A stretch of 64,000 nucleotides of DNA from Malus domestica. Taxonomy: Eukaryota; Streptophyta; Magnoliopsida; Rosales; Rosaceae. The notes under the pieces are model-generated. The model searched no databases, was not told the DNA's origin, and saw only the letters and a list, made by a program, of their open reading frames with translations. Every line of letters starts with the position of its first letter. Position 1 is the first letter of the stretch. Both the position numbers and the translations under genes were made by a program. Of the stretch, positions 1 to 64,000 are shown one piece after another. Where the stretch lies: positions 4,750,001 to 4,814,000 of the forward strand of contig NC_091672.1 of assembly GCF_042453785.1 (NCBI RefSeq), written 5' to 3'.

Positions 1-2394
1 TCCAGCAAGTGGAAGATGTTACACTTCATGAGATATGGTGTTTGATGAAGTGTCTTCTTGGTGGTCCTCAAAGAAGGAGGTGCTACTAGACTCCAGAGAA
101 TTTAGAGAAAAGCTGCAACAGAAGATGGGGGAGCATACTATCCAACTCCAACCAAGTTCAGATGAATCAGGAGATCCAAATGGTGATGATGTTGAACAAA
201 GAGTGGCTCAGAATCCTTGGCAAACTGGCGTGTATCAACAACCAAACGAAGAAGGTGGGCCTAGTGAAACGGAAGAATCAACTCCACAATCTCAACTCTG
301 AAAGTCAACAAGAACATGAAGGCCAAATCCTAAATACGCCAATGCAGCCATAATTGAAGAAGCAACATAGCCTGAGACGTTCGAAGAAGCATCACAGAGT
401 TCTAAGTGGATGACAACTATGAAAGAAGAGATTGATGCACTTCAGCAAAATCAGACTTGGGATCTCGTGCCAAAGCCAAGAGATGTGAAACCCATATCCT
501 ACAAGTGGGTTTACAAGATAAAGCGTCGTCCAGATGGGTCAATTGAGAGGTACAAGGCACGATTGGTAGCTTGTGGTTTCTCTCAACAGTACTGACTAGA
601 CTATGATGAAACGTTTAGTCCAGTGGCGAAACTTACAACAGTACGAGTCCTACTTGCTTTTGCAGCTAACAAAGATTGGAATCTATTCCAGATGGATGTG
701 AAGAATGCTTTCTTGCATGGAAAGTTGGATCGGGAGATCTACATGATGCATCCAATGGGCTTTAAAAGCAAAGCTCATCCTGAGTACGTGTGCAAGTTAA
801 GGAAAACACTCTACGGTTTGAAACAAGCACCAAGAGCGTGGTACGGTAAGATTGCAGAGTTTCTCACACAAAGTGGTTATTCAGTAACACCTGCAGATTC
901 CAGCCTATTTGTCAAAGCCAATGAAGGAAAGCTAGCTATCGTGCTAGTGTATGTGGATGACTTAATCATAACCGGTGATGATGAAGCAGAAATTCTTCGG
1001 ACGAAGGAGAATTTATTAGTCCGTTTCTAGATGAAGGAACTTGGTCAACTCAAGCACTTCCTTGGTTTAGAGGTTGATCGCACACAAGAAGGAATATTTC
1101 TCTGTCAACAGAAGTATGCTAAAGATTTGTTGAAGAGGTTCGGAATGCTCGAATGTAAGCTGATTTCGATGCTGATGGAGCCAAATGCAAAAATGTGTGC
1201 ACATGAAGGAAAAGATTTGGAAGATGCGACGATGTATCGACAATTGGTAGGTAGTCTGATCTACTTAACCCTGACTCGACCTGACATTTCTTATGCAATT
1301 GGTGTGATGAGTCGGTACATGCAAAATCCAAAGAAGCCTCACTTGGAAGCAGTTCGACGAATACTGAGATATGTGAAGAGTACAATTGACTATGATCTTT
1401 TGTACAAGAAAGGTGAAGACTGCAAGTTAGTTGGTTATTATGATGCAGACTTTGCAGGAGATCATGACACCAGAAGATCGACCACTGGGTACGTCTTCAG
1501 AATTGGTTCTGGAGTAGTTTCGTGGTGCAGCAAGAGACAACCAACGATGTCTTTGTCAACCACAGAAGCAGAATATAGAGTAGCAGCAATGACAGCTCAA
1601 GAGAATGCATGGCTGGTACAGTTGATGGGTGATCTACATCAACTAGTAGACTATCCAGTACCATTGTACTATGATAACCAATCGGCAATTCACTTGGCGG
1701 AAAATCCAGTCTTTCATGCAAGAACTAAATATGTGGAGGTACACTATCATTTCATTAGAGAGAAGGTCTTGCAAGAAGAGATTAAGATGAGACAAATCAA
1801 TACAGATGAACAGGTTGCGGACTTGTTCACTAAAGGTTTGAGTACGGGCAAGTTTGAAAAATTTTGTCGTCAACTCAGCATGGAGGAAAGAATGAGCTGG
1901 TGTTAAGGGGGAGTGTTGAAGATCAACACCAGCCTAATTGGTGTTTGTGTTGAAGTGTGATCTTGCCTTGGCCCAAGATGGATCCAGCCCATGGACAAAG
2001 AAAGATCCATATACATGCTAGAGAATTCTAGCAAAGTTCAAGTTGGTGGAAGAGTTTAGAAGAATGGTGAGGTTTCCACCAACATGCAAGATTAGTAGTT
2101 AGTAGAATTATCTAGATATCTCTAGCATGATGATTACATGCTTCTCCAAGGTTCCATCCATGCCTATAAAAGGAGAAGGCATCCACACCATTTGTATCAA
2201 TCAAGCAACCAATCAACCAACCAACCAAGTGAGAGTGAGAAGTAAGAGTAGTCTTGTGAGGAGTGTGAGTGATCTAGAGTTTGTCTCTAGAAAGTGGTGA
2301 GTGTCATTGCTTCTAAAGTTGTATCCTTGTGAGTGTTGTAATATTTTGTGTGTGTAATACAAGTAATTTGTTTACTTGTGTTGTCTCTCCAACA
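1..2394 (+). mobile_element. Ty1/Copia retrotransposon, 3' part
   Basis: The 3' part of a Copia-family LTR element; the 5' end lies outside the window. Translated stretches show the end of the integrase region, the reverse transcriptase ([26 protein letters not shown]) and RNase H ([29 protein letters not shown]). A purine-rich polypurine tract (1905-1913) directly precedes the 3' LTR, which fixes the strand. The coding part is broken in a few places, so this is a fossil, though still readable and probably not very old. The target duplication cannot be checked because the left end is missing. Confidence 0.93.
1914..2394 (+). repeat. 3' LTR of the Copia element
   Basis: A 481-bp LTR that starts TGTTG and ends CAACA, a 5-bp terminal inverted repeat. 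It follows the polypurine tract immediately. It contains a plausible TATA element (CCTATAAAAGG, near 2163) and a CA-rich stretch after it, as in an LTR promoter. No partner LTR is in the window. Confidence 0.85.
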
Positions 2395-2670
2395 CTTGTG
2401 TTAAAGTTGTGTACTCTAAGTTTTTTTAATAGATTTCCAATTCCTACATAAATTTGGATTAATAGTGTTTCAAATTGGTATGAAAAGATCTTATGGTGGG
2501 ATTGGAATTGTGTGCAGTTTCCTATTTTAGGGAAAATCACAAGGGTTGTTTCCATATAAATAGTGATCACTGCTCACATAAAATAACAAGCTCACTCATT
2601 ATTGTACTACTTAGACCCATTGTTCAAATCGTTCAGAGAGAAGAGTAATACACAAACTACAACGGAGACG

Positions 2671-4880
2671 ATGGCGGCGGCTGAGGAGGACCGAATTGAA
2701 GAAGGGAATGGGGATGCTCTTAAAAAAACGGTTTGGTCCTTTTGCATGTTCGACGTGGCTGTTGAACTAGCGAAGGGGATAAGCTCATATTTATATATAT
2801 TTTACATCAAATTCACTTGTTTTTTCTTAGTTAGTTCCTTATATTTTTTAGCTATTTACTTTTTTTTTTGTGTTTTGTAGGATTTTTCAAGCAAAGAAAA
2901 GAAAAATAGCACAAGTGGGATTTAAGTAACAAATTCGTCAAAATTGTCTGTGCAGATCAACTGACTTTGGAAGCAAGTTTCGAACAGCTCAGAATGAATT
3001 AGAGAATGAGCCTTATATGCTTGGAAAGCTACGAATGTCTATTTTCTGGAGCATTTCACGGATTGTTAATATCATTTTTCTGGAAGAAGTTATGGCCGTT
3101 TTAACACTGAAATGTTCACTGGAGTTTGTGCAGTTTGTAACTGCAATGAAAGCAATAAACCCAATAAATCTAGCAGCCAAGAACAAGCTAACTGACACCT
3201 ATTCAAATATCAGAGGAAAATGAATTAAAGATGACGATTAAGTGGGAGTAATTGGCATAAAGGCTACCCAAAGAGTTACAATTGTTTTACTATTTTCTCT
3301 CACTTATTGTCATCACTAAATTGCTATTAGTGGGGGATTTATGGAGAAGAAAATGATGCAGCAAGAATTGGTTTAAAAGCAGCGTTGGGGGAGGAAATAA
3401 ATGGCAGTTGTTTTTTTACAGAAATAATTTTGAAAAAGAAAAAGAAAAATAAAAAAAAAAGGCTGGAGGTGCAGCGGAAAGGAAGGGAAAAAGGCAAGGC
3501 AGCAATGTTGGGAAAGGAAGGGAGGGAGAAGAAAATCTTGGCATTCTTTTCTTTCGGTTTTATCTTCTCAAACTCATGTCTTTCCTTTGTTTTTATTTAA
3601 GGATTATGTGTAACTAATTTTTAGTAGTTAGGGGTTGTTTTGAAACCCCGAATATGATTGCAAATTTGTTATGACATTTCGTTTGAATTAATTTTATGAA
3701 TGGATGAAAATTGGTTCACTACTTATCTCAATGATAATTCTTTATGTGTTTTCTACAGATGCATACTTAGTAAGCATATCTAGGATTCTAATGCTATGAA
3801 TATGTGTGTGCTTGCACTTGTCGAATGAGGACCTATGTATGTTCTAGAGCAGTACTTGTTAATTGCGATTAACATGTGAACCAATTTCTAGGATAAGTAA
3901 CACAACGCTAGTACTTACGATGCCTTGTGATGACTCAAACTCCTTTCGTTCTTAATGATTTCTATTTGTCAAATCTATGAACGCGCCATTCTAAATTGCA
4001 TGCTAGGGACTAAGTTAAGTTGAAAACGTCATTCTCTTAACATACTACATAAGAAAGAGTAATAGGTTGAGTTCTAACATTGAGCCAACTTGAGCATCTT
4101 GATCCGGAAATAAAAGGAATTTGAATGAAACATAACATGTTTGCATGATTATTTGGTGGTGGATAGCAATTCTCTTAACTCGTTTTTCTTAATTTGTGAA
4201 CTACTTAAAATCTGTTTCTGTCCTGTTTTTGTTCAATTTAATTTAAATAGAAAATCCGCTCCAAAAATCCCAAATATTTGTGTGAGTTTACCTCCGTGTG
4301 TCTAGTGTCTGCATATAAAATTTCGTAGACTTTAGATAAGTGTAAGTCGGTATAATAATTATTTTTCGGTGGCTGGTCAGTAGGACAGCAACCCAGTTTT
4401 TGTGACATTTTAAGTAGTTGGATAAAACAATCTTTTGTGGGAAAGACCCTTATTTTCCAGGGCTACAATTGACAAATCTTAGTGTTAATAAGGAAAATCA
4501 ATAGGACATTTGTGTGCTACTTTGTGGTGTGCTTTTCATCCTATCAGAAGGCTAGAGGCGAGACTAGGATGTTTAAGCACACCTTCAGAGATCTCGAAAA
4601 CATAGTACACAAGTTCAAATCGTGCAAACCGTTCAAAGCATTCGCGGAAGAATCAGTACGTGACCTGCAACTCTCAAATGAGGAATTAGAGAATCTCAGA
4701 GCACAACTGGAGACGGGTTTAGAGCTCGTCGAAAAATGTTCTAAGGTTCATTGGTGGGCTATCTTCAAAAGGTTTGCCTACGCAGAAAACTTGACAGTGT
4801 ATCGGTTTTTAATTGACACAATGCTGAATAAACTGAGAGAGTGGAATGAAAGAACGCGCATGGAGAGACGTGGAATATAA
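2671..4880 (+). pseudogene. RPW8-domain gene, copy A, split by an insertion
   Basis: An orphan RPW8 (CC-R) type coding region. RPW8 domains occur alone in RPW8 resistance proteins and at the N terminus of the helper NLRs ADR1 and NRG1. The signature is clear in 4547-4880: LVEKCSKVHWWAIFKRFAYA matches the family pattern 'lv.KcskvrwW...kk..ya'. The N-terminal part (2671-2776, MAAAEEDRIEEG) is separated from the rest by a 1.77-kb insertion flanked by a GAAGG duplication. The reading phase is the same on both sides of it, so the ancestral frame was about 144 codons. Small compensating indels relative to copy B lie near YAENLTV. No NB-ARC or LRR follows, so it was a stand-alone RPW8 gene or a cut-off NLR start. 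Likely non-functional as it stands. Confidence 0.78.
2777..4546. mobile_element. 1.77-kb LTR-type insertion in the RPW8 gene
   Basis: The segment is absent from copy B (36952-38919) and is flanked by GAAGG at 2772-2776 and 4547-4551, a 5-bp target duplication as made by LTR elements. Its ends read GGATA...TATCA, close to a TG...CA LTR pair. No coding domain is recognisable. A solo LTR of a long-LTR family or a non-autonomous LTR derivative fits best. An intron is unlikely because no GT lies at the left junction. Confidence 0.65.
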
Positions 4881-7800
4881 GTGTGGCAACAGTGTTGACA
4901 ATAAGGATTAGCGCGCATTTGCTTTGGTTTTCTCGGATTGAGGATTGTTTGTATTCGTTATTTTACAATCAGTCTGACAATTAGATGTAGTAGTTACATA
5001 GTTTTCTTGGCATTTTTTTTTTCAGGTTCACATTCGTAATTTTGTGATCAATTTTATTTATCTGCGGACTCTGTAACCTGTAATTATTACACAAATTATA
5101 AACCTTCATCTAAACATCAGATTGTTCGGTGCAATTTTAACCCAAACTGGTATTTAATTTGGCATGTTTGATTATTTCCTTGGTTTAACTCGTTAACTGT
5201 CTCCGTGGATTACTTGAGTCACTAGGAAAGAGTGTAATGCTTGTTACTGATGCTTAAAGAAATATGGAGATCGGTGCTGCAGAGAAAGTTTTAATGAACT
5301 ATAGAGGAGCTAAAGGCATGATATAAAGAAAACTTCTGCGAGTTGAAGTGGCTGATCGATGTCTTGTTTCCTTAAGGCTCTGGAGTTCGGTGTTCAAGTT
5401 TGATAGAAAAATCGCATCTTCCAATTTCCATCAACGACAGAAGCGAAGTTTTTTTTAGTCAAGTCTCAATCTCGTTAAAAATATCCATCAGGAGAAGCGA
5501 AATTTCTTTGTTGACCTCCTAATTTTTTGCGACAACATATGCTATTTCTGGCCTTGCAAACAATGGGCTGCACCAAGGCCTGTGTGGCTATTTTGTTAGA
5601 AGATTTTTTTAGTGGTGTAATTAGGCTGCATGATGTTTTTGTGTTCATTGGACTTCAGAGGAAACTCATCCCCCTCCCCATCTGCTAATATTCCCATTTG
5701 TGGATAGGCCTCTTCCGAGTCTGTGTACCCATCACAATGGAAAAGAATTCGCTCCAAGGCACAATCAAAGGACACAAGGGAATGGAATTGTGGAAGAAAA
5801 AACATTGACAGTACTAGCATAGAGATTAGAATTTTGATTGATTCACGACTTTTACTTGAAGAAAAAGAAGGTATAATTGTATAGCAAGGATAATCAACCT
5901 ACCATCAACTATCCATCTGGTTGCATATTAAGAATTAATGGAAATGCTAGTAGGATCATGGGAACGATCGAGTACATGGCATGGGACAGAACTAGTAATG
6001 TCTGCGCTTCAATCCGTGGTCATTCTACAAAACAATTGTCTCAAAATTTGTGTGTTTTGGTGATACTCTATTGCCATAATGCATGCCACCTAATCCAATC
6101 ATCCAAAGAAACTGGGTATAGTTCAGTGATGAGTATGGTGGTGTCATGCTCTATGATAAGTTCAGTGATGACAAGAGTGGCTGTAGTTCTAAGATTCAAG
6201 GCAGTGTTTAATTAGTTTAAGCCCTGCATATGAGATAGTCTTAGAGTTAAGGGCATCCTTAACGTAGAAAGACTATATAATTATGAACTTTTCTTCTGCA
6301 ACAAGTTAATACTTCTAACTTTAGAGCGTCTAATTTTCACTTGGATTGTCCAGAAGTAGTCAATTGGGGATGACACAGTTCACATCAAGTGAGGCAGTGT
6401 GCTTGTATCTTGTTCTTATATATATGGAGGAGTTTTGGTTCCTTCACTTCTTGTTCTCTGGTTATGTAGTTAGATATGCTGCATTTGCACGCATATTATA
6501 GTTAATCTATTTGGGGAATTTAGAGGAAATGCTGAATCGTGATTAGATCAGAATAACGGTGGAGGGACGCATGCAATATATAGCGGTGGTGAACCTTTTG
6601 CTGCTGGGGATCTTTGGAGTTGCGTGTTTGTAGACTTTGTTAGGCTTAATTTGTGTGAATCTGTAGAGTTTGGGACAGGCTTTGCCTTGAACTTTTTGTC
6701 GTTCTGCTAATCTATTTGTAGTTAGGCGTAGTTCTATTGATCAATTACAAGTGTTATCAAATTGAGCAATTCTGACAATGATATTTTATTATTAAGCTGT
6801 ACAAACATCAACATTAGGGGCCTCTCATCTCCATTGAAGCTCTTGTTTCTTGCTGATGGCAATTGATAAATCCCGGACGAACCTTCTTTTGGAAGTATTT
6901 GTTATGCTATCCGTGTATCCATTTGTCAACAATTCTTTTTTAATCAAGACTCGAAGGGAAAAGTGCTTATCTATTGATGTTGATTTTCCTACCATTTTAT
7001 CTACCTGAGGTTTGTTGCAGAAATCTAAAGAGGGAGAGAGTGAAAGAGAGGGAGAAACGAAAGACAAACCGTGGTGATATTCTACAAATGTTGAAATCCG
7101 GGGGTGATTTTATTGTAAATGTTGATGTGTAACCCTTGAGCTGATATCTTGGAGGCAAAGTCACAAGTTTTGAATTTCATTTTTATATGTTTAATTTCTG
7201 ATGTAATCGGATCATAGTCCAAGTGGCCTCTTCTAGCCCAGGATTTAAGTGATAGATTATGACAAGTGTAATCACCTCATAGGGTGATAGAATCAAAGGC
7301 TAGGATTTAATCTTGGTATAAAGTTGTTAGAGAAGAATCTCACTTCTCTCTCTCTCCTATATTTGGTTATTGGAGTGTGAAATACAATCAGAACCTTCAT
7401 CACTCTCGCATCACCATAGCTGCATTCTCTCTACAATTTTCCTTCTTCCCAAACACTCAAAACCTTCATAAAACTAAATACCAAAAGCTATGAACTCTAA
7501 CAGTAAATTTGCTTGTTATGTTCATCAATGTTTCTACCGAGGGTGTTTATTTTTCTCTCCAAGCATTTTTTGAGCATGTTTATATTGTCATTGTCCCGTT
7601 TGATTTGCAGACGATGGCTGCTGCGGCCGCGCGGAAGCCCCCTTGGCCTTGCCCAAAAAGAAGTCCATAATTTCAAGAGGGTTAAGGAAAAAAATTGTAT
7701 GTGTGTTTGGTTCTCTTTCGGATCACTTTTCTAACACTTAAAAAGTAGAAATGCTTTTGAAGGATATTCAAATTCGGGGTTCATCGTCCATACATATAGA

Positions 7801-7940
7801 TAATGGGAAAGCGAAGCTTGCCAATAGGTTTGGCAATGAAAATTGGAAATACAAACTCCGGCTTATCGTCTGGTAACTGGAAGAGGAAATGCAAAATCCT
7901 GCCGATCACGTAGCTCTTGCATTTTGACAATGCAAACACA
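4881..7940. other. RPW8 3' flank, then spacer without recognised genes
   Basis: Positions 4881-5888 are 3' flank shared with the second RPW8 copy. From 5889 to 7940 only short open frames occur, none with a recognisable domain. The DNA is AT-rich with a CT-rich patch near 7343-7360. A gene cannot be excluded, but I can support none. Confidence 0.5.
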
Positions 7941-8156
7941 GGCCCGCTGTTCGGCAATCGGGTGACAGTAGACGCCCGAAAAATGCAAAATCCGGCCCTC
8001 TGTTTGGCAATCAGATGACAGCAGCCTCCCGGAAAATGCAATAACCTCCCCGCTGTTTGGCAATCGGATGACAGCAAGCGCCAATATTTACGAGTAGTTT
8101 CATTTTGAAAATGCAAACCCCAGCCTGCTGTTTGGCAATCACGTGACAGCGAAGCA
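7941..8156. repeat. 53-bp degenerate tandem repeat, about 4 units
   Basis: The motif CTGTTTGGCAATC followed by GTGACAGC-like bases recurs at about 7941, 7994, 8047 and 8121. The first three starts are exactly 53 bp apart; the last interval is about 74 bp. Units are joined by GAAAATGCAAA-like spacers. All reading frames through it are short, so it looks non-coding. Confidence 0.75.
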
Positions 8157-8799
8157 CCTATATTTTGACCTATTGTTTGTAAAACTTTAGAGACTCAGTT
8201 TGTTTCACTTCAATTGCATACCCAGTTAATGATGGGATGCGTGTATTTATATTAACTTGAGGATTACAGAAAGGGTTTGAAAACCCTAGATACAGGGAGC
8301 TTTCAAAAATACAAATCTGATCACAAAAGACTGCATGCGCAACTTGAGTTACAACAAACATTTGAAAAACCAAAATCCTATAAACTAGGAATAGCTAAAG
8401 ATAAGAGTTTGAACTGATGAAGACTCCTCAAGTTGCAGGAATGTCACTGTGGGCTTGACTTCGTCTAACAGTGTTTGGAAATCAGGTAATTAACAAGCGC
8501 ATGTAGAATTGTAAAACTGGTTTCCCGCCTGGTGGTCTCGTTCTAACAAGTGAGTTGCAGTATCATAATGCCAACACTTGATTATAACAGAATCCCAATG
8601 CAGCTTCATGTTGAAATATGAAGCCCAAAAAGGCACGGGACTACAAGTACAGCTATTGGCATATAAACCCCTTAAAAGGTACGATATTACAAGTCAAAGT
8701 ACGGCCATAAATCCCCCACAAAAATTTCCTTGTTGCCCGCTCGAACGACCACTGGCACCTTGTCCAACGAGCGGTGCAGACTAAGGCAACTTACTCAAT
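8157..8799. other. Spacer 3' of the NLR pseudogene
   Basis: No recognisable gene or repeat. It lies directly downstream of the reverse-strand NLR reading region and may hold remnants of its 3' UTR. Confidence 0.4.
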
Positions 8800-9333
8800 T
8801 TAATAAAGAGGGTGACGAACGCACATCCCGGTTGCTCTTACCTGTTTCAGCCTATCCGGAATGATCAAATTTGGGCAACCACTAAAATACAACTTCCGGA
8901 GTCTGGGCATGGCTCCTTCCTCCACCCTCCACTCTGATTCAACTGCATAAAGAAGAAGAGATTCCAGATGAGGAAAGCTTCCTGCGAAGGAAACGAGTGG
9001 TTGTGCGCCATGGATCCGAGACACAACCCGGTTGAAAATGTAGAGAACTCTCAAGCACGGAAGCTTCTCCAGCATTTCTACGATCTTGTCCATGATCCTG
9101 CAGCAATAACAATGTGAGGTTTTGCAAGAGAACGAGCTGTGCTGGTAAAAATTCTAATTTCCCAACGACATGCAGGCTGTACAAATTAGGACAGTTTTCT
9201 ACCATGGGCCAGGGTATATCACCACCCATGCGCATCCTAATATGTAGTCTCTAGATTGTCAAATCTGACGCTCTGCTCTTCACCGACATTTATGCAAGAA
9301 CCGCCACGTACTTGTAATTCCTTAACACTGTTT

Positions 9334-9819
9334 TGTAAGAATTTTTTGGGTGAGTATTATCAAACATCAAGAGGATGCAATAATATAAGTATAATGAGCT
9401 GTATTTAAGTTAGACTCGATTAAGGTTTTGTAACCGGACTAAAACCATCTTGGAGGGAAACTTAATTACTCCAATTAAGTTTGAAATAGAGCAGTTATAA
9501 TTTTAGCAATAACTGTTGACAACCACTTCCTTAATGGGTGGAAGCATTTGCAATGTATAAACATGGATGTTTGGTCCCTTTTCTCGATAACACATGGTTC
9601 TCCATTATGTGTTGGCTTGTCCCATTGGAAGTTTGGAAACCTTATAGTAGTTGCAAGAGAAGAGAAGGCTAACATCTTAGTACAACACCATGTCTTCAAG
9701 TGCAGGTTAGTCTAAAGCCTTCTGAATAAATGATATTAAGGTTCATGTTCTTCATGCACTGTCATTAATGATAAACGTAGTCTAGGATTTGGTTGATTCG
9801 ATTTCTAGAATGGCTTACA
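9334..9819 (+). repeat. 5' LTR of the Copia element
   Basis: It starts TGTAAG and ends CTTACA, giving a 6-bp terminal inverted repeat, and is followed by the primer-binding site two bases later. It pairs with 13706-14191. Confidence 0.92.
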
Positions 9820-10268
9820 TGTGGTATCAGAGCCAATCAATTTCAAATCCTAAACTCGAAATTATGCACAAGAATATTGATGAATCTTCCGCTGCAATTT
9901 ATGTAACAAAAATTTTGTTTTTCCTACATAAAATTAATATGACTGCATTAACTTGAACTGCGTGCAGTATAGTTCAAATTATGCTTGATTATTTGATGTT
10001 TACAAGCATAGAACACTGGTTTTCTTTGCTGCAAATTGAATACATGATATCACTCCTGATCTCACATACTTGATTAATTTAGGATTATTTGTTCTTGCTT
10101 AATTTTTAATATGATAATGCGAAAGTATGATGAAACATTATTATGTCATGTTTGAATACTTAAGGAAATTTCCGATACTGATGCTCTAAGTTTAATTTAG
10201 TCTCTACACCAAGGTGTTAGATTAAGTCTAATGCTCTTAGAGTTTCATAATGGGTACTCAAAAGGCAG

Positions 10269-10271
<3 letters not shown>

Positions 10272-10315
<44 letters not shown>
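10272..10315. repeat. (CA)n(TA)n microsatellite
   Basis: A run of CA repeats passes directly into TA repeats inside the Copia element, upstream of the sacsin-like segment. Confidence 0.95.
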
Positions 10316-10316
<1 letters not shown>

Positions 10317-10655
10317 GACAGTTTCTTGCCCAAAGGTGTTACTAGTTCTATAATTTAAGTGTGACAAGGAAATTTTGAATGCTTCTTGATCACAATTTAA
10401 AGGATTTTCAAATCCAAAATGTCACATGATGCTGAAAAATCAGAGGGATTTCGATTTTGTTGTCCACAATCTTATACAAGATTAGTATAAAGTCATAATG
10501 CAAAGTTTATTAAAGATGATAGTGTTTGTGATCTTCAATCCAGAAGTTCCTATACATTTGAGGAGGAAAGTGAACCAAGATGCTCCCATTTACCTTCTAA
10601 CAGTCATACATCAGTTATGTCACTCCCAGTTTTCATCAGAAGTTGGTGACTCTTA

Positions 10656-11735
10656 ATGCAATACGTTGTTTTTGCTAGAGAGTGTAGATCTGTTTCTACC
10701 CTGGGAAAATATCACAAGCTTGTACTATTGGAATATTGTCTTGAAGATTTGCTTGATGTTGATGTTGGAACACATGCATATAACTTGCCTTTGCTTCCAC
10801 TGGCAAATGGTGAATTTCGATCATTGTCGAATACCTCCAAAGGAATTTCATACTTTGTTTGCAATAACTTAGAATACATGTTGCTGCTTCAACATTTATA
10901 TGATAGAGTAATTGACAATAACACTCCCATCAACGTACTAAGTAGACTCTCTGCTATTGCTAAGTCCTCAAAGGCGAATCTTGTTATTTTCAATATTCAG
11001 TGCTTCATTCAGTTTTATCCAAGATTTGTACCTGCTGATTGGAAATACATAAGCAAAGTATTATGGGACCCAGAATGTTGTCATAAACACCTCACTTCAA
11101 CATGGTTTGTGCTATTTTGGAAGTATCTTCGGAATCAGTACGAAGAGTTGTCATTGTTTAGCGATTGGCCCATTTTGCCAACTACTTTTGGCCATTTGTA
11201 CAGAACCTCTAGATAGTTGAAATTGATCGATGCAGAAAAGCTTTCTGACAAGATGAAAGAAATACTTGTTAAAATTGGTTGCAAGATGCTGAACCCTAAT
11301 TATGGAGTTGAACACTCAGATTTATCTCATTATGTAAGTAATGGTAATGTTACAGGGCTTCTATAGTCTCTATATGATGTTGTCTCTTTAAATTATGGTA
11401 GCGTAGTGACATGTTTTGATAATTTGGAAGCCAAATAGAGGAATGAACTTCGTGCATTTTTTTCTTGATTCGAAGTGGTATTTTGGAGACTGTTTGCATG
11501 AGTCTGACATAAGAAGAAGACAAATAGTTTTTATTTAGTGCATACGCTGGCATCCACATCTAGTAGGATTGGTTCTTTTGCAACTAAAGCTTTTAAGGAG
11601 TATGATGTTCACTTGCTACCATGGGGATTAGTTGCAGCTTGCATATCCGATGATTATATAGTGTACATACAAGAGATTGATTATGATATTAGTAATGTAG
11701 ATGATCCACTGACTTACAAAAATGGTAAATGAAGG
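10656..11735 (+). pseudogene. Sacsin-like gene fragment carried inside the Copia element
   Basis: An open stretch at 10656-11216 reads LVLLEYCLEDLLDVDVGTHA, NLPLLPLANGEF, SRLSAIAKSSKANLVIF, PRFVPADWKY and DWPILPTTFGHLYR. I recognise this as the large plant sacsin homologue, a giant protein with repeated HSP90-like ATPase modules. Sacsin-like sequence continues in other frames: SDKMKEILVKIGCK follows, then a part resembling PWGLVAACISDD near 11620. The fragment is 5'- and 3'-truncated, without start or full domains, and is decayed. It lies between the primer-binding site and the reverse transcriptase, in the same orientation as the element, which fits capture of host sequence. The identification rests on remembered family sequence, not a search. 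Confidence 0.75.
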
Positions 11736-13705
11736 GGAGTCACTCATCTTTTTGGAAAGTTGCTATGGATGATTAATGGACTTAAATGGACATAAACAAT
11801 GTGTGGAATTTGGTTGCAGGAACCGCCGATATTAAAGCTATAGATTGTATTGCTACAATGATCTTCATGGCATCAAATGCAAGTTAGTGCCTCTGCTGCT
11901 CAAGCGGTGGATTCTACAAATATAAACCTTTTATGTAAGTTATTAGGGTTAATGAATGGTCATTTAATGTCCATGCACATATTAGGGTTTGATGGTCATG
12001 ATCCTTGATTAAGCCTACAACTAAGTGCACAATTTAACTCGAAACTTCATCAAATGGAAGTTAAAAGAGCATTCTTGAATGGAGGATTAGATGAACATAT
12101 TTTCATGAAACAACCACTTGGATTCATTGAAAGGGGGAAGGAAAATTGGTTATGTAAGCTTAACAAGTCAATTTATAGACTGCAACAGGCTTCAAGACAA
12201 TCGTACAAGAAGTCTGATCAAGTTGTGACTGATTTTGGATTCATTGAGAATAAGATGGACAATTGCATTTACAAAAAGGGTAAAGTCTCATTTCATTTTC
12301 ATGGTACTTTATGTGGATGATACATTACTTGCTAGCACAAATGTTCAAATGCTTACAGAAACCGAAAGTCATGTTATCAATTAGTTTTGACATGAAAGAC
12401 TTGGGAGTGGCTCACTATGTATTAGGGACTGTGATTCGAAGAAAGAGACACCAAAGAGTTCTTGGTCTAGCATAAAATAATTATATCAGTAGAATGTTAA
12501 AGAGGTTTAATATAAAGAATGGTAGTGTTGGAGATGTTTCAATTAGAAAAGAAGATAAACTCTCTACCAAACAATGTCCCATAACTGAATTTGAAGTGCA
12601 ACAAATGAGAGACAACCTTATGCTTCCTTGGTTGACAGTGTAAGGTATACTCAGGTATGCACTAGGCCTGACTTAAAATTTTCACTTAGTGTTTTGGGAA
12701 GGTTTCAATCGAATCAAGGGTTATCTCACTGAAATGTTGGAAAGAAAGTATTAGGTATTTAAAGAAGACACAATCTCATGTATTGTGCTACCACTATGTT
12801 GGTAATCTAGGGTTGACATGTTACACTGATGATGATCTTAGATGATGTATTGATGATAGAATGTCAACTAGTGCTTAAATTTTTATGCTAGCTAGAGTGC
12901 AGTTTCATGGATAAGCAAGAATTAACAAACAAAGGCAGTGTCAACTATGGAGTATGAGTATATTAGATGTTTTGAAGCAACAAGACAAGTAAAAGTAGTA
13001 AGAAGCGTTGAAAGACTAGTGAAGATTTTTTTTGTGATAACACATCTGCAGTGTTCTTTGCTAAGAACAATGAGAGGTCGAAGCATCAAGGTTGATGGAC
13101 ATTAAGTATTTAAAGGTGCAAGATAAAATGAAGGAAAGTATCATAGATAATGAGCGCATCAGCACTCATGATATGATAGCCGATCCTTTTACATGAGCCT
13201 TTTACACGAGTTTTAATAAACATGTTACAAGAATGGGTTTACATGATTCATTTGATTATGTTTGAATGTGGGAGTGAGGCAATCATGATCAATGTCTTAC
13301 TGTTATTTTGATGTCTTATGAATTACTGAATTGATCCAATAATCATTCATTATGAAGGGTACAACATCGAAATATGTAAATTATGTATGTTAATCTTTGC
13401 AAAATTAACATGTTAAGATACTTATATGTTAAAGTGTTTTAGGACCAAAGAAATGTGGGAGTACTGGTAGTATACTATAATGATCCCAAAATAATGATCC
13501 CTCGAGGATAATACTTATATTTTGATATGATTAGTTAGTGATTCTAGAGGACTGATGCAATTATTGATGTCAAGGTCTCTAAAGTTCAACTGACGTATCA
13601 ACTTGATAAGCTATCAAGAGTCATTTTGATATATAACTTAGTGATCACATTTACTTATGTTATTGTAATGAAGATTAAATGTTTGATGTCACTCATGTGG
13701 GAGAA

Positions 13706-14191
13706 TCTAAGAAATTTTTAGGTGATTATTATCAAACATCAATAGGATGCAATAATATAAGTATAATGAGTTGTATTTAAGTTGGACTCGATTAAGGTTT
13801 TGTAACCGGATTAAAACCATCTTGGAGGGAAACTTAATTACTACAATTAAGTTTGAAATAGAGCAGTTATAATTTGAGCAATAACTGTTAACAACCACTT
13901 CCTTAATGGGTGGAAGCAGTTGCAATGCATAAACACTGATGCTTGGTCCCTTTTCTCGGTAACACATGGTTCTCCAATATGTGTTGGCTTGTCCCATTGA
14001 AAGTCTGGAAACCTTATAGTAGTTTCAAGAGAAGAGAAGGCTAACATCTTATTACAACACCATGTCTTCAAGTGCAGGTTAGTCTAAAGTCTACTATATA
14101 AATGATATTAAGGTTCATGTTCTTCATGCATTGTCATTAATGATAAACGTAGTCTAGGATTTGGTTGATTCGATTTCTGGAATGGCTTACA
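13706..14191 (+). repeat. 3' LTR of the Copia element
   Basis: It matches 9334-9819 along its whole length with the same 486-bp size, and is followed directly by the second TGTTT target copy. Confidence 0.92.
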
Positions 14192-15822
14192 TGTTTAACC
14201 CAACAAGCTCTCATGTGTCATTGATTATTAGATTGACTACCGTCTGCAAGTTTCCTCCAATGGCAAATGAGAGTTTGAAGGGTGCAATCTCTAAACTGCT
14301 GGGTAGATACAAATGCCTCAACATTTTCATGTTTGAAAAAATATTCCACATTCTCATCGATGTCTCACCATGAAGATCCAAAGTTTCCAAGCATACCAAA
14401 TTAGCGAAAGATGACGACAACTTGGAAAAATGAGTACCCTTTAAACTCAAAAACTGCAAGTGCATTAGCTCACCAACATTGCTTGTCACTTTGAGTTTTT
14501 GACACATGTATTCTAGCTTTTACACCCTTAGCATTTTTAACTTCTTGGCCAATGACGAAAACAATGTTCTATTGACATCACAGTAACGTTTGCATTTACG
14601 GACACGGTCACGGTCGTGAAAGTAAAACAACGACCTAACATGCTTTTCACTTTTGGTAGAAGCATACATATAGTTTGCCTCGTCCCAATAAATGGTGAGT
14701 CTTCGAACTTTGCCCCCTGTTGCTGGCTTGGTATATGTGTCTCTAGAAAAATTGGAAGTATGCATGAAGTTAACCTCTGTCGCTTTTAATATGCACATGT
14801 CTCGCATTAGATCATGCAAATGACAAGTCTTGACCTTCATGCCAAAGGAATCCATCTGACCGACTTGAACCAAACACAAGCATTCCAACTAAATCAAGCA
14901 CTCGTATGCGACGTCTTCCACCGTTTTACCCGCAGACACCTTCAGCAATCCATAACTGAGTCAATGGTTCCTCCAATATTTCACAATGCTCGGGGAAAAG
15001 AGGCCAAATACAGAAAGTAAGGCTTTAAATGGTGTGGTAAGCTGTCATAACTCAGCCCCATGACCCATGAGACACCCGCATAGTGATGGTCGCCCTTGTA
15101 AGCTCGTTCTTCATACATGCCTCTCCCAACAAATACATCAACGTGCTTGTTCACAATAGTCCACTCCTCAAATGAGATTTTTTTTAGATAGGAGCCCTGC
15201 AAGCATGGTAATGGCTAAGGGCAAAACCTCACATTGCGCAAGTATCTGCTTCCCTAGTTTTTGCTTCATCGAATTGAGATTGGACTTTGAAAATATTACA
15301 AACTATGTTAACCATAACTCTTAGTCCTAAGACATTATATGTTGGCAGTGCACTTTGCTTTATTCATTTTGACACTAGAATTCAAAAAACAAAAAAATAA
15401 AACAAAATGATACATAAGCTTTATAGTCTAGTAACCTATCTCTCTTTCAATCAATAAAACCCGTCACTAAGAAACGCATCTACATCGATTTCAGTTTGAA
15501 GCCCTCATTCATGAGTAACACAATAAATATATAGTTGATGAAATAGAAGAAGGGGAAAATTGTAAAGATTTTATAACAACATGGTGTGTGCTATTATTGC
15601 AAAACTTTTACACACAAGAGTATCTAGTCTCTCTAGGTATAAGACTGTATTCTAAGTTTATCCATAACCTGGTTCAACAAAGCATTTATAACATTGGCTT
15701 AAATGCAATATGAGGAATCGTTTAGCGTAATTTTTCAAACACAAAAAATAATGGGTTGGCAAACCCCTCATACTGCAACAAATAAGAGAACATGGTAAAT
15801 TTTACAAAGCATCAGACCATAC

Positions 15823-16809
15823 TAAGGCTGGGTTCGGTTGGCAAATCGTGCCAAATTCCTTATGCCACATACCAACCACATATACATAATTACCGAAAAT
15901 CAGTTACCGTTAGTCAATCGTCTTCTTGCGGTTACCAAAAATTGATTCAGCCAAAATTATTGGTTGGTTCGGTTGGTAAATGGCATAACCGATGGTTTGC
16001 AAATAAGCTACAAAAACAACAGCTCAAGACCATGCACCAACCCGTAAACAACAAACCAGAAAAGAGAAAAAGAAGTTGTTGCTGCAATTTTTCAATTGAT
16101 GATAAGCCAACACAATCATGACTTAATAAGCCAACAACAATGTCAACAAACATAATCCAAATAGTTATAAGTTCACATACTCAAAAGTCTAACTAATATA
16201 ATTGTCTAAGTTCAATTGTAGCAACTAATGCATAAACAAAAAAAATTCAAAACTCAAAAGTATGGTTTTGGTTATAAGATCCCCTTATTATAATCCCAAA
16301 ACAAATAACTTGTTGTCTTGATAATGCAACATCACTAAAGTAGCATCAACCAATGCATGTGAAATGTTCCATGAATCAATTCTTTGAAGCACTTGGAATT
16401 GATGTTCCTGCTTGAGATGTAGAACCATAAACTATTTCAATTCAAATGTTACAAAAAGAAAAGTATGATTAAAATAAGAAGTAATATTGAATAATAAATT
16501 AAAAATATCAATAAATATTGGATTGAAGTACTATAATTAGAATTAGAAAAAATATAGCAATACTTACATTTTTCCAGTTCTTCACATGTCAAGCATGTAA
16601 AAAATACTAAAAATATCGAAATATAATATATATTGGTAGGTATGGCATACTGCCGGTATATAAAATCCAAAACCAAAGCCATACCATTAATTGTTGGTTC
16701 GGTATAATGCCAACCAATTATGAAAAAATGCCAAAACTATATCATACCATTATGAACCAACATGTATGGTTCGGTCAGTAAATCGGTTTATCATAAAATT
16801 TCCCCCCCT
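15823..16809. mobile_element. 987-bp insertion with 9-bp target duplication
   Basis: AGACCATAC occurs at 15814-15822 and again at 16810-16818, exactly bounding this block inside the CNL pseudogene. A 9-bp duplication is typical of Mutator-like elements. No clear terminal inverted repeat is visible. The interior repeats GGTTCGGT-like words on both strands near each end and is otherwise AT-rich with no coding domain. A non-TIR MULE derivative is the best guess. Confidence 0.65.
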
Positions 16810-18384
16810 AGACCATACATGTCACTTTTATCTACTCTTTATCAAGAAAAATCCATTGCCAAAATGGAATGTGGGAATGTTTATTGATAAGGTTAAATTG
16901 ATTCTAGACCCAAAAACAACCTTACTTATAAGAAAACTAAGCATATTCCACAAACAAAAACCAAAATAATGATAAAACCAGAAAGCACAGTAGAGCTGAG
17001 TGAGGAATTACTTGTACACTCCGTTACTATCCTCTAAAAAAAACTCCTAGCTTTCATCTTCACTTAACAGACGAGATTTGTGATTCAAACCATTTATGTC
17101 AACATAGGGAGCCACTTCTGAGCAACAAGTGGTGAGTAGTGTTTGGCTTTTTATTTTTGCACTTACTGGAAATCTAGATTTCAAAGACTTCTATGCATCA
17201 CAACTCCATACGTCATCAAGCAACACCAAGCATTTCCTTTATAGTTGGATGGTGCAAAGCTTCCAAACTATTTCAGCATTTGTTATTTTCAAAATGTCTT
17301 GTTTTAGCTCATTAGTCCCAGAAGTGAGCCCAATCAGAACATCTTCCCAAACTTTCCTACTTTGACAATGTTGAGTTACACACACCCAAGCAAACCTATC
17401 AAAGTAGCCTCTAACCTTAGCATGATAATAAACACGTTTTGCAAGAGTGGTATTGCCAGACCGTCCCATGCCATAAATGGATACAACTCAGTTGAGTTTT
17501 TCTTTTTTCACCAAATACTCAACCAATGTCTCTTCATCTTTCCCTAATCCAACAAATCCATGTTCAATGACGTGAGGATAAGTTTGCCTCATTTCTGGAG
17601 CCAAGTTGCACCTTTGTACTCCATGCCATTTACTTCCTTTATGCTATAATTTTGCAGGTGCAACCTCATTGCAGAAAGGTCTTCCGTAATCTTCACAGAG
17701 TGCTGCATACATTTTCCCCTCTTAGCGGCAACTTCCATTGCAAAACTTGCAATGACGTCCTCCAAATCATAAGCCATATCTCTTACCTTTGCAACCTAAA
17801 TCTGTACTGATTCGTGCTTTTCTTGTCTTGCATCTGCGTCTTTCAAGAATGCCTTTATAAATAATAGTTTAGTTTTTGCAACTTGAACTTGATGGCTGAC
17901 ATCACTCAAGAACTTCACTTCCCTAAGCATGGGGCCTTTGAGTACTTCGACGACCCTTAAAACGACTACCTCTACCATATTTCTGATCTTCTTGCCAAAA
18001 GAAGGGGAAAACAGACAAAACAAATAAAATCCTTGGGTTAGAAACTGAGAAAGACTAAAATAAAACACACCACAAAAAACAACTTATTCAAGAATTGTAC
18101 TTGTTGAACTCTAAATCAACTCAACTACACTGAGTCTAAAACCAGAGGGAGTCCAACAACGAAGAAGAGAAAGCATATCAAATCGTCATTGTGCACACAT
18201 AACCAGTGGCAAAGCCAGAAATTTAAGACAATGGGGTCAAAAAATAGCTTTCACAAATCGATCATACTTTCATTTATAATTGTCCACAACATGTTCTCAT
18301 ATTTTGAAAACATCGTATTACAACATCATTATTAATAGAATCATATACCTCTTTCTCAAAGTCCACAACCAAACTATCATTCAA

Positions 18385-20627
18385 CTATTGATCACTCATC
18401 CTATTACAATGTGGATTCTTCACAATTTTCATCACCGAAAAAGCTCTTTCAATTGAAACAGTCACAACAGGTAAAATTAATGTCAATTTCACTAGCAAGT
18501 ACACCAAGGGATACTGTCCATCTCTATTGGTCTCCACCAACTTTTGTGAAGGGCTATTAATTGCTTTCTTCATTATGCAAATGCATATCAAAAGTATAAT
18601 TCTTTAGTTCATCTGCAAGAAGTGTGAGCTCCATATCAGAAAAATCTTTTGGATAAAATTGAGCAAGTTGAGCTAACTTTTCAATGTCAAAAATTGAGAA
18701 TGAGTCATCTGGGCTTAAGCATGCAACACAAAGAAGCAACTATGTACTTGTCTCATAAAAATGACCGTTCAACTCTTAAAGTTGCTTATCAATAACATCA
18801 ATAAAGAGATCAACACAGTAGTGATGAAGGTTTGTCAAATTTTGAACTCTACGTCGTGACCTCCCTCGAGTTACAAAGATATCATTCCTATCAGAAATAT
18901 CAATATCATGCTTGCCACAAAAACAATAAACTTTATCAAGCCAAGTATCCCATCCATTATCCATCATTACTTGTAGTTGTTGCTTACATGCTTTGACTAA
19001 GGTCATAGCACTCATTATATTGAGATCTTCATTTTGCAATGCATGTGACAACATATTTGTGATTCCAAATATTTCTTTCATAAAAAAAGACTAGAGACAA
19101 AATCAAAAGATTCAACAAAACATCTGCTTCACCTCTTTGATCAAGACTTACATCATCATCTACAATCATCTCAAGCATCTCAATTACAGAATAAAACATA
19201 TTAATCAAGCTTACCAAGGTACCATAGTGTGAGCCCCAACGTGTATCACTTGCACGTTTAAGACTAGTTTCTTGGTTTAAGCCTTGCCCACTTGGAAGCT
19301 CATAATTTTGAATAGCTTCCATAACTTTGGCTTGTTGTCGTTCTCTAACCATGTTTCGACGTTTACATGATGCTCCGATAATAGTAACAACATTATTAAC
19401 CAAGTACAAAAAAAAAACCAATTTGAATATGATTTTTCGCCACGGCTACAAGAGCAAGTTGAAGTTGATGTGCAAAGCAATGAATATAAAATGCACTTTC
19501 ATTTTCTTTCAAAATAAGTGTCTTAAGGCCATTAAACTCACCTTGCATATTGCTAGCCCCATCATTGTACACACAATCTAGATATGCTTAATCCGTTTAT
19601 AAAGAAGAACTGATCAATTGCCTCTTTAAGTGAAAAAAACAGTGGTATTAGGAACATACTTTATGCCCACAAATCTTTCAACTACTTGTCCGTTGGTATT
19701 CACATAGCGAAGTACAACTACCAATTGCTCCTTGACTGATATATCACGCGATTCATCAACCAAAACAGAAAAGAAAGCATCATCACCAATATCAAACATG
19801 ATAGCATTGGTGGTTTCACATGTTCCTGCATACACAAGATCTTTTTGAATATCATGTGATGTTAACTTGAGATTTTTAGGAGCTTTTTTAAACACCACAT
19901 CTTTAATACCCTCATTATGTTATGCAAGAAACTTCAAAAGCTCAAGAAAATTACCCTTATTGCTTGAATCTTCACTTTCATCATGACCGCAAAAAGCAAG
20001 ACCTTGTCGCAATAAAAAGCGAATGCAATCAAGTGATGCATTCAAATGAGTGCGATAATCAATATGTGTTTGATCCGACTGCTTGTGGACAATTGTTTGA
20101 ATCTGTTGATTCTGATTCATTAAAGCTTCACAATGAAGTAAAGCTTGGTTGTGAGCACTATTAGGACCTCTAACATGAACTCGAAGTCGACATTTTTTCT
20201 TTCAATTATGAAAACCTTTGCTAGTAAAATTGTCATTACCTGCATGGTCTGGAATCTCTAGCTTGAAGAGATAACAACTTCGACAAAAAACAGCATTTTT
20301 GGATATGTTATACTCCAACTAAGTAAGATCGGACCATTTCAGATTGAAATGGCATTGTACTCCTACAAATGACGTATATGGAAATTGATGGGTTCGAGGT
20401 TGAACCAATTCCCTTTGTAAATAAGCTCTACGGACCTGATCTCTAATATTTGGATCATATTTTGATATTTGGAATCGAAGCCCAGGATCTCCTGGAAGAT
20501 TTGCTAGTATACTTTCTATGTTATTTTCATTTGAACTTTCAGGAATATCCGTTGTAGAGGGTGAGAGGTTATCTTTAGTTGATTTTCTCTTAAAATACCT
20601 TTTCATAATTGTTTTAAATAATACCAA
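18385..20627 (-). pseudogene. hAT transposase (ZnF-TTF / DUF4371 / hAT-C), broken
   Basis: Transposase pieces in order from the N terminus: MVLFKTIMKRYFKRKSTKDN and the TTF-type zinc-finger region (RDQVRRAYLQRELVQPRTHQ) at 20319-20627; the DUF4371/RNase H-like region with catalytic-type VDESRDISVKEQ at 19626-19898; ASDTRWGSHYGTL at 19029-19421; and the hAT-C dimerisation motif VSIERAFSVMKIVKNP at 18385-18591. Several frameshifts and stops separate the pieces, so no active product is expected. The family resembles plant 'zinc finger MYM-type protein 1-like' transposases. Confidence 0.9.
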
Positions 20628-21127
20628 AGAGAATCAACAATATAATATAAATTTAATCAAATTAACAACAATTGAGAAGCAGAGTTCATAGATCAATACA
20701 AACCCCACAAACCTTAAGATAAACCCCATTTAACTTTCACATAGCAATAGAAACCCCACAATTTTTTTTTTGCCGGCACCCAGGGTCCCAAACCTCATTC
20801 CCCAAATCTTTTTGTCCACAAACCTTAAGATAAACCCCACAATTTTTTTTGCCGACACCCAGGGTCCCAGACTTCCTTCCCCAATTCTTTTTGTCGACAC
20901 TATCCCTCCAATCCTCATCCTTTCACTGTTAGATTATACCCACGAATTCAAACCCATAAACATGTCTCACAGAGTCATAGTCATTGCAAACCTCATCCTT
21001 CACTCTTCCCAATTGTCCCTCCCCTTTCCCGTTTGTTTTGTTTCTCTTTTGGGTTCAGTTATAAATCCATTCAATTATGCAATTCATATTTCATTTTACA
21101 TGTGATTGAATTTGTCTTATTCCTTTA

Positions 21128-21472
21128 CACTATGTTTGGATGAAGAAATTGATTACTAAGGAATTTTAAAATGATGGAATTTTATTCTATAGAATTTGTG
21201 AATTTTCTTGTTTGGCTAACCTAAAAGAACAATGGAATTGAATACGGAATTTGTTGTTTTTAAACTCTCAATCATAGAAATTGGAAAATGACACCTATTT
21301 ACATGGAATTTAAACTTGGGAATTGGAGGTCCCAAATTCCAAGGTTTTTTTCATTCGGAAATTCTAAATTTCTATGTTTATGAATCCAAACAAGGGAATT
21401 GGTGCATGTCAATTTATAAATTATGTCTTTAATCCAAATTCCAAGTTTATTTCCCTCATCCAAACATAGTGT
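21128..21472. mobile_element. 345-bp MITE nested in hAT copy 1
   Basis: Terminal inverted repeats CACTATGTTTGGATGA and TCATCCAAACATAGTG bound the block, with TTTA on both sides (21124-21127 and 21473-21476). hAT copies 2 and 3 have the uninterrupted empty site (near 28817 and 34784). The short AT-rich non-coding body fits a MITE. Superfamily is uncertain: the duplication reads as 4 bp, close to but not exactly the 3-bp TTA of PIF/Harbinger. Confidence 0.88.
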
Positions 21473-21995
21473 TTATTTTCCATTTGATTGCCTTATCTTT
21501 TTCCTGCTACAACTTCATCGTATGTTAAAATCTTATATTGTTATCATTCATTTTGGTTTAGAATTACAATACAGGAATTAACATGAGTGAATTAATTCAA
21601 TTTTTCTTATGATGGTTTCAAATTTCCCACCCCTCTTTCACTCAGATTCTCCCCTCCCCAAATTTAAAAACCCAAACATATAAATAATGAAATTTCAGAC
21701 AAGAGAAGCTTACCAGAGGAAGGATGCCGAGCCAGAAGAACGCAAGCTGAAGAACAAGAGAGATCGCTGGGTTCTGGTGTGGATTGGGTTCTGGAAAAAG
21801 TCACTTTTCTAATTGCGTGAGAAATGGGTTCTGGGAAAAGTCACTTTTCTGATAGCGTGAGAAAGGAAGAGGGCAGGACTGGCAACTTGAAAAGTTTATT
21901 AAAGGGGTAAAATATTTTTTAAAGGGATAAGTTATAAATCTATTGGGCTCAACGGAGCCCAATGCCCCCACATTGGCTTTGCTAGTGCACATAAC

Positions 21996-23224
21996 AAGTT
22001 ACAAAACTGAAGATCTAACTAGAAACGAAGAGCAATTTCAAACCATTAGCAGACCCAAAACTTCAAGGGTCAACTTTAGACCTCCCTAGATGATTTTAGG
22101 AACTTGTACAGGAAACAAAAAACAAAGAAAGAAGAAGCATATCACTATGAAACATACCCTAATAATCAGTTAAGAAGGGAGAAAAGATGAAAGTGATAGG
22201 GTTTTTTTTTTTTTTTTTTTGGTTGGAAATCGTGATAGGGTTTAGGTTTAAGCCAAAACCCCAGACAAAATGTCAAAACAAAAACCACAATCAGTTAAGT
22301 TCCAGGGAAACATTATCCATATACCAGTCAAGTACAGATCATTTTATGAAATTGGAGCAAAAGGGACCAACGTATTGGGCTTCCCATAGTTCTTTCAAAC
22401 TAATCACTTTCAGTAAGAAAAAAAAAGACTAAACAACCACGAGTGTACAAACACAAACAATAACAAAAATTTGAACCTGCTATAGAACTGGAATGAGATC
22501 GAAACTTACTAAGTTGTCCGGACACCTCATGTATTTGTTATGAATGCTAAAAACCCTTTAAACTAAAATTCAACCCAAACTGTCTACAGTAACAGGGGCA
22601 TGATCATTGACTGATAAGGAACATATTGAATGTCCAGAAGGGTATACAGCAGCACAGCAGATTTTAGATTATCCTCGGGATAAAAGTTCCATCTATCAAT
22701 TAGTGTACAAACAATACAAGATTAACTGATAATAAAATGGGTTAATGGACCATGCAAAGGTAATGTGCATTGAAGTAAAGCTTATGCAAACGGTTTGACA
22801 TCTCTGATAAAGATTTAATTATTCTTTTCTCATACATAGGATAGGGATTTAGTACAAACAATGCCAAAAGAAGAAAGAAAAAACATGCATCTTTGTATGG
22901 GTGTGTGTCTATACTATATAGATTGTGTGAATGAAATAAGAACTGAATTTACTTTGAGGCAATACATACCAATTCCCAGGGTGACAGAAGCTGCTGACGC
23001 AAGATTGAGAACAAAAGATAAGTTTTATAGTAGTTGATCTAAAAACCATAAACCCTAAACCCTTATTATTTTACGAACCAACTCCTCTTGCTCTATAAAT
23101 AGGACAACCCAGTAAGTGAAGTTGGTCTCCTTGAGCAAACGGCTTAAGATAAGAAAAATAAAATCACCCTTATTCCTAAATATTCAAAAAAAAATAAAAA
23201 TAAAAAAAGAAAACAAGTAAGAAA

Positions 23225-23267
<43 letters not shown>

Positions 23268-23974
23268 CGTCTAAACTTCCTCCAGCAGCAGCAAAGGGCC
23301 GAGAGAGTACCCTCTAAACTTCCTCCAGCAGCAGCAAAGGCCGGCGAGAATGGATGGAATTGTGGGCGAAAAGGAATTTTACAATACAACCTTCATCCTC
23401 ATGAGCTAAAGACAAGAACTTGATAAAGCTACTTCTTACCCCCAACGACAAGTACAAGCCAACGACAACTTAGTACTTCTAAAACTTAGAGAATATTGAG
23501 AATGGGCTCTCAAGGATTCAGGCTGTTCAAATGATTTGAGTATGTGCATGTGGTACAATACTTTAGTGGATTTAGTATTGGGTTCTACCCATGTATTTTG
23601 AGTTCGAAATTCTCCCTACTCTTAAAATATTGTAATACTTTCAAATCTTCCTTCCACCTCTCAATAATAATAAATTATTTGAGTACGTGCATTACTTGGA
23701 GGGAAAAAATTGAGTCAAAAGTCAAATTTGAGCTTTAATGACTTTGGTCATTCAAAATTTTATGTTTTAGGATCTAGACACATCTATGTCCGTAAATTAA
23801 TGACCCAATGAATCTCAAACAAGAAATAATGCAAATAAATGTATATTTGACAAACACACTCCATTTTCTCCTCCTCCTACGCATTTTTGTTTTGTTTTGT
23901 CCGTTATATTTTTCGATCGTATCAATACAAATTAAAGTTGGAGGGAATGTTTTGTTTGTTTTGTTTTGTTTTGT
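21996..23974. other. Spacer between hAT copy 1 and the SUVR pseudogene
   Basis: No gene recognised. It contains a poly-T run (22201-22220) and a GA microsatellite (23230-23264). A near-duplicate of 23265-23575 occurs at about 31860-32100. Short open frames here show no domain. I looked for the missing C-terminal SET motifs of the adjacent pseudogene and did not find them. Confidence 0.5.
23230..23264. repeat. (GA)n microsatellite
   Basis: An uninterrupted AG/GA dinucleotide run of about 35 bp. A shorter related run occurs in the duplicated segment near 31830-31858. Confidence 0.97.
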
Positions 23975-26900
23975 CCATGATGATGGTGACGATCCGGGGT
24001 CTCCACTTCAACAGGAATCTCAACCAAGGTAGCATCCGAACACCTGATCAATAAATGTATTATTAATATATAATCAAGATACTGAAGATCAAAAACCGTT
24101 CAGGTATATACTCGAATGACGACACTGAGACAGCTTGAATGAGAAACATGGCTTTTGAATAAAAAAATATATATATTTACAATACATACAGAGATTGAAT
24201 GATTCTCGTCCGTGATCGTATTAATCACCATTCACTGAGTTTATTGAATGCCAACCACCCGTCCAATATTTCAGATGTTTATTATTGCAGGCTAAAGTTT
24301 GAATTTGTAGATGTTCAACAGATAAGTCACTGGACGATAGTGGAACTTTAAGTTTGCATGCAATCTACTATTAACCTTGACGAATGAATAAAGAAACTGG
24401 GCAGTCCACAGAGAAGGTCTCATGTCCATGCCCAAGATATTTGAAGGGAAGTCATGCTATGGAACCGGTTATCTGTGGCAGAAAAGGGTAACCTGAACTG
24501 GGTTGAGGATAAAGAAACTGGAAACCACGTAAAGGAATAGAGGCGATAAATAGATCATTGACAAGCGGATACTTCTATAAAAGACTAACCAACTAAACCT
24601 AGAATTTTTGTGATCTAGAAATTTCTTTGTTTGAGTATCTATTATTAGAGCATCCTAATCAACTGTTTGAAATATCCCGTAAACCCTTCCTATTCAGTAG
24701 CTGAATTTGGCACCGAATACAGCATATGAAACTGTTATCTGTAAGACTAAACTTATCATAAATATAAGTTAAGAGATTAAGCTCATGAACCACAAATTTA
24801 TACAAGTATTAAAATCACAATTCGATAAACACAATGACAAACTAACCCGTAAAAACAGTAGAAGAAGAAGCCAAAGCAGACTTCTAAACAGTGCACCTTC
24901 TTCTCTCTTGCAAAACCAAAAGTACTCAAACTAACAATAGGTCTTAATTCAATATTGAGCGTATGTTTTGTGAGAGCAGTGACCACTATTTATAATAGAT
25001 TAATCCAATAATTCACCTATTAGAATCACCATAGGATACCAACTATGAATCCAAACATATTATGAGTGCATCAACAAAATAGACTTTCAGTCTCACAAAG
25101 ACTGATAATCTGAATTAAATCCTACAAGAATTAGGATAGTTTTAAGTTTTATAGCAAGACTTTTCTATGTCAATTAAAGCATTACGACCGACCATAATAT
25201 TTAGTTTCATACTCATATTCTAACATTATCATCTTTCTTGACCAAATGCATCAGATTTTCTTCCTATAAATGTGGCTATATTAAGCTAAAATTACTTTTC
25301 CCGTAATAGTGCCAGTAGATATATCCAGTAAGAGGCAGAAATAGAACATTGTTACATCCCCCGCAGCGAAAAGAAAACTTGAAAAGCAAGAAAAGCAATA
25401 CCAAACAATTACCTTTATTTCATTTTTTTTTTCTTTTATAGGTCACAGATAAGATGACCTTGAAATTTATATAGAAAGGAAAATATAACTTTTATGCAAT
25501 GTCAACTTTGACTTAGTTCATTATTCCAACAACTATTATAACAAAAAAGTTCAGTGCTAACGGAAGCGGGGGGAGGAAGTGTCTTGTGTATATAAACAGT
25601 AACAATGTTCACCTGTGATTGATAAATCTTGCAACATTTCCATAAGCAGTAGCGTCCAAGCAAAGTGCCTCTTCATCTTCCAAGATACCCTTCGAACCCC
25701 AGGCCGCATCTAGTTGCACTGCGTAGTATGCATGCTTCTTACCAGTACTCGACACATTTCGCTCATGTCGTTCTGTGTTGGTTAATATCTCTCCAACATG
25801 CTCACAAACAAAAGATCCTCTTGGCAAGTCCTCCAGTGTTCTAAGACCCCATCCTTTCCCTTCAGGTGTCAAAAATACCTGAAACATATCAACAACCACT
25901 CAAATGACTCTAGCATTTAAAACTGATTTAGCTCTAGCTACGTTATTAAGTAGGGTTACAACTTACAACTGAAATTTACAGAGGATAACCTAACCTGCAA
26001 CTTCACGCTGATGCCTTGCTGAACAATCCGGTTTCCACAGTTCATGTTGCATCCACATTAATGTCAGCACTCCTTTATAAATTTTGGTAACAAATGGCCT
26101 TTACATGCCACAGAACTCTTCTCGTACTTGGACTTTTCGGGAGGGCACTCTCTGCAACAGAAGTAGTGGTGTTGTTCAGGTTCCCGCTTCCACGCTATAC
26201 ATTCTTCCAGAAACTTCTCTTTGACCAATCCTCCTGGTGTGTAAGCAAACTGACCCTCAGTTTCAGAAGCGCAGACACAAGGCATGGGTGATGTCAGACA
26301 AGCCCCATAACAACGTGAACAGAAACCATCATGAGACATACGGCCTAGTGAAAATTTCACACAGGCATTCCTACAAACGAAACTCTGACGGATGTAAAGA
26401 AAGTTTAGCAGATCTTCAGCGTTTTTTCCATCCTCCAAGGGAATTTTCACTCTCTCCTCACCTCTAGTTATGTCTTCAATATAAATACCGGATTTTATAT
26501 AACTCCAATGGAAGAATGTAGTCATGAGCAGCCTCCTCCACCTTGCGTAATTTTGAAGATTACTGGCCTTGGAAAACCATTAATCTCTTTGCAGATTCAC
26601 CACAGATGCTCCTAACATCCGTAATTGAAAAACCAATTGAGCGGTGAAGACCGTTAAAACAACCAAAAGCTATATGCTTGGGTATATGGGGAATAACCTT
26701 GATAAGATTCTGAAATACAAATAATGCGCTCGGGGAACTTAGAGCATTGAAATAATTGCCTTGATAATGATATCCAAGAACATCTTGTGCAGCGGAATTC
26801 TTTAACGCTGCTACATCTCTGGAAATTGTACTTTCATCAAAAGTTGAATCAAATCCTGTTTCCGCTAAGCATTCTCCTCCCCCGTACGATTTCATGCGTG

Positions 26901-27967
26901 TCTCTTCCAATAATTCTAGAGCTTCATCAAAATATGGAAGGCAGAAATCAGAGTGTAGAGAAGGGTGACAAATCAAAGACATTTTGAGCTCTCCCTTTGG
27001 AGGAGATGATTCGACATCAAACAGCGACAAATCTAAAACGGTACCTCTACTGTCCACAGTGGATGATTTCACTTCTAAGAACTTCAAGCCATCGTCACCA
27101 AAATCAGGAAAAAAAAAAAAAAAAAAAAAATCTTCACACATCAGATTGAGACTTTCTTCCAGCTGTGCTTCGCAATGACACACAGAGTCGAAGTTACTAC
27201 CAGTGTCCAAAACCTCTCCTTCTTGGAGTCTCTGCGACTTCTTCTCACTAGTGGCAGAGAATCTTCAGAGTCTTCAGATTCCTCATTCTGATGTGCCCTT
27301 TTCGATGGAGTTTCTTCAAGGCAAGATGTGGCACATTTCAAAGGGGACGATGATTGTTTTGTCTGTTGCCTTGTGCAATATCCCTTCATTGGAAGTTGAA
27401 CATCTTCAGTTTTATCATGAGATGGAGCTGCTTTGTTCTTACATTTCACAGCCTGGCACAAAAGTATACGACTCTATAAATGCCATCTGCATTGTCAACG
27501 AGAGCGCCATGACATGAAACTTCACAACCACTTATAACATATCGAAACTCCTCTGCCCTTGTGCTCCGCTGTCTAATTAATGAAGCATGAGGACCAAGCG
27601 TAAGCATAATTAAAGACGAAATGTAATTAAAGAAATAATTTAGTTGAAATATTTTCATAGTTCCCTTCCATGACACATATACTAGATGAGCGTAATTAAA
27701 GACGAAATGTAATAAGAATTACAAGCATTCAACAAGGCAATCACGCCATGACAAAATTCGATAAGGCAGACAATACTACCTCTTCCTCTGCCTCTTCCTT
27801 GTTGTTGTTGTCATTGTCCAATAAAAACTCAAGTAGTACTCTGTACAGTCCTCCACAATAAGCTTCCAGTTGTTCTCATACAATTGCAGAAGTTCCTTAG
27901 CAGCCGCCTTCGTTCGAACTTCCGAAATGCCAAACTGCTTCATTGCATCACAGGCATCAGCCGCCAT
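23975..27967 (-). pseudogene. SUVR-type histone H3-K9 methyltransferase pseudogene
   Basis: Homologous to plant SUVR1/2/4 nuclear SET-domain methyltransferases. It has an N-terminal WIYLD domain (27780-27967, DACDAMKQFGISEVRTKAAA), a variable middle (about 26560-27461, KRAHQNEESEDSEDSLPLV), a cysteine-rich pre-SET (26064-26525, GFCSRCYGACLTSPMPC, then CGCNMNCGNRIVQQGI up to 25995), and a SET exon (25613-25878, GKGWGLRTLEDLPRGSFVCE ending ARFINHR) with good splice sites. The next exon piece lies at 23975-24043 (CSDATLVEIPVEVETPDRHH) after a 1.57-kb intron, then runs into an AAAAC-rich repeat; the rest of SET and post-SET are not found. Lesions: a 1-bp frameshift in WIYLD near 27838-27860, two in-frame stops in pre-SET (TGA at 26064-26066, TAA at 26058-26060), and a poly-A run at 27109-27130. 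A non-ATG or upstream start is possible. Confidence 0.85.
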
Positions 27968-28301
27968 ATCTTCCAATTTTTCTTCCGCATTGGCGGCATC
28001 GGTACTGAATTTCTTTAAGCTGTAACTGTCACACCCAAAAGACCCCTGATTAAATTATTAATCCTCAATGTATTATGCAGGAACGAGTGACTGGCAGATG
28101 CAACTAAATCACCAAAATTTGATCCGAAAATGGCAAATAAATTTGTGAAAAATGACCTGAAATACTTTGTAACGCCAACAAATTGAGCTAAAGCAAAAAA
28201 ATCAAACTTTTAACTCCCAGAAGAGAAACAAATTAAACGACGGAGCAGCGAACTGCCAAAAAAATAAAAAATAAAATAAAAATATGATATGAAATTCTAA
28301 G
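27968..28301. other. SUVR upstream flank
   Basis: The WIYLD reading frame stays open upstream of the first ATG to about 28055, where TTTAATCAG could be a splice acceptor. An upstream exon or 5' UTR intron is therefore possible. hAT copy 2 begins at 28302, about 335 bp before the ATG. Confidence 0.4.
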
Positions 28302-31300
28302 CACTAGCGGAGCCAATGCGGGGGCATTGGGCTTTGTTGACCCCAATAGATTTATAACTTATCCCTTTAAAAAAAATAATTGACTTCTTTAATAAATTTT
28401 TCAAGTTGCGAGTCCTACCCTCTTCCTTTCTTACGCTATCAAAAAGGTGACTTTTCCCCGAACCCATTTCTCACGCAATCAGAAAAGTGACTTTTCCTAG
28501 AACCCAATCCACACCAGAAGCCAGCGATCTCTCTTGTTCTTTAGGTTGCGTTCTTCCGGCTCGGCGTCCTTCCTCTAGTAAGCTTCTCTTGTCTGAAATT
28601 TCATTATTTATTTGTTTGGGTTTTTAAATTTGGGGAAGGGAGAATCTGAGCGAAAGAGGGGTGGGAAATTTGAAACCATCATAAGAAAAATTGAATCAAT
28701 TCACTCATGTTAATTCCTGTATTGTAATTCTAAACCAAAATGAATGATAACAATATAAGATTTTAACATACGATGAAGTTGTAGCAGGAAAAAGATAAGG
28801 CAATCAAATGGAAAATAAAGGAATAAGACAAATTCAATCACATGTAAAATGAAATTTGAATTGCATAATTGAATGGATTTATAACTGAACCCAAAGGAGA
28901 AACAAAACAAACGGGAAAGGGGAGGGACAACTGGGAAGAGCAAAGGGATGAGGTTTGCAGTGACTGTGACTCTGTGTGACATGTTTATGGGTTTGATTCA
29001 ATGGGTATATTCTAACAATGAATGGATAATGACTTAAGGGATGGTGTCGACAAAAAGAATTGGGGAAGGAGGTCTGGGACCCTGGTTGTCGACAAAAAAA
29101 AATTGTGGGGTTTGTATTGCTCTGTGAAAGTTAGATTGTGGGCTTTATCTCAAGGTTTGTGGACAAAAAGATTTAGGGAAGGAGGTATGGGACCCTGGGT
29201 GTCGGCAAAAAAAATTGTGGGGTTTCTATTGCTCTGTGAAAGTTAAATTGTGGGGTTTATCTTAAGGTTTGTAGGGTTTGTATTGATCTATGAACTCTGC
29301 TTCTTAATTGTTTTTAATTTGATTAAATTTATATTATATTGTTGATTCTTTTTTGTATTATTTAAAACCGTTATGGAGAGGTATTTTAAGATAAAATCAA
29401 CTAAAGATAACCTCTCACCCTCTACAATGGATATTCCTGAAAGTTCAAAGGAAAATAACATAGAAAGTATACTGGCATATCTTCCAGGAGATCCTGGGCT
29501 TCGACTCTGGATCATATGATCCAAATATTAGAGATCAGGTTCGAAGAACTTATTTACAAAGGGAATTGGTTCAACCTGGAACCCATCAATTTCCATATAC
29601 GTCATTTGCAGGAGTACAATGTCATTTCAATCCGAAATGGTTCGATGACTTTCCTACTTGGTTGGAGTATAGCATATCCAAAAATGTTGTTTTTTGTCGA
29701 AGTTGTTATCTCTTCAAGCTAGAGATTCCGGACCAAACAGGTAATGACAATTTTACTAGCAAAGGTTTTCATAATTGGAAGAAAAAATGTCGACTTCGAG
29801 TTCATGTAAGAGGTCCTAATAGTGCTCACAACCAAGCTTTACTTCATTGTGAAGCTTTAATGAATCAGAATCAACATATTCAAACAATTGTCCATAAGTA
29901 GTTGGATCAAGTACGTATTGATTATCGCACTTGTTTGAATGCATCACTTGATTGCATTCGTTATTTATTGCGATAAGGTCTTGCTTTTCACGGTCATGAT
30001 GAAAGTGAAGATTCAAGCAATAAAGGTAATTTTCTTGAGCTTTTGAAGTTTCTTACATATCATAATGAGGGTATTAAAGATGTGGTGTTTAAAAATTCTC
30101 CTGAAAATCTCAAGTTAACATCACCTGATATTCAAAAAGATCTTGTGTAAACAGCAGCATGTGAAACCACTAATGCTATCATGTTTGATATTGGTGATGA
30201 TGCTTTCTTTTCTTTTTTGGTTGATGAATCGCGTGATATATCAGTCAAGGAGCAAATGGCAGTTGTACTTCGCAATGTGAATACCAACGGACAAGTAGTT
30301 GAAAGATTTGTGGGCATAAAACATGTTCCTAATACCACTGCTTTTTCACTTAAAGAGGCAATTGATCAATTCTTCTCTATAAACAGATTAAGCATATCTA
30401 GATTGCGTGGACAATGTTATGATGGGGCTAGCAATATGCAAGGTGAGTTTAATGGCCTTAAGACATTTATTTTGAAAGAAAATGAAAGTGCATTTTATAT
30501 TCATTGCTTTGCACATCAACTTCAACTTGCTCTTGTAGCCATGGCGAAAAATCATATTCAAATTGGCTCTTTTTTCTACTTGGTTAATAATGTTGTTACT
30601 ATTGTCAGAGCATCATGTAAACGTCGAGACATAGTTAGAGAAAGACAACAAGCCAAAGTTATGGAAGTATTCAAAATTATAAGCTTCCAAGTGGGCAAGG
30701 CTTGAACCAAGAAACTAGTCTTAAACATGCAAGTGATACACGTTGGGGCTCACACTATGGTACCTTGGTAAACTTGATTAATATGTTCTTTTCTATAATT
30801 GAGGTGCTTGAGATGATTTTAGATGATGGTGTACGTCTTGATCAAAAAGGTGAAGCATATGTTTTGTTGAATCTTTTGCAATCTTTTCATTTGTCTCTAC
30901 TCTTTTTTTAATGAAAGAAATATTGGGAATATCAAATGTGTTGTCACATGCATTGCAAAAGAAAGATCTCGATATAGTGAGTGTTATGGCTTTAGTCAAA
31001 GCATGTAAGCAACAATTACAAGCAATGAGGGATAATGGATGGGATGCTTGGCTTGATAAAGTTTCTTGTTTTTGTGGCAAGCATGATATGGATATTCCTG
31101 ATATGAATGATATCTTTGTAGCTCGAGGGAGGTCAGGGCGTAGAGTTCAAAAATTGACAAACCTTCATCACTACTATGTTGATCTCTTTATTGTTGTTAT
31201 TGATAAGCAACTTCAAGAGTTGAACAATCATTTTAATGAGACAAGTATAGAGTTGCTTCTTTGTGTTGCATGCTTAAGCACAGATGACTGATTCTTAGTT

Positions 31301-31762
31301 TTATCCAAAAGATTTTTCTGACATGGAGCTCACACTTCTTGAAGATGAACTGAAGAATTATATTTTTATATATGTTTGCATAATGAATTTTCTGCGTTGA
31401 AAGGAATTAATAGCCTTGCACAAAAGTTGGTGGAGACAAAGAGGGATAGACAGTATCCCTTGGTGCACTTGCTAGTGAAATTAGCATTAATTTTACCTGT
31501 TGCGACTGCTTCAGTTGAAAGAGCTTTTTCAGTGATGAAAATTGTGAAAAATCCACATTGTAATAGGATGGTGATCAATGGTTGAATGATAGTTTGGTTG
31601 TGTAAATTGAAAAAGAGGTATATGATTATATTAATAATGATGTTGTAATACGACGTTTCCAAAATATAAGAACACATCGTGGACAATTATAAATGATAGT
31701 ATGATCGATTTTTGAAAGCTATTTTTTGACCCCATTGTCTTAAATTCATGGCTCCTCCACTG
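28302..31762 (+). mobile_element. hAT transposon, copy 2
   Basis: A 3461-bp sibling of copy 1 on the opposite strand. Its left end is CACTAGCGGAGCCAATGCG and its right end TGGCTCCTCCACTG. The flanks ATTCTAAG (28294-28301) and CTTTTAAG (31763-31770) match at 6 of 8 positions, a decayed 8-bp target duplication. About 1 kb of leader precedes the transposase and contains a 113-bp tandem duplication (units starting near 29046 and 29159, each with GGGACCCTGG). It forms a large inverted repeat with copy 3. Confidence 0.92.
29372..31585 (+). pseudogene. hAT transposase of copy 2, broken
   Basis: Pieces read N to C: MERYFKIKSTKDN (29372), TTF finger (29566-29901, FDDFPTWLEYSISKNVVFCR), DUF4371 with VDESRDISVKEQMA, CYDGASNMQGEFN and YIHCFAHQLQLALVAMAK (30181-30705), ASDTRWGSHYGTL (30702-30911), DAWLDKVSCFCGKHDMDI (30911-31291) and hAT-C TASVERAFSVMKIVKNP (31376-31585). 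The acidic catalytic residues of the DES and CYD motifs and the ERAFS glutamate are still present, but several frameshifts and stops interrupt the gene. It is the best preserved of the three over the catalytic part. Confidence 0.9.
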
Positions 31763-32152
31763 CTTTTAAGTGACTGTCACTGTCATCAAATCATTACGAA
31801 CGATACCCTAATAATCAATTAAGGGGAAAGAGAGAGATAGAGAGAGAGAGAGAGAGAAAGTACCTTCCAAACTTCCTCCATCAGCAACGTGGGCGAAAGG
31901 AGTTTGACAATACAACCGTCATCGTAATGAGCTAAAGACAAGAACTTGATAAAGCTGCTTCTTACCTCTAACTACAAGTACAAGCCAACGACAACCTAGT
32001 ACTTTTAAAACTTAAGGAATATTGAGAATGGGCTCTTAGGGATTCGGGCTGTTCAAATGATTTAAGTATGTGCATGTGGTACAATACTTTAGTGGATTTA
32101 AGTATGGGCTCTTAGGGATTCGGGTTGTTCAAACGACAACCTAGTACTTTTA
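31763..32152. repeat. Spacer between the hAT inverted arms; duplicated SUVR 3' flank
   Basis: This segment matches, with deletions, parts of 22150-22185 and 23250-23580, including CAAGAACTTGATAAAGCT and GTGCATGTGGTACAATACTT. It also has a local duplication of the phrase around GGGCTCTTAGGGATTCGGG (about 32030 and 32107). It looks like the downstream flank of a lost second SUVR copy, now the loop of the hAT palindrome. Confidence 0.75.
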
Positions 32153-35100
32153 AAATCGATCATATTTTCATTTATAATTGTCCACGACGTGTTCTCATAT
32201 TTTGGAAACATCGTATTACAACATCATTATTAATAGAATCATATACCTCTTTCTTAATGTACACAACCAAACTATCATTCAACCATTGATCACCTATCCT
32301 AACTTTTCAATGTCAAAAGCTGAGAATGAGTCATATGGGCTTAAGTATGCAACACAAAGAAGCAACTTTGTACTTGTCTCATTAAAACGATTGTTCAACT
32401 CTTGAAGTTGCTTATCAATAACATCAATAAAAAGATCAACACGGTAGTGATGAAGGTTTGTCAATTTTTGAACTCTACGCCGTGACCTCCCTCGAGCTAC
32501 AAGGATATCATTCATATCAGGAATATCAATATCATGCTTGCCACAAAAACAAGAAACTTTATCAAGCCAAGCATCCCATCCATTATCCATCATTACTTGT
32601 AGTTGTTGCTTACAAGCTTTGACTAAAGCCATAGCACTCACTATATAGAGATCTTCCTTTTGCAATGCATGTGACAATACATTTGTGATTGCTAATATTT
32701 CTTTCATAAAAAAAAGACTAGAGACAAAATCAAAAGATTGCAAAAGATTCAATAAAACATCTGCTTCACCACTTTGATCAAGACTTACATCATCATCTAC
32801 AATCATCTCAAGCACCTCAATTACAAAAGATAACATATTAATCAAGCTTACCAAGGTACCATAGTGTGAGCCCCAACGTGTATCACTTGCACGTTTAAGA
32901 CTAGTTTCTTGATTCAAGCCTTGTCCACTTGGAAGCTCATAATTTTGAATAGCTTCCATAACTTTGGCTTGTTGTCTTTCTCTAACCATGTCTCGACATT
33001 TACATATGCTCCGACAATAGTAACAACATTATTCACCAAGTAGAAAAAAAAAAAGCCAATTTGAATATGATTTTTCGCCACGGCTATGAGAGCAAGTTAA
33101 AGTTGATGTGCAAAGCAATGAATATAAAATGCACTTTCATTTTCTTTCAAAATAAGTGTCTTAAGGCCATTAAACTCACCTTGCATATTGCTAGCCCCAT
33201 CATGACCTTGTCCACGCAATCTAGATATGCTTAATCCGTTTATGGAGAAGAACTAATCAATTGCCTCTTTAAGTGAAAAAGCAGTGGTATTAGGAACATG
33301 CTTTATGCCCACAAATCTTTCAACTACTTGTCTGTTGGTATTCACATAACAAAGTACAATTGCCATTTGCTCCTTGACTGATATATCACGCGATTCATCA
33401 ACCAAAACAGAAAAGAAAGCATCATCACCAATATCAAACATGATAGCATTGGTGGTTTCACATGCTGCTACATACACAAGATCTTTTTTAATATCAGGTG
33501 ATGTTAACTTGAGATTTTCAGGAGCATTTTTAAACACCACACCTTTAATACCCTTATTATGATATGCAAGAAACTTTAAATGCTCAAGAAAATTACCCTT
33601 ATTGCTTGAATCTTCACTTTCATCATGATCACGAAAAGCAAGACCTTGTCGCAATAAAAAGTGAATGCAATCAAGTGATGCATTCAAACGAGTGGGATAA
33701 TCAATACGTGATTGATCCAACTGCTTGTGGGCAATTGTTTGAATATGTTGATTCTGATTCATTAAAGCTTCACAATGAAGTAAAGCTTGGTTGTGAGCAC
33801 TATTAGGACCTCTAACATGAACTCGAAGTCAACATTTTTTCTTCCAATTATGAAAACCTTTGCTAGTAAAATTGTCATTACATGCTTGATCCGGAATCTC
33901 TAGCTTGAAGAGATAACAATTTCGACAAAAAACATTTTTGGATATGCTATACTCCAACCAAGTAGGAAAGTCATCGAACCATTTCGGATTGAAACGACGT
34001 TGTACTCCTGCAAATGACGTATATGGAAATTGATGGGTTCGAGGTTGAACCAATTCCCTTTGTAAATAAGCACTTTGGACTTGATCTCTAATATTTGGAT
34101 CATATTTTGATATCCGGAGTCGAAACCCAGGATCTCTTGGAAGATTTGTCAGTATACTTTCTATGTTATTTTCATTTGAACTTTCAAGAATATCCGTTGT
34201 AGAGGGTAAGAGGTTATCTTCGATTGATTTTCTCTTAAAATACCTCTCCTTAACTGTTTTAAATAATACCAAAAAGAATCAACAATATCTTTAAATTTAA
34301 TCAAATTAACAACAATTGAGAAGCAGGGTTCACAGACCAATACAAACCCCACAATTTAAGTTTCACAGAGCAATAGAAACCCTACAATTTTTTTTGCCGA
34401 CACCTAGGGTCCCATACCTCCTTCCCCAAATCTTTTTGTCCACAAACCTTGAGATAAACCCCACAATCTAACTTTCACAGAGCAATACAAACCCCACAAT
34501 TGTTTTTTACGACACCCAGGGTCCCAGACATCCTTCCCCAATTCTTTTTGTCGACACCATCCCTCCAATCCTCATCCCTTCACTGTTAGAATATACCCAC
34601 TGAATCAAACCCATAAACATGTCTCACAGAGTCACAATCACTGCAAACCTCATCCCTTCACTCTTCTCAGTTGTCCCTCCCCTTTCCCGTTTGTTTTGTT
34701 TCTCCTTTGGGTTCAATTATAAATCCATTCAATTATGCAATTCATATTTCATTTTACATGTGATTGAATTTGTCTTATTCCTTTATTTTCCATTTGATTG
34801 CCTTATCTTTTTCCTGCTACAACTTCATCGTATGTTAAAATCTTATATTGTTATCATTCATTTTGGTTTAGAATTACAATACAGGAATTAACATGGGTGA
34901 ATTGATTCAATTTTTCTTATGATGGTTTCAAATTTCCCACCCCTCTTTCGCTCAAATTCTCCCCTCCCCAAATTTAAAAACCTAAACAAATAAATAATGA
35001 AATTTTAGATAAGAGAAGCTTAACAGAGGAAGGAAGCCAGGCCAGAAGAACGCAACCTGAAGAACAAGAGAGATCGCTGGCTTCTAGTGTGGACTGGGTT

Positions 35101-35298
35101 CTGGAAAAATTCACTTTCGTAATTGCGTGAAAAATGGTTTCTGGGAAAAGTCACTTTTCTGATAGCGTGAGAAAGGAAGAGGGTAGGACTCGCAACTTGA
35201 AAAGTTTATTAAAGGGATCAAATATTTTTTTAAAGGGATAAGTTATAAATCTATTGAGGTCAACGCAGCCTAATGCCCCCGCATTGGCTCCGCTAGTG
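32153..35298 (-). mobile_element. hAT transposon, copy 3, left end truncated
   Basis: A reverse-strand sibling of copies 1 and 2. The right terminus is intact (read inward, CACTAGCGGAGCCAATGCG). Similarity starts abruptly at about 32153, inside the position corresponding to the end region, so the left TIR is missing. An internal deletion near 32297 joins sequence before and after the hAT-C coding part, which is therefore lost. No target duplication can be tested. Confidence 0.9.
32294..34272 (-). pseudogene. hAT transposase of copy 3, broken
   Basis: Three long pieces: 33829-34272 (MVLFKTVKERYFKRKSIEDN, TTF finger to FCRNCYLFKLEIPDQ), 33253-33762 (DUF4371, LVDESRDISVKEQMA) and 32294-32989 (ASDTRWGSHYGTL to NRFNETSTKLLLCVAYLS). 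The hAT-C dimerisation motif is deleted, so this copy could not form a normal transposase even without its frameshifts. Confidence 0.9.
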
Positions 35299-35517
35299 CG
35301 TGTATATATATCCCACTCTAGGGCTCTCCAATCTCTTCCTTTATATCCTCTTCTCCAAGCACAAACCTACCGAAGATCGCAAACTCCATAAACTCGCTCC
35401 ATTTTTGCTAGAGATATGCCAGGCATTATCAGTACCGCTCTTCCAAATCAAAAACATGTTTAAAGAAGACTTGTTATCAAGAAAATAGAGAAACCAAATT
35501 CCCGGCTGGTCTCGTTT

Positions 35518-36021
35518 ATGAAGCGGAGGGGCGGTCTTTTCAGAAAGGCTTGTCAACTCAGCGGTCTGTGTGGCGCTGAGGTGGCCGTCAGTGTCTTTTC
35601 TCCGTATGGCAGGCTGTACGTCTTTGGCCACCCATCGGTGGATTCTGTCCTCTCTCGCCTTGAACGCGTAAACACTGCCTTGCATGGCCGCCAATACATC
35701 TCTATGCATGATAGTTCTGAGGCTGAAGATCATGATACAGATAGCAGTAGTATAATCGAGTCCAATTCAATGGAATCTTGTATGGTGTCCAAAACGAGCA
35801 TAGATCTTGAAAATCTTGGCTTAGATCTTGAAAAAGACACAGAGGAGATGGAGGAGGACGAGGCGAGCAAATTTTGGTGGGATCAGCCAATCGAGAATGT
35901 GAAAAAGGTAGATGAACTGAAGCAGTTCAAGAGTTCATTAGAAAAATTGAAGGCTAAGGTAATTACGCAATTGGATGAGATGGAAATGCGTGAATCGGTT
36001 GTGAGGCATTATTTGATGTGA
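35518..36021 (+). CDS. Type I (M-alpha-like) MADS-box protein, N terminus altered
   Basis: A MADS domain lacking its first residues at the ATG: MKRRGGLFRKACQLSGLCGAEVAVSVFSPYGRLYVFGHPSV. The same frame is open upstream from 35464 and encodes RRLVIKKIEKPNSRLVSF, the missing DNA-contacting N-terminal part. No ATG opens that frame; the nearby ATG at 35456 is out of phase, so a small indel probably hit the start. There is no K domain. The C-terminal part is acidic and glutamate-rich (EKDTEEMEEDEASKFWW), then a coiled-coil-like KKVDELKQFKSSLEKLKAKV. This fits AGL62/AGL28-like type I factors, usually active in gametophyte and endosperm. 168 residues from the internal ATG. hAT copy 3 ends only 220 bp upstream. 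It may be a pseudogene. Confidence 0.75.
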   Translation: MKRRGGLFRKACQLSGLCGAEVAVSVFSPYGRLYVFGHPSVDSVLSRLERVNTALHGRQYISMHDSSEAEDHDTDSSSIIESNSMESCMVSKTSIDLENLGLDLEKDTEEMEEDEASKFWWDQPIENVKKVDELKQFKSSLEKLKAKVITQLDEMEMRESVVRHYLM

Positions 36022-36951
36022 GACCATGGCGTCGTGATGCATTACTTATTTTGTTACAATTGTTATCGAGTTCTACATTTATTTTCTCAAGGAGGAAAAG
36101 GAGAGCTTTCATTGACTAGGGCTACCTTTTGTACAAGTGTCGTTATTAAACGTTTGATTCTTTTTACTGCATATATAGAGTATTTAATCTTTTGTAAACT
36201 AATTAGATTAAGGGATTAAGTAAGAAATTGCATGTGTATGTAAAACCCTAATCGCAATCGTACCTTGGAATCCTACAGATAGCAATAATATTACGGCAGT
36301 CGAATTCTCGGGCAATTCCAACACCAAAAAAGAAGGGAAAACTTCGCTTTCTCTTTATACAAGGGAATACAGGCCGAGAGTATTTGTAAGACACACGAAA
36401 TTGATATACCACTTGATGCACATTATAACCCATGTACAATATTAGATTCCTCTATTATTGTAGCCAATTCTTAATAAGTGTGTTAGTTTTTCATATGCAT
36501 ACTTATCAATCAAATAAAAAACCAATAAATGATCTCTTCCGGGTGTGCTTTTCTTTTACTAATTAATTAATGAAGTTTAAGCGATGTTCTTTTTTGGTGT
36601 CTATTTTGCTTGTTTACCGTAAAAATGTAAATTAACGTTTGTTTTTTTTTTAAATACTCGTAGTTGACCTATTTTTCGTTTACATACATGAACGTAATAT
36701 CGGTACCGTATAAATTAACAAGTACAATAGGGCCAATAAATAAGAACTTTTTTTATAAGTACTAAATAAAATCTCAACATTGTTAATAAAATGACCTACT
36801 TGACATCAATTTGGCGCCCTATGACCAAAGAGTTCCCGTAAATGAATAATTGTTAACTTGATAATTTAATACACGTAAGGACAACTAGTGTAATAATTTG
36901 TAAAATTACAGATTATTTCTAACAATTTTAAAGGACGGACATAAATGTTGT
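36022..36951. other. Spacer between the MADS gene and RPW8 copy B
   Basis: AT-rich, with short open frames only. Nothing recognisable on either strand. Confidence 0.5.
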
Positions 36952-37019
36952 GCTACGACTTAGACCTATTGTTCAAATCGTTCAGAGAGGAGAGTAATAC
37001 ACAAACTACGACGGAGACG

Positions 37020-37444
37020 ATGGCGGCGGCTGAGGAGGACCGAATTGAAGAAGGGAATTGGGATGCTCTTAAAAAAGTGGTTCGGTCCCTTAGGATGCTC
37101 TACGTGGTTGTTGTACTAGCGAAGGCCAGGGGCGAGACTAGGATGTTTGAGCACACCTTCGGAGATCTCGAAAACACACTAGACAAGTTCAAATCGTGCA
37201 AACCGTTCACACCATTCGCGGAAGAATCAGTAACTCAAATGAGGAATTAGAGAATCTCAGAGCACAACTGGAGACGGGTTTAGAGCTCGTCGAAAAATGC
37301 TCTAAGGTTCATTGGTGGGCTATCTTCAAATGGTTTGACTACGCCAGAAAACTTGACGCAGTGTATCGGTTTTTATTTGACACAATGCTGAATAAACTGA
37401 GAGAGTGGAATGAAAGAACGCGCATGGAGAGACGTGGAATATAA
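37020..37444 (+). pseudogene. RPW8-domain gene, copy B, frameshifted
   Basis: It starts MAAAEEDRIEEGNWDALKK and continues through ARGETRMFEHTFGDLENTLD without interruption. Relative to copy A, 13 bp are missing after GAAGAATCAGTA (near 37231). The frame then ends at FAEESVTQMRN, before the diagnostic RPW8 block. That block remains downstream in another frame (LVEKCSKVHWWAIFKWFDYA, 37196-37444). Without the deletion it would match the copy A product, about 144 residues. A truncated 77-residue product is possible but would lack the RPW8 signature. Confidence 0.8.
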
Positions 37445-38206
37445 GTGTGGCAACGGTGTTGACAATAAGGATTAGCGCGCATTTGCTTTGGTTTTCTCGG
37501 ATTGAGGATTGTTTGTATTCGTTATTTTACAATCAGTCTGACAATTAGATGTAGTAGTTATATAGTTTTCTTGGCATTTTTTCTTTCAGGTTCGCATTCG
37601 TAATTTTGGGATCAGTTTTATTTATTGCAGACTCTGATTTTTAACCTGTAATTCTTACACAAATTATAAACATTCATCTAAACATCATATTGTTCGGTGC
37701 AATTTTAACCCAAACTGGTATTTAATTTGGCATGGTTGATCGTTTTCTTGGTTTAACTCGTTAACTGTCTCCATGGATTACTTGAGTCACTCGGAAAGAG
37801 TGTAACGCTTGTTACTGATGCTTAAAGTAATATGGAGATCGGTGCTGCAGAGAGAGTTTTAATGAACTAAAGAGGAGCTAAAGGCATGATATAAAGAAAA
37901 CTTCTGCAAGTTGAAGTGGCTGATCGATGTCTTGTTTCATTAAGGCTCTGGAGTTTGGTGTTCAAGTTGGAAAGAAAAATCGCGTCTTCCAATTTCCATC
38001 AACGACAGAAGCGAATTTTTTTTAGTCAAGTCTCAATCTCGTTGAAAATATCCATCAGGAGAAGCAAAATTTCTTTGTTGACCTCCCAATTTTTTGCGAC
38101 AACATATGCTATTTCCGGCCTTGCAAACAATGGGCTGCACCAAGACCTGTGTGGCTATTTTGTTAGAAGATTTTATTAGTGGCGTAATTAGGCTGCATGA
38201 TGTCTC

Positions 38207-38662
38207 TGTAAGTTCTAAAGAGAGCTAAACACTTGGATGGATCTTATTATAGACACGTGAGACTATTAGAGATTAACAGTAACTATGTTTGTAAGCTGAT
38301 AAGGAATATGTATTAAGGTTTGTAGCTTAAACAGTCATGATAGAATTACAACTCTTATATAGAATATGAATAATAAGTGATAACAGTGATAAAGTTAGAT
38401 TAATAAGGAGTCACACAATGGGTAGTGTCCTTATTGATTACTGCTGTTGATATTATAAATACTTGGGGTCCCTGCACTCTCTTCTTACGCAAACAACCCT
38501 AAAGCTCAGGCCCCATTCACTGAGATAATTACATACAGCAGAAGAAGAGTCGCAGAAGATCCTTTGTACTCTTCGACATGTCTCCAACAGGTTAGTAGTT
38601 ATATTGGTTATGTGTTTGTATTATTCCGCTGCCATATGTTATACTTGATTATGAATCTTACA
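38207..38662. mobile_element. Solo LTR with 5-bp target duplication
   Basis: A 456-bp block, absent from duplication copy A, that starts TGTAAG and ends CTTACA and is flanked by GTCTC at 38202-38206 and 38663-38667. A TATA-like TATTATAAATAC lies near 38450 with CT-rich sequence after it, as in an LTR promoter. No internal retroelement sequence adjoins it. It formed after the RPW8 locus duplicated, or was lost cleanly from copy A, which is less likely. Confidence 0.93.
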
Positions 38663-38999
38663 GTCTCTGTGTTCATTGGACTTCAGAGAAAACTCCTCCC
38701 CCTCCCCATCTGCTAATATCCCATTTGTGGATAGGCCTCTTCCGAGTCTGTGTACCCGTCACAATGGAAAAGAATTCGTCCCAAGGACACACTGAAAGAA
38801 CACAAGGGAATGGAATTGTGGAAGAAAAAGGATTGACAGTACTAGCATAGAGACTAGAATTTTGCTTGATTCACGACTTTTACTTGAAGAAAAAGCAAGT
38901 ATAATTGTATAGCAAGGAGCTCTTTCTACAAATATTGCTAGCATTGTTCAATGTGCCCAATTTACGACTTACGAGATATACAAAACTATACCTTGTAAA

Positions 39000-39917
39000 G
39001 GTAATGGGAGGAGGAAGAAAGATAGATCACTATGGACGAAGCTTTCTCCACAACCACTTCTTTCGCAGGGCGGGGTGCAATGCTAAAAACATCCTGGCTC
39101 TCTTCTCATCCTTCAAAATGTCAATAGCATTTAGGACATCAATAACTTTCTCTAGGGATACAGATGCCTCTTTCTTCAGTTTCTTCTTCAACGGTTACTC
39201 TGCAACTGCCATATCTCCTAGAGCATTGGCCGCAACTCCATCCATACTTTATGGTTTCTTAGACTGTTGTAAGGTTTGTGTGCTTACAGGACGTGCCTTT
39301 CCTTTTGATCTGAAAAATTCTTGACATCACTTCAACCCATTGACTTCTTCTGAGCATCTCCGTAAATTTTCTTGGCAATGGTTCCCTTGTAAAGAGCTCG
39401 ATTGCAGCTTGATGGAACTTTTTCAAAAATCTAGCGTCATTTCCACGCATGATACACAAATCGGAATAATATGACATAACTTTATTTCTGTCCATGTGCA
39501 AACTGGGATGTGCCTGCATTTATAACAAAGTAAGGTACGAGCAATAGAATGTCTCCATTAAATCACTAATCAAGAACAATTCAAATATACCTGGATATAC
39601 TTGTTCCAGACCGGATCATCAGCCACCACCTTCTGTTGTGTTTCATCCCAAGTAAAACCCTTTTGATCAAGCGGAATGTTAACGCTACTGTAATGTTTCC
39701 TGAACACATTGTACCGATTTTTCAATACCGCCCTACCATGCTGAAACCCGAATTTCTCATTAAAGCATGTGATCATGGTAATCCATGATTTTTTCTTGAA
39801 AGTGCGACCAACCTTATTTCCTTTGCGCACTTCATCTAACATTAGTTCAACGAAAAATTGGTCCATAGTCTGTGACCAGTCAATTTTTTTAGGATCACAT
39901 CTTTCTTTCTCACACAT
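39000..39917 (-). pseudogene. Myb/SANT-like (Myb_DNA-bind_3) protein, broken
   Basis: Exon 1 (about 39590-39917) encodes a Myb/SANT-like domain: KKIDWSQTMDQFFVELMLDE, KKKSWITMITCFNEKFGF, LKNRYNVFRKHYSSV and GFTWDETQQKVVADDPVWNKYIQ. After an intron of roughly 70 bp, exon 2 (39259-39515) continues AHPSLHMDRNKVMSYYSDLC. This is the domain of L10-interacting MYB-like and transposase-derived proteins. Downstream the expected C-terminal part (LKKKLKKEASVSLEKVIDVL) is in another frame, with two stop codons before it (one near 39195). So the gene is frameshifted around 39310. The family is often of Harbinger-transposon origin, so domestication or a mobile origin are both possible. Confidence 0.72.
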
Positions 39918-41468
39918 TACATCACCATCATCATGTTTACTCTGTCTCCGTCTCTATTCCCCCCTCCGTAGACAGAACTGCTACGACTCCACAGCTGCCA
40001 CCACTGTCATCACCGTGCCGCCCGGCACCACAAGGTCCACAACCAAATTTTCAAACGAGCTCCACCATTTCCTTGTTACATTGCTCCTTTCCCCACCGAG
40101 ACTGTCTTAACATAACCTTCTTCACCATTTTCTTCTGAACTGCTCCTTTCCTTTCGACTAAATTCTCATTTTTTTTCCATCTTACGTAATTTTCGCACAC
40201 TTCTTTTCTCTTGTTGCGCACCACAGTTTATTAATTTCTATCCCTCAATTCTCATTTGGTATGTGCAGGAAAAGAAAAATGATGCACGGATATCACTTCT
40301 CATTTCTTTCATTGTCAATGCTCTCTTTAATCTTATCAAAAGGAGGACACAACTAAGCATATAAGAAATGTGAGTGCGCATATCCTCAAATTATTTTACA
40401 GATTCTTTTCATCTAATTATCCAGTGATTCCAGTCACATGCTCAACATCCAAATCTTTTATTCTATCCGACATATGGAATAATATTCGAAAAATCCATCT
40501 GTTTTGTGTTTTTATTATTTATTTTTATGCGAGTGAGAAAGAAATCGATTTGTTTTTCTCACCGACTCACAACGACAACATTCTTTTGGTTTTATGTACA
40601 CACCAGGAAACATTCACGTGTATTAGGTAAGAACTTCACCTTATTCACAACATTCTATTCCAACATGTTGAGGCCCTTAGATTTCAAATGCCTTATTAGG
40701 TAAGAATATCATCTACGGTACAATGATGTATTTCTTCCGCAATACTATAACATGTTCAATAGAGTTTAGGATAATATTTATCTCCGCCTTATATTCAGCT
40801 CTTGCGAATAACGTACGTTTATTGTAGATGCAAAATCATTTTCCTCATGAATTGGAGATTTATTTTCAACACTCCCCGCGTGTGGCGATTTTCAAGCCAA
40901 ACGTGTGGACAATACAAACAGAGGTAATGTGGAGCATGCATCGCCTTTGGACTTCCTACATACAACTTGCTCTGATATCATAAAAAAAGTTGAGGTTCAA
41001 AAACATAATCAAAATTGTTCGATTTATTAATCTTTTTTGGAAGATCCTCTCTACAAAGCATCATTCGAGCCAAATGTTGTTTAGTCATATACACTTATGC
41101 AACAAATTGATAATATAAATAGCAAGTAACATATGCATAGTAAACTGCCGATTTATTTAAAACCTTAAATAACTAAATGATTTTTCAAAAATGATAATTA
41201 AATAATAGTTGAAAAAAATTAAACAATTATAAAAATTTATACAATAAAAATACGTTATTACCTAACTTAACTAGTAGGCAATGCAAAATGTTCCAATTGA
41301 ATACACCCATGGTTTGCTTCAATTGCGCGTAGGGGACCGAATCTAGTAGTGGCTTCCTATTCCGTCCAACCGCACCTCACCGCCACGTCAATGAATGTCT
41401 TACGTCCATAACTAGTTGACGAATAAATCAACGTGTCAAACACCCTCTCGGCTCTTGCTAAAATCACC
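39918..41468. other. Spacer
   Basis: No recognised gene. Short open frames only; the first 250 bp could hold the 5' region of the Myb/SANT-like gene. Confidence 0.45.
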
Positions 41469-41686
41469 GGAGATGGATTGTCTGCTCCCCCCATTTTCAT
41501 ACCCTTCTCATCTCTTCCTGTTTTATGTGATCACGGGTTAAGTCACGTCAACATTTTATATCCCTATTACTTTTTATTTTATTATTTTTATAAAAAATCA
41601 ATATAAAATGTTGACGTGACTTAACCATGACTACACCGGATAAGATGGGAAAAGTATAGAAATAGGAGCGCACACAATCCACCTCC
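41469..41686. mobile_element. 218-bp foldback MITE, Mutator-like
   Basis: Almost the whole element is two inverted arms. The inner 26 bp (41536-41561 and 41601-41626) are perfectly complementary around a 39-bp AT-rich loop; the outer arms are degenerate (GGAGATGGATTGTCTGC against GGAGGTGGATTGTGTGC). Flanks AAAATCACC (41460-41468) and AACATCACC (41687-41695) match at 8 of 9 positions, a 9-bp target duplication as made by Mutator-like elements. Non-coding. Confidence 0.87.
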
Positions 41687-43505
41687 AACATCACCATGTC
41701 AACTGTATTTTATGCATTGCACCCCACGGATTTTGAATATTGACATAAATATTGATAATTGTTACCTTAAAATTATTATTTTTCACTGCAAAAAATTAAT
41801 ATTTGAAGGAAAAATATATTTGTAAACAGTAAATAATGAGCTTTTTGAAATTTTAATAGCAATTTTTTAAATATATGCCAAATAGTTTGCTCTATTTAGG
41901 TGAACTGACAAAAGAAAAAAATACTATAGAGTTTGTTTACTTACTAAGTAATGAGAAACTAAAGAATCAATTCACTTTGGAATAGACAAGGTGAAGAAAG
42001 AGAATTGGATTAACACCTCCCCCTGGTTAATCAAATTGCTGAAATTAATTTATTTAATTACGGGTTTTAAGTAATATCATTGTCGGTTATATATAAGTAA
42101 AGGACGGAATCCATTCCCTTTCTTTTCATTTTGCATTACTAATAAGTAAATGAGCCCCAAGTGTATTTAGATGTGAATGTGATGCGACAATCTCTAAAAT
42201 AGTTCAACCATACATGTAACCATTTATTTCTTTTCTCCTTTTATCTACTACGCTTGTTTGTCTCCCCTAATTCACTTTTTATTTTCTTAGTTTGTCTAAA
42301 AAGTGCTTTTAAAATAATTGAAAACGTTTTTGATGAAATTATTTTTGGAACCAATTCTTAGTAAAAATACAAATGAATCCCAAAAAAACGCTTAACGTAC
42401 TGCATGCAAAAGACACATAGTTGATGCTTCTTCTCGATAACATTTAAATTTTAAAGTACTTTGAAACCTAAAAACATATTTTTTTTTAAACACTTTCGAT
42501 TATTTTGAATGCAATTCTAAACGAGCTCTTAAGAAAATAAATTCGATAAAATTGTTACGGATCAAAAACCCTCTACCCAGTATCATTTTATAAAAAGAAA
42601 AACAAATATGATTTCTAATTTATGATATGTTTTTTAGCATGTAGTTTTAGACTTTTAGCTATCTGCTATGCGTCTGCAATCCGGTACGCCCGAGGACCTA
42701 TTTTTTCCATGTTTGAAATCCGTCCGGGGGTATAAAAAATCAGCTGGCCTTCTCTCCTTTTCAGTGCTCCGAATTATTACTTTTCCATTGAGATCTGCAC
42801 AAAATCCTCAAGATTTCAGTATTCGAATTCTGGGTTCTCTTCAGACTTCACAGTTGTGAACTGGGCAGCCACTGCATCTGGTTACAGAGCTTCCTGTGAG
42901 TTAAAGTCTCAAACTTTTGATTGAAATTTCTTATGGGTTTTTATCGTTTTTTTTTTTATCTCTGCTGCTGTTTTGGTTTGTTCTTTTGTTGATTTTCATC
43001 CGATGTTTATATGTGTAGGCACTCGAATTAGAGTTTTGTGTTTTTATTTCGATCCCCCGGCTGCTCAAAACTGAATTTGTTGTTGTTGTGAATATTGGAA
43101 TTTGTTGATACGAGCGATAATCTACGCTAAATTCATCTAAACTACGGAAAAGAGAGAGTGAACATTGTTCTATGCAATAAGAAAAACCGGTATTGGTATT
43201 GAACCTGAATACCCAATATGGAATACTCAAAAGAAGTATTGGAGTTGAATGTTTGTGGTTGCTCAATATGCTTATAAATTTCAATATATAACAGTTTGTT
43301 TAATGAAAGGTTAAGTGATTGTCTTTTTTTTTTTGGCACGTGTGATATTTGAAGCTTTTTCTTGATTATTACAGACTCTAATTTTTGTTTTTGTATATAA
43401 TTATATGTTAAGGGAATGAAGTTGCAAAATATTGGGAATATCTGGCTTGATTGATAGCATAACTTTCTTAGCGAGGGATCTTCGCATTTTTTTGGAGATT
43501 CGAAG
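41687..43505. other. Spacer and promoter/5' UTR of the START-like gene
   Basis: AT-rich to about 42600. A TATA-like GGGTATAAAAAATC at about 42728 precedes CT-rich sequence and may drive the START-like gene; the stretch between it and the ATG at 43506 would be a leader, perhaps with a 5' UTR intron starting after 42890. A weak inverted repeat near 42300-42540 may be a decayed MITE. Confidence 0.45.
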
Positions 43506-46500
43506 ATGAAGAAACCGCAAAAGATCACTCAGTACAGGGAGAGGCTGGACAGGACACTGGCATCTCCTAGTCTAAGTGATGAGGAAGCATTAAAAACCCT
43601 TGTCAAGAATCAGCTGATTCGTTCTTTGGAAAATGAAAATGAAGGTTGCTAGTTCTTAACAAATTCCTTTTTGAGTTTGACATATTTAATCCGGCACCAA
43701 TCATGCGCCACTGATGTCTTAAAGTGATGTAAGAAATATGTGAACACTTAATAATTTTAGATTTATGGCTCCTGTAGGATGCAATGAGAATATGGTTGAA
43801 GAAAAGACGGCTGAAGTATCCAATTTACTGGATATGTTAAGGAGCGCTTCCCTTATTAATGACAAGGGATTGAAAACCTGTGAGACCACAACCCAACCCG
43901 AATGGAAAGTATGTTATCGAATCTGCATTATGTTCTTCAAATCCTGCTTTGCTCTGTAACTGTTTTCGTAGTTATAATACTTTTCTCCATCCCTTATATG
44001 TATATATGTGTGTGTGTATGTGTATGTGTATGTGCGCGCCTCTCCCTCATGGCCTCAACTATAAATTTGCTTCTGTAGAATCAATTCTCTTCGTTTTAAT
44101 AAGTGAGAGAATTAAGGCTGCTGAGTTTTGTTGTTATCATGCACAAAGGGAAAGTGGTTCTGACTCTCTCTTTTCAATACGCACAACTTCTAAAACTTAA
44201 CATCGTCATGAACATTGTAAAGTTCTAATTTTTGACCTTCGCTTGTTTGGAAAATGGTTTTTATTGTTGTTGAAATTTAATGCTATTCATTTACATCAAT
44301 ATATTTGAAATTTTAAGGGGGTTTATTCAATTGGGATGTTGATCAGTAGTCATTAAATGTTATTTCATTTATATTAATGATTATTAGGTTTTTCTATTCT
44401 TTAATCAACAAGGCGTGGTGACCCCTGTGTGATGACACTGACGTTCAAAATATACTTCTGCTTACAGTTAAAACACGATAATGAAGAGTTCCGTGTGATG
44501 TATCGTGAGGGAATTGAAGGCAGTCCCTTTCATACATTACTTGCTGAAGGCTATGTAGACGGGCCTGTAGATGTCTGTAAGTGAAACCAAAATACTTGAA
44601 AGTTCATACGCCTCATTAACAAATATTGAACTTTAAAAGAGTGTTTTTGAGACAAACAAGGTTCCTTTTGTTGTAGGTTTATGCATCTCGTGGGAGTCAG
44701 ACCTTTACAAGAAATGGTAAGTCATTTCAATCACTGCATGTGCACTTGATTTATGCATATATTTTGTAATGAGATATGGTCTGCTTGATGGAATTTATAC
44801 TGAAAAATTTGTTTTCTGTGAGAAATGGGCTACAAGTTTGCAACAACGGTGTCGTTAAGGAGCTAAAAGACCTGTACTGAAGGAATTTAACTCATTTAGA
44901 CAATAATTGGGTTTATTTTAACTTCCTCCAGGTGGCCTGAGTCTACAGTTCCAACTTTCAAAATCCTCTCTAGCAAATGTTTGAAGAAGGTCAGGATCGG
45001 TGAACAGATATCTTTAGTGAGGTTTGTCTAAGATAAAACATAAAACTATATCATGTGTTAAAAATTTTCTTATTTGATTTCTCACTGCCGAGAATATTTC
45101 CATATGGAATGCTGAGTTTTGTTTATATTTTTGGAAGAAAGGATGAAAATTCCATGGCCACTTTCAGCTAGGGAGGCAGCTGTACACTATTTTATGTTTG
45201 AGTACTTCCAAGATGATCTGATTGTTGTGCTCTTTAAATCGGTTGGTAACCAAAATAATCATTTGGCTTCAATATTTATTTTGGTTTCCATATTCCCTAT
45301 ACTCCTGCAATTCAAAAATAGAAACCTGAATAAACTGATTTATTGCAAATGTCGTCTCAGATCTCCGACTTGGAAAGCATTGATGATACTCATTGTCCCA
45401 CCAATGAGGCTACTGCTGGAGCAAAGGATGCTGTAAGGATAGATATGGTGGGTGGCTTTGCTTTGCAGAAGGTTACCAACGAAAGAAGTTACTTTCGGTA
45501 AGCTATGGCAACTTGAATATAATACCTGTTGAATTTGTTCTGTGGTTTGTAATTAAAGCTTTGAAGAACGTCTATTATTGTAGGACAATATCAAGTACGG
45601 ATATAAAGATGGATTTCGTCCCGCCATCCCTTTTAAATTTTATCTCGAGGCAGCTCATTGGCAATGGTCTCAAACTCTACCAAAAGGTTATATGTTTCGT
45701 ATTTAGTATAAACGATGCAGCTAAAGATACATAGACGTGCAAAAAATTATATACTCAAAAGAGATATTTCGAAAGGGAAGGGGAGGGTAGGGAAATTTCT
45801 TGAGGTTGCATGTTGGGCGTTCTGCCGAAACTGCATGCAAGCATCCCTTCATTCTAATGTATGGGATTCTATTTTTTTTTATTTTATGTTTCTTCACATT
45901 TTCTAATGCTAACACTCCTACGAACTTACAGGTAGTGTCTTCTAAGCTTAACTGCAATGACGATTACAGTAAGGCCTTGAGTGGCCCACTGTACTCTCAT
46001 ATACGTGAAGCTCTTTTTTCACATAATAAATCAAATGGGGCTTTGGAAGAAAAGAAGCTACATAATGATACATTCAGTCTCTCGGAAGAACATCTGGTAA
46101 AAGATAAGACGGATGAGAGTTTGGTAGATGTGGATCAGAAAGTCGATAATGATCACCCTGCAAGTGGAGTGGCTCCAGAAGTTGCAAAAGTTATACGAGG
46201 AGGCTCATTTGATGAGATTGAGGAGGTAGAGAGCGACGAAAGCAGGCGACATGAGGTTCAAACACCCAACAGAGTTGTTGAAAGGGAACGTGTAAATGGA
46301 AAGGGAAATGTTTTGGTCAGTTCTGAAGTGGAGCAAGCTCTAGGAACATTAGAAAAGGTAATTTATAAGGTTCGGCAAAATAGATTGAATGCTCAAAAGC
46401 GGTCGTCTTCTGGCTTCACCAATGGAATCCCGCCAAAGGAAAATAATGCAGGTAACCCAAAATCTTTAGAAGGTGGAGTTTGTGGAAGTGGTGAACATGT

Positions 46501-47249
46501 TCTTGAAGCATCTAAAGAAGAGTTTGTCAAGACGACTCAGCCCGAGTCTGCAAGGAATGGCTCTGTCATTCACAACTCAAGGTAATTGTGTCAATAATAC
46601 TGATCATACTTTCTTCTTGGCGGTGCAAATCATATACGTCAAAATTAGCTCATAAACTTATAAAAGGTCGTACCCAGTGCACAAGGCTCCCGCTTTACGC
46701 AGGGTCTGGGAGAGGTGAATGTCGGCTAGCCTTACCCCCATTTTATGGAGAGGCTGCTCCCAAGTCTGGAACCCGAGACCTACCGCTCATGGGCGAAGGC
46801 ACTTGCCATCGCACCAAGTGCGACCTCTTTCTCATAAACTTATCCTTGAACATATTTTATCGCTTCATTTAGCATTACGATAAGACACCATGATCAATCT
46901 TTTACTTCCTCTCTTGATTTTATCTCGGAGCCAAAAGGGTTAACGTTTTCATTTATTCATCTTACGTTGCAGCAATGCAGGTTCGAATTCCTTGTCCAAG
47001 GATGTTAACCCTAACAGAGCACTACCTACTTCCCTGGAGCAGGAACTTTCGGTTTCTCATGACAGTAACCAGGTTGCATTGCTTTCCTCCAATGACGGAA
47101 CTACAGAGACACCTGCTGTCGATCATACTATGCATCGTTCCGACCGCATGAACTCCGAGATCAACGGCGATCAAGAAAGTCGCCCTAGTAGAACAAAAAA
47201 GCCGAGGCAGCAAAAAGCGCTTCGGTTCTGTTGCTTCAGCATCAGTTAA
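43506..47249 (+). CDS. START-like (SRPBCC) lipid-binding protein, ten exons
   Basis: Ten exons with GT-AG junctions: 43506-43644, 43778-43908, 44468-44576, 44677-44716, 44932-45021, 45142-45241, 45361-45497, 45584-45686, 45932-46581 and 46973-47249, giving about 591 residues in one frame. The start MKKPQKITQYRERLDRTLAS is followed by a START-type fold: FRVMYREGIEGSPFHTLLAE, DVCLCISWESDLYKKWWPES, MKIPWPLSAREAAVHYFMFE and MDFVPPSLLNFISRQLIGNG. This is the pattern of the plant 'polyketide cyclase/dehydrase and lipid transport' family. The C-terminal half is acidic and low-complexity, without a domain I recognise. The protein ends RFCCFSIS. The exact ligand and location are unknown. Intron 9 holds a SINE. 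Confidence 0.85.
46662..46830 (-). mobile_element. tRNA-derived SINE in intron 9 of the START-like gene
   Basis: A 169-bp block flanked by a perfect 13-bp target duplication CTCATAAACTTAT (46649-46661 and 46831-46843). On the reverse strand it reads an A-box-like TGGTGCGATGGCAAGTGCC and a B-box-like GGTCTCGGGTTCCAGAC, then ends in a short T-rich tail. It resembles the widespread plant Au SINE family. The exact duplication implies a young insertion. Confidence 0.9.
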
Positions 47250-48536
47250 AGACAGATTTTTAAGAGGTGGGAAGAGGCTGAACTGTAACTGTAACTGTAA
47301 CATGTTACCCATGAGAAAAACTTATATGATGCTTAAAGATATATTATACTGCTTTAGGAGACATTAAGGATGTACGATATTCTGGAATAATAATCTACAA
47401 TAATAAAGTAAATCTATTTGTCACATATTGCGTTTTCGAAAAATAACTTCAACGACAACGAGAATTCACGCCCTTGACAAGTAAGTTCCCCTCCACGAAG
47501 GGTGCATACGTCCGTGATGTGTAAGTTTCCCTCCACATTACTTCATCCTTGAGGAAACCTATGCCAAGTGACTTGTTCTCCTTCATTGTAGGAGTTGCTT
47601 TGGCCCCCAAGCCTTTTAAACTCTTGTTTGATACATACATGTATATCGTGATATACAGATGGTAATATAAGATGAAATCTGATTTTCACACGTATCTTCG
47701 TTAGCCTCTCAAACATTCATCTTCATTTTGGGCAATCAAATTGAATAAATAAAACGGAAACAACGGACATGGCTAAGCATAAATGTGTAGTAGAAAAAAT
47801 TGGTGTGCGTTTATCATTTCTCTATAAATGAATGTTCTTTTACTGGTTTGTGTAGCAACATAAGATATTTGCCTAATATATATGTTGAGAGTGTTACAAA
47901 ATATTTATGTTATTGTCGAATTGTAATATGATCAAGTTGATTCTTTCAAATTATATGATTACTAGCCTCTTGCCACACACGCTCACGCGTCTGACAATCT
48001 ACTCTTGTTATTAGAATCTCCTACATTTTTCCAACTTTTTTAGACTAAACATATGTTCATTTACAAAATTTGATTAAGACGCTTTGAACAATTGTCAATT
48101 TAGCATTTATTTACCCTAAACCTTAAAAGAAATAAATATTTAATCAATGAAATTGAAAACCGAAGTATCCATTTCAAAACGCCCTTTTTTTACTTATGAT
48201 TTTATTCCTTTGATTTTTTTTATTCTTTTACTTTGATTGTCTGTTAATTTTTTTTTTATTTTAAAATATTAATTAAAAAGAGGTACTTGCGAATTATAAA
48301 TAATTTATTTTTTTTGGCCTTTGTCGAATTTGTTGAAAATATCGTAAAGACTTTATGTATGAAAAACGTGTCAACCTTAAAAACACCAGGGCCTAGACTC
48401 ATCTCCAAAACCGAGATTACCCTTTTTACCCTTTTCCTTGAGCCAAATTCCTCCTGTGTCCCAATGACCAGCAACTTCTCACTCCAACGGTTAGACCCTT
48501 GGAAGTTGCATTTGAACAAGTCTATATGCTCCAACA
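47250..48536. other. Spacer between the START-like gene and HSCB
   Basis: Contains the 3' UTR region of the START-like gene (AATAAA-like near 47398) and an AT-rich stretch. No further gene recognised. The last few hundred bases before 48537 should hold the HSCB promoter. Confidence 0.45.
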
Positions 48537-51291
48537 ATGTCGACGAAGAAGCTGCTCACTCCTCTCTCCGCCATTCTCCGGCGAACCCTAACTCCGACTA
48601 CCGCTCTTTTCACCTTCAACTCCTCAAGAAATTTCCAATCTCCCGCTTTTTTTTCGTCCAGTGTAGAAGCGGACCGCCGCCTTTTCCCGTTCGGCGGATT
48701 TGGTTTTCCCGGGAATCACAGAATTCCCGGGAAATGCTTCGTCAGCTCCCAATCGGCGGAGAAAGCCGACGCTAAGTGCTGGAACTGTAGTGCCTCGCCC
48801 GAAGCGGTGCCGTTTCTGTTGTGTTCGTCTTGTCGGTGCATTCAGCCGGTGGATCAGTCAGTGGATTACTTTCAGATATTTGGACTGTAAGTAATTAAGG
48901 CTTTAACAATAATGTTTTCTCTCCCTTTGTTATTTCTGTCTGTTTGGTTGCTGAGAAAATGAGAGAGAGGTAGAAAGAAGGTGAAAGTTTTGAACTTTTT
49001 ATTGTTTCTTTTTGGTATAATATATATTGGGGGTGGGGGAAAAAGTCGAATTCGGGATCTCAGGTGTATGCGCGAATGCTCTTAACCAAACGAGCTACAA
49101 TTCCTAGGGAAAAATTTGAATCTTTAATTAGTCACTGTCTGCGTGGTTATGGGAAAACAAAGCTAGTTTCTGTTATACTTATTTGAGCATTTCTCACAAA
49201 CTAGAAGGATTTGTTTTCAATTTTTTTCAAATTAATATTAACAGGGAGAGAAAGTACGATACCAAAGTGGACGATTTGGAGGGGAAGTATAAAGCCTGGC
49301 AGAAAAAACTGCACCCTGATCTTGTTCATACTAAATCAGAGGTATTTGTGATACATATCTTCATTTTCAACATATGGGAAATGTAAAAGATAACACTTTT
49401 CGGATATAGTAAATGTTTTTTTTTTAAATGTTTACCATGGTTATAGAAAGAAAGAGAGTATGCAGCTGAACAGTCTGCTCGGGTGATTGATGCATACCGC
49501 ACACTAAGCCAGCCCTTGGCAAGGGCAATTTACATTGTAAGTGTGATTTTTGCCTATGAGGTTATCGTTTGATGCATTTTTATTGCGTTCAAACCAATGT
49601 TCTGAGAACTGGACTAGTTTGGCAGAAAAGGGTCTTATTGAATGTGATTACTTGGTAAATAACTAAAAATATTTGTATGATACATATCAATCCTGACCCT
49701 AATACTTATTTATTTACAAAGGCTTCTATGTGTGTGTGTGTGGGTGTTGTGACCATGATACAGAGGTTCTTGACACGCATAGTTCATGTTGAGAATGAGT
49801 CCCACATTGATGGGAGGAGGGACCTTGCATGGGCTTATAAAAGGTTGAGCTACTCCTCATATTGCCAATTGGTTTTATGGAGGTTGGGCTACTACTTATA
49901 TTTCCAATTGATTTTATAGTGGAACCTCAACTTTCTTTAGTTAAAACATGGATGACTTCACATTCTTCATTTGCAACAACAGCATCATGATGAATAAGCC
50001 TATCATTCAATAGTTCACGATGTGAATTTGTGTGTATATTATCATTTCCCTCTATGAGTAGGTTTCCGTAACTGCATTTAGTTTCAGGGTCCCATGATTA
50101 AAAAGATAAGGGCGAGAAGATCATCTAGGCAAAGTTTCTTGATCATCCAATTTATTAGTGTTTGCTATTCATATTCTACAAGTTTTGAAATTAAACTGTT
50201 ATTTATTTATTTATTTATTTCAGCTGAAGCTTGAAGGTGTGGACGTTGATGAAGAAGAGACGCTTTCAGAATCAGAGTTGCTAACTGAGGTGATTTGAAG
50301 AAGTTGAAATCCTGTTGTATTTATACAACCTATTATCTCCTTGCAATTTTACCCATAATCTGAGTGTAGTGAAATATTGACTGAAAAAATGGTAAAGATC
50401 TTATTGCTGTAAGCTTGATGGATATTTGACATATTTGGAGTGCACATATTTGAGACGAATATCATCCATCAGAAAATTTTGTAATCTAGTTGAAGCTTAT
50501 GTCGTAAAATTTTCAATTGGGATGGTTTCTTAAATTTCTTATTCTAGAATTCTTTTCCTTCAAGAAATGAATTTTTGTTATTAATATTGGAGGAAACATT
50601 TCCCGTAGACGTTTGGAGTCACTGAGTTGTTTTTCTTTTGTTTTGATGGATATGCTGAAGTTGATGGGTCATTGAGTGAGTATTAATTTGATTTTCTTAT
50701 ACCTTCTGGCTTGGAAAGTTCAGATTTTGGAAATCAGGGAAGCTGTTGAAGAGGCTGCTGACTCTCAGGCTTTGAATGAGATTCAATCTCAGGTATGAAC
50801 CAAGACTTTTTACATACATGTGGGAATAATTAGGAAGGAACACGACAATTCTTGTCACATATCGCTTGCAGTCTAATTTGTAGAGTAATTTCCTAGAGGT
50901 TCATGGTTCTCAAAACTATCGCACATAGAAAATGCCAAAAGATAAAAAGTTAAGTGGACTAAGGTTAATTAGTGTTTTGTGATCTTCTGTTCTATTGTAA
51001 CAGTTCTGATTCCTCAAGTTCCATGAAGAAGAGCTTGCATATTTACCTTTTTAGTTCACCTCTTTTGTCAATAAAAATATGCGTAATGTCGACCTTATTG
51101 CCCTTTTATTCGTTTTATTTTTTATCAACTCATCTCTGTTCTTGCTCATCTAGATGAAAGAGAAACTAAAGCATTGGTCCGACATTTTTACAAACGCATT
51201 TCGTAGCCGCAACTTTGGAGAGGCTCTAAAAGCTATCCGGAGAATGACTTACTATGAGCGTGTAAATGAAAGTGTTGTAAAGAAGCACTAA
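48537..51291 (+). CDS. HSCB: Iron-sulfur cluster co-chaperone HSCB, mitochondrial
   Basis: Six exons: 48537-48886, 49245-49341, 49447-49536, 50224-50289, 50724-50792 and 51154-51291, giving 269 residues. HSCB is a J-protein that recruits the mitochondrial Hsp70 to the ISU scaffold and helps release Fe-S clusters. The N-terminal 60 residues are rich in S, R, T and L with few acids, as in a mitochondrial presequence. Then comes a tetracysteine zinc-type module (KCWNCSAS...LLCSSCRC) as in eukaryotic HSCB, a J domain with the HPD motif (WQKKLHPDLVH) and AYRTLSQPLARAIYIL. The HscB C-terminal domain ends RMTYYERVNESVVKKH. Length and domain order fit the family. Intron 1 has a SINE-like remnant. Confidence 0.94.
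49015..49115 (-). mobile_element. SINE or tRNA-like remnant in HSCB intron 1
   Basis: On the reverse strand an A-box-like GTAGCTCGTTTGGTTAAGAGC segment (about 49078-49098) and a B-box-like GATCCCGAATTCGAC (about 49044-49058) have tRNA-like spacing. No clean cloverleaf or target duplication is seen, so it is probably a decayed tRNA-derived SINE. Confidence 0.5.
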
Positions 51292-53011
51292 TAAAGGTAA
51301 GACGATGCAACTATTTAGCTAAATCATCAATCTTCAATAGAAAAAAATGAGTGTACGAGTCAACATATAGGGCAGAAGGTGCATAATCATATCTGTGTTC
51401 ACGACCATGCCCCTGGGGAAAGGGCATGGTTTTCTCTTTGGCATGGTAATGTACGAGAGCACACACACAGACAGAGACCTCATGGATATGGACCCGTAAA
51501 CCTCACTTCCGACGGGATTATGGGAGAATGGAGGGTACCATTTGCTTTATATGGTTATGCTGTCATCCTGTAATGTCAAGTAGTAAAGTGAATATTTATT
51601 TGAAAAGATTGGATCTATATGTTTTCATGGTTAACATATTAACAGATGGATAATGCTAATGAGGCCATCATCCGGCAACTTTCAGGCTCTTAGGATCTCA
51701 AACAGTATGGTTCTTGAGCAAACAAAGTTTAACTGCACCATTGACAAGAAGATTTCGCAACAAAGTGTGAGTACGTTAAATTTTTGAAATGCTTGATTTT
51801 TTTTTCGGCCTATTTCTTTTGAATGAAATCTGTAAACTGAGCCTAGATTGTTCGTCTTTACAGCCAGGTTTTAATTGAAGACCTGGGTTGAAATTTTTCC
51901 CGCGTCGTTTGGATATAAATTAAACATTGGAAATACGAAGATTGAGCTGAGATTTGTTGGAGCTGCGAATATTTTTCCATCGTATGATTCTGTAATCTTA
52001 TGAAGATGGTTCAGAGGCAGCTCTTAATAATCACTCATGTTTGTTACATTTCGTGTCTGTCGAATTACTTGAATTCAGTGGCTGTAAGCGTTGTTGCCTG
52101 ATTCGGCTGGACGATAGAGTTGATTGCTTCGGGATTAATTTTTCATTTCGAAAATTCGTTTGATCCTCAACGTCTATGAGCCAAAACAATGTACAGAATA
52201 CGAATCTTGTCCGTGCGAGGAATTTACCTGCAGTTCTTGAATCTTAACGATATGAATTCGAGGAAAATTCATGCAGAAACCAGAAGGACAAAATGTCGTT
52301 CCTGCGGGTATCCCTTTGAAGTAGGAAAGTAAATTTCTTGTTGCCCAAGCAAGCAGCCGAGTCTATAATTCTCCGACAGAAATTCAATTACATTGGAACC
52401 CTTGGAACCACATCGGTCAAGCCTCAGGACCCAATTTCAATTTGTACAGGTATGGAGACACAACCAGTTCTCCAGCAGCAGCAGCAACCGCAACTGCAAC
52501 TGCATTACGTGAGGGCGATTTTTCCTTTTTTCCCCATGTAAGTTTTCATATCTGTAGCACACAAGCAATGGTTAAGCTTAAGCATATACTAGTGGATACA
52601 TACATGTATCAGATAAACAAACATAGATGAAGCATGATTTTGTAATCAACTACTGATGGAAGTACCTTGCAAATCTGTCTGCATCTTTGTCATCCACGTC
52701 GTCGTCGTTTGTCATCATCATCTTCACCACCGTTCTTATTTTCTTGTTTTCAGTCTTTCTAGCCCATTTTCCCTTGCTTTCACTTTCCTCCAAAGACTTT
52801 CAAATCCTTTATCTTGAAAAACCGATCCTCTGTCGCATCATTAGCTTCACCTTCACTTTTGGTTTCCTTGGCCACAGAAGAGCTAGAGAGAATGAGAAAT
52901 CTTGAAAGCTAATGTAGTCAGATCTGAAGCAACGGAGGGAAGAGTGTCACCCTGCTACTCCTATATCAACGCTGCCAGCACCTCCAAATTTGAAGTAAGG
53001 AATAGGAGGAA
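51292..53011. other. Convergent spacer between HSCB and the PPR gene
   Basis: It should hold the 3' UTRs of both genes. AAAGGTAAGACG right after the HSCB stop could start a 3' UTR intron. Open frames here are short and lack domains. Confidence 0.45.
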
Positions 53012-56000
53012 TTATGTTAGCACCTTGCGGCTTCTTATTAAGGATAACTTTTGCTCCATTACAGTGCGAGCCAAATCTTGCTTACCTTCCCTGTTAAGCC
53101 CGTAAAATATGGTTCGAAAATTCACCACACTCGGAACAATCCCACTTTCCAACATTTCAGTTATAAGCTGCATTGCTTCTTCAGATTTGCCCACCTTACA
53201 AAGACAAGTGATGAACATCGAATACGTTCTAAAATCTGGCAATGTTCCTTTAAGTTTCATGTTGTGAAAGACATCCCAAGCTTCGGAAACCATTTCCATG
53301 TTCATGTACCCTCGAATAAGTGCAGAATAGGTAATGACTGTTGGTCTACAACCCTTCTGTTGCATTTCCTTAAAAATTTCTAAAGCCTTTCCTATCTGCT
53401 TCTCTCTCAAGTAGTGAACTATTAAGGATGTATAAACATGGACGGTTGGATTTACACCCGCCTGCTTCATTGAATCCACCTTGGCCAGTGCTGCTTCTAA
53501 TTGTCCACTCCGCAGAAGTCCATGTACAAGGCTCCCATAAGTATACTGATCCAGTTTTGACCGGTCTTCCCCAACATCATCCATCAATGCTGAAGCTTCT
53601 TGTAACCTCCCGGCTCGACATAGAGCCCTAATGTACAAGGAATAACTAAGAGGAATCGAAAAACCAACTTTAGGAAGAGAATCTATGCACCTTCTGGCAT
53701 CTGAGAGCTTACCAACTTCACATAAACAACCAATATACGTTTCAACCAACTCTTTGTCAGGTACATGACTGGCACGGATCATCTCCTTGAAAATTCTAAT
53801 TGCTTCGTCTACCTTTCTACCTTTTCTCCCACAAAGAGATATGACTAAATACTTGTAGGTACTGAGAGTTGGGTGGCAATTACTAGACTTCATCTCACCA
53901 AAAATCCGCAGAGCAATCTCTGTCATACCTGTTCGACCATATTGCATTATCATTATTGTCCATGTATCTGGTGTGATTAAGAAACCTTTTCTTCTCATTT
54001 CATAAAAGAGGTTTCTCATGTGCTTGAAATCTTTCCCGCGCCCTGCGGTTTTGATAGCCATGTTGTAAGTGTCAGTAGTGTGGCTATAACCAGTTTGCTT
54101 TCCTACCCATGCAAAAAAATGTAATGCTACGAAACCATGCATGCTGCTATTCCTCAAAATTTCCACAACGAGTCCTGGAGTAAAATCAACAGCAGAATTC
54201 TTCAAAGCTTCCTGAACTAAGGGCCAATCTGTTGAAGAGGACAGAATTTTACAAATTTCTTGCAAACGATGCTCATCATAATCCTTTAAAAGTGGCTCCA
54301 CTAATGTACAATCCATCTTTGCTGGTTGTAAGTAATTAAAGTCCGTCCCTGTACTGAGCTCCTCACCCCTAGATGCTTCATTATTAGATACCTCTTCTCT
54401 TTCTCGGGGATGAAGTTTATAGATCCTCTGCAACTGCTTTACTTTTTCAAGGTTATCAATCTCTCCCTTTTTCTCCATATGATACATAGCCATATTAAAT
54501 ATGTCATCTTGAATTACTATATCAGATGCTCGCATGTCATCAAAGACCTTGAGAATCTCATCTGTCCTTGAAATTCTACAAAGCTCCTTAATGAATATAG
54601 AATACGACTTCAATGTGGGCTTGATGCCTTTGTCCTTCATACTATTAAATATTTTCCATGCTTCAGATATATGGTTTTGACGAACCTGACCTGCAACCAT
54701 GGCTGTGATCGCCACAATATCTGGCTCAACTCCTCTTTCCAGCATCTCATTATACAGATCACCGCCTCTTTGGAATTCATTCAACTTGAAGAGGTGTTGC
54801 ATCAGTTCTGTGTAGGTAGAAGTTGTGGGCACGTATCCAGATTCTTTCATGCTATGAAACAGATCTAGCGCTTTATCAGCATCATTATTTCTTAAGTACC
54901 CATTGATGATGATCCCATAAACCTTCCCATCAACAATATTTCTCCTCTTCATGATTTCCAAAATTTCCAAAGCGTCTGTAATTCTGTCAGCCATGCACAG
55001 TCCTTTCACCAAAGTCTCAAAATACTCGGGGCCAAGCATAACCTCTTTATTCTTGAGTTCACGAATAAATTCCAAAGCTTCTCTGATTCTTCCAGATATG
55101 CAGAAACTCTTCAACACACAACCATAAACAATGTGTTCTGGAATCTGTGAAACTCTAATCATGTCATCTGAAACCAAGGCAATAGAAGCAGTATCGCCGG
55201 AGCTCGCTATACCATTTAATAACAACTTGTATAAATTTATGTCAAGTCCCATGTCCTTCTGTACCATCTCCTTGTAAAATTCCATCGCAACTTCAGGTTT
55301 TCCAGTATTACACAGTGCACGTATCATCGACCTGTAAACCACTACATCCGGTTCAAAACCTTCTTTCCTCATCTTTTCGTAGAAGAACAATGCTTTGCCC
55401 ATAAACTTAGCATTTCCATACTGTGAGATGAGAATAGTCCAAGTCTTAACATCTTTCCCGCACAGATGTTTTTCCATTTCCTCCATCAACTTCTCCACCA
55501 TCCCGAACTCTTTTGCATCCCCAGCTATAAACAGCATGGTATTATAGGTCTTAGTTGTATGACAAAACCCTTCTTTGAGCTTCACCCAATTGAAGAACCT
55601 CCAAGCCAAATGTGGCACTTTAAAGCACCTCTTCAACACTTTGTCAACAATATCTGAATCCAACGGAAAACCCAATTTTTCTAACATCTCCTCCATTGAA
55701 ACCAAACCACTCTCCGCCCTGACAATCTTCATAACCTCCTGAACCACGGGGCTAACATCACTTTCAGCCAAATTTTCCACCTGTGCATCCTCCAAACCTG
55801 TTATATCTTTCTTTTCTTGCAGTACACTCTCCTCGGCATTTTTACAAACAGTTTGCGTGCAAGGTTGGCAATCTTCCCCAGCCTCACCAACCCTCCCCGG
55901 GGTTTCCTCCGAAATAAAAAACCCAGATGGGGTTTTATCCGCAGTAACGTTTTCAGCTCCCAAAATCTCAGTAATTTCAGCAAAGAGCGAGCCAAATCCG

Positions 56001-56161
56001 CCGTTTTCTGGTGCTGGTTTGGAGTGGGTTTTCTTATTAGGCTTTGATGGCTGAGCAACAGTTGCAAAACGATCAATCTTGTACACGTTTGAGAAGCGGA
56101 AATGGATAATCTTGCAGGTTGAGCTCGAACACAAGCGTTGTAGTTTGATTAAGCTTCTCAT
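53012..56161 (-). CDS. P-class PPR protein, mitochondrial (At5g06400-like)
   Basis: One uninterrupted 1049-residue frame, as usual for plant PPR genes. The N terminus (MRSLIKLQRLCSSSTCKIIH) is basic and serine-rich, fitting a mitochondrial presequence. About 20 tandem 35-residue PPR motifs follow (for example VYRSMIRALCNTGKPEVAME, TYGSLVHGLLRSGQLEAALA, TYSALIRGYMNMEMVSEAWD), with no E or DYW editing extension. The array is in two halves, about residues 175-590 and 690-1035. Each opens with a related lead-in (WRFFNWVKLKEGFCHTTKTY and LHFFAWVGKQTGYSHTTDTY), separated by a linker without repeats. Length and this layout fit At5g06400. Such proteins bind specific organelle RNAs; the target is unknown. 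Confidence 0.93.
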   Translation of the reverse strand: MRSLIKLQRLCSSSTCKIIHFRFSNVYKIDRFATVAQPSKPNKKTHSKPAPENGGFGSLFAEITEILGAENVTADKTPSGFFISEETPGRVGEAGEDCQPCTQTVCKNAEESVLQEKKDITGLEDAQVENLAESDVSPVVQEVMKIVRAESGLVSMEEMLEKLGFPLDSDIVDKVLKRCFKVPHLAWRFFNWVKLKEGFCHTTKTYNTMLFIAGDAKEFGMVEKLMEEMEKHLCGKDVKTWTILISQYGNAKFMGKALFFYEKMRKEGFEPDVVVYRSMIRALCNTGKPEVAMEFYKEMVQKDMGLDINLYKLLLNGIASSGDTASIALVSDDMIRVSQIPEHIVYGCVLKSFCISGRIREALEFIRELKNKEVMLGPEYFETLVKGLCMADRITDALEILEIMKRRNIVDGKVYGIIINGYLRNNDADKALDLFHSMKESGYVPTTSTYTELMQHLFKLNEFQRGGDLYNEMLERGVEPDIVAITAMVAGQVRQNHISEAWKIFNSMKDKGIKPTLKSYSIFIKELCRISRTDEILKVFDDMRASDIVIQDDIFNMAMYHMEKKGEIDNLEKVKQLQRIYKLHPREREEVSNNEASRGEELSTGTDFNYLQPAKMDCTLVEPLLKDYDEHRLQEICKILSSSTDWPLVQEALKNSAVDFTPGLVVEILRNSSMHGFVALHFFAWVGKQTGYSHTTDTYNMAIKTAGRGKDFKHMRNLFYEMRRKGFLITPDTWTIMIMQYGRTGMTEIALRIFGEMKSSNCHPTLSTYKYLVISLCGRKGRKVDEAIRIFKEMIRASHVPDKELVETYIGCLCEVGKLSDARRCIDSLPKVGFSIPLSYSLYIRALCRAGRLQEASALMDDVGEDRSKLDQYTYGSLVHGLLRSGQLEAALAKVDSMKQAGVNPTVHVYTSLIVHYLREKQIGKALEIFKEMQQKGCRPTVITYSALIRGYMNMEMVSEAWDVFHNMKLKGTLPDFRTYSMFITCLCKVGKSEEAMQLITEMLESGIVPSVVNFRTIFYGLNREGKQDLARTVMEQKLSLIRSRKVLT

Positions 56162-56308
56162 GCTTCCCCTTCAAATTGTATTCTGCGCGGGATTTCAGTC
56201 TTAAACTCTTAATTAGCATAGATCGACACGAAAATAAGGAGGAAGAAAGCAGCGGATACGATGATAACTAAGAGCTTAATAAATTAATATTTTACATACT
56301 AAACAAAG

Positions 56309-56381
56309 GCGCTCGTGGCCTAATGGATAAGGCATTTGACTTCTAATCAAAGGATTGTGGGTTCGAGTCCCACCGAGCGTG
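56309..56381 (+). tRNA. tRNA-Arg (UCU)
   Basis: A complete 73-nt cloverleaf. The acceptor GCGCTCG pairs with CGAGCGT (one G-U), the D arm is GCC-loop-GGC, and the anticodon stem TTTGA/TCAAA closes the loop CTTCTAA with anticodon TCT at 56342-56344. The T arm is GTGGG-TTCGAGT-CCCAC and the discriminator is G. No intron. A run of Ts shortly after (about 56396-56404) is a Pol III terminator. Confidence 0.97.
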
Positions 56382-56429
56382 CGGGAATTTTGATTTTTTT
56401 TTTTATACTGTTACGGTTTCGCTGCATTA

Positions 56430-56850
56430 TTAATGTGATATATTACGTGTTGTTTTATTATTAATGTACGTTATTTTTTAAATTATTGTACATACTTATA
56501 TTAAAAGAAAGTATAATAATAACGGTTTTACAACATCGTCATTGCGGTATACGTACATACCGTTAATGATAATTACGTGTCATTTCATTATTAATGTACA
56601 TTGTTTTTGAAATTACTGTACGTACTTATCTTTTTTTAGTATATTGATATTTGTATAATGAGGAGGGGGAGTTCGGTTAAGCCACACAATAGGTAACTTA
56701 ATTTGGTATCGAATTCATCATCCATGAGATTCGAACCTAGATCCTCTCACTTTCGATTAAAGAAGAATACTACCATATCGTAGTACTAAGTGACATGTAC
56801 TTACATTTCTTAAAAGAAAATATAAGAATAACGGCTTGACTGTATCACCA
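56430..56850. repeat. Diverged direct duplication beside the tRNA gene
   Basis: About 130 bp starting near TTACGTGT at 56442 recur from about 56573: ATTATTAATGTAC, a TACTTA word, TTAAAAGAAA and ATAACGG appear in the same order. The second unit is split by the SINE at 56629-56796. Confidence 0.7.
56629..56796 (-). mobile_element. tRNA-derived SINE inside the duplication
   Basis: The block is absent from the first repeat unit and is bounded by GTACTTA at 56622-56628 and 56797-56803. On the reverse strand it has an A-box-like TAGTACTACGATATGGTAGT and a B-box GGTTCGAATC, and ends in an A-rich tail (ACTAAAAAAAG). About 168 bp, typical of a SINE. Confidence 0.78.
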
Positions 56851-57052
56851 ATGAGATATTGTCATTCTACATGGCATCCATTTTTGGCGGGCCGAAAACC
56901 TCTTCTCCAACAAAGCCCACAACCGCCCAATTAAAGCCCAACAAGCAGCCTTGGAGCCGAAGTGAATCGATCTTCCCAAACCTTCCACCGACTTAAGCAA
57001 AAATCGCAGAGATTTTCTGGAGTTGGCGCGAACAGAGAGGTACAGAAGAAAG

Positions 57053-58671
57053 ATGGGATGGGTGTGGAGGGACGACGAAGAAGGCGACAGCAATTCTTCG
57101 GCGATTGACATAAACCCTAGATCGGATGGGGAGCGATGCTCGACGAGAAAGGTGGTGAAGACGCAGTGCAAGACTGAGGAGGTGGAGCCTGGAAAGTTCA
57201 TGAGGAAGTGCGAGAAGACTGAGCAGCTTCTCAGGGACTGCGCCGGCCGGTAAATCCCAATCTCTTTCTTCATCGATTTCTCCATTCCCCTAAAACCCAA
57301 TGACAAATTGGGAATATTTTTATCTAGGGTTTCTGTGAATTGATAGAAATTGTCTGATGATGTCACTTTGATTTAGTCTGGATTTAATTGTTCAGCAGAA
57401 TTTTGTCATATCTATGTCAATTTTAGTTTTTTATTTTTTATTTTTTATTTTTTATTTTTTTGAGGATTTTGTGGGGTGTTATTGTTGGGATTTATGCCTT
57501 AGGATAGAAAAATGTTGAACTTTATGATATTTGTTGGATTATAGGAATGTTGGTTTTTCTGTAGTTTTATGACAACGCAGTACGAAATTGAATCCAATTT
57601 GTATGTTGTTTATAATTAAGAAAAATATATATGGAAATATGAGACGAGAGATTAGAATGGGCCTGTCTTTAATCTTTATGCCTTCGTGTATAGCTTGTTC
57701 GAGTGCCCGAGGTTTATAGGTTAGTGAAGTATAAATAGCGCGTGGTTATTTGCAGGGTTGGTTGAATCTTACTCTTGTTAATAAGAGTGCACATAAGACT
57801 TCTGATTTGATTGTATTGATTCTGCATACAGAAAGAGTTGTGGCGTTCATTAGATTATGTCAGATGAATATGCTTTGAGGTCATTTTACGGTTATGCAAA
57901 ATAGGTCTTTGCGGTTCTTGTTAGAGAATGGTATCAGTTTCAGCAGTTCTTTGTGCTGTTTGTTCCGTGATAAATTGTCCGAGTTTAATTTGAAGCGAGT
58001 AGAATTGGTTTAGCAGTGGATAAAACATTTTATGCTTGTGCGAAAACAGTTACATTGACATTAAAGATGAACACTATAATATATTGGTACGAGGATGAGC
58101 TACCTCTGTAGTGAAACATTTATGAGCACCATGTCTCCAACTGTCTTTTGCAGCCTCCGGGACGTAATTGGAGCTATCTAGCACATACAAAAAACTTTTC
58201 TTTTTCTTCCCTTGTTTGAGTATGGGCGGTTTTTACGTTGCTATAACATTGACCAATGTAGAACCAATTGCTGAGTACTATGTTTTTGTTAGGCCTGTTG
58301 AAGTGGTGCAATCCAACAAAGAGTGCACAGAAGATAACGTCACCGATGAGATGCTAAAACGGTCTGTCACCTTTGGGTCATCACAGCATGGAGCGTTTGA
58401 CTTCCCAGGGTTACAAAGTGACATTGAAGACATTGAACGCAACTTTATGGGTGGCCTCAACCGTTTCTTTGAAGCAGCGGAGGAGTTGAAGAGTGGCTTC
58501 TTGAGTGCTTTTGGGACTCCACACATCTTTGATGAGGGACCTTCCTGCCCACTACCATCTAGGAGGCGAGAGGTGCCCATTGAAGGTCATCGTCAGCAGG
58601 AAGCTTTTCCTAAAGCAAGTGACGGCGATTCAGGACAAGTTGATCTCTCTGGGTTGGTGAGAGATGTTTGA
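57053..58671 (+). CDS. Fra a 1 / Mal d 1-associated-like protein
   Basis: Two exons, 57053-57249 and 58293-58671, give 191 residues. The start MGWVWRDDEEGDSNSSAIDI and the cysteine-bearing QCKTEEVEPGKFMRKCEKTE match plant proteins annotated as Mal d 1- or Fra a 1-associated, found as partners of the PR-10 allergens. The second exon supplies RPVEVVQSNKECTEDNVTDE and FDFPGLQSDIEDIERNFMGG. There is no signal peptide or membrane segment, and the biochemical role is not established. A second acceptor at about 58153 would instead add LRDVIGAI and stop, giving a short isoform. The intron holds a T-rich tandem run (57424-57462). Confidence 0.85.
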
Positions 58672-58916
58672 AGAAGAGTTGTCCATTGTCCGTGATGTGT
58701 TTGAAGAATGACTACATCCGTTTCCCTGTTAGTATCGTATTTTCCGTTTCTCCTTAATATAGAATACAACATGAAATTTCTCGTTTATAGTAGAGAAGAT
58801 CCTATGAAGGATTGTGTCCTGCAAGCCCATCTAAAGAATAATGTGTCCATCTTTATAAAGCAATGGTTTTGCTAATTGGTTTTAGTTTTAGCATGAATCA
58901 TCTTCCTGTAATGTTA

Positions 58917-59666
58917 GAGCAGTTCCACCGGGAGGTGGTTAGGCCGGCACTCAGCCAAAAAACAAGGTTGGCACTCAGCCAATCCACTCCAACCCGTTCC
59001 ATTGCCTGGCACCCAGCCCAAGCTGGTCTCCAGGCTAGTCCAAAATTGACAGACCTTGGGACCGGTCCATTTGACGTAAAGCTTGGTGTCGAGGGGCATA
59101 TGACATCCGGATGAAGCGACGGAGGGAGAAGGACAAGAGGGAAGGAGCTACGAAGGGAGAAGGACGGGAGGATGAAGCGACGGCGTTGGAGGTGTGGAGA
59201 TGTAGGAGGACGAAGCAACGGCGTTGAAGGACATGAGGTGTGGAGATGCATGAGCTGTAGAGGAGCTTGTTGTTGAGGTCGGCTTGGGATTTGAAGGATA
59301 GGAGGGCAACGGTATCGGAGGATGGGAGGAGGAGGTTTGGAGACGGCGGTGGGAATGGATTATCTGTGCTGGGGTGGATGGCGTGCAGGAATGGAAGGGA
59401 AGGGAAGTGTGGAAGATGAGAAAATAAAATATTTTAACAATATTATTATTATTTTATTTTTTTATAAAGTCAAAAATTAAAAATAAAATTATTATTTTTT
59501 ATTATTTTATAATAAAAAATAATAATATTTTAATAAATTTACTAGGCTATTTTTTTAGGGGTGGAGATGCTTTGGTCTATTATTGTTCACTAGAGTCTAT
59601 TACTGTTCACTTGAGTGGATAAATGCGTTGGGTGCTGGCGCAAAGTCTTTAGGGGTGAACTTGCTC
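58917..59666. mobile_element. 750-bp MITE-like element with TTA target duplication
   Basis: TTA flanks both sides (58914-58916 and 59667-59669). The ends are imperfect inverted repeats GAGCAGTTCCACC and GGTGAACTTGCTC, typical of PIF/Harbinger-type MITEs. The middle is unusual: GC-rich with repeated GAAGCGACGG/GGAGAAGGAC words (59100-59400), then a foldback AT-rich stretch (59425-59540). No transposase is seen. Confidence 0.75.
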
Positions 59667-59940
59667 TTAGAGAAATCTTATTTGCTGATTGCATTAGCTG
59701 ATCATATCGTATATTTTGAAACCATGTGTCTACCTCTTTCATCGATGATGGGAGAGATAGACACGTGGTTGTATACAAATTGGTTGTGATAGGGCACATT
59801 TTCTCGATTCAAGTACATAATTTTATGACATCTGAGTCTAAGGACAATGACATATTATGCTTTTCTTGTTTCCTTTTCACACGCTTCACATTAAATATAC
59901 ATATTCATGTTGAATGAGAATCCTCTGTTTATTTATAGAC
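59667..59940. other. Spacer between two transposon relics
   Basis: No gene recognised; short open frames only. Confidence 0.4.
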
Positions 59941-60515
59941 AGGGCCGTATCTGAGATTTTAGGGGTCCTATGTGAAATTTATAAAAACACCCTTCCTTAA
60001 GATAATCTTAAAAAATGTAGGACAATATATTGACGCTATAAAACAATCACTTAAATCAAAACAAAGTTTAGCACTCACTGATTGCAAGTTTAAAAATGTC
60101 ATTAATAATAAGTAAAAAGAGTTACAAACATAACGTTCACTAAATAATCAAAAGCAGTTCAATCTTAAACAACCAAACAAGAAAACAAACTTCAAAAACT
60201 CTTTAAAGTTTCACTTGAATATGTCACATTATTATATGATAATATTGAAAAAATACCATCTTTTATGGTGTATTATTGGCACTCAAACTATCTTATTGTA
60301 CTCTAAATTTTTATATTTAGAAAGGAAAAAAATTACACTTAAGATGAGATTAAAGTGCTAACAAAATCAATTTTTGAATATAGAATATTATTTCATAACA
60401 AAAGCAATTTTAAATATATAATATTATTACATATAAATATTAGGTGACAAAAATTTTGGGGGTCCCTTCAAATTTAGGGTCCTGTGCGACTGCACCTTTC
60501 ACACCCCCTCAACGT
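59941..60515. mobile_element. Degenerate non-autonomous DNA transposon, hAT-like
   Basis: It starts ACAGGGCCGTATCTGAGA and later has GGGGTCCC..GGGTCCTGTGCGACTGCACC near the right end, as in common plant hAT-like repeats beginning CAGGGCCGG. The right terminus is eroded and no target duplication is clear. The body is AT-rich and non-coding. Confidence 0.45.
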
Positions 60516-60716
60516 CCCCTTTGTTCCTAGAATGCGTCAATGCATGCAAAACATTGTCGCATGAGCAACTAGATTTAAATATTTTAGATGAAACCATTAT
60601 ATCTGACTGTCTATTGGACAACAAAACACAATTTAATGTTACTGGTTGCATACAACTACGTGTCTATCTTCCTCTCGTCACATCAATAGGTCGACGTCTG
60701 ACGTTTTAATGTTTCG

Positions 60717-60818
60717 TTGATTCATTTCACAAGATAAATAAACTTTCATGTTGATTTGTTTCACATTATAAATAAACTTTCATATTGATTCGTTTCACAT
60801 TATAAATAAACTTTCATG
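60717..60818. repeat. 34-bp tandem repeat, three units
   Basis: Three consecutive 34-bp units (60717-60750, 60751-60784, 60785-60818) built on TTGATTCGTTTCAC plus ATAAATAAACTTTCAT, differing at a few bases. Confidence 0.92.
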
Positions 60819-61755
60819 TGGAATGAGATTGGGGGAGTCCTCTGATTGGTAGATGCAACTATGCAAGTCTTGTACGAAGTTTCCATATACCCTACCAACC
60901 AATACCAGTACCAGAAGGCTGATAGTGGTGCAACACAACTTTGTAATCCATGATTGACCAACGAAAAGCAGCCGACCTCGTGGAGTCGGTCAAACATGTT
61001 CCTACGACTACGAGATTAAGTATGCCTATTGCTTATACTATACTCTTCCTCCCCTAAACCCATGTAATTAAGTTATATGGTATCCGCAATCGTGATTTCT
61101 TTGGAGTAAGTATGGACCAGTTCAACATGTCACGCGGTGAGTTGGGCAACATATACCATCCAATGAAAGCCTATGACGTGTAATAAGCTCTTATTGCGAT
61201 TAAAATTTACGCAACTCAATCTGCCACGTGAAAGGAAATCATCACTCAATTTGTGGCTGGTCTGACGAGCAAAAGTGGTAATTAAATTAATTTTTCTCTA
61301 CCGGATAGAAGAAATCTCACCGGCTACGGCCTGCTGCCGGCGGTGGAGTGCCCAGCCCACGCAATGACCCCCCGAGATGACCAAATCGGCTGCCAGGCGT
61401 ACTTACAGTTGTCAGACCCCATTGTGGCGTGCCGGTCATATCCTACCAACCTTAAACCCTCCAAAGCGCAAAGATCCCAGCCGTCCATTCCACTTCAGTG
61501 GCCATCGGGAAGGTGAAAATTTCTGTGTGTTTTAGTCAAAATTGTTAAAAATTAACAACAAAAAAAAAAAAAAGAGAAGAAACGCGTCTTGAAACATTCC
61601 AACAGAAAAACCTACCCCCTCTCTCTCTCATACCACAATTTCCTTCCTTCTCCGTTCGTGTGCGGACTGCGATTATATAGTATGGAAAAGGGTAGAGAAA
61701 ATCCAAATACTCTCTCTCCACTATCTAAATAACCACACGAAACGACTGTTTTTTG

Positions 61756-61800
<45 letters not shown>

Positions 61801-62271
61801 ATAATCTGAAACTTTCTTCCTTGTTGACGCGGAACTTATCAATATTTTCAGCCCAAAATATTGGGTTTTTGTTGAATTTTCGGTTACGGTCTCGGGCAGT
61901 CGTCTTCTCTGTTGTGTATACATTGGAGGGTTGATTGGTTCTGAGGAAATATCATACTCTTTCTCCTTTTGGTTAGTTCATTTTGGAGTTTCTGTCTATT
62001 TTGAGGCTCTTCCTGGGGTTAAAAGGTTGCACCTTTTTCCCAGAGAACCTCGACGGTACGAGGGAATTACAACTTTTGTTTGAGAAGATGGTGATATTTC
62101 TTTGATTCAAGTATTTATTGTTCTTAAAGTGATTGGAATTAATGCTCCATTTTTGGTCCTTCCATTTTAATATCCATTTCCTTTTTGGGAGAAAAGAGAG
62201 GGGATTTTGCCCCTTGTATGATATGTGTCTGCATTTGGAATTCTGATGAGAATTGAGACATCGCTATCCAG
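60819..62271. other. Promoter and 5' UTR region of the CDPK gene
   Basis: No other gene recognised. It holds an A-rich run (61558-61574), a TATA-like GATTATATAGTATGG at about 61671 that could position the start, then a (CT)n tract and a long leader up to the ATG at 62272. Confidence 0.5.
61759..61798. repeat. (CT)20 microsatellite in the CDPK leader
   Basis: An uninterrupted 40-bp CT run about 470 bp before the start codon, downstream of a plausible TATA box, so probably transcribed. Such tracts are common in plant 5' UTRs. Confidence 0.95.

Positions 62272-64000
<1,729 letters not shown>

What the first reader, a model, noticed from the sequence alone, without database searches (positions are those of the whole stretch)
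10656..11735. Host sacsin-like segment carried inside a Copia element
About 1.1 kb of recognisable sacsin coding sequence lies between the primer-binding site and the reverse transcriptase of an element with paired LTRs and target duplication, in the element's own orientation. It occupies the place of the usual gag to integrase part. Gene capture by LTR elements is known but uncommon, and a sacsin donor is unusual.
Basis: partly seen in the sequence, partly recalled or inferred. Interest (0 to 1): 0.75.

Follow-up and report, generated by a model that had tools for sequence, protein, structure and literature searches.

The report
Sacsin gene pieces inside a retrotransposon
A broken retrotransposon in what looks like a plant genome appears to carry two pieces of the host's very large sacsin gene, joined in swapped order, where its own missing genes would be; picking up host gene pieces in this way is well known in plants, so this is one more, somewhat scrambled, example.

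Summary
A Ty1/copia-type element (9334-14191) has 486-base LTRs (458/486 identical), TGTTT target duplications and a primer-binding motif. The only Pfam family detected in it is the reverse transcriptase RVT_2. Between leader and pol lie about 0.98 kb that resemble plant sacsin. The reference was a plant sacsin recalled from memory, because no plant database is held; searches confirm only its N-terminus as sacsin. The sacsin part is two pieces: A (10671-11459, recalled residues 536-797) followed by B (11511-11654, residues 302-349). B lies upstream of A in the recalled protein, so the order is swapped. Bases 11655-11735 show no sacsin match. The element probably sits in a broken NLR-type gene. 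Its pol is more decayed than LTR divergence predicts; the sacsin part is not significantly so.

Best explanation: a non-autonomous element took up sacsin RNA by template switching during reverse transcription and was mobilised in trans. Such capture is well documented in plants, so this is a new member of a known kind. The swapped order is the unusual point and leaves room for a circular or tandem donor. Donor gene, intron loss and other genomic copies could not be tested.

The parts
9329..9333 (.). target site duplication TGTTT, left copy
9334..9819 (+). 5' LTR, 486 bp
   Evidence: 458/486 identical to the 3' LTR
9822..9833 (+). primer-binding site TGGTATCAGAGC, two bases after the LTR; the initiator-tRNA-Met motif is recalled
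   Evidence: sequence
9834..10670 (+). leader without a recognised coding part; contains a CA/TA simple repeat
   Evidence: no Pfam match in three open pieces searched; no match to the two recalled sacsin repeats
10671..11459 (+). sacsin piece A (recalled residues 536-797); three in-frame stops; frame changes near its 3' end
11464..11510 (+). probable continuation of piece A in the next frame, judged by eye only (BLAST did not report it)
   Evidence: no BLAST match for 11461-11520
11511..11520 (+). A/B join in a purine repeat AAGAAGAAGA; possible microhomology (inferred)
11511..11654 (+). sacsin piece B (recalled residues 302-349), upstream of A in the recalled protein
11655..11842 (+). copia part between integrase and RT and the start of RT; 11732-11842 matches the in-window copia copy
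   Evidence: 32% over 37, E 0.003; 11655-11731 assigned by position only
11843..12014 (+). stretch that should be the N-terminal RT part but does not match the comparator; origin unknown
   Evidence: score 16, 247 of 500 shuffles as high
12015..13259 (+). remains of reverse transcriptase and RNase H, broken by frame changes and stops
13697..13705 (+). purine-rich tract next to the 3' LTR (by eye)
13706..14191 (+). 3' LTR, 486 bp
14192..14196 (.). target site duplication TGTTT, right copy
14214..17487 (-). remains of an NLR-type gene right of the element: LRR piece 14214-14519, NB-ARC piece 17242-17487
8803..9333 (-). LRR part left of the element; an open frame crosses the join of the flanks

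Best explanation
A non-autonomous Ty1/copia-type element. Its RNA was packaged together with sacsin mRNA. During minus-strand synthesis the reverse transcriptase switched from the element's pol region to sacsin RNA (piece B), switched again within or between sacsin RNAs (piece A), and returned to the element's leader, so that gag to integrase was lost and replaced. The product was mobilised in trans by a helper's proteins and inserted into an NLR-type gene. It has since decayed and has no evident function. Shown: LTRs, target duplication, primer-binding motif, RVT_2, two sacsin-like pieces and their order relative to a recalled protein, excess decay of pol. Inferred: RNA origin, template switching, mobilisation in trans, replacement in one step.
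For: Paired LTRs, target duplication, primer-binding motif. RVT_2 only, no gag, protease or integrase family in 17 of 19 plus-strand open pieces of at least 42 aa. Sacsin-like pieces A and B by tblastn with a recalled plant sacsin, far above 200 shuffles. A recalled second repeat, a paralogous control, also matches piece A but weaker (29.6%, E 6e-31), and does not match B, so both pieces fit the first repeat best. No target-duplication-like repeat beyond chance around the sacsin part (longest 6 bases; 53% of random pairs as long) and no A-run of 8 or more in the element. Pol shows 8 stops against 1.55 expected from LTR divergence (P 2e-4), sacsin 3 against 1.27 (P 0.14), so pol was probably dead before the last jump. 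Published precedents: template switching and transduction in plant LTR elements, including Bs1 (PMC13317346, passages); about 72% of LTR-borne NLRs in pepper lie in non-autonomous elements without gag/pol coding (PMC5664825, passages).
Against: The sacsin reference is recalled, not fetched; the matching part of it could not be validated. No donor gene, so intron loss, the mark of an RNA origin, is untested. The swapped order needs an extra switch, or another kind of donor. No second copy of the element in the window, so whether the captured state was ever amplified is unknown. The excess of frame changes in pol over sacsin is not significant (P 0.27). The decay test uses present codons as proxy and slightly overlapping pieces.
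Confidence: 0.6

Rival explanations
1. Later DNA-level patch: sacsin DNA pieces were put into an already integrated element during repair of a deletion that removed gag to integrase (filler DNA by end joining). The two pieces in swapped order would be two fillers.
For: Repair of breaks with scrambled filler is a general plant process (recalled). The purine repeat at the A/B join allows microhomology. The RT region has a second unmatched stretch, 11843-12014, so the interior has been patched more than once.
Against: Both pieces lie in the element's own orientation and exactly fill the place of the missing genes. Nothing decisive: this rival is hard to exclude without sister copies.
Confidence: 0.2
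2. Capture from a donor in which A already preceded B: a circular (back-spliced) sacsin RNA or a tandem duplication in a sacsin gene or pseudogene. A followed by B is one continuous stretch of a circle that spans recalled residues 302 to about 815, so two switches suffice instead of three.
For: Order and extents of A and B relative to the recalled protein. At5g23110, the Arabidopsis sacsin-like gene (that identity is recalled), is called multi-exon (PMC6338467, passages), so exon ends could exist there.
Against: No exon borders known at the join; the reading frame changes at the join. Circular RNA is rare compared with mRNA (recalled). My search for captured circular RNA in LTR elements listed no clear precedent among the 10 of 55 papers shown (listing only).
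Confidence: 0.12
3. The stretch is not sacsin but another protein, and the likeness comes from a reference recalled with the window in view.
For: No database hit supports the name: no Pfam, no PDB chain (best was an exportin chain at E 0.34), no relatives in three collections.
Confidence: 0.04

Closest known systems
Maize Bs1 (LTR element with pieces of three host genes)
   Same: non-autonomous LTR element with several host gene fragments inside (PMC13317346, passages)
   Different: here two pieces of one gene in swapped order; donor is sacsin-like; no evidence of expression; the primary Bs1 paper was not held
LTR-captured genes of rice, sorghum and maize (672, 1,343 and 424)
   Same: host gene sequence between the LTRs; many are pseudogenes (PMC3726574, passages)
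   Different: a fragment with scrambled order in a copia-type element with a pol remnant; intron loss untested
LTR-borne NLR genes of pepper (retroduplication)
   Same: host genes within non-autonomous LTR elements (PMC5664825, passages)
   Different: here the NLR-type gene is the insertion target, not the cargo
Complex LTR elements made by abnormal template switching in Triticeae
   Same: proposed mechanism (PMC1950507, abstract and outline)
   Different: there two retroelement parents fuse; here the second template would be a host mRNA

Membership tests
Ty1/copia LTR retrotransposon | paired LTRs with target site duplication | tested here: met
   486-bp LTRs, 458/486; TGTTT on both sides. 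The 5' LTR starts TG and both end CA; the 3' LTR starts TC
Ty1/copia LTR retrotransposon | primer-binding site next to the 5' LTR | tested here: met
   TGGTATCAGAGC from 9822; the tRNA assignment is recalled
Ty1/copia LTR retrotransposon | copia-type reverse transcriptase (RVT_2) | tested here: met
   E 1.1e-21, profile positions 68-157 of 244; weaker pieces. The N-terminal part is not recognisable
Ty1/copia LTR retrotransposon | gag, protease and integrase, with integrase before RT | tested here: not met
   none in 17 of 19 plus-strand open pieces of at least 42 aa; 2 alternative-frame pieces and 14 minus-strand pieces not searched. So a defective derivative, not a complete member
sacsin | sequence similarity to plant sacsin | tested here: inconclusive
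   strong, but only against recalled sequence
sacsin | SACS (Nov/HSP90-like) domain | tested here: not met
   no Pfam match in pieces A or B; in the recalled protein both pieces lie after the SACS domain (residues 13-252). A fragment, not a sacsin gene
LTR-mediated retro-captured gene | intron loss relative to the donor | not testable with these tools
   no host genome; no donor gene
LTR-mediated retro-captured gene | cargo between the LTRs, moved together with the element | tested here: inconclusive
   it lies between the LTRs; whether it was there before insertion needs sister copies; none in the window
non-autonomous LTR element | no working proteins of its own | tested here: met
   7 frame changes and 8 stops across the aligned pol pieces; no gag/PR/INT families found

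The most novel reading that the evidence does not exclude
The element copied one continuous stretch of a circular (back-spliced) sacsin RNA across its back-splice join, which would explain the swapped order with one entry and one exit. It would be a fossil of circular RNA taken up by an LTR retrotransposon.
Probability: 0.08. Interest if true: 0.6.

Novelty: new member of a known kind. Interest (0 to 1): 0.27.

Why it matters
Captured gene pieces show what RNA ends up in retrotransposon particles and how chimeric sequences arise. This case adds a piece of one of the largest plant proteins and shows two pieces of one gene in swapped order, which a simple read-through (transduction) model does not give. 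If the join proved to be a back-splice join, it would be a rare DNA record of circular RNA capture. Otherwise it is an ordinary, decayed pseudogene fragment.

Tried and rejected
Tried without result: own-genome search (no genome held); relatives of piece A in viral contigs, prokaryote genomes and plasmids, and of the RT piece in viral contigs (26, 5 and 42 pattern matches, none confirmed); Pfam and PDB for piece A (one exportin chain at E 0.34, taken as chance); AlphaFold of piece A from one sequence (pLDDT 36, not used further, no fold search run); PDB for the RT piece (none). Papers: sacsin with retrotransposon and plant, 7 papers; with pseudogene and transposon, 3; with LTR retrotransposon and plant, 2. 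From these lists I opened passages of two: in one the 'sacsin' match is the name SacSINE1, in the other a plant genome's sacsin-like gene. No listing shows a sacsin capture; supplements were not searched.

Considered and rejected: an in-frame sacsin-pol fusion protein. B's frame stays open to 11729, but the nearest confirmed pol match (11732-11842) is in another frame, and A carries three stops. Considered and rejected: collinear order with B from the second repeat. The recalled second repeat does not match B; a third repeat was not tested.

A first version of the decay count used a wrong frame for one short piece and gave 6 stops; one search replaces it.

Full report
Element. The window holds a Ty1/copia-type LTR element at 9334-14191 on the plus strand. 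The two 486-bp LTRs are identical at 458 of 486 positions, with 28 substitutions (15 transitions, 13 transversions) and no indel within the LTRs; TGTTT stands on both sides and a primer-binding motif starts two bases after the 5' LTR. The Kimura distance is 0.060, which is about 2 to 12 million years for rates of 1.3e-8 to 2.5e-9 per site and year (rates recalled; arithmetic). A purine-rich tract precedes the 3' LTR. No other copy of the element is found in the window by blastn at E 0.01.

What it codes for. Of 33 open pieces of at least 42 aa that overlap the interior, 19 are on the plus strand; 17 of these were searched in Pfam. Only RVT_2 appears: 12009-12317 (E 1.1e-21), and weakly 12229-12381 (E 0.054) and 12284-12472 (E 0.15). 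Two alternative-frame pieces over the sacsin part and 14 minus-strand pieces were not searched. A second copia copy in the same window, 371-1903, served as comparator. It matches 11732-11842 (32% over 37, E 0.003) and 12015-12281 (37% over 89, E 6e-18), and weaker pieces on to 13259. So pol is present from about the integrase-RT boundary onward. The stretch 11843-12014, where the comparator has the N-terminal RT part, does not match it beyond chance (247 of 500 shuffles score as high).

Sacsin. No plant database was available. I used a plant sacsin recalled from memory. Its N-terminal part is genuine: Pfam SACS E 2.9e-89 over residues 13-252, PDB sacsin chains E 5e-45 to 1e-43. The matching parts lie beyond that and could not be validated, and I recalled them after seeing the window; this is the weakest point of the case. 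With it, tblastn finds two places in the 64-kb window at E below 1: A, residues 536-797 to 10671-11459, 54% over 263, E 1e-79; and B, residues 302-349 to 11511-11654, 67% over 48, E 2e-15. The best score in 200 shuffles was 28.5 bits against 273 and 72. A recalled second sacsin repeat matches A only, at 29.6% and E 6e-31 (shuffle maximum 30.4 bits, observed 122). This is what a paralogous repeat should give, and it places both pieces in the first repeat. By eye, A continues in the next frame to about 11510, but BLAST did not report that part. Papers support that plants have such a gene: a 4,769-aa sacsin-like protein in Chenopodium pallidicaule (PMC6858295, passage).

Swapped order. In the recalled protein B (302-349) lies upstream of A (536-797); in the element A comes first. 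The join falls in a purine repeat at 11511-11520 and changes the reading frame. A simple read-through of neighbouring DNA does not give this order. Three switches between templates do; so would two switches on a circular or tandem donor; so would two repair fillers.

Order of events. Taking half of the LTR distance as the substitution load since insertion, 1.27 new stops are expected in the 327 sacsin codons and 3 are seen (P 0.14); in 380 pol codons 1.55 are expected and 8 are seen (P 2e-4). Frame changes: 7 in 1,528 bases of pol against none in 972 lineage bases of LTR (P 0.048); sacsin 1 in 841, not different from either (P 0.46 and 0.27). So pol was probably dead before this insertion, which needs help in trans. 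The sacsin part could have been captured not long before; an older capture is not excluded. No repeats that look like a target duplication of the sacsin part itself exceed chance (longest 6; 53% of random pairs), and there is no A-run of 8 or more.

Place. The element probably lies in a broken NLR-type gene on the minus strand: an LRR piece to its right (LRR_14 positions 40-104, 37.6 bits) and one to its left (positions 231-293, 29.9 bits), both below Pfam's cut-off of 40, and an NB-ARC piece further right (49 bits, cut-off 23.5). Joining the flanks with one TGTTT gives an open frame of 36 codons across the join, starting six codons before it, with stops further out. The LRR model positions between the two flanks are not all accounted for.

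Known or new. [quoted passage not shown] 1,398 to 3,898 genes inside LTR elements in six species (PMC5664825, passages); mechanisms and Bs1 reviewed in PMC13317346 (passages and outline); template switching in PMC1950507 (abstract and outline). In three searches naming sacsin no listing reports a sacsin capture. This is a new member of a known kind with an unusual internal order. I found no sign of a function.

Noticed in passing
window 371-1903 (+): A second, unrelated copia-type pol remnant in the same window; its 1031-1903 part is open for 291 aa and covers the end of RT (RVT_2 E 1.4e-5, below the Pfam cut-off). Used here as comparator.
   Followed up: partly
window 11843-12014 (+): About 170 bases inside the element's RT that do not match the comparator; possibly another foreign piece, origin unknown.
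   Followed up: partly
window about 18200-22000, 28300-31800, 32000-35300: Three copies, some inverted, 86-97% alike in the aligned pieces, of a region with DUF4371 (looks like hAT-type transposase, recalled).
   Followed up: no
window 4547-5890 and 37121-38918: A direct duplication, pieces 92-97% alike, about 32.5-33 kb apart.
   Followed up: no
window 8803-17487 (-): Remains of an NLR-type gene (LRR, NB-ARC) with many stops, apparently split by the element.
   Followed up: partly
window 53012-56170 (-), 35464-36021 (+), 62257-63492 (+): A long open PPR protein, a MADS-type (SRF-TF) open frame and a protein kinase open frame.
   Followed up: no
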